64,000 nt of DNA, from the NCBI GenBank assembly GCA_033398695.1, contig CM065806.1, positions 45,967,001-46,031,000 of the forward strand. Direction: 5' to 3'. Below the pieces are notes generated by a model. That model was not told the DNA's origin. It did no database searches and saw only the letters and a program-made list of their open reading frames with translations. Origin of the DNA: Orobanche coerulescens (Eukaryota; Streptophyta; Magnoliopsida; Lamiales; Orobanchaceae). The translations under genes and the position numbers were made by a program. Positions 1 through 64,000 of this stretch are shown here, one piece after another (the stretch's first letter is position 1; every line of letters begins with the position of its first letter).

Positions 1-1400
1 TATTTCGTAACTTGACATAAGTCATTCCAGAAAACACTCTCTCTACACTTGCAGTAGCAACCGGAAGAATCAACACCAATTTGATGAGTAAAAACACAAG
101 AGAATAAGTAACATGCCTCTTTGTTTCAACAAGTTTCATCTAAAGAGAGCTAACATGATCCAAATTTTGAAACTCACCATCTCTTTTCATATCTTCCATG
201 AATATATCAAGTTGACATTCAAGACTCATCAAATCAATACTTGAAAAATCGGAGGGATAAAAAGTGGCAAGTTTGAGTACCTTTTCCTTGTCAAAATAAG
301 AGAAGCCATCTTTAGGAGTCAAGCAAGCCATACATCTAAGCAACTCCATATTAACCTCATCAAATCGGTTGTCAAGTTCTTGAAGTAATAAATCAATTAC
401 TTCTATAAACACATCAACCTGAAAATGATGAAGATATGAAACTTGTTGAACAAAACGCTTTGATCTTCCTTGAGGAATGTAAAGATCCTCCATATTTGGA
501 ACAACAATGTCATTATCATTACAAAATGAGATTACCTTGTTCAAATGAGTATCCCATACATCCTCCCTCATTTTTTGTAAAACCACTTTGGTCAAAGTGA
601 CAAGCCTCATAGCATTAATAATATATTGCTCCCTTCTTTGCAAAGCAAGACACAAATCATTAGTATACCTAAGTATAGTAGTCATTAATTGTGCCATAAA
701 ACAAAATCACATGACTCTGTTGAGTACAAAATGCCTTGAGCTTTTGCTTTATCATCCGAACTAAAGCAATTGCCCCCAATCATCACAAGAATTTCAACAA
801 TTGTAGAAAACAAGTTCATGACATTCAAAAGAGTTTTGAAATGAGAACCTCAACGAGTTTCTCCAGGTCTCTTCAAACCAGTAGCTTGTTCAAGCCAATC
901 CCATTTTTCAAACAAGTAGCAAACAAAACAAAATGCGGCATCTTTCTCAATACTATATTCAAGCCAATCCCATTTTTCAAACCAAGAAACACTAAAACGG
1001 CGCAAACCTCCAAGATATTTTTGAGGGAAATCATGAGTTTTTGGCTGACAAGGCTTTTTGAGAATATATGATCTCCTAACCGTATCTCGTTGATTTGGGT
1101 GATAATCCATTATACTTATTCTTTTTTTCGGATCATGAGGAAGAAGTTCAACATCATAAATTAATTCTTTATCCTCTAATGTCATACTACTTGAACCACC
1201 CAGACATAGCATTTTCTTGAGTTTGAGGAGAATTATTTGTGGGAGACACACTAGCATTATAATTATTCACACTATTTACCGAGCTTGAACTCTCTTGAGA
1301 TTTTCTTTTCTTGAACATAAATTGACGAAGATCGGGTTGTTTTGACATTCTTTTTGATTTTTTTGATTTGAGTGTTTCACTTGTCATTCCTATATTCAAT
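1..1400 (-). pseudogene. ZMYM1/TTF-type hAT transposase, internally deleted
   Basis: Remnant of the hAT-family transposase usually annotated in plants as TTF-type zinc finger or ZMYM1-like protein. Reading the minus strand from about 1360: a lysine-rich, serine-rich N-terminus; a TTF-type zinc-finger segment (WFEKWDWLEY, then DAAFCFVCYLF) at about 1080-920; a jump to a fragment resembling the middle of the transposase (TGLKRPGETR) near 870; a helical region at 850-700; an open C-terminal stretch at 697-140; and the hAT dimerisation signature (LPVATASVERVFS) at about 80-30, in another frame and reaching the window edge. Most of the catalytic core between zinc finger and C-terminus is missing and there are several frame changes, so it cannot encode a working enzyme. 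Family assignment is from motif memory. The element's ends are not visible. Confidence 0.75.
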
Positions 1401-1599
1401 ACACAACAAATATAACTATATAAGATTTCTAAAAGAAAACTAAACCTACTAATTAACAGAAGCAAAAAAAAAAAAATATCAACACATTATTTGGGCATTT
1501 TATCAAATAGGTTGTATACACTATATATTAATCCGAATTTAGAAAAATAGTACCTTTGAATTGGAACAAATAGCTTGAGAGGTGAGATGAAATAGGAAT

Positions 1600-2098
1600 T
1601 TAAATGACCCACAGATTCGGCGTGGTGTGCGATGCGAAGAACAGCAGATTGCGTTGCCGAGCTGTGGTTGTTCTCTTCTGTTCATTTTTTTTTATGGATT
1701 TCCTCTCCTGTCGTGGGCTGCGTGTGTTGTGGTGGTGTAGGAAAGAAGAAATAAGGGGGTGCCTATGTTGCACAGGTGCGGGGGCGGGGACGGGTGCGGG
1801 GATATGGTTTTTTGAAAATATTAGGATACGGTACGGCAAGGATACGTCTGTTTATTTTATATTTTATTATATATAACATTTATTAAATATAAAAAATAAT
1901 AATTCCAATATCACCATAAAACCAATTCAAATACATAAAACAAGTCATACAAAAAACAATTTAAAATGGCTTTGAGCAGCAGAACTTTCTAATGCTGTTC
2001 GTGAATACTGCTAAAGGTAAAAGTAATTACTTATTAAATGATTTACTTTTTGTATTTTAGTTTATTTGATTTAATTTTTCAAAATTACAAAAAAATCT
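1600..2098. other. Non-coding stretch, no gene recognised
   Basis: GC-rich patches at 1770-1800 (runs of gcgggg) lie next to AT-rich DNA. Short open frames occur on both strands, but none shows a recognisable domain. It may belong to the same unclassified repeat as the hairpins that follow. Confidence 0.3.
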
Positions 2099-2253
2099 AA
2101 AAAAAAAAAAATCGGACTCGCGTATCCTGGCACAGGATAAGCGTATCCGGTGTCAGGATACGCGAGTCCGATTTTTTTTTTTTTGCACGGATTCGCCACG
2201 TGGCGAATCCCGTGCGAATCGCACCCGCACCCATGCAGTATCCGATACTGCAT
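2099..2253. repeat. Three consecutive inverted repeats (hairpin cluster)
   Basis: Arm 2099-2133 pairs with 2150-2184 (one mismatch over 35 bases, poly-A/poly-T outer ends). It is followed by a perfect 20-bp palindrome at 2190-2209 centred on CACGTG, and then by a 10-bp stem at 2233-2242/2244-2253 with a one-base centre. The three are adjacent with almost no spacing. Confidence 0.85.
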
Positions 2254-2285
2254 ACTGCCCAATTTTGAAGAATCCGTGCATAATA

Positions 2286-2506
2286 GGGGGTGCTTGGTAG
2301 GATGTTTTTTAGGGTGGGTAATGGTAAAGGTAATGAAAAATAATGATTGGTGCTCTATAATGGAATGGCTCATTGCCCAATAGTGGGTAATGTACTATTA
2401 CCCAATAAATTGGGGGAAATGTTTTTTTCTCCCTTTCCCTTTCTCTTTCTCCACTATTATCATTATCTTTCCCTTTTTCTTTCCCGAGTTTGAACCAAGC
2501 ACACCC
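2286..2506. mobile_element. Small MITE-like element
   Basis: Imperfect terminal inverted repeats: ggggtgcttggt at the left and accaagcacaccc at the right, enclosing about 195 bp rich in pyrimidine runs with no coding capacity. The size and terminal structure fit a class II MITE. No clean target duplication was found, so the superfamily is left open. Confidence 0.55.
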
Positions 2507-3039
2507 TAAATAAGAGAAAAAAAAGGCAAACTTTAAATTAATAGGGGTACATTATTAAAACATTAATATATATATATATATATATACTAAATTTTTTTGG
2601 GGGTACAGCTGTACCCATGTACCATGCTGAATCCGTCAGTGAGTAAGGACTCTTCTTCCGTATTAAACTTTATATAAACAACTAATACAACATATGTAAT
2701 GACTAGCATAATAGCGAATACCAACATCAATCGTTCGAACATTTTTTATTTTTGAGAAATATATGTGTTGAAAATTTTTAAGAATATGAGAGAAAGTGAG
2801 TGAATTGTTGAATGAAATGTGATGTATTTATAGAGTGTAAAATAGCCGTTAACTAGCCGTTAGGGAGGGAAGAGAAAATAAAATGTGATAATTATGAATA
2901 ATTTAGTAAAACATTATTTTTATTTTATATGCAAGATTTGAAATAAGAATTTTATTAAAAATAATCAACCACAAATAACTTACCCTTTTTGGTGCTCAGT
3001 AACATTTCACACGGTACAATATACACAGTTTATAGCACG

Positions 3040-3117
3040 GGGTTGTACCGCTTCAAGCACTAATAATAATATATACGGTACATAGTTTGGGATCATACCA
3101 CTCAAGCATAATAATAG

Positions 3118-3148
<31 letters not shown>

Positions 3149-3660
3149 GCTTGGGGTCATACCACTCAAGTATAATAATAATATATACGATACAAGCTAG
3201 GGGTCATACCACTCAAGTATAATAATAGTATATAATATATATAACTTGAGGTCATACCACTCTAGTATAATAATAGTATATAATATATGTAGCTTGAGGT
3301 CATACCACTCAAGCATAATAATATGTATAGTATAGAGCTTCGGTAATCCACACAAGCATAATGATATGTATATACAGAATAAAACCATAAAGAATTTCCT
3401 ACCGTTGAAACTCTTTAGTAAGGATTAGAGCTTTCGTGCTGACAACGTGTTAGAAAACTGCAAGAAACTAAAGAGAATACAAAGAGAATAAAGAGAATAT
3501 AGAGAATGTATTTTCTCTTAGAATCAATTTTCATTAAGAATTGAAGCCCTATTTATAGGAAAGCTTCAGAGCGCAAACGTAATTACATAATTTCATCAGG
3601 AGCATAATAGTCATTCACTTGTTATAATATATACAGAATAAACTTTGTGATTTTTTAACA
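3040..3660 (-). mobile_element. Probable LTR fragment (minus) with tandem array
   Basis: On the minus strand a TATA-like cctataaatag lies at 3550-3561. Downstream is the junction ctaacacgttgtcagcacga (about 3458-3439), which resembles the LTR end and following bases of plant copia-type elements. Further on, at 3345-3085, an AT-rich unit of about 50 bp built around cataccactcaag is repeated some five to six times with TA runs between copies. No second LTR or coding region is present. The copia assignment is from memory of such junctions and is tentative. Confidence 0.4.
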
Positions 3661-3692
3661 CTTTGGTTTTTCAAATAGGGCCAAAAATCATG

Positions 3693-3726
<34 letters not shown>

Positions 3727-3729
<3 letters not shown>

Positions 3730-4130
3730 GCGCGTTCTATGCAGTACCAATATTAGATGCAGTACTTTACAGTACTAATTTATGCATGAGTTTTGTACTA
3801 ATTATGCATGAAATATATGCATTTAGTGCATCAAAATTTCAATGCATTACTTTACAGTACTAATTTATGCATGAATTTTGTACTAATTATGCATGAAATA
3901 TATGCATTTCGTGCATCAAAATTTCAATGCATTAAAATATGCAATATAGGCATCAAAATATCGATGCATTAAAATATTAGATTATATGCATCAATTTTTG
4001 TGAGAATTAATGCATTGAAATTTTAATGCACGAAATGCATATATTTCATGCATAATTAGTACAAAACGCATGCATAATTTAGTACTGTAAAGTACTGCAT
4101 CTAATATTGGTACTGCATAGAACGCGCCCC
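3727..4130. mobile_element. Fold-back MITE in a TA microsatellite
   Basis: The left end (ggcgcgttctatgcagtacc onward) is repeated in inverted orientation at the right end, with near-complete complementarity over roughly 120 bp. The element sits between two (TA)n tracts, consistent with a TA target. The interior has a direct duplication of a segment with repeated atgcat words. No coding capacity. Confidence 0.8.
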
Positions 4131-4239
4131 TATATATATATATATATATATATTGACTATGGTGGAAACACCCTTAATGGTGAAATCTAGAAATCAATTG
4201 CGTTATTAATTAATTTCATTGCATATTTGTTATTATTTG

Positions 4240-4289
4240 CCGACCCCAAATCATTTTGGGACTAAGGCTTAGATGTTGTTGTTGTTGTT
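4240..4289 (+). mobile_element. 5'-truncated SINE/LINE tail, 50 bp
   Basis: The insert holds a small stem (gaccccaaatcattttgggac) and a (TTG)n tail, the typical 3' end of several plant SINE families. It is flanked by a perfect 19-bp direct repeat (gcatatttgttattatttg) at 4221-4239 and 4290-4308, read as the target-site duplication. Confidence 0.75.
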
Positions 4290-4916
4290 GCATATTTGTT
4301 ATTATTTGTTGCATCAAGTTGGTCGCTAGTATATGCAACAAATAATGCAATAAAAAATACATAAATGCATATAATTCTACTAATCTACAGTCGTTACATC
4401 ACTAAGAATCATTCTCATTTGATCCTAAATCTATATATATATATATATATTTATACTTTTACATATTCATTCAGATAATTGCAGAGTCGTTGATGTCAGA
4501 AGCCTTACATTTATTAAGGACCGATTTGAAGGTGTTGATGCTGAGAAACAACACTATGTGGCAAGTAATGTAATTCTTTTGAGGTTGGTATATATGTCAG
4601 TCCACAATTTTTAGTAGCTCGATGCACAAAAGTAAATACGTAACTCATGGTCAGATAAGAGGTATGTAAAGAGTTAATTATAATCTAAAAATAAGACATG
4701 GTATTTACGGTGCCGGAACCGAACCAGAATATCTTGCAAGGGGGGCAAAAAATCGATCAAAGAATCATCACACCTCGCCCACCCTGTGCTCCCGCCTGGA
4801 TATTTACCTCTATCTATGTATATCAGTGATAAATTTAGTTGGACAACAAGTTTATTAAAAGGTAGTTGTGTACTTAGATCCGTCTTAAATAAATAACTAC
4901 TTCCTCTAGTTTATTA

Positions 4917-5059
4917 CTTCCTCCGTCCCAAAAATGTGAGTCGTTAAAATCTCTAATTTTTTATACAAAAAAAAAACTTCGAAAAATATTAGATAGAAGC
5001 ACATCCATCACACGCTTTATAGTACGTGCAAAAAAACAAATTTCTTGGGACGGAGTTAG
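4917..5059. mobile_element. Stowaway MITE
   Basis: Terminal repeats cttcctccgtccca and tgggacggagttag, flanked by TA dinucleotides, about 143 bp: the hallmark of Tc1/mariner-derived Stowaway elements. The right end together with flanking DNA is tandemly duplicated (5046-5087 and 5088-5128). Confidence 0.85.
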
Positions 5060-5128
5060 TATTTGATATGTGTCATTTAGAGGTCTTTGGGACGGAGTTA
5101 GTATTTGATATGTGTCATTTAGAGGTCT

Positions 5129-6260
5129 CCTTGAGTAGTAGGTAAACCATAGAGGGAACCCCTACCAATCTGTACTATTGTTATAGCTTATCTGGCGGAA
5201 GGGAATAGCAGCTCTTAGTGCATTTTTTCTTGGAAACAATCTTTTCTCACCAAACAAGCTTTCAGGCTCGTTTTTCATATTGACATTGTTGATAGTACAG
5301 TCGGTAACACTATAAATGAGCAACTCTGAGAATATTACAAGTGCTAAAAGACTGTAGTTTCCACATATATTGGCATCCAAAGTGGAATAACCTCTAGATT
5401 TAAATATTGTACCTCAAATCTGTTCTAGCAAATTAGCAATGGTCAAGGATCATAAGAAAATTTGTAATTTAACAAGCAGATTTCTTTCTTCCTCAAGCCA
5501 AGTGGCTATTAGAAAAACATTATTTCTGGAGATATTGGTTGGTTAAGAACATATATTAAAGCCAAAATACATGGTACAGAGACTATATACACTTCAACAT
5601 ATGTGCAGTTACGTACACCAGAGACATTATATGTAAATTATGTAATATCAGGATTTGAGTTACATAGAAATTACTCAAATAAAATATTGAAGGAGGTAAT
5701 CTAAATCATGACTTGTCTATCCTCATTCATCGTGCACTTGGAAAAAACCTTGTTTTTATTTCCGGAAACTATACATTTTGTTAGTTCTTGAATTTCTAAC
5801 AATGTAATTACAATAAAAATTACAAATAAAAGCAATCTATTATAAGTCTAATAAATTAAAAAAACTGAATTAAAATTACAACTTTAGCAGAGGCGAGAAA
5901 ACTCTTTCCATAAGACTATTTTGCCCCCGTATAAGAGCAGGCGGCTCAGGCAAGATATCCCCAAGATACAACTGCTATGTTTCTGAGTTAAATGCTCTTC
6001 AAAACCACTCCGGCGAACGTTCAAGTGTTGGAAACTGAGCACAAAAACAAGAAGGAAATATGCTGCAATATGTGGTATGCTTGTATTTCGTTCTAGGTTG
6101 TTGTATGAAATGAAATGCATAAGAGCCCCTTTTATAGGATCCAAAAACCACTCCATCAGGCATGGAGTAATTGCATTGCAGAATAAAGGGCCATTAATTT
6201 TCTTTAATCCTTCAGCTGAAAGGTTACCTCTATAAATAGTCTGATATAATTCGAAAGCTA
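5129..6260. other. Intergenic, AT-rich, nothing recognised
   Basis: No domain, repeat structure or RNA gene could be supported. Short open frames on the minus strand at 5162-5380 and 5884-6156 show no recognisable protein family. Confidence 0.4.
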
Positions 6261-6289
6261 CAATATGGAGTGTGAAGAGTCATATTCCA

Positions 6290-6480
6290 TCAGCTGGATT
6301 TTCAACCTCCAAAAGTTAGCTGGGTTTTCAACCACCAAAACTCAGATGGGTTTCCAACCTCAAAAAAATCAACTGAATTTTCAACCTCCAAAAGTCAGCG
6401 GAGTTTTCAACCTCCAAAAACCAGCGGAGTTTCCAACCTCCAAAAATCAGCTGGGTTTGAACCCAGCTGATATAGCTGGG
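6290..6480 (+). repeat. Minisatellite, about 30-bp unit
   Basis: About six degenerate copies of a unit containing gggttttcaacctccaaaa. They produce a short repetitive open frame that looks like a by-product of the repeat rather than a gene. Confidence 0.7.
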
Positions 6481-6767
6481 TTCTCAACTTGGCAGATGAC
6501 ATTTAACTTGGCTGCACAAAAAATTAATATAGTTACAGCCCAAACTTCCAAGACCCAAGTCCAGCCCAAACTCCCAATGAGATTGGGCTCTATAAGGGTA
6601 AACAATGACATGAAATATTGAATATGGTTAATTATATAGCATTCCCTACTGGATATCATATTTTCATGATCTGACGTGTGCATAATACAGTGATCCATTT
6701 TGGTTTTTGTACACATTGTAACATGAATCAAAGATTTAGCTTTCACAGATACTTGGTGTATGCTTAT

Positions 6768-6923
6768 TGTTAGCTTATGTTTGTAATTGGGCCTGGCCCA
6801 CTTCTCTTGTTAGCCGTTTAGGGTTTTGGTTCCTTGCCTTTAAATAGGGCTTGTATGTTTCTTTGTTATTATGCTTTTCTACTCTAATAAAAACCCTAGT
6901 AAACTTTCGGCTCTAAATCTTCA
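6768..6923 (+). repeat. Copia 5' LTR
   Basis: Starts TGTTAGC and ends CTTCA. TATA-like tttaaatagg is at about 6839-6848 and a possible polyadenylation signal (aataaaa) near 6886. At 156 bp it is short for a copia LTR. Confidence 0.95.
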
Positions 6924-6974
6924 TGGTATCGGAGCGCAAGCAACGATCCAAGTTCTGATGATCATAGAAGGCGT

Positions 6975-7160
6975 TGCGGTGAGTTCGCTGGGGGGTTCGG
7001 GGGGCAGCGCGCCCCCGTCGGGGTTTGGGGCAGAGCCCCAATCGAAATTTTTCTGGTAATTCGTAGTTTCTGTTTGGCTCGTATTCGCTGTTTGGCTCGT
7101 ATTTTCTGTTTGGCTCGTATTCGCTGTTTGGTTCGTATTTGCTGTTTGTCTCGTATTTGG
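6975..7160 (+). repeat. Copia leader: GC-rich stem and 19-bp tandem repeats
   Basis: Between primer site and gag, about 6985-7040 is strongly GC-rich and can form two G/C stems (ggggg...ccccc and ggggcagagcccc). It is followed by five degenerate copies of ctgtttggctcgtattcg up to the gag start. Confidence 0.8.
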
Positions 7161-7164
7161 CACT

Positions 7165-10128
7165 ATGGCTCGAAAAGATGATTCCCTTCAGTCTATTAGC
7201 ACCCAGTTGGATGGTAAAAATTATTCGTATTGGAGTTATGTGATGAAGAATTTCTTACGTGGAAAGAATATGTGCGGTTATGTCACTGGTACGATACATA
7301 AACCTACGGATGAAAAGGCTGCAAATTATGTTTCGTTGTTGGATTCTTGGGAAACTGATAACTCTAAGGTTATCACTTGGATTAATAACTCTGTCGTACA
7401 ATCTGTTGGCACTCAACTTGCTAAGTATGATACGGCCAAAGAAGTTTGGGATCACTTGGAAAGGTTGTACACTCAATCAAACTTTGCCAAACAATATCAG
7501 TTAGAAACTGATATTCGTGCTCTTCGACAGAATGACTTGAGTGTTCAAGAATTCTATGCTGCAATGTCTGACTTATGGGATCAGTTGGCTCTTACTGAAC
7601 CTGCCGAATTGAAAGCATTCAGACCTTATATTTCTAGAAGGGATGAGCAACGTCTAGTTCAGTTCTTAATGGCTTTACGATCTGATTTTGAAGGATTACG
7701 TGGAACAATCCTTCACCGCACTCCCCTTCCTACTGTTGACTCGGTTGTTCATGAATTGATTGCAGAAGAAACTCGTCTGAAAGCCCATGTTGACAAAGGT
7801 TCTAAACTGTCAACTACTCCTGCTGTTTTTGCTGTTCCACAACGATCTCAGAATTCAAATCAGTCCAGACCGAAAGTAGCCTATGACGAATGTGCCTTTT
7901 GCAAACAGAAGAATCATTGGAAATCTCAATGCCCATTGTTATTAAACAAAGGAAAACCACAGCAACGACCACAACAGCAGAATAAAGCTCCTGGATCGTT
8001 TCAGCCATCTTTTCGTCCTTCTGGGTCTGTTCCGTGGGCACCTCGTCCACCTCAGTTTGCTGCGGCTGCTCCTCCTTCAATAGAGCATGATTTTCAACCC
8101 GCTGCCACACCACCATCTGCTTTGGATCCTCAGGTTTTTGAGCAGTTCAGACAGTTTCTTGCCTCTAATCCTGCCGCGCTGTCTGCCTCTATGTCTCACT
8201 CAGGTTTGTCATCGACTGGTAATTCAGGTATTCCTTCCTCCTTATGGATTTTGGATTCTGGTGCTTCTCACCATATGTCACCTCATTTGACATCCTTTGC
8301 ATCCCTATCCCCGGGTTCACCCGTCTCTGTTATGTCCGCTAGTTCTACACCCATGGCGGTAGAAGGTGTTGGTTCTATTGTTACTCCTCATATATCTCTC
8401 CCTGATGTCTATTATATACCCACACTTGCTTTGAATCTTGCTTCGGTTAGCCAACTGTGTAAAATTGGTTATTGGGTCTTCTTTTCTGACTTTCTGTGTT
8501 GTGTACAGGATCCGAGGTCTCGGAAGGTGATTGGGATAGGCCATAAGCTAGGGGATCTCTATGTCATGGATGAACTCACAGTTTCTGATGTTGCTGCTTC
8601 CAGCGTTGATTTGTCTTCCTTTCGTCTGAGTCAATCTTCCTCTGATTTTTATCTTTGGCATTCTCGTTTAGGACATGTTTCTGCGTCACGATTAAAGTTT
8701 TTAGCCTCTACAGGCGTTTTGGGACAATTGAAAAGTTGTGATATTTCTGACTGTAGTGGTTGTAAACTGGCAAAATTTTCTGCCTTACCGTTTAATAAAA
8801 GTTTGTCTTGTTCTTTTGCTCCTTTTGATCTTGTACATTCTGATGTATGGGGACCATCTCCTGTGTCTTCAAAGGGAGGTTCCACATACTATGTGTCGTT
8901 TATTGATGATTACACTCGTTATACTTGGGTTTTTCTCATGAAACGCAGATCTGATTTCTTCTCGGTGTACAGTAACTTTAGAGCCTACATAAAAACACAA
9001 CATTCCGCTGTCATCAAATGTTTCAGGTGTGATTTAGGGGGAGAATATACCTCTAATGACTTCACTCAGTTACTTGCATCAGATGGTACCATACATCAAT
9101 CATCATGTACTGATACTCCTCAGCAAAATGGTGTTGCTGAAAGGAAACATCGCCATCTTGTTGAAACCGCTCGTTCCTTACTCCTTTCTTCCAAAGTTCC
9201 AAGTGTTTTCTGGGGGGAAGCTCTTCTTACCGCTACCCATGTGATAAATCGAATTCCCACTGCCCATAACTCTGGTTTGTCTCCCTTTGAGAAATTATAT
9301 GGTAAGTTACCTGATTATTCCTCATTACGTGTCTTTGGTTGTACTTGCTTTGTCCTTCGTCCTCATGTTGAGAGGAACAAGTTGTCTCCTCGGTCTTCCT
9401 TATGTGTTTTTCTGGGGTATGGTATTGGTCAGAAAGGATATCGTTGTTTTGATCCGGTAAGTCAAAAACTGTATGTCTCTCGTCATGTCACTTTTTTGGA
9501 GCATATTCCTTTCTTCTCTATTCCGGCTCAATCTCACGATGTCACACAGTCAGATCTCCGGTCTATTGATCCTTTTGATTTTGATATTAATGACAATTCT
9601 CCTGATATTCCCGTTCATGAGACATCTACAGCATCAGATACTTCAGAGACATCGACGACTTCAGATTCCGCTACGCCTATGACCGCTCTCTTGCCTGATG
9701 AGACCACGGATGCTCTTCGTAAGTCCACCCGTATTCGTAAGTCTACCCAACTTCCTGATTTTGCTTACTCATCTTATTCAGCTCCATTTGCTTCTTTTAT
9801 TACCAATATCCATCGTTTGACTGAACCTGAATCCTATAGAGAGGCTGTTTCTGATCCACTTTGGCAGGATGCAATGGCAGAGCAACTGACGGCTCTTTAC
9901 CAGACTCACACGTGGGATCTAGTTCCACTTCCACCCGGGAAGCGTGCGATTGGTTGTCGTTGGGTCTACAAGATTAAAACAAAGTTTGATGGGTCTGTTG
10001 AACGGTACAAGGCTAGACTTGTTGCCAAAGGATACTCTCAACAATTTGGTATGGATTATGAGGAGACATTTGCACCGATTGCAAAAATGACGACCGTCCG
10101 AACTCTTATTCTTTGTTGCTTCTATTAA
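7165..10128 (+). pseudogene. Copia gag-protease-integrase-RT, frameshifted in RT
   Basis: Open for 987 codons from an ATG 240 bp past the 5' LTR. Gag is followed by a CCHC knuckle ([14 protein letters not shown], about residue 240); the aspartic protease site (ILDSGASHH, about 365); the integrase zinc-binding and catalytic region ([34 protein letters not shown], about 495-670); and the start of reverse transcriptase ([19 protein letters not shown], about 930-965). The frame is lost near 10105-10115 (stop at 10126) just before the conserved QMDVKNAFLNG segment, which continues in another frame. Up to that point all key residues look intact. The LTRs are identical, so the break is either very recent or a sequencing error. 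Confidence 0.92.
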
Positions 10129-11352
10129 ATCGGTGGAAAATTTGTCAGATGGATGTCAAGAATGCCTTCTTGAATGGTGATCTTCATGAAGAGGTATACA
10201 TGACTCCTCCCCCAGGTATTGCTCACAAATCAGGTGAAGTATGTCGGCTTCGGAAAGCTCTTTATGGTCTCAAGCAAGCTCCTCGTGCTTGGTTTGAGAA
10301 GTTCTCGACGGTGATTACTTCTCTTGGTTTTATTCCTAGTAATCATGATTCACATTGTTTGTTAGATGCACAAGTGCCGGACGGATCCTTCTATCTCTAT
10401 ATGTAGATGACATGATTATTACTGGGGATGACTATGAGGGTATTGAGTCTCTAAAGCGAGAATTGGCTCATCGTTTTGCTATGAAAGACTTGGGATTGCT
10501 ACGATACTTCTTGGGTATTGAGGTTGCTCAATCCAAGAAAGGCTACCTTCTTTCTCAGACGAAATATATATCAGATCTGTTTGTACGTGCTCGACTTTCT
10601 GACAAGAAAACTGTTGACACGCCCCTTGAGACCAATGTCCACTATACCCCGACCGATGGTGTTCCTCTATCAGATCCGAGCCTGTATCGTACCGTTGTGG
10701 GCAGTTTGGTTTACCTCACGATCACTCGCCCAGATATTGCTCATGCAGTACATGTGGTTAGTCAATTTGTTACTGCTCCTACTACTGTCCACTGGGGAGC
10801 TGTTCTTCGCATTTTGAGATATCTTCGTGGCACTCAATTTCAGAGCCTCTTGTTCCCCTCGACGTCCTCTCTAAAGTTGAGTGCCTATAGTGATGCCAGC
10901 TGGGATAATGATCTAGTGATCGCAAGTCTACTACTGGTTTTTGTATTTTTCTTGGAGATTCTCTAATCTCATGGAAGAGTAAGAAACAGGATGTTGTCTC
11001 TCGTTCTTCCACTGAGGCTGAGTATCGTGCTATGGCAGTGACTACCTGTGAGATCGTTTGGTTACGTTGGCTTCTTGCAGACATGGGTGTTGATGTTTCC
11101 CAACCCACTCCATTGCATTGTGACATCAAAAGTGCAATGCAAATTGCGAAGAATTCAGTCTTCCATGAAAGGACGAAGCACATTGAGATTGACTGTCACT
11201 TCACTCGTCAACATCTACAGCTCGGGACTATATCACTGCCTTTTGTTCCTTCAGCTCTTCAGATTGCTGATATTTTCACGAAGGCTCTGTCAGCATCGCG
11301 TTTTCGTTTCTTATCTGACAAACTCTCAATGCTTATTGCTGTTGCATTGTGA
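10113..11352 (+). pseudogene. Copia RT and RNase H, two further frameshifts
   Basis: Continuation of the same polyprotein in three pieces. 10113-10355 carries QMDVKNAFLNG and LYGLKQAPRAW. After a frame change near 10350-10360 comes the RT catalytic box LYVDDMIITGDD and the connection region. After another near 10910-10925 comes RNase H (STEAEYRAM, about 11010, through the [11 protein letters not shown] and [11 protein letters not shown] segments). The stop at 11350 lies 15 bp before the 3' LTR. Each break costs one or two bases and the surrounding protein is well conserved. A copy this broken would have needed enzymes supplied in trans, unless the breaks are base-calling errors. Confidence 0.9.
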
Positions 11353-11365
11353 GTTTGAGGGGGGA

Positions 11366-11521
11366 TGTTAGCTTATGTTTGTAATTGGGCCTGGCCCACT
11401 TCTCTTGTTAGCCGTTTAGGGTTTTGGTTCCTTGCCTTTAAATAGGGCTTGTATGTTTCTTTGTTATTATGCTTTTCTACTCTAATAAAAACCCTAGTAA
11501 ACTTTCGGCTCTAAATCTTCA
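11366..11521 (+). repeat. Copia 3' LTR
   Basis: Same length as the 5' LTR, with no difference seen on reading. Followed directly by the cttat duplication. Confidence 0.95.
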
Positions 11522-11526
11522 CTTAT

Positions 11527-12451
11527 AAGGCTGATTTTCAGAAAGTTTCAATTAGGTAATCCTGTTTTACGTCACATACGTAATAGCTAAAGAAAACCAA
11601 CTTGTTGAACGAAGTCAATAGAGGTCAACTCTCGCCAAAGCAACAAACAGCAAAGAAGGTACAATCTCACACTACAGCCTAGCCACCTGATGCACCCACC
11701 ACCCACGCCTAAAAAACTGCTGACCGCAAGTACAACAGCACCCAGCAGCAGGGAGAAACCAGCAGCACAGCACCAGCCAGCAATTAGAGCCACAAAACAG
11801 GAACCCACCAACCAGGATTTCTGATGTTATTTGCTACCTCTGTGTCTGGAACGGCATGATTTATGAATGAAACATTTATCAGATTTAAATTCAACATAAA
11901 GTAACTAATCTAGAAGGATCTTCAAAGAGGGTAAAAGAAAGCATGTTCCACAGAGATAAGAGATAAGCACTACCAATCATAGCAAATAAAAACAAGTAGA
12001 AACAAAAAGCCCTCCCCCATTACCAAAAAAAAAAAAAAAAAAAACATATATACTAAAAAATTAAGCTCTGATCATAAGCACTAACTACAACTCATATATG
12101 GTCAAAATTACAACTGAAAAATCATACAATGTTTGAAAACAAACTTTTAAAAATGAAATTAAAGCAAAATTTTAGTCGCCAATTGCAAATTAAAGCTCAT
12201 TTAATCAACATATCATTTACCAAAGAATCACCTCCAAAAAAAATCTCTAACATACTTGGTATCAATCAACATGAAGAACCTCAAATTAATCAAATGGCCA
12301 AATAACTCGCACAAAATCTGGCGATAGAGGACCTTGAAGGTTGTTTAATATTTACTTTCTAACCTTGAAATATCCAATATGTGTACTGTGTATTTACTTC
12401 CTCTAAGCTCAATGAGGGGAAATTAAATAAAAGATGAGAAATAAAAATTCA
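11527..12451. other. Downstream region of lysyl-tRNA synthetase gene
   Basis: Probably holds the 3' UTR of the minus-strand gene. No protein domain was found. An A-rich run lies near 12025-12045. A further 3' exon cannot be excluded because a strong donor (CAG/GTAAGT on the minus strand) overlaps the proposed stop at 12452-12460. Confidence 0.35.
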
Positions 12452-16785
<4,334 letters not shown>

Positions 16786-17234
16786 CTACAGGAAAGAGGA
16801 AAAAACAACAGTATTGTGGAAAACCCAACAACAAACAATTTCACCAATGCGTTTGCTGAAAACAAAGAACATTACATACACTTATCTTATTCATGTGTAC
16901 TTGAGTGGTTGAGCCTTGTGACCTTAGATCGCAAGTTGCAACCTAAAAAAAGTATTCACCGAGTCAATCATGCCAAAGCACGAAAATCACAAATTTAGGC
17001 AACTCACCTTGAAAAACATAGTCTCATATGGCTAACTACGGCACCCAAACGTTTTCAACCAAATATGTCACTTGGCTCACTATATTGTTAGATATAATAT
17101 CACAATATTCTCAAATGGCTCACTAGAAACGAAAACATAAACGAAAACCGGAACCACAAGAAACTACCAAATTATTGCTGGCATTAGCTGGAACTAATAG
17201 ATTTTTGCAAAATTGATGAAGAGTTAATTTAAAA

Positions 17235-17765
17235 TTTTACCAAAAAAAAAAGGGGAAAAATCAAACCTGCTCATGATTCAAGCTCAGTGTAAATCAAAAT
17301 TGGAAACTCCGAAAAACAACCAAATTCTAACATGCAATTAGCCGGAACTTCAAATTTTAACTATACGATTTCTCGCGAAGAACTTCAAATAAAATCAAAA
17401 GAAAGGTAACTAGACATAAATGACGCTGCAATTTCACGAGATAAAATTCAAATAAACGAAAATCGCAAACTCAAAATTAATCTCGAATATATGAAGCAGA
17501 AACGGAAATCGGAATCAGAACTACCAAAGTATTGCTCGCATTTAGCCACGAAGCTGATGAAGAATCGATTAAAAATATTACCAAAAAAAAAACACAAATC
17601 AAACCTGCAATTCAGCTAGCTTCAAGCTCAGTACGAATCAAAAACAGAAAATTGGAAAAACAACCAAATTCTAACATGCAATTAGCCGGAACTTCAAAAT
17701 TTAACTAATACGATTTCTCGCAAAATATATGTGAAGAACTTCAAATAAAATCATAAGAAAGCAGA
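17235..17765. repeat. Diverged tandem duplication in the 5' intron
   Basis: A segment of about 170-190 bp at 17235-17405 recurs at 17575-17762, with shared words caaccaaattctaacatgca and attagccggaacttca and scattered indels. It lies in the inferred 5' UTR intron of the synthetase gene. Confidence 0.8.
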
Positions 17766-17790
17766 GGAGAGAAAGAGAAATGACAAATAC

Positions 17791-17862
17791 CTGAGCTGAG
17801 CTGAGCTGATGAAGGCTGAGTGACAACGAGAGAAAGGGTGACGATGAAGGTTCTCTCTCAAA
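17791..17862 (-). other. Putative non-coding 5' UTR exon of the synthetase gene
   Basis: On the minus strand, pyrimidine-rich DNA (ctttctctcgttgtcactc) ends at a good donor (gctcag/gtatttg at 17791/17790), about 30 bp past a TATA box. It contains no ATG. The next recognised exon starts at 16785, giving an inferred intron of about 1 kb in the leader. Confidence 0.5.
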
Positions 17863-17883
17863 AAAAAATCAAAAGAAAGCGAG

Positions 17884-17898
17884 GGGATTTATATATGA
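17884..17898 (-). promoter_or_regulatory. TATA box of the synthetase gene
   Basis: Minus strand reads catatataaatcc, a near-consensus TATA box about 25-35 bp before the pyrimidine-rich leader. A hAT element begins about 210 bp further upstream (18104). Confidence 0.55.
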
Positions 17899-19291
17899 AA
17901 AAATGAAATGGGCGTAACTAACTTAGTCCCGCCAATAATCTCTCTAGAAACTTCGTTCCACCCTCCCCTTTCTTGGGGTGCTGAGTGACGTGGCCAGAGC
18001 CAGGAGGCCTTGTGGATGGATTTTGGCCTGATTTTTATACCCATCGTGAGAGCAATCAATAATCGAGTGGTGGTGTTTGTTGGTTATAGAAGGGAAGCTG
18101 GAGTAGAGGTGCCCATAGCCGGGTCTGGGTCCGGGTCGGATCTGCCGGGTCGTCGGGTCAGCCGATCAGGGTCCGGACCCCACCCGTACATATGAAATGT
18201 ACGGGGTTGGCGGGTCGGCGGGTCGGCCACGGGTCTGGGCCGCTATAATTTTTTTTAGAAGTATTTATAAAATTTTATTTATTATCATTTTGTATACGAA
18301 AAATAACTATAGGTGAACAAGGAAATCATTTGAAAAAATGAGCTTATATTTAATTTTAAATTTTTACTTAAAATTAAATTGCCTACGTATCCTCGTGAGT
18401 AGAGCTGCAAATGGGTCGGATTCGAGTCGAGTACACCCGAACTCGAGTCGAGTTTTTCAGTTTTGGAATTCGGGTCGAGTTATCCCGAGTCAAGTCGAGC
18501 AACACATAAGCCTGCCGAGTTTGACCCGTTCGAGTACACTCGGGTCACTCGAGTAGCTCGTCGAGTCGGGCAGGTCAGGTAGGATTCGGGTCGAGTCGGG
18601 TTGTACCTGTTTTTCTGACATTTTCTGCATATTTTTCTATAAAATTCAAATTTTTTTATTCTACAAAATTTTGCTTTTTACATAAACATCAAATAAGAAA
18701 CGAAAATTATAACGTTAAAAAATAAAAGCAAGAAAAAAAAAACCAACATAAAATTAGGAAAAAATTACCAAGAACAAGAAGTACCTAAGAAGCGCAGAAC
18801 AAGAAAAAATCACAATAGCTACCGTCTAACAATCCGCAACAAACCAACAACTTTAATCTTTAGCGAAGAACCATATCGAACCGTCTTTCAGTTATTGATC
18901 GAGCCACTTGCTGAAAAACAACAAATAAATACTATTAAATTACACATCACATCACATATATATGAATTAGAATTCATGAATTTTAATTTTTAATCTATTA
19001 GTAGTTTAATACAATAAAAGTACAAAATAAGATTTACAAATTTTTAGAAAACATACCTTCGTTATTAGGAATGTTCAAGTCGATCTCCACTTCCTTTAAC
19101 TTAAAATTATCCTTCTAATAAGTTGACAATGTAGAAGAAAAAAAATAAAATTAACAACAGAATATGATATATGGACTGTTAGAAAAAAATATACAAATTA
19201 TGCATACAAACACAACTTCTTTTAGTGTAATTGACCATTTGAAACTACTATATTACAAATGGAAACTGGAAGGGCACTGATCTTGAAGCAT

Positions 19292-21608
19292 TTAATGGAC
19301 AGAAAAAATACTGAAAGGGGAAAAAAATATGGTGTATGGATGCAGGATGTAATATGGTATATGGACTGTTAGAAAAAATATCATGAGCAGAAAAAAGAGA
19401 ATATGGTATATGGATGCAGGATGTATTATATTATATGGTATATGAGTAGAAAAAATATGCACCTCTGATGTTTTCTTAAGTCCATAAAGTTCACGTGCCC
19501 AATCAGCTCCACATAGCAACATTTCGACAGTTTCAGTTTTCAAGCAAGCACGATGAGGTTCAATTACTCTACCACCGGCACTGAAAGTTGACTCAGAAGC
19601 TACCGTTGTGATTGGAATAGCTAAAACATCAGCAGCCATTAGTGGCAATACAGGATATTTACCTCGATTTGCTCTCCACCAGTCTAATGCCTCAAAATGG
19701 TCTCCAACAACAGGATAAATGCTTTCTTCCAAATATAAATCAAATTCTATTTTTATAGGCTGAGAACATGTATCTGATTGTCTCAAAAACAACCCATATT
19801 TCGAAATTCCCCCAAGAACAGGCTTGCCTAATACACTTCAATGCCTATGCAAAGTTTGCGAACCACTACTAGTCGATGATGACTCCAAAGTTGACTCTTT
19901 CCCTTTATTTATTTTTTCACCTACTTTCTCATCAACATATTCCTTATATAAATCAGTCAATGCTTTTTTAACAGTATCCAAAACATTTTCCGCTTCTTCT
20001 CCATAGATGATAGGAAAACAAAATCGTAGAAGCTGCAACTTGAACCTTGGGTCCAACACAGAGCCAATTGACATACATAAATTACATTCTGACCAATATT
20101 TGTCAAACTTCTTCTTTATGGGGGTAGCCATATCTCTGATGTATGATTTCCTGTAATTGCATTTCATATCTAGCAATTCTTTAACTCTATAAACCTCAGA
20201 GAGAAATAAATTTGCAGTTGGATACTGAGAACCGGATACGACATGTGTGACATCATTAAAGATCTCTAAGAATTCACATACATTACTAACCTTTTCCCAC
20301 TCTTCATCATCAGGGACATACTCAAATCCCCTATCCCAATTACCAAAACGACGAAACACTTGCTTAAAAGTGCATGCAACTGAGAGCATATTATAAGTTG
20401 AATTCGAGCGCGTCGGGACATCTAGAACTAGCTTCCTAGATTTAGCTCCAAATTGAGTAGCAAAAAGACCAAACTGATTTCGGCGACCCTCTGAACCGGC
20501 AACATATTTAACTCCATCTCTTATTGTGTCAATAATTGACTCAATTGGTTTGAGTCCATCTTGCACCAAGAGATTGAGAATATGTGCACAACAACGGACA
20601 TGGAAAAATCTACCATCCAAAGGTAAGTGATCCCTAATCATCACATAATTTTGCTTCAGATTTCTTAGTGCCACATCATTCGCTCTAGCATTATCTACAG
20701 TGATCGTGCCTATTTTTTTCTCAATTCCCCATTCGATGAATGAATTAGAAAGTGCTTCGGCAATGACAACACCACTGTGGGAAGGGGGAGCATTACAAAA
20801 GTTAAGGACTCGCATATTCAACTTCCAGTTACTATCTATCCAGTGCCAAGTTACAACCATATACCCAAGTTTTTGATTTGAAGATGTCCACATATCCGTT
20901 GTAATATTCACTTTGCCCACATCTTTTAAAACTTCTTTCAATTTCACTTTTTCATATTCATAAACCTTATAACAATCTGACTTCGCAGTTGTCCGACTAA
21001 CCTTTTTCCAAAAAGGAGTTGCAGTCCTCATTATTTCATTAAACATAAAAGACTCGACATGAGTAAAAGGTAACTCATTGATCATGATGTAATGCGCTCT
21101 TTTCTCCCTCATATTCGAATGGTCATACTTGAAAGTACTAAGTTGTTCATTTACCTCTTCACCTTCGGTACCTGGATTTGACTTAAAAGCCAATTGTGTC
21201 TGTTTATGCTTCCCATTTTTCTTTAAGCAAGACGTCAAGTGTTTGTTCAATGCAGACGTTGAAGATGTCTTCCCTCTTGATAACATACTTTGACACATCT
21301 TGCATTGTGCACGCTTATTCCCTGTTTTTGGATCATCGGAATATGCGCTCATATACTGCCACACACCATTTGTCTTCTCTTTCTCTTTTTTCTTAGAAAC
21401 TTGTGCATCTTCCTCACTGGGTGTCGGGTTTGTTGACTTCCTTTTTTTTACCACTTTTGTGAACATCAACAATCTCATCGTCATCATTTTCCTCAAAACC
21501 CAATTCTTCCTCTCCGAGTTCTGGCAGTTGGGTATCTTCGAAAATGGTATCCATACACGGGCTAGAAGATGATTGAATTGAACGATTTGGGTTGTTCAAC
21601 AAAGACAT
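19292..21608 (-). pseudogene. BED-type hAT transposase (RICESLEEPER-like), two frameshifts
   Basis: Transposase of the inner hAT. From the ATG at 21608: an acidic N-terminus; a frame change in an A8 run near 21447; a BED zinc finger (CKMCQSMLSRGK...HLTSC, around 21310-21230); the catalytic core with ITTDMWTSSN (about 20910), TVDNARANDVALRNL (about 20690) and RCCAHILNLLVQDGL (about 20570); a helical region; then a second frame change between about 19838 and 19795. Last is the C-terminal dimerisation domain (PLMAADVLAIPITTVASEST, about 19650-19590) ending near 19470. The N-terminal break in a homopolymer could be a base-calling error. Otherwise the protein looks complete, so the element may have been active until recently. 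Confidence 0.9.
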
Positions 21609-22144
21609 AATGATCAACCTGAAAATAGACAACAAATTAAGAAAATGTGAATCAAAATCTGAAACTTGAACAATATACTCAATAAATTCATCAAATGATT
21701 CTAATCTGAAAATTGACAACAAATTGAACAAATTCTGTACAAATTCCACACTACACTGTACAAATCCAACAAATTCAAATCTGAACTCTAAACTAAACTA
21801 AACTCTAAACAAATTCAACAATTAACTGGGTTCATAATGATCAAATCTGAATTCTAAACTAAACTCTAAACAAATTCAACAAATTCAACAAATTCATGAA
21901 CGGGAGGAAAAAATCATGAAAACATGAAAACCCTAAACTAAACTCTAAACACCAGTTCTTACGGGAGGGGAACTACAAAAATTATAACTGAAGAAGAAGA
22001 ATACACTGAAAAAATCAAGTTGGTATTACTTGCGTTGCTCTGCTCGGCTTTTCCTGCTCCACTTCCGAGTTCCGATAGCAACTCGCGACGGCCGGGAAGA
22101 AACGATGGACTTCGACTGGTATGGATGCTCGGGACAGTGGATCG

Positions 22145-22206
22145 AGTAGTGACTCGTGTGTACCGGGGTGTGTGTGTGTGTGTACTGGGGTGTGTGTGTG
22201 TGTGTT
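22145..22206. repeat. (GT)n microsatellite
   Basis: Two adjacent GT runs within the right part of the inner hAT. Confidence 0.9.
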
Positions 22207-22775
22207 TGAGAAGAGAATGAAAGTCAAAGCAGTGAAGCGGGTGGTGGCGGGGTGAGAGAATAAAGACTGCACCTGCACTGCACGGGATGAGGGTTTAATT
22301 AACCTAGCCGAGTCGGGTACCTGACGGGTCGAGTCGAATCCGGGTCATCTAATCGAGGGTAGGCGAGTATACCCGACTCGACCCGAGTACGAAAACGAGC
22401 TCCCAATACGCGCCGAACTCGAACAAGTCGGACTCACGGAACCGAGTCGAGTACAAGAAAACCGAGTCGAACCCGGGTATACTCGACCGGTTCTGCAGCC
22501 CTACTCGTAAGGAATCAAAGCTCTACGTAGTTCTTTTACTTAAGAAGAATTAAAAAAATGGGCTTGTATTTAATTTTAAGTTTTCATTTAAAATTAAATT
22601 GCCTACATATTCTCGTGAGGAATCAAAGCCCTACGTAGTTCTTTTTACTTACCTGACTTACCTTACTTACCTTTAGTCGAAGTCGATATCGTCGTCGTCC
22701 TGATCATCGGTTTTGACTGGACTCTCCTTCAGTAGTGCCTTCTTGATAGGCATCTTGGTCCGCTAATAGGTCATC

Positions 22776-23093
22776 TCACTTATTTTCTTGATCTCGTAAC
22801 TCGGCTTTTGTTGCGTCTTTAAGTATCATTTGAGCCTCAAGATTTTTTGGCGTCATTCGGGATCTCCGCTTGTCTAACATATAGCCTCCTTCACTAAAAG
22901 CACTCTCAACGGGGACTGTGGATGCGGGTACTGCAAGAATTTCTTGTGTCATAATGGAAAGTATGGGAAATTCGGTTCCCCTTCTCTTCCACCAATCCAA
23001 CAGATCAAATGTACCTACATTGTCATCCTCCGGTACAAAACTAGTTGCATAACATCGACTAAGGTCATTTCTTTGACCGACATTACCCCCCAT
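22776..23093 (-). pseudogene. hAT dimerisation-domain remnant of the outer element
   Basis: An open stretch of 105 codons with the hAT C-terminal signature: LLDWWKRRGTEFPILS, then ILAVPASTVPVESAFSEGG. It differs from the inner hAT's version, so it is the outer element's own transposase C-terminus. The catalytic core before it is missing. Confidence 0.85.
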
Positions 23094-23231
23094 ATTTCTT
23101 GCTATATTATTTGTAATCCTAGTTCTTGTTTTTTGAGTTTGAATCCTATCACCATATTTAGCTAAATATTCAGAAAAAACAGTTTCTAAATATTTAACAT
23201 AGATTCATCGATTTCATGGTCCATTTCTTCG

Positions 23232-23522
23232 TCAATGTTTTGCAGTTGTTGACGATTCGGGATATGTCGAAATCCCTGTGGTCAACTTCTTCTTCACTGG
23301 TAGTTGTTGTACTACCGTAATAGATATGTTCATGTATAGCATCATATTTAGGTTCTTGACTTTAATTTTCAAAAAACCGGGTGGAGTTTGGGTTTGGGGC
23401 TCCCGAATAATTATTCCAGATGGTTTCTCCGATTTGCCCCAAAGAGCCATTCGCTCGAACTTGAACATTTTGGATTTTTTGGGAGACGTAGCAATACCCT
23501 TTCCCTTGTCAGAACTCGACAT
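23232..23522 (-). pseudogene. N-terminal transposase remnant of the outer hAT (likely)
   Basis: An open stretch of 96 codons starting MSSSDKGKGIATSPKKSK, basic and serine-rich like hAT transposase N-termini. No zinc finger is visible in frame. It is assigned by position only: it lies inside the outer element, upstream of the dimerisation remnant. Confidence 0.45.
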
Positions 23523-23684
23523 AATGATTAAATGCTAAAAAAAAGAGATTAAATAGTATAGCAATTAGCAATGAGAGAATATTGGACTTGATACTTTATT
23601 TCCGGGTCCTACACGGGTCATCCGGGTCCGGGTCGACCGGTCGATCCGCCAGGTCCGGGTTTTTTGGGGGCCTCTAAGCTGGAG

Positions 23685-24572
23685 TAGAGAGTATTGGACT
23701 TGATACTTTATTTCCTTTTTTCTTTCTTTTTTTTCTTTTTTTTTAGGAGTAGGACAGGTGGTTTCTAATTGAGTGAACTTTTGTTGTGTGCATTAACCAT
23801 AAATTAGAAAAATATTTTGTTCTTATAGTCCGTGCAATGTTGTTCTGAATGTTAATACATTAAATACATTCATCTTGTTGTGTTATTAGAAACAGTAAAT
23901 AAATGTTTTAGCCATTCACATTTTCTCTTTCATATATGTATATTCATATTTTTTTCTTTTAGTACTTCACAAGATTGATAATTCAATTCTCATCCGATAT
24001 ATTAATTATTGATTTGAGAATTTTGTTTTAATAGGGCGATATATTAAAAATATTATATGATCTTGAGTCCTCTCTTTCGAGACCACCAATTCTACTTAAA
24101 TTTATCACATTATTATAACGAGGCATTCTGACCCGTACGATGCACTGGTTTTGTTTTTCGATAAACTATTGAACTTTTACTTATGTCTAAAACTCAACCC
24201 TTTTTATTTTGGAAAACTCATTTAATTTATCTGTTCAAATCGGATGTACTACCACTCACTGCTACAAAAGAGCATTATTTTACCTTTATCGTTGACATTG
24301 TCTCTACATTACGTGTAGCATACATTGTTATTTGACCAACAAAATACATTCTTCTTTCTTCAAGAATGGATATGAACATTTGTTTGTGATAATTTTTCAT
24401 AGTATGAGTAAAGGTTAGAAGTGACTATTTATAGTTTGTAAGAAATCATGAGTTGTAAGTTTTTTACTTTTTTTATTTATCTTCAGTTAATAATGCACTT
24501 TGATCCAATTAATAGAAATTTCATCAATTCATAAAAATATCATCTTTCATGGTATTTCGATGAGCTCTTCTA
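23685..24572. other. AT-rich intergenic DNA
   Basis: No gene or bounded repeat recognised. Confidence 0.4.
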
Positions 24573-26912
24573 TGTAATACCCGAGATTTCTGTTATGTAA
24601 TTGGAACTTGTGATATTGTAATGATTGTACTTTTGTATGAGTACTATTCTCCGTATTTCATAATCCGATGCCATCGAGCATGTAATTTCGTGTATGTGAT
24701 TTAAATGGTTGAAATTCTGTGCATGTAGCGCACGCTACAGGCTACGGGTAGCGTACGCTAACATGGTTTCATAGCGTACGCTACCGAGTGTAATTAGCGC
24801 ACGCTACGCGTGGTCAAACTGATTGAGACGCGCGGTAGGTGAGATCTGGCCGGGGGACCCTTGTCGGATCCTGTCGAATGTATCTGGACGGCTTTCGGGA
24901 AAAGCCGAGTCAACGCCTTAGCGCACGCTAGAGGTCTATGCGTAGCGCACGCTAAGTGCCGAGTACGATTTAGGCGTGAGCCGTTAGCGCACGCTACGGA
25001 TAGTGTATAGCGCGCTAATAGCCATTTATTATAAATAGAGATGACATCCTATTCGTGAATTGATCCTTTCTTCCCCATAACCCGAACTCTTGCACTTGAA
25101 ACATAACTCCATTCATCTTAAACACTCCATATCAAACTCTTATTTCGAGATTGAAGATCTTATATCATTGTAGATTGGTGTTCAAGCCTTGGGTGTTGGA
25201 TTGCTTCATTTTCATCCGTGTTCTTCACTACTTTGAGGTAGGTGATTCTTCACCAATGATTAGTAATGTTCATGAGGAAGTTTGAATCATGTTTGGATAG
25301 CTAGTATCTCGTTTTTATCGGTCATCACATGTTAGAAGGATACTTTTGACGTATTGGTACTAGATGTCGAATGAACCTTTGAACCATCTTATTATAAGGA
25401 CTCCTAAGCATGTTTAAATCGATTTATGATCAAGTAATCGGATATTACCCAGTTGATACGTTGTATACGTTGGAATCATGTGTTTTGGAACGTAAGACGA
25501 TGGAACTTAGATTATTTCTTGAAGATCGTAGAGGAATTGTGTTATCAAGATAACTAACCGTATATTGGTATTTCATAATCATAAATTTTCCAGAAACCTT
25601 ATTAGCATGATATGCCCGAGGATAACTTGTAATATCACCATAGGGTTCATGAGTTCTTCATCATTCAACCCAGTTTTCGGTTCGTAGTATTCTGCCATGC
25701 AAGATTAGCGCACGCTAACATGTGTGAGTTAACGTGCGCTATCGAGGTTCGGTTTACGCCGCAGGCGTCGTAGCGTGCGTTATGAGGCGACAGTCGATCG
25801 CCGGTTGTGGCTAGCGCACGCTAGTCTTATACGATAGCGTACGCTAACAGTTCAGCTTAGCGCACGTTACTCATAATACGTAGCGCGCGCTAAGCAATCC
25901 AGGCAGCTTGTTTAGTTTGAGCTTTTCGGCCGTAGGTCGAATTGTTAGGCCATTGTTCGACTCGAGATGATTTGTATATCGTTCCTTTTGTTAAGGTTCG
26001 AGCTTGTTACGTTGATCGGAGGGGGCGGCCTTCGAGTGCGTCGAGAGCATTGAAGTATATCATTCTTGCCATCTTCGAGGCAAGTATCGTGATATGTTAA
26101 TATCGGTATTTTTGGAGTATACGTATGATTATGCATGTTGTTGAACATGATATTTACTTCGTTGATTTGTCATGATATTCGTTGTATATTGTTTATATGT
26201 TCATGTTGATGAACATAATGATTTGGCATATGTATATGCATGCGTTGTGTTTGTATACGTTGTACGATCTATGCTGAGGGCGCTGGATCGGATGTCCACC
26301 TCGTGTTGGTCCGACGGGATCATCTTGGGATCTAGGCTGAGGGCGCTGGATCATTGGACGGGTTATTTCCACCTCGTGTTGGTCCGACGGGATCATCTTG
26401 GGATCTATGCTGAGGGCGCTGGATCATTGGAATACCCATGCTGTGTAATGGAATCTTGTAGATTCGCATTGTCGGGTTCCGGTAGCGGAAGCCCGTGTGA
26501 TATGTCTTGTTGTGTATTGTTGATGCATATTCGAATTGTTTAAATACGATACTTGTACTTGCATTGTTTTGCTAACCCCCTCGGGGGTGGACATTTGTTT
26601 TGATGTTCAGGTAGCCAAGGAGCAGGGAAAGACCACGATCTGCAAGCGTGACGACGAAGGGGTTCAGTGATGTTTATTGTTATTGGAGATTTGTTGTCTT
26701 GGTTTGGTTTCTGTACTCGAGTACGTGTGTCCTTTGATATTAATTCGATATGGTTGTATTAATTACCCGTTGAACCAGTTGTACGTTTTCATAAACTCGA
26801 ATTTTCGCAGTATTGACGTCTTATTTTCACTTTCCTTTTTAATTAGCCTTGTAAATCCTTATTTAAAGGGTTTATGGCGCTGTAATTATTCCGAATATCT
26901 CGGGGTGTTACA
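24573..26912 (+). repeat. Tekay-like 5' LTR
   Basis: Palindrome cluster at 24727-25018 (eight tagcgNacgcta-type copies), TATA-like attataaatag at about 25029-25039, second palindrome cluster at 25706-25893 (seven copies), three copies of a unit of about 63 bp at 26270-26440, a palindrome accccctcgggggt at 26575-26588, and a 10-bp stem at 26851-26860/26866-26875. Confidence 0.95.
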
Positions 26913-27156
26913 GAATATGGTATCGGAGCTAAGATTTATGGATATCTTGGCAGTCGGGTTTTATTTGGGTCTGTTTACGTTATTTGATTTACGGGTCGTT
27001 TGTAACATCACTGTTCAGCCGAAGTCGTCATGTGGACCGTGGTTGTAAGTCTCTTAATCTCTTATACTACCGTTTTACTGAATTACTGTTTTGTGAGTAT
27101 TGACGGACTTTATTTCAAAAAATTTGTTCTGTATATTGAGAAATTTCATTTACAGT

Positions 27157-28287
27157 ATGTTGAGAGGAGGTCGTGGACGCGGGCCTTGGTCGTGGGCGCG
27201 ACGTGCTAACATTAGACATGATGATTCCGCAACTAGCCCCTAAATATCGGCTAGTCGAACCGATTCCCATTCGGAGGCGGCAAGGATCGGCGAATGATGA
27301 CGCAAATCCGAACATGCGGGAGTCCGCAATGGTGGTGGCGCAGATAAACCAGTTCGCCCAGGTCGTTGATCGCATGCAGACAGCGATGGGACAGCAGCAC
27401 CATGAGGATAACCGGGGAGACAGATGGCTTGCTGAGGTGGTTAAATTGCACCCGCCAAAATTTGACGGATCTGCTGAGGCACTTACTTGGGATCACTGGC
27501 TCAAGGAGTTGGAGAAGATATTCGCGGGTCTTAACTGTCCCGAGGACCTAAGGTTACTATTGCCCGGTATTTTCCATTCGGGAGGCCTTTGACTGGTGGG
27601 AGGCTATTCGACCCGAGAACCATAATGCGGATTGGACGGAATTCAAACAAATGATGGAAGCACAGTATTGTCCTCGTCCGGTTAGAGAGGCGAAGATCCG
27701 AGAGTTTTTCTCACCACAGAGTTCGGAGGCATCTGTGACAGATGTAATTAAAACTTTTAATCATCAGCTGACTTGTGTGCGACACTTGGTCAGAACGGAG
27801 GCAGAAAAGATTTTCATTTTGATATGCGGATGAAGCGGAGATTGTGATACATGTCGGATTCGAGTGTACTACGTTGCGGCAGTACCAAGACAAAGCGGCT
27901 ACGACATGAAAGAGGCGGCGGTGGAGAAATCGGTAGAGGCAAAGAAGCGAGAAGGTGACCGTGGCTGCGAGAAAACAAGAGTGGTGGGGCCCGCAAGGGC
28001 CAATCTTCCTTTATTCGGCTAGAAACCTCCACATCCTTCTAAAGGCGGAAGGAAGTTAGGACGGCATCGTGATTTCGGACGCATCAAGGAAATGCTACAA
28101 TTGTGGTCGAGCCGGGCATATTCGACGAGATTGCCCCGCATCTTCTGTGACTTGTTACGATTGTGGGCAAGAAGGGCACCGTGCGGCCTTCTGTGGAGCC
28201 GCTACTAGATCTGTTGGCACCCGCACTCCGGCACCGGTTCCTAAGGAGATAAGTGAACCGGACACGCAGAGTGGATTTCAGCAGTAA
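27157..28287 (+). pseudogene. Tekay-like gag, frameshifted
   Basis: Begins with a glycine/arginine-rich stretch (MLRGGRGRG). It passes through at least three frame changes (near 27175-27240, 27570-27600 and 27800-28070). The gag core (HPPKFDGSAEALTWDHWLK, FKQMMEAQYCPRPVREAKI) is followed by two CCHC knuckles in tandem (CYNCGRAGHIRRDC and CYDCGQEGHRAAFC) near 28090-28195. The structural protein coats the element's RNA particle. Confidence 0.85.
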
Positions 28288-28419
28288 CGGGAAGAGGAGA
28301 CATCCATCTTGGGTCCGTTCCTCCGCGCTTTGTCGAAATGAGGAGATCGATGACCGAACACTGCTTGTTGCATCAGTGCGATTCGAGATCCTTTTGCAAC
28401 CGATTAGTGTCTTGTTCGA

Positions 28420-29263
28420 TTGGGAGCTACGCATTCTTTTATATCTTTGAACTGTGTTAATCGTTTGAACATCTCGTGCTTGTATAATTGTGAACCTTAT
28501 GTTGTGGGATTACCGAGCGGAGAGAAAATTGTGGGAACACTAGAAGCTAGGGATTTCCCAGTATCTATAGAAGGGAGAGATTGGCCATCGAATCTTATTG
28601 TAGTTGACATATGCGGTGACGATTTAATTCTCGGAGATGATTGGCTCAACCGTTATGGAGCTGTGTTGAATTACCGAGAGAGAGTCATTTCCATCATTGC
28701 TGATGACGGATCTGAACACTTATTCCGAGGATGGAGACCGGGAAGCTCGGGGAAATTGATCAAGGCAATGAAAGCTGTGAAATTACTGAAGCAGGGATGT
28801 CACGGACTTTGGTGCTATGCCATGAGGAAAGAGGAAGGAATAGAGCTCTCGTCTATTTCAGTTGTGAATGAGTTCTCAGATGTATTTCCTGACGAGCTAC
28901 CCGGGTTACCCCCGCAAAGAGAAGTGGAATTCACCATCGAATTAGAGCCTGGAGCAACCCCTATCTCCAGGGCACCATACCGCATGGCGCCAACCGAGAT
29001 GTATGAACTCAAGAAGCAACTGGAGGAATTGTTACAGAAGGGCTATATTCAACCGAGCGTTTCCCCTTGGGGAGCGCCTGTTCTCTTTGTCCGGAAGAAA
29101 GACGGATCCCTCCGATTGTGTATTGATTACAGGGAGCTTAACAAGATGACGATCAAGAATAAGTATCCTATACCTCGGATCGACGACTTGTTTGATCAAC
29201 TGCAAGGGGCGAGGGTATTCTCGAAGATTGACTTGCGATCGAGGATACCACCAATTGAGAATT
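28420..29263 (+). pseudogene. Tekay-like protease and 5' half of RT
   Basis: Protease region opens at GATHSFIS; the upstream aspartate lies in another frame, indicating a break near 28420. It continues through [19 protein letters not shown] begins with the spacer ([16 protein letters not shown]), then [19 protein letters not shown] and FSKIDLRS. The frame is lost there (stop at 29263) by a small deletion inside the usual SGYHQ motif. Confidence 0.88.
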
Positions 29264-29273
29264 AAGGAATCGG

Positions 29274-30354
29274 ACATACCGAAATCGCTTTGAGATCGAT
29301 GCGGCACTATGAATTTGTGGTGATGCCATTCGGACTTACCAATACTCTGCGGTATTCATGCAATTGATGAATCGGGTATTCTTGGAATACTTGGATAAAT
29401 TTGTGGTCGTTTTCATTGACGACATTTTGATATATTCGAGGACGCAGAGGAGCATGCGATCATTTACGTGTGGTTTTGAGCATCTTGAGAAAGGAACGAC
29501 TATATGCGAAATTTGCTAAATGCGAGTTACGGCTTAAGGAAGTAACTTTCCTTGGGCATGTGATATCCGCGATGGAGTTCGGTGGACAGAAGAAAGTCGA
29601 AGCAATCTTGGAATGGGAAGCTCCTAAGAACGTGAAGGAAGTCCGAAGCTTCTTAGGACTAGCGGATATTATCGCCGCTTTGTAGAGGATTTTCCAAAAT
29701 TGCTCGTCCGCTCACTCATTTATTCTGAGAAAACTCAAAAGTTCACGTGGAATGAGAAATGCCAGTGGTTTTGACGAACTTAAAAAGATCGCGTGACACC
29801 TTTATTAGCGCCGGAAAGGCTGATGGATTCATGGTATACAGCGACGCTTCAAATCGGGGTTTGGGTTGTGTGTTGATGCGAAGGATAAAGTGATTGCTTA
29901 TGCTTCTCGGCGGTTGAAACCGTCTGAAGTTAATTATCCGACTCATGATCCGGAGCTAGCAGTGTAGTTTTGCTTTGAAAATTTGGCGACATTATACATC
30001 GGCACTCATTGTCAGATCTTTACGGATCATAAGAGCCTCAAATACATTTTCAGTCAGAAGGACTTAAACATGAGGCAGAGAAGGTGGCTGGAATTGATCA
30101 AGGATTACGACTTAGAGATTCTCTATCATCCGGGGAAAGCAAATGTAGTAGCCGATGCATTAAGCCGTAAACCTGTTTCTCTTCGAGTGTTGGAAGCACT
30201 TACATCCCAAACCGGTATTCAACGAACCGATCCGCGAGGGATTGAAGTATGGGCACCAGAATCGAGGCGACTTTATGTGATGGGCCCGACTTCATCACTA
30301 GTCGAGAAGATCAAGTCCAAGCGGTTGACGATTCCCGATCCTTCGATTATGTGA
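29274..30354 (+). pseudogene. Tekay-like RT 3' half and RNase H, fragmented
   Basis: Pieces in several frames: [12 protein letters not shown] near 29310-29340, the catalytic region around 29405-29440 ([13 protein letters not shown]), KCELRLKEVTFLGHVIS at about 29520-29570, an RNase H start near 29830, and RNase H residues [20 protein letters not shown] through [16 protein letters not shown] at about 30000-30170. At least four small indels. Confidence 0.85.
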
Positions 30355-30448
30355 TGAAGTAAAGAAAGGAAAAGCCCGAGGATTCGTAATACAAGATGAT
30401 GGAGTTACGAGATTTCAAAGTCGACTTTGCGTTCCCGATGATGATGAT

Positions 30449-31715
30449 TTGAGACGAACTATTACGAAAGAAGCTCATAGCGCCCTATTCTATTCACCCG
30501 GCAGTAAGATGTATAAGGATCTTAAACAAAACTTCCGGTGGGGGAATATGAAGAAGGACGTGGCAGTACGTTTGAAGTGTTTGACTTGTCGTGAGTTAAG
30601 ATTGAACATCGGCGACCACAGGGATGTTAAAGCCGCTTAAGATCCCTGAATGGAAGTGGGAGGACATTTCGATGGATTTCATCACAAGTATGCCAAGGAC
30701 TAGAGCAGGAATGAACATGATTTGGGTCGTAGTTGATCGACTAACCAAGTCGGCTCATTTCCTAGGAATCAAAGATACATGGGGACCCGAGAGATTGGCA
30801 CGAGTATTTGTTGCGGAGATAGTCAGATTGCATGGGACGCCGAAGACCATTATTTCGGATCGAGATGGTCGTTTCGTGTCGCACTTCTGGAAAGCAGTTC
30901 ACAAGGCTTTGGGGACTGAGCTCAACTTTAGCACAGCTTATCATCCCCAAACAGACGGTCAGTCCGAAAGGACTATTCAAACTGTAGAAGACATGCTTAG
31001 AGCTTGTGCGTTGGATTGGTCAACTGATTGGGAAGTTCACTTGCCCTTGATCGAATTCACTTACAATAACAGTTGTCACGCTTCTATCAAGATGGCACCC
31101 TTTGAAGCTTTGTACGGGAGGAGATGCCGATCGCCTCTGTGTTGGGATGATTCTTCGGATCTGATCGGGACGGAACCGGAATTGATTATTCAGACTCAAG
31201 AGAAAATAGCTTTGATTCGAGAGAGACTATTGACTGCCCAGAGTCGACAGAAGTCTTATGCCGATGTACGTCGTCGTCCTCTAGAGTTCGACGTTGGGGA
31301 TCATGTGCTATTGAAGGTGTCTCCTACACGAGGGATTTTCCGTTTTGGGAGGAGAGGCAAGCTTAGTCCGAGATATATCGGACCATTTGAGATCCTAGAT
31401 AAGGTTGGGGATTTAGCGTACAGGTTGGCCTTACCGCCATCGCTGAGTCATGTTCACAATGTGTTTCACGTATCCCAACTGCGGAAGTATGTACCGGACC
31501 CCAGTCACGTCATTGATTTCGACGAGATCGAGATAGCTAATGATGGCACCTTCGAAGAGAGACCTATCAAGATACTTGAGAGCCGGATCAAACAATTGAG
31601 GAATAAACCAATACATTTGGTTAAAGTACAATGGTCACGACATGGAGTCGAAGAGGCCACTTGGGAAACGGAGGACGGTATGAAGTCTAAATATCCGGAG
31701 TTGTTTTCATCCTAA
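30449..31715 (+). pseudogene. Tekay-like integrase and chromodomain
   Basis: The HHCC zinc-binding region (30449-30640, ending CLTCRELR) is separated by a frame change from an open stretch of 363 codons (30624-31715). It contains SMDFITSMPR, the catalytic-core aspartates (VVVDRLTKSAHF, IISDRDGRFVS) and glutamate (DGQSERTIQTVE), the GPY/F-type module (LSPRYIGPFEIL), and a C-terminal chromodomain (PIKILESRIKQLRNK ... VQWSRHGVEEATWETED). In chromoviruses this domain is thought to steer insertion to heterochromatin. This is the best-preserved part of the element. Confidence 0.92.
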
Positions 31716-31750
31716 GTTTCGGGACGAAACTTCTTTTTAGGGAGGAAGGA

Positions 31751-34070
31751 TGTAATACCCGAGATTTCTGTTATGTAATTGGAACTTGTGATATTGTAAT
31801 GATTGTACTTTTGTATGAGTACTATTCTCCGTATTTCATAATCCGATGCCATCGAGCATGTAATTTCATGTATGTGATTTAAATGGTTGAAATTCTGTGC
31901 ATGTAGCGCACGCTACAGGCTACGGGTAGCGTACGCTAACATGGTTTCATAGCGTACGCTACCGAGTGTAATTAGCGCACGCTACGCGTGGTCAAACTGA
32001 TTGAGACGCGCGGTAGGTGAGATCTGGCCGGGGGACCCTTGTCGGATCTCCGTCGAATGTACGGGCGGCTTTCGGGAAAAGCCGAGTCAACGCCTTAGCG
32101 CACGCTAGAGGTCTATGCGTAGCGCACGCTAAGTGCCGAGTCTGATTTAGGCGTGAGCCGTTAGCGCACGCTACGGATAGTGTATAGCGCGCGCTAATAG
32201 CCATTTATTATAAATAGGGACATCTGACCGTGAATTGATCCTTTCTTCCCCATAACCCGAACTCTTGCACTTGAAACATAACTCCATTCGTCTTAAACAC
32301 TCCATATCAACCTCTTAGTTCGAGATTGAAGATCTTATATCATTGGAGATTGGTGTTCAAGCCTTGGGTGTTGGATTGCTTCATTTTCATCCGTGTTCTT
32401 CACTACTTTGAGGTAGGTGATTCTTCACCAATGATTAGTAATGTTCATGAGGAAGTTTGAATCATGTTTGGATAGCTAGTATCTCGTTTTTATCGGTCAT
32501 CACATGTTAGAAGGATACTTTTGACGTATTGGTACTAGATGTCGAATGAACCTTTGAACCATCTTATTATAAGGACTCCTAAGCATGTTTAAATCGATTT
32601 ATGATCAAGTAATCGGATATTACCCAGTTGATACGTTGTATACGTTGGAATCATGTGTTTTGGAACGTAAGACGATGGAACTTAGATTATTTCTTGAAGA
32701 TCGTAGAGGAATTGTGTTATCAAGATAACTAACCGTATATTGGTATTTCATAATCATAAATTTTCCGAAACCTTATTAGCATGATATGCCCGAGGATAAC
32801 TTGTAATATCACCATAGGGTTCATGAGTTCTTCATCATTCAACCCAGTTTTCGGTTCGTAGTATTCTGCCATGCAAGATTAGCGCACGCTAACATGTGTG
32901 AGTTAACGTGCGCTATCGAGGTTCGGTTTTCGCAAATAACGTACGTATCGTACGTTATGAGGCGACAGTCGTTGCCGATTTGTGGCTAGCGACGCTAGTC
33001 TTATACGATAGCGTACGCTAATGATTCGACTTAGCGCACGTTACTCATAATACGTAGCGCGCGCTAAGCAATCCAGGCAGCTTGTTTAGTTTGAGCTTTT
33101 CGGCCGTAGGTCGAATTGTTAGGCCATTGTTCGACTCGAGATGATTTGTATATCATTCCTTTTGTTAAGGTTCGAGCTTGTTACGTTGATCGGAGGCGGC
33201 CTTCGAGTGCGTCGAGAGCATTGAAGTATATCATTCTTGCCATCTTCGAGGCAAGTATCGTGATATGTTAATATCGGTATTTTTGGAGTATACGTATGAT
33301 TATGCATGTTGTTGAACATGATATTTACTTCGTTGATTTGTCATGATATTCGTTGTATATTGTTTATATGTTCATGTTGATGAACATAATGATTTGGCAT
33401 ATGTATATGCATGCGTTGTGTTTGTATACGTTGTACGATCTATCTTGAGGCGCTGGATCGGATGTCCACCTCGTGTTGGTCCGCGGGATCATCTTGGGAT
33501 CTAGCCGAGGCGCTGGATCATTGGACGGGTTATTTCCACCTCGTGTTGGTCCGACGGGATCATCTTGGGATCTATCTTGAGGCTGGATCATTGGAATACC
33601 CATCTTTGTGTAATGGAATCTTGTAGATTCGCATTGTCGGGTTCCGTAGCGGAAGCCGTGTGATATGTCTTGTTGTGTATTGTTGATGCATATTCGAATT
33701 GTTTAAATACGATACTTGTACTAGCATTGTTTTGCTAACCCCTCGGGGAGTGGACATTTGTTTTGATGTTCGGGTAGCTAGGAGCGGAAAGCGACCACAC
33801 AAGTGGCGGCGTGACGAGGGGTTGATGATGTTTATTGTTATTGGAGATTTGTTGTCTTGGTTTGGTTTTTGTACTCGAGTACGTGTGTCCTTTGATATTA
33901 ATTCGATATGGTTGTATTAATTATCCGTTGAACCAGTTGTACGTTTTCTTAAACTCGAATTTTCGCAGTATTGACGTCTTATTTTCACTTTCCTTTTTAA
34001 TTAGCCTTGTAAATCCTTATTTAAAGGGTTTATGGCGCTGTAATTATTCCGAATATCTCGGGGTGTTACA
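31751..34070 (+). repeat. Tekay-like 3' LTR
   Basis: Closely similar to the 5' LTR but with clustered short differences, including the second palindrome cluster (about 32880-33065) and the tandem units at 33440-33600, where several GC-containing bases are missing. Confidence 0.95.
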
Positions 34071-34881
34071 TTCTATATGTCAATTTACTAAGCTACATTA
34101 GATGTGGCTAACTTATTAAACCAAATAACTCTCTACGTATGAAAATGAAGTCGCGTTGAGTTTGACCAATTAACACTTCAAATATGTAAATTTTTATTGT
34201 TATAAACAACTAATTATACCGTCAATCATAAGATATGATTTACAAATAGCATATTTTGATAAGTAAATAAGCGTATAATAGCGTTTAAATACATCGATTT
34301 AATATCACTTTAATCCTTTATCTTGCACTCTTGCATTATATCACTCTCAAGTAGTCATATGTACCAACTAAATATTCATTCAGTTTCAATGTATTAAATC
34401 TTTCGTGTTGCATTATACTCTCGTTTATAGTCATTGCCAAAACAAAACACAATAAACTAAAGATGAATCAAGCATAAATATTGATACGGATCAAGGAGGA
34501 AGCCCACATAGCCCAACCCAAGCCGGGCCCACTGAAAGTGGCTAGGGTCGGCTGAATGTTTTGAAGATCCTATCCAAGTTATTTATTTCAGTCTTTTGTT
34601 TGATTGTTATCGTTTTTATTTCGGATTATGTTTCTATCTTGTTTGCATATTTTCCTATTTAAAGGGTTGTATTCCCTGGTCGGAGGGACACAATTGAATA
34701 AAGAATTTCTTCCGAAACAACTTTGTTTCTTGTTCATTCGGTCGGCCGGAGAACAACGCCGACGATCGTTGCTTGGTTGGCCAAGAACGATTGTCGCTAG
34801 GGCTACGCCTAGGTTTATCGTTTTTACCCACTCGTATACGAATCCGTATCAAGTGGTATTCAGAGCTCAGGTAATCTCAAG

Positions 34882-36006
34882 ATGTCGGGGAACGAAGGTC
34901 ATCATCGCAAGACCGTAGATTCGCCGCCGGAGGCAACGGGCATGACGGGCGTGATCCTCGCGATGTCGAAATTGAAAGACTTCGTCAATGGGTTCGTGAA
35001 CTTGAAATCAATCCGTTCGATAGATACGAAAGACAGTATGAAGACACACCAATCGACTCCGCTGTGGAAGAATATGAAAACGAAGGTGGTGAATTCAAAT
35101 TTTTTTTTTCAACAGCATAATCCACGGCAGCCGACCCCTCTCCAACGACACCGTCGGCCATCCCCAGCAACACCACAACAACGCCGTCGTCGCACACCGC
35201 CGGCATCACCACAGACTGATCCGATCCTCTCTTTGGGTATTCACACAGAAATGCCAGAATTTGAGGGACGTTTATGCCCGGATGATTTTCTTGATTGGTT
35301 ACGCACGGTGGACCGTATATTTGATCTTTGTGACACACCTGATCATATCAAGGTAAAACTCGTTGTTATTCGACTAAAAAAGTCTGTTTCTTTATGGTGG
35401 GATCATGTGCAAAATCAAAGGTTCCGGGAGGGTAAACATCGGGTTGAATCATGGGACAAGATGAAGCGGCTCATGGAAAAAAAGTTCTTGCCCGTGACTC
35501 ACAAGCAAGATTCGTACGTGGAGTTTCACACCCTCAAACAACAAACCCTTAGGGTAGAGGAATTTATTGCCGAGTTTGAACGTGTCCGTATGCGTTGTGG
35601 CGTAGAGGAAAACGAAGAACAAACTATTGCACGTTTTCTGGGTAGTCTTCGTACTGATATATCTGATGTTGTTTATTTGCAACAATATTACTCGTTACAT
35701 GATGTTTGTAGGTTGGCACTCAAAGTGGAAAAACAGTTATCGGCAAAACAGAAAACAATAACTTGTTTTGGCTCTTCTAGCCGTGCACTACAGTCGGCTA
35801 CAGCCCCTGTTCGGGTCTGCCCAATCAAAGCCGACCCACCAGCCCTTACCGGCGTCTCACCAACTCCATCAACCTCCTCACTCCGTTGTTTTAAATGTCA
35901 AGGAATAGGTCACTTAAAGAGGGATTGTCCAAATAAACAAGTCCTCGCACTTATTGATGACGTTGATCCACTTTATGACACTGAAGACGTGGTCGAGACT
36001 GAAGTT
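34882..36006 (+). pseudogene. CRM-like gag, interrupted by SINE
   Basis: Open from an ATG 30 bp past the 5' LTR. A charged, proline-rich N-terminus, then the gag core (MPEFEGRLCPDDFLDWLRTV, LWWDHVQNQR, EEFIAEFERVRMRCG) and one CCHC knuckle (CFKCQGIGHLKRDC, near 35890). It ends artificially in the SINE's poly-T. Reading across the SINE's target duplication keeps the same frame into pol, so gag-pol was a single open frame when the SINE arrived. Confidence 0.9.
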
Positions 36007-36451
36007 TTTTTTTTTTGATAACTAGGTGATCCCAGCTTAGCCGGACTAATCCTAGTCCCTCAATGAACCCACTCCTAACCCATTGAGAGAAGTAAATCGC
36101 GAGTCGTTCGAGCAATTCCAGGGTTCCCAATGCCTTTTCTGTACACTTCTGCGCACAAGGAGAAGCCCTTAATTGATTAACAGCGCCTCAGGTTCCCAGC
36201 ACAGTTCTCGGGAGAACAACCACTGATTGGTCAGCACCTCCGGGTTCCCAGCAAGGAAATACTCCCACACTGCCGCTTGACGCGAGATTAAACATTGATT
36301 AGCGGTCGCTCGAGCTAGCCCCGGGGAGCTAGAGGATCATAAAGAGAAAAAACCTCCTCTTTCACCTCCTTGGTGGGAATTGAACCCAAGACCTCCCAAA
36401 GGGTGTCTTTAAGAGCAAGTGTTCTACCACTGGACCACCAACCAATTCCCA
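36007..36451 (-). mobile_element. tRNA-derived SINE, full length
   Basis: Minus orientation. The tRNA-like head at about 36443-36372 has box A (tggtccagtggtaga) and box B (ggttcaattcc at 36386-36376), the two internal RNA polymerase III promoter parts. The body contains repeated ggttccca words and the tail is a run of A (poly-T at 36007-36016). It is flanked by a perfect 16-bp duplication ggtcgagactgaagtt (35991-36006, 36452-36467). At 445 bp it is long for a plant SINE. Confidence 0.93.
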
Positions 36452-37763
36452 GGTCGAGACTGAAGTTGTTTACCCTGGTCGGGGTGAGCTCCTTGTCACC
36501 CGCCGATTGCTTAACACTTGTGTCCTTGATCAAGATGACGATACCACGTGGCTACGAACTAATATTTTTCGTACTCAGTGCACAACTAAGGGTAAGGTTT
36601 GCACTGTAATTATTGATGGCGGAAGTTGTGAGAATATGGTGTCTCCCACCATGGTTGAAAAATTGGGTCTTCCAATACAGAATCATCCAGACCCGTATCA
36701 ACTTACTTGGCTCAAAAAGGGCAATATTGTCCAAGTTACTCACCATTGTCTCGTGCAATTTTCCATTGGAAATAAGTATACGGACGAGTTATGGTGTGAG
36801 GTTATCCCGATGGACGCCTGCCATATTTTGTTGGGGCGTCCATGGTTATACGACCGTCGAGTAAAACATGATGGCTATCGTAACACGTACACATTTAAAA
36901 AAGATAGCGTTAATATCACGTTAGCACCCTTAAACCCGAAATATGGTCCACCCGAGCGCGTGCTGCTATCAAAAATCGACTTTGTGGGCTTTGCAAAGGT
37001 GTCCCCACCATCGGTTGTCTTTGGGCTTTTAATGATCGAAGAAAACCCCGTCACCGAGGCTGCCCCGTTGTCGATGGTTCTGTTGCTCAACGAGTTTAAA
37101 GATGTGTTCCCTGAAGAAATTCCAGCCGGGTTACCTGTGATACGTGAAATTCAGCATTGTATAGACTTCTTGCCCGGATCTAGTATACCAAATAAGCCTG
37201 CTTATAGGATGAATCCTAAAGAATTCGCAGAATTGCATCGGCAGGTTACCGAACTATTGGAGAAAGGGCTTATTCGGGGGAGCATGAGTCCGTGTGCGGT
37301 ACCCACTTTACTTGTTCCTAAACCAGGTGGGACGTTCCACATGTGTATTGATAGTAGGGCAGTTAATAAAATTACTATCAAGTATCGTTTTCCAATCCCA
37401 CAGTTTGATGATCTTCTTGACCACCTTCATGGATCAAGTGTCTTTTCAAAAATTGACTTACGAAGTGGCTACCATCAGATCCGTATGCGTCCCGGGGACG
37501 AGTGGAAAACCGCACTCAAAACAAGAGATGGGTTGTACGAGTGGATGGTCATGCCATTCGGGTTGTCTAACACACCAAGTACGTTCATGAGGTTGATGAA
37601 TCATATTTTTAAACCGTTTATCGGCCGGTGTGTCGTCGTTTATTTCGACGACATTTTGGTCTTTAGCAACAATGAAGCTGAACATCTCCGCCACCTCCGA
37701 GAAATTTTTTGGTTCTACGCACTCAGAAATTATTTGCTAACCGAAAAAAATGTCACTTTCTAA
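36452..37763 (+). pseudogene. CRM-like protease and RT
   Basis: Continues the gag frame after the SINE. Aspartic protease at about 36600-36660 with DGG rather than the usual DSG (VIIDGGSCENMVS). RT: spacer [67 protein letters not shown] and the catalytic VVVYFDDILVFS at about 37627-37662. Frame lost near 37700-37760, stop at 37761. Confidence 0.9.
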
Positions 37764-38708
37764 CTCAGGAAGTTATTTTTTTGTGTTATTTGATTTCAGG
37801 AACGGGCATTCGTATGGATACAACAAAAATCTCCGCCATTACAACCTGGCCGCCGCCTACATCATTACATGACGTGCGCAGCTTTCACGATATGGCGTCG
37901 TTTTTACCGCCGGTTCATTCGGGGGTTTAGTACGATTGTTGCCCCGATTATGGAGTGTTTAAAAAGAAGCAAATTTGTGTGGAATACAGCAGCCCAATCG
38001 GCCTTCGAACAGCTCAAAAACGCTATGACCGAAGCTCCAGTTTTGGCATTTCCAAACTTTGAACACGTTTTTCAGGTGGAGTGCGGTGCTTCTGGGCACG
38101 GAATTGGTGGTGTTCCCAGTCAGTTAAACAGGCCTATTGCTTTTTTCATTGAGAAACTCAATGACACGAGACGGCGTTATAGCACGTACGATAAAGAATT
38201 CTATGCCATTGTTCGCAGTCTCGAGTATTGGCGTCATTACCTTTTACCGGCTGAGTTTATTTTGTATTCCGACCACCAAGCTCTCAAGTTTATTCAAGGA
38301 CAAGCTAAATTAAATCCCCGGCATGCTAAATGGGTGGAAACGCTTCAGGATTTTTCTTTTGTCATTCGACATAAAGCCGGATCAGCCAACTCGGTGGCTG
38401 ATGCTCTGAGCCGCCGCCCAACGTTATTATCTTCTACTTCTTTTCAGGTTTCGGGGTTTGCTCCTTTTGCACACTCGTATCAGGCTGATCCTGATTTTAA
38501 GGAGTTGTGGGACAAATGTCATGGTGGTATTTTTCGTGACTTTGTGCGGCGGGATGGTTTTCGATTCAAGAGGCGTCGTTTATGTGTTCCCGTTTCGTCT
38601 TCAAGGGAGGCTATTATATTAGAGTGCCATCAGGGTGCACTTGCTGGTCATTTTGGAAGAGCAAAAATAGTCGCCTTGGTGGGGGATCGATTTTTTTGGC
38701 CCAAATTT
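37709..38708 (+). pseudogene. CRM-like RNase H and start of integrase
   Basis: After the frame change: end of RT (ANRKKCHFLTQEVIFL), then another change near 37870. RNase H follows (VECGASGHGIGGV, IEKLNDTRRRYSTYDKEFYA, FILYSDHQALKFI, HKAGSANSVADALSRRP, about 38080-38410), then the integrase zinc-binding region (ECHQGALAGHFGRAK), cut at 38708 by the solo LTR. Confidence 0.9.
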
Positions 38709-41607
38709 GTAAGATCCGCGATTTTTGATTTTCGGTAAATTTCTTTTTTTGGCGGAAGTCCATCTTGGCGACTCTATTGTGACCGTTTCGTCATTCCGAG
38801 AGTGATTAATTCTGCACTTTTTGTCATCCGAGTTCTTTTTCGTGTCGTCTTATTGAGTTCCGTGTTCTTAAGCGACTTTTCCGCACTTGAGTTTGATTCT
38901 TGCGGATCTCGTCCGAAACTGTTGTTTCAAGTTTCTCATAAGTTCGTGTAATGTTGTTATACGTGTTGAGAGCTTTGGCTTAGTGTTTCGATCGTGTATC
39001 GTGTATTTCGGACGTTTTGGGCCGTTTTTGTAATTTCCCAAAGTTTGGGGTAATTACTTTCGTTGTCGTTATTCCGAACCTTCGGTTAGTCGGAATTATA
39101 TTTTCTTTTAACATTTGAGTTTGTTGCTGTGCACTCTTCGTATGCATGTCCCCATCTTGTGTTGTTGTTGTCGTTTCACGGCTTCGTCGCGCTCGTACTC
39201 GACGAGCTGAACTTAGCAATTCTGGGACTACTAAGTGACTTACGTACGCTATGCTATATGCATAACGTACGTTATCATCTTGAGCCTTATGTACGTTAAG
39301 CCTTCTCATTATGTACGTAAGGGGTATTCCAGTTCAGACAGTGAGTTCTGGCCATCGATAGCGCACGCTATGTTTTGGCCCTAACGTTCATTAACTGTGC
39401 GTATTACGTACCTTAAGCTCTTGCCATAATGTACGTAATGGTCTTCGTTATTTCGGACAGGAGGTTCTGGGCATGTCTTACGTACGGAATATTTCATGTC
39501 TTACGTACGTAATACCTTTAACATACGTTATTCTTTGTGTATAACGTACGTAATACATGTGCGGGTTTATATACCTAGGAGTTGACCGAGTTCGTCATTT
39601 TCTTCACCTTCACTTCGTCTCTCCGCGGCTGGGCGACTCGTGGGCCATTGAAGGGCGATTTTGGGGTCTTGTAACTCCAAGTTTACATCTTCCTTGAGTT
39701 CTTGGTGTTGATTAACAACATCAATCCGTGTTCTTCGTCTTTGATTCGAGGTAATCATCTTGTAAACCCTTCCTTTATATTTCGTGAATCTTCAAGATTC
39801 GGGTTATTCTTCATGAATCGTGCTATTGTATATCATCAATCAGTTGTATTGATTCTCTTCCCATGTTTTGATTCGTATTTCTTACCGTATTCGGGTTCGG
39901 ATGATGTTCTTGATGTTCTTTGGGAAATATTGAGCCCCAAGTGTCCGATCCTTTGTCTCTACAAATTCTTGTTAAGAATTTCGTGTGTTTTGCATCTTCC
40001 TTGAGATCGACCTTATAGTGACTTAGTTGTTCTTGTGTTTTCGACCTAGTCGGAAGATTCGAGGGTTTCCGGTCGAGCTTTCCTGTTGCTTCGCGTGCTT
40101 TGGATTTGAGGCAAGTACCTTGTTCATACACTTCTTGTTTTGTGGATATGATGATCGGTGATCGTCTAAATGTGTTTATTTGGTTGTTTGAAATGAACTT
40201 TCAAAAGATTCGGTTAGCCTCGTTAAAGGCTCTCTTTCAAGACCTTGTGTATTTTGTGATTAGTGTGTTTCATAAACGATTATGTGAATCTTATGGATAT
40301 GGTTGGTGTTGATGTTGCGCTTGATAATATGTGTGTACGTATATTGGCTCATTTCGGTGCGTTGTGGCTTGACGTTATGTTTTGCTAAGTGTTTGATGCC
40401 TCTGGGTGAATAGTTTGGATATCTTTGTTGTATTGTACTATGGATGTGAATGTGTGGATGTGGGCGGGGCCTACGGTGACACATGGCATGCGATCATGTG
40501 GTCAGGATGCAACAAGCGATTGATCCAACCGTGAGAGCCTAAGAAAAACTACGGTGACACATGGCTTGTGATCATGTGGTCAGAATGCAACAAGTAATTG
40601 ATCCAACCGTGAGCGCCAAAGAATACCTACGATGACATATGGCATGTGATCATATGGTCGGGAGACAACAAGTGATTGATCCAACCGTGAGATGCCGTGA
40701 CAAGTGTTCAGCTGGTGTGTTTATGATTTGTGAATGTGATTTGCTCACCTCGGGAGGGTCCGTCGAGGCCTCGAGGGAATCTATGACTTCACTATGGATT
40801 CACGAGTTGGTGTTGTATTTGTGTGACCAAGATTTACGTATCTTGGGTGATTATGTTGTGTTGATTTTATGTCCGTTGAGGACACGTGACGTGAGTTTTG
40901 ACCCTGTGAATTGTTGTTGGTTTTATTTGTGAAAACAAAACCTTTGGGGCTGTGACCCCTGTTGATTTTTGGAAAGAGAATGATTCGATAATCCTAAAAT
41001 GTTTTCTACTAAAACTCCCGATGGCTTATTAAACCATTTTGTAAATTGTTTCTCTTGAATCGTGATCTTTCGATTTTGGAACGTTTTACCCAAACTCTTG
41101 CTTCGGGAAATATTTTCGTTGTGTTGGAATATATGAGGATTCCTGATTATTATTATTCTTGGAACTTGAATTGTATGACTCGTATCTGCACTTTGTACTT
41201 GCACTAGCAAAATAGTGGAATTTTGCTAACCCCCGAGTAATCGGGGGGTGGATGTCTGTATTGCATTCAGGTTTTGGGGAGCATAGCACAGGGTCGGCAT
41301 GAAGGATGATGAAAGATGAACGATACTAATCACAAGAGGACCCGTATAATGTCATATTGGTTTAGTTGTATTTTATTTTCGCTGTAGTATTCTTTCCCTG
41401 TTGTACGGGAGTGTGTTGTATTCGACCTCTGCGTGGGCATGTAGTGTGATTGAGTTGTATGTATTTATTGAAAGACCAATTCGGTCTACTGAGTCATTTT
41501 AGCCTTAAAGGCATTGTTGAGATGTTCGATGTTGTTACCAGCCTGGTAGATCCTTGAAGAAAGGTTCTACGGCGTGTAATATCCCTGAGCGGATTGGGGG
41601 TGTTGCA
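38709..41607 (+). mobile_element. Solo LTR (gypsy) inside integrase
   Basis: 2899 bp starting TGTAAGATCC and ending GTGTTGCA, with target duplication aaatt (38704-38708, 41608-41612). Palindrome-rich region at 39236-39560 (acgtacgt-type words); TATA-like tttatatacc at about 39566-39575; three units of about 78 bp at 40466-40690; stems at 41205-41228, 41229-41247 and 41546-41570. No internal domain, so a product of LTR-LTR recombination. Clearly homologous to the LTR at 58053. Confidence 0.93.
40466..40690 (+). repeat. Minisatellite, about 78-bp unit, three copies
   Basis: Units contain cctacggtgacacatggc, atcatgtggtca and ttgatccaaccgtgag, with a few substitutions each. Confidence 0.9.
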
Positions 41608-42600
41608 AAATTGGCTAGAGATGTGCAGAAAGTTATTAACCATTGTCGTGTGTGGCATATAGCCAAGACGCAGCACACTAATCAGGGTCTTTATACTCCC
41701 TTACCTACGCCTGAAGGTCCTTGGGAAGACGTTAGTCTTGATTTTGTCCTTGGCCTGCCATTAACACAACGCAAGAAAGATTCCATCATGGTAGTCGTTG
41801 ACCGTTTCTAAAAAATGGCTCATTTTATCCCGTGTTCTAAGACATTTGACGCCTCCCAGGTAGCTCGCCTATATTTTGCTGAAATAGTGCGCTTACACGG
41901 TGTGTCGCGATCTATCACTTCTCACCGAGACATTAAGTTTGTTAGCTATTTCTGGCGTACATTGTGGAAGCGATTGGGGGCTAAGCTTAATTTTAGTAGT
42001 TCGCACCATCCTCAAACCGATGGGCAAATCGAGGTGACCAATAGAAGTCTTGGAAGTTTACTTCGTTGTTTGGTGGGTGATAAACCGAAACAGTGGGATG
42101 TTGCTTTACCACAGGCTGAGTTCGCATATAATCGGTCCAATCACAGCTCTACGGGTCGTAGTCCATTCTTTGTTGTGTATGGACGCAATCCTTTTACTCC
42201 TCTTGATTTGGCTCCTATGGTGTGTGATGGTTCAGTTAGTGCCGAGGGGGACGAGCGTGCCCGTCAGATTAAAGAGTTACATGCACAAGTTCGCGAGCAG
42301 ATCATCAAGCACAATCTACAATACCAAACTCGTGCGAACAAGCATCGTAAGCAGGTCATTTTTGAAGAAGGTGATCTTGTGTGGATACATTTGAGACGTG
42401 CCCGGTTTCCTCAGGGTCGTTTTGGTAAGCTCCACCCGCGCACCGATGGTCCTTTTCTATCTTGAAGAAAATTAATGATAATGCGTACAAGGTGGATTTG
42501 CCAGGTCACTATGGTGTTTCTGCTACTTTTAATGTTGCTGACCTCTCTCCGTATACGCCCGCCGCTGACTTTGATGGTGACTCGGGGCCGAGTTGTTTTT
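41608..42600 (+). pseudogene. CRM-like integrase
   Basis: Resumes after the solo LTR with the second zinc-binding half (HCRVWHIAKTQ), then DVSLDFVLGLP and VVVDRF followed by an in-frame TAA at 41809. The core goes on (KMAHFIPCSKTFD, SITSHRDIKFVS, HHPQTDGQIEVTNR, KQWDVALPQAEFAYNRSNHS) and ends with DLVWIHLRRARFP and GKLHPRTDGPF. A frame change near 42455 separates the tail (NDNAYKVDLPGHYGVSATFN), ending 12 bp before the 3' LTR. The DDE aspartate positions are visible, one as HRD instead of DRD. Confidence 0.9.
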
Positions 42601-42612
42601 AGAGGGGGAGGA

Positions 42613-43247
42613 TGATACGGATCAAGGAGGAAGCCCACATAGCCCAACCCAAGCCGGGCCCACTGAAAGTGGCTAGGGTCGGCTGAATGTTTTGAAGATC
42701 CTATCCAAGTCATTTTTTTTTTTTGATGTTCCAAACTTACACCTGACTAGTCCTCGGGATAACAGCCCCGGTCCCACAGTACTGCTACCAGTTAAATCGC
42801 GAGATGTGTATCTGGCTCCCAGGTTCTTAAATATCCTCAACTACCGCGCACAAGGAGTCGTCCCCCAAGTGATTGCTCCATGCTGGACCCCCCCAAATCC
42901 AACCGCAGGTTCCCACCGAGATCTGGCCTCCCACACTGCCGCTTGAAGCCCTCAATATTTAATTGTTCCACCAGCGTATTATTTCTTTTGTTTGATTGTT
43001 ATCGTTTCCTTTAATTTCGGATTATGTTTCTATCTTGTTTGCATATTTTCCTATTTAAAGGGTTGTATTCCCTAGTTGGAGGGACATAATTGAATAAAGA
43101 ATTTCTTTCGAAACAACTTTGTTTCTTGTTCATTCGATCGGCCGGAGAACAACACCGACGATCGTTGCTTGGTTGGCCAAGAACGATTGCCGCTAGGGCT
43201 ACGCCTAGGTTTATCGTTTTTACCCACTCGTATACGAATCCGTATCA
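42613..43247 (+). repeat. CRM-like 3' LTR with SINE insert
   Basis: Matches the 370-bp 5' LTR except for the insertion at about 42715-42976 and around ten small differences. Confidence 0.92.
42715..42976 (-). mobile_element. Related SINE copy lacking the tRNA head
   Basis: Starts (plus strand) with poly-T and shares words with the SINE at 36007: taaatcgcgag, gcgcacaaggag and tcccacactgccgcttga. The tRNA-like box A/B part is absent, so it is 5'-truncated or rearranged. Exact limits are uncertain by a few bases. Confidence 0.75.
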
Positions 43248-43252
43248 AATAT

Positions 43253-44168
43253 TCACTACTCAATAATATTTGTGACCCTACTGGTTAGAATGATTTGTGA
43301 TATCCAACATGTTTGCTAAGCTTTTGATCAACATTGGAAAAATAAATATGAACTTACTTAGAATTATGTAAGAGTTTCATGCATGTGTTGCTAAGCCTTC
43401 GATCAAAATCGACGAATAACCTGCCAATATTACAGATGAAAACGCGGAAAGAAAATAGTTCATAACTATTTTATTCATCTTTTCGTCAACTTATGAAACA
43501 CTTGGTGGCCAGATATGATAGAATTATTATATAAAGATAGATAAAACTAATTTTGTCACCAACTGACCATGCATAAACTACATATTTATACCACATACTC
43601 CATAGAAGTTGGGGAGACTTTCTAAACTGTGACATGAATATGAATTTTATGACTACTAAACGGAAATAAGAAAATTCAATGCATGAGTACTTGATTGGAC
43701 ACGGAATTATATTGAACTCAAAATTGGTTATATCATTTAATCTCTTAATTTTTGTTATAAAACTCAACATGAATCATTAAGACTAAACATTTAATATTAG
43801 GACTCGTAGATAAGGTATTTTATTTATCTTAGGAAAAAATCGAACTCACAAATTATTGTAAAAATGAGAGGAGATAACATTATTCTGATAAAAAAATATC
43901 AAGACTTAAGCAACCACTCAACAATTTAAATATATAATATTGAGATTGAGATTTTTTTAAAATTGAATATTAAAACTAAGATTTTTTTAATATATATATA
44001 TATAATGAATTTAAATGTGAATTCTTTACTCCTGTTTTAAAAATGTTAGTAGAGTTCCGCAGTTACTTTAATAGAGTGATGGTTTTGTAGTTTTTCTTTT
44101 TCGAAAAGCAAAATTTAGATATAGGAGCATTTAAGTTTAATTATTTCCATATCTTATATACATACATA
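43253..44168. other. AT-rich intergenic DNA
   Basis: Nothing beyond simple AT-rich sequence and a short (TA)n run near 43993. Confidence 0.4.
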
Positions 44169-45038
44169 CAGTAGAAACTTGATAAATTAATACTCGATTA
44201 TTTAATAAATTCTCTAAGATAATATTTTTTGCCGGTCCCGACTCGGGGATAGGGTGCTAAATTAATTATTCGCTAAAATTATAAGATAATACATTTTTGA
44301 TAATTTATTTAGACCCCATATAAAATATAAATTGATAATTCCTTATATATAGCATATTACATGAATGATTTATTTCGCCTTCTCAATGATTAGTTCACCT
44401 GTCATATTCACATGCTCTTGATATTGAAGAATCCATTCATAGAGAGATTTTTCTAGGTCATGAAATTTTGCCGGTTTGTGTCGCTTAACATCGCCTCTTT
44501 CGGGAGCAAGTGAGAGATACTCTAAAGAACGCTTAACTGTATTCGATATTGTCGCTTGACTCACCTGCAAACCATAGTTACTATGAACCCATTCTTGCAA
44601 TTGCTTTTGAGTGAGACTCAATTATCTCACAAGGCTTGCATAACGCTTCTTGAATCTCGTCATTGTTGTTTTTTTCACACCTTTAAGATGGGAAGCCATG
44701 TTGTGTGTATGATTTGTTTGTGTTAACCTATTTTGATCTTGTATTTATATAGAAAATATTTTTAATGTCATAAAGTGATACATTGAACACAAGAAGCATA
44801 ATAAGGTGGGAGATTGAAGGTTTCTTTCAAATTGGGCCGTTCATTTGATATACATGCACTGTATACAATAATTAAGTGGAAGCTTGAAAGGTGTTTGTAA
44901 CTAAGTATTCTACTATAAATTAATAAAATATTAATTAATATATAAATTAATAGTTATTAATTTATCGATTAATTAATAACTCTTTTAATTAATAAATTTT
45001 GGTGGTCCCAAGTGTATTATATTATAGAGTTTCTACTG
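44169..45038 (-). mobile_element. Emigrant/Lemi-like pogo transposon, deletion derivative
   Basis: Inverted ends cagtagaaactt... and ...agagtttctactg, flanked by TA, and a tail rich in attaat. The ends resemble the Emigrant/Lemi1 group of Tc1/mariner-pogo elements. At 870 bp it is too short for a full transposase, but it retains an N-terminal DNA-binding coding piece, unlike a typical MITE. Confidence 0.85.
44370..44699 (-). pseudogene. Pogo-type transposase N-terminus (HTH)
   Basis: From an ATG at 44699 the frame reads MASHLKGVKKTTMTRFKKRY, meets a TAA at about 44625, and continues in the same frame: LTQKQLQEWVHSNYGLQVSQ, ATISNTVKRS, then WILQYQEHVNMTGELIIEKA. This matches the helix-turn-helix plus CENP-B/Tc5-like DNA-binding layout of pogo/Tigger transposases. 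The DDE catalytic domain is absent. Confidence 0.8.
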
Positions 45039-45608
45039 TATATTGAAGAAGGATGGACAACTACTTTTTACAGCATTTGAATTTATTATATCATTGTCGC
45101 GTATCAATAATGCAATAATATATGAAGAATAAATTTATACTGCCGATTAATGATAGCATAAAATATTTTTTTGCTAATTAATAATAGCATAAATTAATCA
45201 CAAAGGCCAGGAGAACCAAATATTATTAACAAATTTTTCTCTCTATGCTTTTGTGGAGTTTGAAAAATGTATTATTATAACTACTAATATAACAAAATGT
45301 AATTGCTCATAAAATCTAAGATTAAAAAATGTGTTATTATAACTACTAATATAAAAAAATAATTTATTAAATGAAGTTGAATGTTATTAGATATTTTTAT
45401 TTGCTCTTAAAATATAATTATATTATTATTAATAGTGTTTAATATAATAATTGTGTTAGTTATATTTAATATAGTAGTCACCCTAATCATAATAGTCAAC
45501 TTCATTTAATGAGCTAGCTACTAAACAGTTCCTACTACTCTAAAAGATTGTAGGTCCTGCTTGGTCGAAATCGTGTTTGTGAGAGTCGCGACTCTTTAAT
45601 TTCTCTTC

Positions 45609-45915
45609 AGTTTTGATGGAGGAGCATCAGACGCAGTCCCACCACCTCTTCCATCTTCGCGCGCACGATAGCCCCTCTGCCTCGTCACCTCCGACCTCCC
45701 CACGGCCCCAATTGTCTCCCAAAACGACGACGAAGATCCCTTCGAGCCGACCGGGTTTATCACCGCCTTCTCGACATGGTCACTCGAGCCATACCCAATT
45801 TTCGCCCAATCTTCAATCTCCTTCGCGAGGCACTTGGCGGAGCTGGAGCGGGTGCTCGAAACGACGTCGCAGGGGAGTGCCTCGGGTCTGTCGCAGGGGA
45901 GGGCCTCGTGATTAT
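45609..45915 (+). pseudogene. PBRP: pBrp (plant-specific TFIIB-related) exon fragment
   Basis: Starts just after a good acceptor (ttctcttcag). It reads EEHQTQSHHLFHLRAHDSP in one frame, then after a one-base shift near 45675 VTSDLPTAPIVSQNDDDEDP and FEPTGFITAFSTWSLEPYPI, then HLAELERVLETTSQG before a stop near 45913. This matches my recollection of the linker segment following the zinc ribbon in plant pBrp, a TFIIB relative reported at the outer plastid envelope and in the nucleus. The zinc-ribbon exon and most of the first cyclin fold are absent, and the frame is broken. Confidence 0.8.
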
Positions 45916-46223
45916 TCATTAAGTGGTTCTGGCAATGGTATTGGTGGCATCAAAAGATAAAACAAAAAGTTTCTGATTTATAAGCAGTTTAATTTTGTGT
46001 ATTAGTATGAGTAGGGGACATCTAAGCATCTGAAATAAAGGAAGGCCTTATTTCAGAAGCTTGGTTTCGGCTTATTTCCATCCTAACTTTATGTTATGAT
46101 AGAGTATCTTGTTTTTTTATAGTAACATTGTTATGATGGGAATACAAATTAAAGTACTTGAGAGAAATAACCATTTTATTTTCTCCGGATTTGTAAATTG
46201 GATGTCTTTCTTTTGATTGCCAG

Positions 46224-46382
46224 GAAATATCAATTGTCGCCAACTTACCACAAAAGGAGATAGGAAAGTACATCAAGATTCTAGGAGAAGCTCTGCAACT
46301 AAGTCAATCGATTAATAGCAATTCGATATCAGTTCACATGCCCAGATTTTGTACACTTCTCCAACTCAACATATCTGCTCAG
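46224..46382 (+). pseudogene. PBRP: pBrp exon encoding part of the cyclin folds
   Basis: A 159-bp block between a good acceptor (gattgccag) and donor (cag/gtactt), open in all 53 codons: EISIVANLPQKEIGKYIKIL, GEALQLSQSI, VHMPRFCTLLQLN. It is strongly conserved with plant pBrp and in the right order after the fragment at 45609. The expected following exons were not found downstream, so this looks like a truncated gene copy. A single well-preserved exon suggests loss was fairly recent. Confidence 0.85.
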
Positions 46383-47749
46383 GTACTTTCTTGTTTTCTA
46401 CCTTCTCATAAAGATGTCTTGCTAGATCTTTGGCTTGTTTAAGACTCTTGGTTACACGACTTGTTTAAGACTCTTGGAAAATCCGGCTTGTTTAAGACGG
46501 AAAATCCCGATAAAGAATTTCCTTGTTCTTCATGAATTATGTGGGCCGGTGACCCTCGGTTACACAGCTCCCGAGGTATGTCCCCGGTTTCAGCATGACA
46601 CCCATAGTCATACTAATGCGTTTCTCTGTTCAAATGGTTTCAACTATTTTTCTTTTGGCATTTTCAAGATTTCAGGTGGAACGGTTTTGAAGTGCAATTG
46701 AAAAAAATCAAGTGGAGATCTTAGGTGTTCTTAAGATCTTCTGTTGTATTGTGAGTTTCTTCTATATTTTAGGTTCTAGCCCGTTTACTGTTTTTTGTAT
46801 ATTTTTTTCGACCCCTCGAATTTGAGATTAGGTTTTACAGTTTTATTATTCACCTGTAATTTATGTATTTGCTTTTCTTCCTAATTTTGTACTTCTTTAT
46901 GGATATTGTGCTTCTCTCATATTTAATTTAATTTATTTATTTGGGGTCTCTTATGATTGGTTGTTTAGTATAGTTCTAGGATTCTGTCGTTTATCAATAC
47001 TCGGTAGAGAGAAGGTTTTAGGATTTCCTCTTTCATTATTTGTTATTCTTGAATTATTATTGTTGTTAACTTTGTTGTGATTGGTTATAATTTGTGTATT
47101 TGCTTCTCTTCTTAGTTTTATATTTCTTTATGATTGTTGTGCAGAGATTTGATTTTCGACTTTTTTTTTATATTTCAACTATGTTGGTTATCTCCTTCAT
47201 ATGAAGGTTGCGACAGGAAGGGCATCCGGCGTAAAACTTTGCCACTTTGTTATTTGCATGAGTTATGGTGTTAACTAATTTTAGACAATTAGACGACACT
47301 ATAATCTTCATGCCACCGACCCCAACATAGTTGGGATTAAGGTGCTGTTGATGATGATGATGATGATGCTTCTCTTCTTAATTTTGTTGTTTCTCTTTTT
47401 CTTGTATCGACATGTATTCTATCAGTTTATCTTTTCTTAATAGTTTCCCATTCTTCTCAATTGTTTACAGAAATTGTTCCTCACCCGAAATTTTAAATAT
47501 TTTGTAGATATGCCCAATTAATTATTTTCTCTGTGTTCACTTCTTAGGCCTTTTTATTTTTCTTCCAGTCTCTAAAAAAAGGCATGTCGGCCGCGGTCGA
47601 AATTATTTCCCTTCTAACGACGCTGTCCTCTGCCGCTATTTTTGCCCCGTCTCTTCTTCTTTCTTCTTTCATTCTCTTGGTTTTTATGTTCACGGTCATA
47701 TATATTTCCTTCATGAATTGCCCTAGATTTAATTTTCGGTTCAGGTTAT
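46383..47749. other. T-rich non-coding DNA with degenerate repeats
   Basis: Recurring words such as gcttctcttcttaattttg and ttgtgcagagatt. No coding exon recognised. A SINE-like tail lies within it. Confidence 0.4.
47195..47372 (+). mobile_element. SINE/LINE-like 3' segment with (GAT)n tail
   Basis: Contains ggaagggcatccggcgtaaa, the small stem gaccccaacatagttgggat, and a (GAT)n-rich end. Same tail type as the 50-bp insert at 4240. The 5' limit is not defined. Confidence 0.5.
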
Positions 47750-48362
47750 TGTTGGGGTTGCAAACCCAAGTCCCACATTGGAAAGAGAAGGAAGTGAAGT
47801 TTTCTATATAAGCAAGTCTACCACTCCATTAGTATGATGCCTTTTGGGAAGGAGCCCAAAGATAAATCCGTGCGGGCTTGGCCCAAAGCGGACAATATCA
47901 TACTAATGTGACAGAGTGGTGGTGGCGGTCCTAACAAGTGGTATTGGAGGCTGGGCCCAATGGTGGAGCCTAAAGTGAGACTGCCTTTACGATGGTGGAG
48001 AATCCCCCGGTGTGACCTCACAATATCTGTGGTGGTGCCTTGTGTCGAAAGTCTTCCTGATATTGTGGTGATCAGGCGGCGTGTCCCGTTCGGTGATGAT
48101 AACGGCGGTGCAAGATGTACAGATTATCGCTCGAGGGGAGGACAATGATGGTCCTTGGTTTGAGGGGAGGTTTGTTGGGGTTGCAAACCCAAGTCCCACA
48201 TTGGAAAGAGAAGGAAGTGAAGTATTCTATATAAGCAAGTCCACCACTCCATTAGTATGAGGCCTTTTGAGAAGGAGCCCAAAGATAAATCCGTGCGGGC
48301 TTGGCCCAAAGCGGACAATATCATACTAATGTGACAGAGTGGTGGTGGTGGCGGTCCTAACA
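47750..48362 (+). mobile_element. TRIM (miniature LTR retrotransposon)
   Basis: Two terminal direct repeats, 47750-47936 (187 bp) and 48173-48362 (190 bp), starting TGTTGGGGTTG and ending TCCTAACA, flanked by gttat (47745-47749, 48363-48367). A primer-site-like agtggtattggaggc follows the first repeat, and a purine tract (gaggggagg) precedes the second. The interior of 236 bp has no coding capacity. Hence a non-autonomous TRIM. Confidence 0.93.
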
Positions 48363-48367
48363 GTTAT

Positions 48368-49466
48368 ATGTGCTTCTTCAGCCATTATTTAATCCTTTTT
48401 CTCATATGCTTCTTCAGCGATTAACTATTATGTTTCCTCATATTTTCTTTTTGGGAAATTGGCCCCTCTCGATTTCTATCTAAAAGTTATCGCGTGTCTT
48501 TGTTATAGGTGTTCCTCGCTCGATTATTTTTGGTGTTCGTTTTGGTCTTTTATTTTGGAGCTCGGTTTCATTGTCTCCGTGTTGGTGTACCGTGAGTGCC
48601 CTAGGAATTATCTTATTTGCTATTTTTTGTATATGTTTTCCAGCTTCTCGGGCTTCAAAATAGGTTCTTTCCTTTTATTAGTCGCTTGTTCAGTTTGTGT
48701 ATTAGTTTTTTTCTTGATTTCGTATTTTTTATGAATGTTAGAGAGAGATTAAATTTATTAGTGTTCTTATTCAGCTGCAAAATTTGGTTATCTTTTCCGG
48801 GTTTCTTGCTTCTCTTCTTAACTTGGTAGTTTTTTTAATGTTGTGCGAAGATTAGATTGTTGGGCTCTGTTGTGCACTGGATTTGGTTTCTTTATTCCGG
48901 TCTCTTAACGATTTGGTGTTATTGGTACTTCTTTTTTATTGTTGTGCAGAGATTAATTTGTTTAGTTCTGTTATTTAGTCTTCATCTGATTAATTATATA
49001 TTTCTTATATTGACATGTACTCTATACTGCTTTAGTCGGTTCTTATTCTTCTTAATTGTTCACAGAAAATGTTCCTTACCCTAAACATTCAAATATTTTG
49101 TCGTTATGCTTGCTGCTGTTATTAAAATTCAGCTCCGGTTTTGGCTCTATGCCTTCTTTGTTTCCTTTTTGTCTTTATCAGTTGTGGTTTGCTCTTCTTC
49201 CCTTTTTCTCCAGCGGGTAATTTCTCTTTTGGAATTGCTCAATTCAGAACCTATTACTGTTGTGTTGCTTTCCATTTAGTTCTCTTGCAGGGTGGTGGTT
49301 AGGTATAATAACTAATATTATTTTATTCAGTTTCGCATGTCTATCAGTCTGCTATTACATTGGGTTCTTGTATATGTTTCTACAATTACTTAAAATCTGC
49401 TAGTCATTTAATCTTTTTTTTTTTTTTTTTTGGTTTGGTGTTTGGTAATCTGAAGATGTTCTCAGT
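48368..49466. other. T-rich non-coding DNA
   Basis: Pyrimidine-rich on the plus strand. Open frames here are hydrophobic because of T-rich codons and show no domain. A (T)18 run lies near 49413. Confidence 0.4.
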
Positions 49467-51947
49467 TGTAACACCCCCAAAATCGTATGGGAATATTACA
49501 CGCCGTAGATCCTTCCCACGAGGATCTACCAGGCTAAACATCACAAAACGACTAAGTGTTTGCCCTGCCGGGGCAAAGAATACAATGATACGGATCATTA
49601 AGGTCAATTATAAACAACTACACGGACCGGTGAGGTCGTACAACTGACACAAACAGAAAAATACAACTCTTTACAATGAATACCCACGCAGGGGTAAAGA
49701 TACAAAATAGCGGAAGGCGGATTACGACTCTGACGATACAACACAACTTGACTCCCAACTCTTGATTAGTATCGTAGCCCGTCACTTCCTGTGCCGATCC
49801 TGTGACTGCTCCCCGAACCTGAAAGCACCTGGACACAAAACAAACATCCACCCCCGATTACTCGGGGGTTAGCAAAATTTCACTATTTTGCTAGTGCAAG
49901 TATAATACGATACGAAATGTAACAAGCAAATAGCAACCACGAATTTGATACGGAAATCAAATATCAAAATGTTCCCGAGAAGTTTTAGAATTTTGAACTC
50001 AAGCAAGTATTTGAAAAGAAACTCGTCATCTCGGAAATTTTTAAAGTATAAATTCTTTTGGACCTCGAGTCCCAATTTACAAAACCTTTTCGAAAGCGTT
50101 AGGGCCGCAGCCCGATTCTCGTTTCAAAACACACTAGTTAAGATATCATAATAGGTCCGTGACCCAACTTTAAAACGTTATCCAATCAATCACTGTTACA
50201 CAATCACTGTTCGTACACATCATGTACCGAGCTCCAGAGGCCTCGACGGACCCTACCCGCACCACATGCATTGTTCGTACACATCATGTACCGAACTCCA
50301 GAGGCCTCGTCGGACCCTACCCGGAACACACGCGTTGTTCGTACACATCATGTACCGAACTCTAGAGGCCTCGTCGGACCCTACCCGGAACACACACGTT
50401 GTTCGTACACATCATGTACCGAACTCTAGAGGCCTCGTCGGACCCTACCCGGAACACACACGTTGTTCGTACACATCATGTACCGAACTCCAGAGGCCTC
50501 GTTAGACCCTACTCGGAACACACATTATCACGACACAACTCATATTGATCAACTCAACACATTACAACGAACAACACACATTATTACCAATATGTCAAAC
50601 CATTCAACAATACACCGTAATACATATTCAAGTATGTAATCAAACCGACACAAATATCATAATCATCACGATAACTCAACCATGACCAATCACGCACGAC
50701 ACAAACCATATGATTAACACAACCAACACAATTCCACAACATTAACCAAGTGAGGATATCATCACTACCATCAATCGTTCACAATAATCAAATCACACGA
50801 AGCATATCCACGAAGGTAAACCAAATCATCATAAACCTAACACGAAGTCTCTATTCACAAGACACAAATTGTATATCAAGATACTTGCCTCGATAATCGA
50901 TACCGAACACTCCGACGAACACGGCTCAACCGGGAAACCTCGAACACCTACAATTCTCTGGCAATAACAACGAGGATACGATTACAACGAGAATCAAGAC
51001 CAAAAACAACGGAACCAAACTATCGAAGGGAAACTCATTGGGACATTTAATCGAACATTAAATGTTCAATAACTCCCAAGAACACTCGAATCGCCAATCG
51101 AGTTAAACAAACTTGAAATATGGATATACAACCCATAAAAGACGATTAATAATACTCAATAACGTCAACCGATTCATCAAAATTGGACGAACAACGAAAA
51201 TCAAGAAGGAAATCCCGAAAGTCAACCCTATGAGATTTCAAGAATTTACCTCGATCCGACGAAGAACAAGGATTAGATGATGATTGACACGAACTAAGCT
51301 TCCCAAAATGATGCACGATGATACCTCCGATCACCACCCAGGAGTCCAAGCCGAGAATCACGGAAGGAGGAAGGGTGAAACATGAACAAAACCCGTCGGC
51401 CAGGACTATATATGGTCGAGCATGTTACGGCCGTAACATGCAGCACCTTACGGCCGTAACTCGGTCAACCCCCCTTACGGCCGTAATCGGTCTACCCCTT
51501 ACGGCCGTAACAGATCGTCCCTGGGCTAGTGTCCAACATGTGCGGGCGCCTTACGGCCGTAACGGCCATGCATTGCGGCCGTAACTGGCCCTGCATTGCG
51601 GCCGTAACCGGCCATGCATTGCGGCCGTAACTTGGCCAGGCCTTGTGGTCGAAACTCGATCGTTCCGACAGTCTGGTTAGACGTTCGACAACATCTCGGT
51701 CACACTAACGCACCGGCTATGATTCAAAACAATAACAAGCAATTTACGAAACATAACATATCACAAGCACGCATTTAATCAAAGAAACGCACGCGACACA
51801 AGTTTCACTCGACGAACATTACAACAGAACACATCATACTGTACATAATAGAAAAACGTATCCCACATAATCATAACGAAACAAAATAACCGGCACCAAA
51901 CGACAAATAATTCAGGGCAACTGGAAATAAAAATCTTGGGTATTACA
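49467..51947 (-). mobile_element. Solo LTR (gypsy), minus orientation
   Basis: 2481 bp. On the minus strand it starts TGTAATACCC and ends GGGGTGTTACA. Target duplication tcagt/ttagt (49462-49466, 51948-51952; one mismatch). It contains palindromes of the ttacggccgtaa type (51420-51620), a TATA-like catatatag at about 51405-51413, five tandem units (50226-50525) and three stems near its 3' end (49505-49529, 49849-49870, 49871-49895). Termini match the Tekay-like element. Confidence 0.9.
50226..50525 (-). repeat. Minisatellite, about 64-bp unit, five copies
   Basis: Each unit carries ttcgtacacatcatgtacc, agaggcctcg and accctacccgg. Copies differ by only a few bases, so the array expanded recently. 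Confidence 0.92.
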
Positions 51948-54800
51948 TTAGTTGTCGTTATGAATTTTCAATATTTAATCTTTTTTCCTCTCTGCAGTTT
52001 ACATTGTTGTTCTAGCTTGTTTTCAAAAGGTATGCCCAACATCTTTCTTGCTCTTTCTAGAATGACCTCGAATATGGCACTCACTCAACTGTGTTTGTGT
52101 TGGGTTTTCTCAAATGTTTCTGTAATAAAATACCATTTTTGGATTTGCTCGATTTATAATCTATTATTGTTGATATTAGTTCTTTTTTACATATTCATTG
52201 TTAGAACATAAGTGTTTCTCAAATGTTTCTGTTTTTTTTGTTCTTTCTTTAGTAGGAGTTTACTGCCTGCACGTAAAAAAAATGTTGGCTGCTTATTTTT
52301 AGTGTAGTGCCTTCTAAGTTGTTTCTATGGTTCAAAAAAGCGCCAACGACTTGTATCATTTTCCAGTAATTAGGTCAACTATGTATTATATAATGTACAT
52401 AAAAGAGTGCAGCGAGTAAAAAATTTTTAGACTAATTTATTATTTTCTCTAACCCAATCAATTAGGTATTCTAAAGCAATTACATTTAAATTTTTTACAT
52501 ACAGAAAATAACTAAATATATACGGTTTCTCCTTTGAGTGGTTATGGTTGCTTTCTTGGTTACTCCTTGTTTAGTTTCTTGTAATTTCAAAGTTTGATTC
52601 TCTTGTTGATTTTAATTTACAAAGACTAATTAAAAAGATAAAAACATGTTATAGATGCAGAAATAGCAAATAGCACATATAGTGACAGGCGAGTTCTTCT
52701 ACCTAAGATTCTAATCATTCCTCTTGAAACAAATAAGAAGCATATTCCTTTCAAGCGAACTCAAATTCGAGAAGTAATTAGGATTCTATTAAAGGGTTCG
52801 ATCTGTTGTATGATCTATGTTATTATGTAAATAAAGGTAACATTTGGATAACGAGTGCAAGGGCTATTAAATTTATTTGCTTTCATCAAAATATTTCTCT
52901 ATTTTCTTGTAGGTTTTCTTCATACTGCAGACTTCGGTTCAAAAAGCCTACATAAACTTATAGTGCATCTTGAATACATTCCAATGGGTATATAAAAATG
53001 AAAAGACAAATTCTTTTTATATGATATGCAGCATTGGATTTTCATTTCTTTTCTTCTATTTTTGGTCGTCCTTACAAATCCGACTCTAAAATTCCCTTTA
53101 CAATTTCTTTTATTGTTTTGTATTTCTTTCTTAATTTAATTATTTATTTTGTAGTTTATTTGTGTACAACCAAAATCTTTTTGCGTAGTGTGGTCTGTGA
53201 TGATAATTAATTTCCTCATATTTCGTCGTTTGGATTCAAATAGAATGAAAAACATGTCTTCAAATTTATTGCTTAGTTTGTTGCTCTTTTAGGCTTCTTA
53301 CCACTTCCTTTTATTTTGTGACAATTATTCTCTTCATTTTCATTTGACAGGTTTTGGCATATCTTTTGAGTTGTACTATTGTCTCCACACAACATTACTT
53401 GGTTCATTTGAGGTAATTTCTCATTGTGCGTTTCTTTGAATTTATTTGGATCTTACTGTTTGTATCAATAAGCAGTAAGTTTTCGTTCTTTCTTTTACGT
53501 AATATGGTCTGAGATGGTAATTAATTGCCTCATTTTCATCTTGAGGCTTGCTTTCGGAGGACTAAAACCTAACTTCGGATTTGTTTATATTTAATTGTAC
53601 TAGAGTAAAAAAAAATAGGCTTACAAGATGTTTGGCAGAGACGATAGGAGTAGAACGGTTGTTTCGCTATATCTGATTATCGATCTTTCTGAATGAGCTG
53701 CCAATCATACGTGAAAAAAAGCATACGTGTATTCGATGGTTCGACATTTCTCTATTGCCTGAAATGTGTTATTATGTGATAAAAGTCACATTGCGATAAC
53801 AAGGGTAAGGGCTATTAAAATTACTTGCTTTCATCAAACTATTTCTGTCGTCTTTGTAAATTTTGTTGATATTGTATACTCCAGTTCAAAAAGGTATTCT
53901 TTCTATATGATGCGCAGCATGAATTTTTACTTGCTTCTTCTATCTTAATGAAAATCTCATATTCAAGCTAAAGAGAACGACCCCTACTGAAATTTCAAGA
54001 TCGAAATTACATTTCAAAATTAATTGACGCATAATAAGGACACCAGTTATGTGTGCTTTGAAACACATTTTTAGCCTCGAGTAATTTTTGATAAACCTCT
54101 TTCTTCATGTGTATTTTTAACATTTCTGATTGTTGTCTGTGGTACAGTATATTATTGATTCAGCAAGAACTATACTTTTTCACCTCTTTGCTCAGTCATA
54201 TATTTTTGAGATACAGGAGGTCTCATTTCAGAGCACATGGCAAGATAAGAATCACCGACCCAAGAGCTAAATGCAGCAATTATGGAAACATTAGCTGAGG
54301 ATTGTTATGGCTGCAAAGCTGCCCAGATGGTGACACACTCTAAGACATTAAGATATCATCTATTATTGTACATAACTTATACTATGAAGTTCCTTATGCT
54401 AATAGCAACTTATACAGGGAAATGCGAAAATAGATTCCGCCTACAAATGCACATCCCTCATGCATTCTACATACAAAAATGCCTACCAAGAGAAATCAAC
54501 TCCAAAACAGGTTCGAAATCATCGCACCAGAGCCCTACCTAACGGAAACATTAGAAACAAACAATATGGAGCGAAGGTTTGGAGATGTACCTCTTCCCTC
54601 AGATAGCAGAAGATTAAAGATGCACAGTATTGATTAAGACTGTAGTTAACTTTTTGATGCCATAACATTTGCTATATAAATAATATCTACTCTAAATTAA
54701 CCATGCTTGCATAATAATTTCCTCTTTTCCATTATGCACATTACAAATCTTTTCATCACCACAAAGACAGACACACAGTAATAATATCCGACGGCTGTGC
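51948..54800. other. Non-coding, T-rich, with two diverged duplicated blocks
   Basis: The segment at about 52790-53060 recurs in diverged form at about 53735-53945, and between them about 53178-53240 recurs at about 53493-53550. No protein family or RNA gene recognised. Confidence 0.45.
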
Positions 54801-54904
54801 ACGTCGCTCATCCCCTAGTAATACTTAAAAGGGTTTAATGGTAATCACTCATTACTGCACAAAAGCATTTTTTACTGCATTTAGCAACGTCCGAAATTAT
54901 TTGT

Positions 54905-55345
54905 AGGGTCTTATTTTGCTTCTCGTTCGATTAGTTAATACTTCGTGCCCATTTATTTAAACTTATAAGTTTGAAAATTACTTATAAGTAATATTTTGGA
55001 CTGATTATGTAAATAAGTAAAACTGACTTATAGTAACTTATAAGTTAAATTCTGAAAAATAGAAAAAGTTACTTATTTCAGTTACTTATCTTAAATTTGT
55101 AATATATATTCATTAAAATGAATATTACCTATTTTTTTATAACAAATCTTAACCTATTTGAATATAACTTTTAGAGTTTTTTTTTTTTATTTTTTCATTA
55201 TTTATATACCTTATAAGTAATATATTGTTAAAAAGTTATGCAAACAGATAGTAACTTATAAGTATAAAAATTACTTCTACTCATAAGCACTAAAAGTTAC
55301 TTAAAATAGTAAATAACTTGTTTTGAGACAAACAAAACAGACCCT
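54905..55345. mobile_element. MITE-like element (candidate)
   Basis: Imperfect inverted ends agggtcttattttgcttctc and gagacaaacaaaacagaccct enclose AT-rich DNA full of acttataagt words. No matching target duplication was identified. Confidence 0.4.
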
Positions 55346-56310
55346 TCGTCAGTCTCAAAATATGTTGAGTCGTCTATTTTTTATTTGTATATTAAAATGC
55401 ATGATAAAAAATATTTGTACATAATATTTGTTTAAAAAATTGTATAAAAAAATAATTTAAGTCTTATGCAAAACAAAAACTTTTAAAATTATTTTGAAGT
55501 ACTTTTATCACCTGTTTTAAAATACGTGTAAAAAATAAAAGACTCACATAAAATGAAACAAAGGTATCTTTATATTCTTAAAGTATAATGTGAAATAATT
55601 TGAAATTTACCCAATGGATAAAAAAAATTATTTACCATTTCAAATTTGTATTGAAATCTCATTCATTTTATATTAGATCCATGGATTATCCATTTTATTG
55701 ACAAATTAACCCATATTTTTCATCTTTTAAATATAGAAGTTATCTATAATTGTAATCACTTATCCCATAATTCTAGCTAATTTTAAAGTTAACATGTTGA
55801 ATTTGAATTCAAATTTAAACAATATTTTATCACATCCATAATTATTTATATATTCAAGTTATCTGTAATGGTAGTCAATCATCCAATATTTCTAGCTAAT
55901 ATCTTGAATTTTAATTCAAACTTAAACATAATTGATATGATATCCATAATTTGTGCCATTCATTCCATAATTTAAGTACCATTATTTTTAAAATTTGAAC
56001 TGAAATATATAGATATAAATATAAATATTTTCCTTATTTTTGGATCATTAGCATTATATATATATATATCATTTAGCATAGGAAATGACTGTTTTGCCCT
56101 TTTCCTTAATTAACCAAAAATCTATTTAAAACCCCATATAATATGATTTAAACACATAATTACTCCATCAATTTATAAAAATAAAATTAATCCATATTTC
56201 TAATATCTCACTCTCATTCTCTTTCCATCTTTTAAATCTCGATTAACCGTTCTAGGGTCGAAATCTCGTAATTAGCTAATTCCTCCGAATTCCGAGATAA
56301 AAACCAAAAT
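55346..56310. other. AT-rich intergenic DNA
   Basis: No gene. Degenerate repeats around agtctcaaaatatg and taattttaaa. Confidence 0.4.
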
Positions 56311-57250
56311 ACAATCTATAAATAAATGTGTTGTTGGAGGAAATTCATAACAATACGAATTCAGAGGTTTTGCTGGAATTAAGGTCTATAGCGTAATTTG
56401 TGGCTGATTTAATGATGAACACGAAGAACACGAAAGGAGATTGAGGGGGGAGTAGCTGATCTTGTAGGATCATTCTAGAGAGACAATAAGAGAGAGCTCC
56501 CCTACTTCTGCTCAAAGAATTGCAACATACGGTACTAGGTGCCTACGTATGCTATTTATAGGGATCAAACCACATGTAGTTCTTGGAAAACAGGAAACCT
56601 AATTAGGGTTTCCTTCTGTGAGTCATGAGACTGGGCCACCGCCTGAAGGCCGATATCAACCCTAGCCCATGGCCCAACTATAATTTCGAGAACTTTATGG
56701 CCAAGCAATCATCCAACTTTTTCTTAGTCGGTGCTTATCCACATCTAACTGTCAACCCCGAAAACATAGCTGCAGGCCCAAAAGACTCCATCAGGTTGCC
56801 TTAAGACGTGATGCGAAGCCCAGGTCTCATAGCCAATGCGAAGCCATTGAGTCCATGTCAGTTGAATGGTGTCCATCCATAGGTCCATCATGAATATGCG
56901 ATGCGAAGCCAATTGGCCATATGAGCCTCCCAGTCACACACTCATGTCTTCAGTCCATACTATCATTTCACCACGATGCGAGGCCCCATTTGTCATATGG
57001 GTCCTAGCATCACCCAATACTCAACTAACCATTAAAGCCAATTTCGTACATGCGAAGCGAGGCCGCCTCCTCTGTGATAGTCATCTCAGTATCAGTCCAA
57101 TGAGTCACATGACCCGTTCTATTGCAATATGTAATACGGGCCGACGGCCACGCAGACACCTTCACCCACTAGTGAAAGTGAATTAACCGAATTAGGCCGA
57201 TTGGATCGAATCCCAGGCCGAATCGAATCAACTAAGCCAAGCGCGGCGAA
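56310..57250 (-). mobile_element. Probable LTR of a Tat-like element (minus)
   Basis: Minus strand carries a TATA-like ccctataaatagc near 56572-56560, followed by transcribed-looking sequence. Upstream, at 57065-56805, are five to six copies of a gatgcgaagcc motif. It lies 3' of a minus-strand RNase H remnant, consistent with a deletion derivative of one element. Exact ends were not found. Confidence 0.4.
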
Positions 57251-57255
57251 ATATA

Positions 57256-57528
57256 CTCCCTCCGTCCACAATTTATGTTCCCCAACTTTTTGAATTTGGG
57301 TTTTAAGAAATGTTAGGTGAATGTGATGTGAGTGGAGTTTGGGTCCCATATTAAAAGTAATTTAATGTTAATATGTGGGTCAGCCTGGTAAAATGTGTGA
57401 ATATATAAAAATTATAAGAATATTTTAGTAAATTGTATTGTGGGGTAGTGTTTAAAAATAGAAAGGGAACATTTTTTGTGGACATACCAAAATGGCAAAA
57501 AGGGAACATTGATTGTGGACGGAGGGAG
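57256..57528. mobile_element. Stowaway MITE
   Basis: Inverted ends ctccctccgtccaca and tgtggacggagggag, flanked by TA on both sides; 273 bp. Confidence 0.93.
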
Positions 57529-57689
57529 TATATATTAAGGGTAAATAATAATAATAATGATAAATAATAATAATAGTAATCAACAACAACAACGATAATA
57601 GTAATATTATTAGTAATAATAACAATAATAATAAAATAATAAGAAGAAGTGAATCAATCGAATCAAGTGGCCAGGCGAATCAAATGAAT

Positions 57690-58052
57690 CGAATCAATCG
57701 AGCGGAAAATGAAAAATAAGTCAGAAAAATGCGACCTAACCCATGAGAACAGAATCACGTTCTGAACCCAATTTAGCCAATGAGTCAGCCCTTGCATTCT
57801 TGCTTCGAGGGATTTGTTCTAACTATACTTCTTTAAAACACCCAATCAATCGCTAAGCACACTTTAAGTAGAGTTCAGCTCTTGGTCCCCGAGCTTGAAA
57901 CCCCCCATTCACTTGGTAGATCACGAGCATAGAGTCACTGAACAGTCATATTTTCGGTTTTAATCTCCAATGCCGACTTAAGTCCTACAATAAGAGCCTC
58001 ATACTTCAAAATGGATTCCACTTGATATCCTTCTGGGCTTTCTAGGACTACT
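57690..58052 (-). pseudogene. Tat-type gypsy RNase H, C-terminal part
   Basis: Minus strand reads VVLESPEGYQVESILKYEAL, IVGLKSALEIKTENM, then after frame changes EQIPRSKNARADSLAKLGSE. This is the second half of an archaeal-type RNase H found in Tat/Ogre/Retand gypsy elements. It is interrupted at 58053 by a solo LTR and contains a stop after ENMTVQ. Confidence 0.8.
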
Positions 58053-60993
58053 TGTAATATCCGTAATTTCGATTTTCGGTAATTTCTTTTTTTTTTCGGC
58101 GAAAGTCCGTTTTGACGACTCGCTCATGACCTTTTCGTCATTCCGAGAATGATTAATTCTGCACCTTTTGTCATCCGAGTTCGTTTCGGTGTCGTTTTGT
58201 TGAGTTCCGTGCTTTTTGGCGACTTTTCTGCACTTGAGTTCGATTCTTGCGAATCTCGTTGGAAACTGCTGTTTCGAGTTTCCCGTAAGTCCGTTTAACT
58301 TTGTTAGACGTGTTGTGAACTTCGGTTTGGTTATTCGATCACGTATCGTGATTTTCGGACGTTTTGGGCCATTTTTGTAATTTCCCAAAGTTTGGGATAA
58401 TTACTTCCGTTGTCGAATTCCGACACTTCGGGTGGTCGGAATCGTGTGTTCTCTTAGCGCTTGGGTTCGTCTTTGTGAGTACTTCGTAACCGTATTTTCG
58501 ATTCATATTCAGGTTCGGGTTTCGGGGTCGTCCGGGCCGTCGGAGTGGCCACGACCGAGACGGCCGCAGCATGCCTTTGGCGAGTTATGGCCGTAATGTG
58601 CGATTCTGGCCGTAAGTGATCGGCGAGCATGGCACAGCGAATGCCGATTCTGGCCGTAAAGTCGAGTTCTGGCCGTCTGGTGCTAAGCGACTCCGGACGA
58701 ATGCGATTCTGGCCGTAAGAACTGCCACTGGCCGTAAGGCCCTCGATTCTGGCCGTAAATGTCGGCCATGGTCGGCTATTTAAAGGCCTGGACGTGGATC
58801 TATCGGTCATTTTCCATTTTTCCTTCGTTTTTCGCGACCCTTCGACGGAATTTGAGGGTTTTTGACCGGGAACATCATAGAACATCATTTTTGGAAGGCT
58901 TGTGTTAATTATATCATCATCTAATCCGTGTTCTTCGTCCAAATCGAGGTATTTTGGCCTGAACCCTTGTTTTTGAAGATTTTAGGGATTTTCCTTTTGA
59001 TTTCGATTCCAATCCGTTTCTAATCAATTAATTGTCGTATAAACGTTGTTTTGGACGTGTTCTACGGATTGTATATCCGTATTTCGAGTTCGTTGGAATA
59101 CAATCGGGATTTTTGGTTTTCTAAGGAACCTTGAACATTTAGTATCCGATTAAATGTCTCTAAGGGTTCCCTTCAATTCTTGACCGTGTTTTCCTTTGTT
59201 TTCAATTGTTATTCTCATAGTAACCGTGTTTCCGTTGGATTTCACGGAGGATTGTAGGTGTTCGGGGTTTTCCGGGTTGTGCCGTATTCGTAGGAATATT
59301 CGGGTGCCGACTATCGAGGCAAGTATCTTGTCCATACGTTTCATGTTTCGTAGGCATAATTATTGATAAATGATTTTATGCGAAATCCAATGTTTAATGA
59401 ACGTAAAAAGGGATCGGTATGTTCTCGATAAATGTTGTCTTTCAACGAAAATTCTTGTACTTCGTGAATATATGTGTTCTCGGAAGATATGTGTTGGTTT
59501 TGTATGTTCAAAGATGCTATGATCACTTTGAGTGAGTTTAATAGACCGTAATCCTTTGCCGGGGATTACGTAATGTTATGTGTACTTGTTCGGTAAGAAC
59601 GTAATGTGTGTGATATTGGTTGTTATTCCTTCGTGAGGAGGTTGTGACACTTGGTGTTGTTTGGTATTGGTATTACTTGTGGTTGTGTGACATTAGTTGT
59701 GAGTGTACGTCGACTAAAGTGGCCATTCTAGCGAAGTACCTAGCATTTGTATGCATATTCTAGTATTCGAATTATGGCTTCCCGTGGTGTTGTGGATGAT
59801 ATGTGTATGTTCACCTAGGGACGGTCTGACGAGGCCTCTAGGGATACGTTGCCGTGAGTTTCGTATCGCGAACTATGGTTAACCACCCAGGGATGTCCGA
59901 CGGGGCTCTGCGGGGTACGGTGGCCGTGAGTCTCGTCCCAAGGTTAACTTTGAAATGTTTTGTTGGAGAACTATGATTTTTGGCGCATATTTCGTCTGAT
60001 TAGAATGGCAGTCCAAATGGTAGGGTACTTAGCTGGAATGGCACCAATAAATGTGTTGTGTATGATTCGTCTCTTGGTTGTGATAATTTGGTATGGGTAC
60101 GTGAGTCCTGTGGTTGCTCTGTGCATTGTAGCTCTGTGGTATGTTGAGTGAGATTATTGTCATGGTAATGTTTGACACGGTGTAGTTTCCACCAGGTTAT
60201 TCTTGCGAGTATATGATGTGGATGATTTGGGTCGTGGACCCCTGTGTTGTGATTGGAATGTTATGATTGGGTCGTGGACCCTGTTATCTGCTATAGGAAT
60301 TGTATTTTGAAATAAATGATTGTTGGGCTATGTCCCTAAGCATTTCGAAAGGCTTGAAAATTCTTAAACCCCAAACGTTTTCAAAAACTCCCGAGATCGT
60401 AAAATGTTTTGTAAGTTGTAAAATGGTTTTATTCTTATTTTTCGTAATCTAAATTGTTTTGATCAAGTGAATTATCTCGGGAAGTATATTCATGATTTCT
60501 ATGTTCTTGGAGTATGATATGTATGGCTTGTCTTTGTATTTATACTTGCACTAGTAAAACAGTGGAGTTTTGCTAACCCCCGAGTATTCGGGGGGTGGAT
60601 GTCTATTTTGCGTCCAGGTACTTGCAGGTTGCTTGGGAGTAATTCACAGAATCGTTACGAAGGATGATGGATGACGGCGATACTAATCACATGAAGACCG
60701 GTGTTGAGTATTTGGTGATGTCTTGTTTTGTCCTTCCGTTGTGTTTATTTTTCCCTATGTGGGAACGTTGATTTATGTTAACCCCTGCGTGGGTATGAGT
60801 TACGAGAAAGAGTAATGTAGGGTTGATGTGTATGTTGTGGTAAAGAGCAAATCGGTCTAATGGTTCGTTAATTACCCACTTCGGTATGTAATGTATCGTA
60901 TTGTATTGTGGTGTTTCTGTATTTAGCCTGGTAGATCCTCACGGAGAGGGTTTACGGCGCTGTAATATTCCCGAGTGGTCTGGGGGTGTTACA
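58053..60993 (+). mobile_element. Solo LTR (gypsy) inside RNase H remnant
   Basis: 2941 bp starting TGTAATATCC and ending GGGTGTTACA, with duplication ctact (58048-58052, 60994-60998). Homologous along its length to the solo LTR at 38709. Array of ctggccgtaa words at 58560-58765, TATA-like tatttaaagg at about 58777-58786, short repeats at 59810-59945, and stems at 60554-60577, 60578-60597 and 60931-60955. Confidence 0.93.
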
Positions 60994-61130
60994 CTACTTG
61001 CTCCAGCTCCCTTGTCATTGGCCGCCGCATCAACATATACATTCCACCACAGAGAGCCATTTTGAGTTTGTTGTGCGGCGATTAATACACCTGGATGGCG
61101 ATCGGCATACGGCCGAGCGACCGAGTTCAC
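60994..61130 (-). pseudogene. Tat-type RNase H, N-terminal part
   Basis: Minus strand reads QQTQNGSLWWNVYVDAAAND and KGAGA up to the ctact junction, continuing into the fragment at 58052 once the solo LTR is set aside. The VDAA stretch corresponds to the first catalytic aspartate region. Upstream sequence no longer matches a known domain. Confidence 0.75.
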
Positions 61131-62090
61131 GATCAAATAAGCTACGGCAAACTTGCCAATCGAAGGTAACAGTCAATCTTCGAGTATCTAGCGATCGACC
61201 TCCCGGAGCGATCGTCTCTTGGTACCTAGCGACCGACTCTGGTGCCCGACCAAGGACGACCGTCCTATGCCACGTATATGGCCATCGTTCGTCAAGTCTA
61301 CGAAGACTGGATCACGGAGCAAGGACCCATGTGCAAATCCGCGAATGGCGCCACAGAATATGGATCGTTGACTCCAGCCCATCAGCAGCTGTCAAGTGAC
61401 AAAGACGGCCTCACCTACCGACAGACCCGCCGAAAGGTCCTAGGTGGGGCCTCCCAAGACAGCGACATAGACGCGTGTTGGCCTCTCATTAGTTTGCACA
61501 TCCGGCTGCCAGCAGCTGCTGCGGACTTTAAGGAGACCAACCCATGTGCTAAAGACGATCGCCCGCTTATTATAATACAGCAGAGGCGATCGCCCAGCGA
61601 CCCCTAGTCCTATAAATAGAGAGCCTCCAGCACTTGGAAAGCTCTCGGCTTTCTCTTGAATCTATCTATGATTTCTCTCTCAGAACCTCTTAACCAAAAG
61701 ACGATCGGCAGAAACGAGAACTCCCTACAGTTCAGATTTGAAGAGACTCATAAGTTCAGAAGCTCAGACATTCAGCAAAAGGAACTTAGCACTCCATCGT
61801 TGTTACAAGAACTCACAGAGCATCATCTCTGGTTCTTCCGGCAATCTTCAGCACTTAAGAGCTAAGATAACTATGGTCTTTACACTCATTGTAATTGTAC
61901 TCTAACATTAATATTTGTACTCCCAAGTATTCGTATTAATAATATCTCGCGAGAGCATTCAAGCCCGGGACTAACAACCCCGGCATATCTTGTGTTATTT
62001 ACTTCCCCACGGACGTGCTCTCGCATTTTGTTTGTTACTTGACCATTCCAGCATATCATCTCCGGATAATATTTTTGGTAACAACAATTG
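61131..62090 (+). mobile_element. Probable 5' LTR and leader of a Tat-like gypsy element
   Basis: Contains many cgatcg/gcgacc words, a clear TATA box (cctataaatagag, 61609-61621), then sequence typical of an LTR R-U5 region and a primer-site-like attggcactaga at about 62087-62098, just before gag. The LTR start was not located. Confidence 0.6.
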
Positions 62091-62219
62091 GCACTAGAGA
62101 AAGGGGTGAACCTTCTTAACCTTCATTTTCATTCCGACCGTCTCGAAGAACACTCACTGTTCTCCGGGGCATATACTTGAAGAAACACTCATTGTTCTTC
62201 AAAGAAAAACCTTCAGATA

Positions 62220-63796
62220 ATGACATATGCCACCACAGCGAAGAGAGCCACTCTCAGAACCGCCGGATGTCATATTCCGGATCAATCCGAGCCCCAGCCT
62301 ACGACAAAGGGTAGCCGCGGCGACGCGAGACTCTGGATCCCGTCCCTGAGGGATGGCCCCAGCCTCTCGTTCGACCAGTTCCAAACCGCGGAACAGATCG
62401 AGGAGGCTATGGCCATCCTGAGGGAGCGACGGAGAGCATGCGCAGCGCCCGTTATAACCCCCTCGGCCATCCGCCGCGCGGGCAAACGGAAGCTCAAGGG
62501 GTTACTGGTCGAGCGATCGTCAGAAAGCCCCGATTCACGAGAAAAGGCTCTCGCGAGGCAGGACGGTTCCATCTTCAGCCACCTAGGAAGCGATCCATCG
62601 TTGCGACCGGGGCATTCTGGCCCAAACCACGAGACGACGGAATCCGAGTCCGTCACCAGGAGTTCGGCATACGCAACTCCGAACCAAATTCAGGTCAGCT
62701 GTCTAGCACCCATCCGCCTAAGAGTCGAGCCGCGCGGCAAGGACATCATCGACAGCGGATCCAGAGGATCAGTACTTGATCGCCTCGGCTCCCGCTCCGA
62801 GCGCCTAGCCGCGAGCAACCAGGCCACGGCGATGGCCGCTATGCAGCGCCAACTTGACGAGATGAAAGCGCTCATGGAAACTGGGGCAAGCGCCAGTAGA
62901 AAGATCATCAGACCGACTGAGCCACTCGCGGTCCACATCGAGCTTGCCCCCGTGCAACCAAAGATCTCTCCTCCCCAAACACCTTTGTATGATGGGAGAT
63001 CGGACCCCGAGACTCACCTAAGCAAGTTCCGTATTTACATGACCGGATGCGGGGCATCAGACGCGACGAGATGCCGAACGTTCCCGTTGACATTGGGCGA
63101 TCTGGCCCATAGGTGGTACATATCACTGCCACCGCGATCGGTCAATTCCTTTGAGAAACTGGCGAGCGACTTTACATCATTCTTCGTCGCCAAGGTCGCC
63201 AGACCAGAAGGCCCCCACCGCATGATAAAAATCAGGCAGGGGGAAGACGAGGCCGATGCAGATTATATCGACCGGGTGGATGAAATAGTCCTCACCGGCG
63301 AGCCCATCAGCGACGAGCTCGCTCTCTACTCGGTCCTGGGGGGATTTCATGGTCATTCACCCATGTTTATACACCTCACAAAGGACATCCCCCCGACCTA
63401 CCCGATCTTCCGCGCTAAGGCTGCCGATTTTCTGGCCAGGCAGAGACTGCTCACCCTCCGCCTAGGCAAGGGGACGCCGCCTCCCGTCCGAAAGATGGCG
63501 ATCATCAAAATCAACAAGGCGGTCTCCAAGCCACCCGGTGATTCAAGGACTTCGAGGATGTGGAAGCCCATCTCCTCCACAAGTTCAACCGAACTCCGGT
63601 CCATATTTTTTACGCCGTCAAGGGGCACGAACCGCTAAGCAAGCCAAAGGCGATAAGGGACAACAATCATCTGGACCACAATAAATATTGTGCTTACCAA
63701 ATGAGTCCCGGTCACAGCATCAATCAATGCCGCGACCTCCTCAGACAACTCTGGAGATTGTTCGAGGAGGGCAAGCTGGACAGTTTATTGGCTTAG
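62220..63796 (+). pseudogene. Tat-like gag, one frameshift
   Basis: Open from 62220 for 472 codons. An N-terminal region rich in Arg/Ser; a coiled-coil-like stretch (AMAAMQRQLDEMKALMETG); the retrotransposon gag core (PLYDGRSDPETHLSKFRIYM, CRTFPLTLGDLAHRWYISLP, FEKLASDFTSFFVAK). A frame change near 63520-63545 leads to HLLHKFNRTPVHIFYAVKGH and a zinc-binding-like end (KYCAYQMSPGHSINQCRDL), stop near 63796. GC content and codon use differ sharply from the AT-rich surroundings. The rest of the element lies beyond the window. Confidence 0.85.
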
Positions 63797-64000
63797 CCGG
63801 AGCCCCATCGATCTCCCGATACGGTCTCTAGAGTCGAACGCGACAGGCCGGGAAGCTCATACGAGTCGACCCCTCGATCAACCTCGGCGGCCGGATCTAT
63901 ATGCTTCAATCAATAGGAGGGAACTTCGGAAGTCTCTCCACGATTCCCGCCACGTCAAACCAAAGGCTACTGCCTGATCAACGCTTCAAAAAAGAGGATG

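Follow-up and report, generated by a model that had tools for sequence, protein, structure and literature searches.

The tandem hairpins analysed here are very probably the folded 3' end of a U2-type GC-AG spliceosomal intron, which lies wholly inside a long terminal repeat (LTR), downstream of the TATA box, and which seems to be spliced out of an RNA that is sometimes recopied. The window under study comprises 64,000 nt of the Orobanche coerulescens genome (GCA_033398695.1, contig CM065806.1, positions 45,967,001 to 46,031,000) and contains the solo LTRs A, B and C and the element T with its LTRs T5 and T3 (Table 1). Read from genomic copies, splicing of the LTR introns is strongly supported, and we infer that lariat branching takes place at the predicted adenosine. 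The predicted intron has the properties of the U2-type GC-AG class: an AG/GC donor with otherwise near-consensus letters, a YAG downstream of a branch-like motif, and exact removal, the last seen at the genomic level in four LTRs of the T family.

Table 1. LTRs of the window and the positions of their predicted splice signals and hairpins. A slash within a splice motif marks the exon-intron border.
Feature	Position	Strand	Remarks
Solo LTR A	38708..41607	+	TSD AAATT/AAATT; TATA box 39566
A: predicted intron 1 donor AG/GTAATC	39749..39756	+	first intron base 39751; only AG/GTR conserved in A/B/C
A: predicted intron 2 GC donor GCAAGTAC	40111..40118	+	GAG directly before donor
A: octamer GTACTTGC	41195..41202	+	complementary to GC donor
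A: hairpin 1	41205..41228	+	9 bp; ends in branch-point sequence
A: predicted branch-point adenosine	41229	+	unpaired, between hairpins 1 and 2; putative branch use
A: hairpin 2	41230..41247	+	7 bp, GUAA loop; encloses sole AG between branch point and acceptor
A: hairpin 3	41249..41269	+	T-rich loop; acceptor CA in base
A: predicted last intron base	41270	+	CAG/GT
Solo LTR B	58053..60993	+	TSD CTACT/CTACT; TATA 58776; GT donor 58949; GC donor 59319
B: block	60542..60617	+	octamer 60542-60549; hairpin 1 60552-60575; branch A 60576; hairpin 2 60577-60594; hairpin 3 60596-60616; last intron base 60617
Solo LTR C	49467..51947	-	flanks TCAGT/TTAGT; TATA 51414; GT donor 51249; GC donor 50888
C: block	49829..49903	-	octamer 49903-49896; hairpin 1 49893-49870; branch A 49869; hairpin 2 49868-49851; hairpin 3 49850-49830; last intron base 49829
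Element T, 5' LTR (T5)	24573..26912	+	TSD TTCTA/TTCTA; TATA 25029
T: LTR intron 1	25238..25995	+	GAG/GTAGGT ... TTAAG/GTTCG, 758 nt; absent in both C15 LTRs, present in C6 element
T: internal LTR exon 2	25996..26079	+	84 nt; retained between two junctions in C15 element
T: LTR intron 2 (GC-AG)	26080..26610	+	GAG/GCAAGTATC ... TTCAG/GTAGCC, 531 nt; absent in four LTRs of two elements
T: parts of intron 2		+	octamer 26549-26556; branch A 26575; hairpin 2 26576-26587; hairpin 3 26588-26609
Element T, 3' LTR (T3)	31751..34070	+	GC donor 33251; octamer 33712; branch A 33738

A sequence-only reading of the window had described two adjacent stems in LTR A and the same pair in LTRs B and C. The stems of A are where they had been reported, and those of the minus-strand LTR C are at 49893-49870 and 49868-49851; in B the pair is present as well, the span 60554-60597 given for it being off by 2-3 bases. 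The changes that preserve pairing between copies (T-A to C-G, and C-G to U:G) were also described correctly. The Tekay-like LTRs of element T (a clade name that comes from the same reading) had been said to keep only the second part. They do keep it. A short version of stem 1 has been retained as well, reading TAGCA/TGCTA in the 3' LTR and mismatched at one position in the 5' LTR, and so has a third stem; in T-type copies generally, hairpin 1 is by eye a short 5-bp stem. Folding predicts three tandem hairpins, the third of which had gone unnoticed. Hairpins 2 and 3 are predicted in A and B, and hairpin 2 with a shorter hairpin 3 in the minimum-energy fold of C, and both are conserved. Hairpin 2 has a GUAA or GUAU loop in copies of the A/B/C type and a UUCG loop in several of the T type; GUAA and UUCG are stable tetraloop types. 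The z-scores of the RNA fold are -3.8 in A, -3.9 in B and -3.4 in C, and only -2.1 and -1.4 in the two T LTRs.

The hairpin block represents the best-conserved 60 columns of the A/B/C LTR alignment (0.90 invariant; mean 0.25, sd 0.15), followed by the 3' end of the LTR and by islands around GAG/GTA and GAG/GCAAGTA. When C was compared with T5 by blastn, the hairpin block and the GC-donor island were the sole matches between the otherwise divergent LTRs. A covariance model built from the five copies of the window found these five (E 9.5e-16 or better) and nothing else in the window below E 0.067, and no Rfam match was obtained in 38700-41620 up to E 1. Covariation is weak if only the five copies are considered: four of the measures are reached by 31-37 of 500 shuffles and the fifth by 222 of 500. 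It is clearest in hairpin 3, in which all cells of the five copies are paired and two of the six pairs are changed on both sides.

The block has the make-up of a 3' splice site: TTTTGCTA-A-C is followed by the T-rich stretch in the loop of hairpin 3 and then by CAG/GT, and the predicted branch A is the single base separating hairpins 1 and 2. Upstream of it, GAG/GTA is found 165-209 bases downstream of the TATA box, and further downstream GAG/GCAAGTAT (or with C as the last base), a near-perfect GC donor. The branch-point and acceptor rules used here are established knowledge; the donor consensus is also given in an excerpt of PMC2490688. In the A/B/C alignment (3190 columns) AG/GTR, AG/GCAAGT, YTAAC and CAG/GT are each conserved once, in the correct order on the sense strand. 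The antisense strand of this alignment has zero conserved occurrences of the four signals, and none of 900 column shuffles contained such an ordered set, even with the looser motifs YTRAY and YAG/G. The distance from YTAAC to CAG/GT is 40-41 nt in A, B and C and 35 nt in T. An acceptor for intron 1 was not located in LTRs A, B and C, and in the 3' LTR of T the acceptor of intron 2 is changed from CAG to CGG at 33771-33773.

Further copies were sought in the host assembly (3.65 Gb, 1279 contigs). At first look there were 1862 candidate places for the T block and 2201 for the C block. Since 40 places were scored in each search, the copies are near relatives of the queries and no random sample. 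Among the resulting 88 genome and window rows (52 distinct), no distinct row lacks CTAA at the branch, and 86 of the 88 have a YAG acceptor, three places being counted twice. All four T splice signals are present in every one of the 20 loci of T type, L050-L069, which include the window copy. A minus-strand pattern match in L055 had no match to the model and was not counted as a copy. Pattern searches gave no copies in viral_contigs, in which a piece of pol had no relative either, and none in genome_contigs at first; one match later appeared there in a Bacteroidetes contig (model E 0.00035) and, having been picked by pattern, is regarded as chance.

The GC donor has a partner within the intron, an octamer that lies about 0.35-1.6 kb downstream of it and stops two bases short of hairpin 1. 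This octamer reads GTACTTGC in A and ATACTTGC in B and C, and is fully complementary to the donor of its own LTR (GCAAGTAC in A, GCAAGTAT in B and C). In T, 11 consecutive positions of donor and octamer are paired, one G:U included. This is the only Watson-Crick helix of at least 7 bp conserved in A/B/C; a conserved 8-bp helix arose in 1 of 100 column shuffles, and one with a double change in 0 of 100. The 5' end of U1 snRNA reads AUACUUACCUG. The octamer resembles it with one change, which is needed for pairing with the C at +2 of the donor. In whole-intron folds the helix has a probability of 0.76-0.83 in C, 0.86-0.95 in T5 and 0.99 in T3, and of only 0.12 in A and 0.15-0.16 in B. The energy of the donor-octamer duplex is not better than that of shuffles in A (90/500) or C (106/500), and B has its best duplex at a different site. 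If G:U is allowed, helices of at least 8 bp are no commoner than in the parallel-strand control (6 and 6).

The long-range helix was followed in 88 branch-region matches, a set overlapping but not identical with the 88 aligned rows. It consists of the window copies and the loci up to L097, but L001, three loci duplicating window copies (L002, L050, L070) and eight loci for which longer stretches were used instead are left out; 11 of the 88 have no recognisable donor. All eight pairs are kept in 72 of the 77 copies with a donor, a proportion biased upward because octamer and donor alike were identified by motif searches that tolerated one mismatch. Pairing is Watson-Crick throughout in 44 copies, includes one G:U in 28 and has one mismatch in 5. 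By the same one-mismatch search, 75 of the 77 donors read GCAAGTAT or GCAAGTAC, and GC is retained in 76, the search motif having favoured GC. Position +8 is free of this bias, since both letters were permitted at each end, and it covaries: 54 copies have T-A, 22 have C-G and one has C/A. The lone C/A belongs to L081, where two LTRs are close together and the donor of the other LTR was assigned. The C-G pair is shared by the A family and by a T-like family found next to L066 and L081 (octamer GTACTTGT, donor GCAAGTAC), thus on both sides of the family split, which is explained most simply if the double change arose two or more times.

Splicing of the intron followed by copying of the RNA should leave LTRs that lack it. 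Before such LTRs were searched for, both ends of intron 2 had been placed, and of intron 1 the donor but not the acceptor. A probe of 110 bases joining exons 2 and 3 of T (55 before the GC donor and 55 after the acceptor) was matched as a whole at 4 of the 40 places scored out of 1628 candidates, and in one half only at the other 36. The four whole matches are an LTR pair on C6 (91%) and an LTR pair on C15 (85%). The intron 2 junction is exactly where predicted in L090, L092 and L097, and in L091 one base is missing just before it. The C6 element, flanked by the TSD ACTTC/ACTTC, has lost intron 2 and retained intron 1. In both LTRs of the C15 element (flanks AAATA/GAATA) the GT-AAG intron 1 is absent too, and the 84-base exon 2 is left. 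The two LTRs of each element are alike in their intron state, which argues for reverse transcription of spliced RNA and against later deletion. Thus, RNA of these elements is very probably spliced at least sometimes and then reverse-transcribed. Both processed elements retain a GTAAGT...CAG pair that immediately precedes gag (27045-27155), so a third leader intron at this place is unsupported, and not every intron-like signal appears to be used.

Most simply, the two losses of intron 2 were independent, since in U3 and exon 1 the C6 element is 92-93% identical to the intron-bearing T5 and only 79-81% to C15. On the other hand, the internal region of C6 is 90.7% identical to T and 88.4% to C15, and a variant stretch in exon 3 is common to C6 and C15 and absent from T5; a single loss followed by recombination could also account for this. 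No whole match was found with an exon 1-exon 3 probe (40 places scored of 1935) or with an exon 2-exon 3 probe of the C family (40 scored of 3568 candidates). With junction probes for the T and C families, processed copies are known for the T family only.

The main rival explanation accepts splicing and assigns the hairpins to packaging or dimerisation: they would form a psi-like element within the intron, by which only unspliced genomic RNA is packaged, as in retroviruses. Stable, conserved tandem hairpins in a 5' leader, with GUAA/GUAU or UUCG loops, would suit such a role, as would the removal of the hairpin-bearing intron in processed copies. The apparent rarity of these copies (4 of 40 scored places) could also reflect selective packaging of unspliced RNA. 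However, the helices are built on the splice signals themselves, with the branch A between hairpins 1 and 2, the acceptor at the base of hairpin 3 and the donor paired to the octamer, and two processed elements without the hairpins were still copied and inserted. We therefore consider this explanation unlikely, while regarding it as the strongest of the alternatives.

It is very improbable that the processed LTRs are mere deletions between AGG-type microhomologies, with no splicing involved. Both introns begin and end at AG/G, which makes the junctions ambiguous by a few bases, and the AGG common to the intron ends could in principle have allowed one such junction to form by deletion between short repeats. 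Yet the borders of intron 2 are identical in two elements, one of which has lost two introns, the LTRs of each element agree, and all borders except the acceptor of intron 1 had been placed ahead of the search.

The sequence-only reading had proposed 3'-end formation, dimerisation or packaging as functions of the stems. All three fit less well than a role in splicing, since the structure incorporates a branch-point motif, a 3' splice site and the GC donor, and since two elements lack exactly the predicted intron in each of their LTRs. Poly(A) signals of plants may be looser than AATAAA, or degenerate. A polyadenylation or R-region hairpin, for which R-region stem-loops reported in LTR work offer a precedent (excerpt of PMC3601003), is nevertheless hardly credible here: an AATAAA-type signal in or beside the hairpins is lacking in LTRs A, B, C and T5 (in A, C and T5 there is no AATAAA at all, and in B it occurs only 525 and 260 nt upstream), and donor pairing and exact intron loss would be left unexplained.

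Selection on RNA structure, in contrast, had been suggested with good reason. In the 88 rows, 97.3% of the 1094 pair cells are standard pairs, and 29 cells are changed on both sides compared with 10.7 in shuffles. With many family members included, none of 500 shuffles reached the pairing percentage, the two-sided cells or the covariation score of the alignment, and sliding the partners by 1-3 columns lowered pairing to 32-58%. To this the long-range helix adds its covarying +8 pair. The opposite view, that a palindrome is conserved at the DNA level (for protein binding or recombination) or is a chance fold kept by mere relatedness, with no RNA role, can draw on three points: the copies are related and their cells not independent, the alignment was fitted to the structure, and the count of four doubly changed pairs is unremarkable, being reached in 51 of 500 shuffles. 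Against it stand 73 G:U cells versus 10 A/C cells, by which the hairpin fold is one of the sense RNA, as judged from the aligned copies. The sense fold is also the more stable one in 5 of 5 window copies, two loop types occur on one stem, and double changes are found in separate families, so that we give this view next to no weight.

How the fold could act in splicing is suggested by its predicted layout. In element T the leader would consist of exon 1, intron 1 (GT-AG), the 84-nt exon 2, intron 2 (GC-AG) and exon 3, which would continue to the end of the LTR and the primer-binding site. In the predicted fold of intron 2 the donor pairs with the U1-like octamer, hairpin 1 covers the sequence preceding the branch A, hairpin 3 has the acceptor in its base, and hairpin 2, in copies of the A/B/C type, hides the intervening AG. 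The fold would thereby compete with U1 at the donor and limit access to branch point and acceptor, and most of the RNA would probably stay unspliced. We infer that it restrains or times splicing, since pairing takes in the donor, the linker falls short of those in yeast zipper stems and processed copies look rare; a fold that promotes splicing instead is possible. Unspliced RNA would be needed to pass on an intron-bearing LTR, and the spliced leader, with fewer upstream ATGs, would serve translation. Between the assumed start site of T (34 bases after the TATA motif) and gag, 39 of 45 ATGs lie in introns 1 and 2 and none in exons 1 and 2, so splicing would favour translation of Gag. In its widest form the proposal is that of a plant Ty3/gypsy lineage with two LTR introns, in which a conserved RNA device occludes all three splice signals of intron 2, by a cis-encoded U1 mimic on its own GC donor and by hairpins framing the branch A and holding the acceptor. 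The element would thus choose between spliced mRNA and LTR-preserving genomic RNA, and escapees would leave short intronless LTRs. We see this wider proposal as evenly balanced between right and wrong.

According to the excerpted text of a 2025 review (PMC12786077), plant LTR elements are generally without introns, Ogre and EVADE being exceptions, and an excerpt of PMC7730604 adds two spliced sunflower copia elements. Ogre (Tat lineage) and EVADE/BARE1 are likewise plant LTR retrotransposons in which an intron is removed from part of the transcripts; as far as the excerpts go (PMC12786077, PMC6317226), their introns are in the coding region and shape the output of Gag and Pol, whereas here two introns are inside the LTR. 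An Ogre-type intron is placed between the gag-pro and RT coding regions, unlike the introns described here. A text search of the open-licence literature listed no paper recognisable as describing an intron inside the LTR of a plant element, its sole phrase match being a paper on a lentiviral vector.

Among the stems of yeast introns ('zipper stems' and 'downstream stems'; RPS17B, RPS23B), the zipper stem forms between donor and branch point and leaves a linker of 42-85 nt (PMC12350175, in excerpt). In the LTR intron the donor is inside the helix and should compete with U1, and in A only 26 nt separate the end of the octamer from the branch A. In HIV-1, D1 is sequestered in one conformer of the leader and A1 and A3 are structured, so that a retroelement likewise preserves unspliced genomic RNA by structure over splice sites (excerpt of PMC7912102); here donor, branch point and acceptor of one intron would be joined in one predicted fold inside the LTR, a likeness that suggests no sequence relation. 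The donor type is that of GC-AG introns, which have an AG/GC donor, are otherwise near consensus and are linked to alternative splicing, as stated in the excerpt of PMC2490688. GC donors are poorly conserved between two nematodes (5/26, cited in the same excerpt), in contrast to the LTR donors, whose GC is kept in nearly all those found with a motif favouring it. The place inside the LTR and the arrangement would be new, and structured, regulated splicing of retroelements is known in kind.

As LTRs are the ends at which the element replicates, an LTR intron should be lost whenever spliced RNA is copied. Its persistence across several LTR families suggests that the element must keep RNA unspliced, and the genome would hold a countable record of each failure to do so. 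LTR introns could therefore serve as a testable system for the partition of retroelement RNA between mRNA and genomic RNA. They may also explain the length of such LTRs, and their loss can upset LTR comparison and annotation. As to the affiliation of element T, a match to the chromodomain below the curated cut-off hints at a chromovirus. RVT_1 is also below this cut-off, and RVP_2, RT_RNaseH and SH3_Tf2-1 were detected above it.

At the LTR 3' terminus of the three solo LTRs A, B and C, the LTR start motif, TGTAATAT, recurs internally, and this copy can pair with the end of the LTR in a conserved 13-bp helix. The primer-binding site would be expected directly after this helix. An additional hairpin of the type GTAGATCC...GGATCTAC lies near the LTR 3' end, both in the solo LTRs and in the Tekay-like Ty3/gypsy element T. 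By eye, bases of this hairpin are changed yet pairing is kept in B, C and T, and there is one mismatch in A. The short palindromes repeated in U3, also judged by eye, are family-specific, with TAGCG(C/T)ACGCTA in T, TTACGGCCGTAA in C and an TACGTACGTA-like sequence in A.

Features located in the window (by eye: judged by visual inspection)
Feature	Position	Remarks
13-bp helix	A 41575-41607; equivalent place in B and C	LTR 3' terminus; G:U allowed
Additional hairpin	A 41540-41572; B 60925-60957; C 49503-49535 (-)	by eye
Additional hairpin	T 26845-26877 and 34003-34035	by eye
U3 palindromes	T 24726-25018; C 51425-51656; A 39230-39560	by eye
64-bp unit, five in tandem	50208-50524	inside predicted intron 2 of C
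GTAAGT...TTTACAG stretch	27045-27155	111 nt, AT-rich; immediately upstream of presumed gag start of T
Other Ty3/gypsy element, short LTRs	34482-43248	direct repeats 34482/42613 and 34614/43010; matches to gag, RT and RNase H
Copia element	6768-11521	identical 156-bp repeats at ends
hAT transposase	19292-21595	minus strand

Like C, the LTRs of A, T and B carry tandem repeats in predicted intron 2, of 78 bp, 73 bp and 40 bp respectively, and the units differ among the four. A T-like family seen at the host-genome loci L081 and L066 (minus strand) has the octamer GTACTTGT and the donor GCAAGTAC, a hairpin 2 with UUCG and an intron of approximately 0.4 kb. The stretch before gag is kept in both of the two processed elements, the LTRs of which are devoid of intron 2. 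Finally, the short-LTR Ty3/gypsy element carries LTR A as an insertion in its integrase region.
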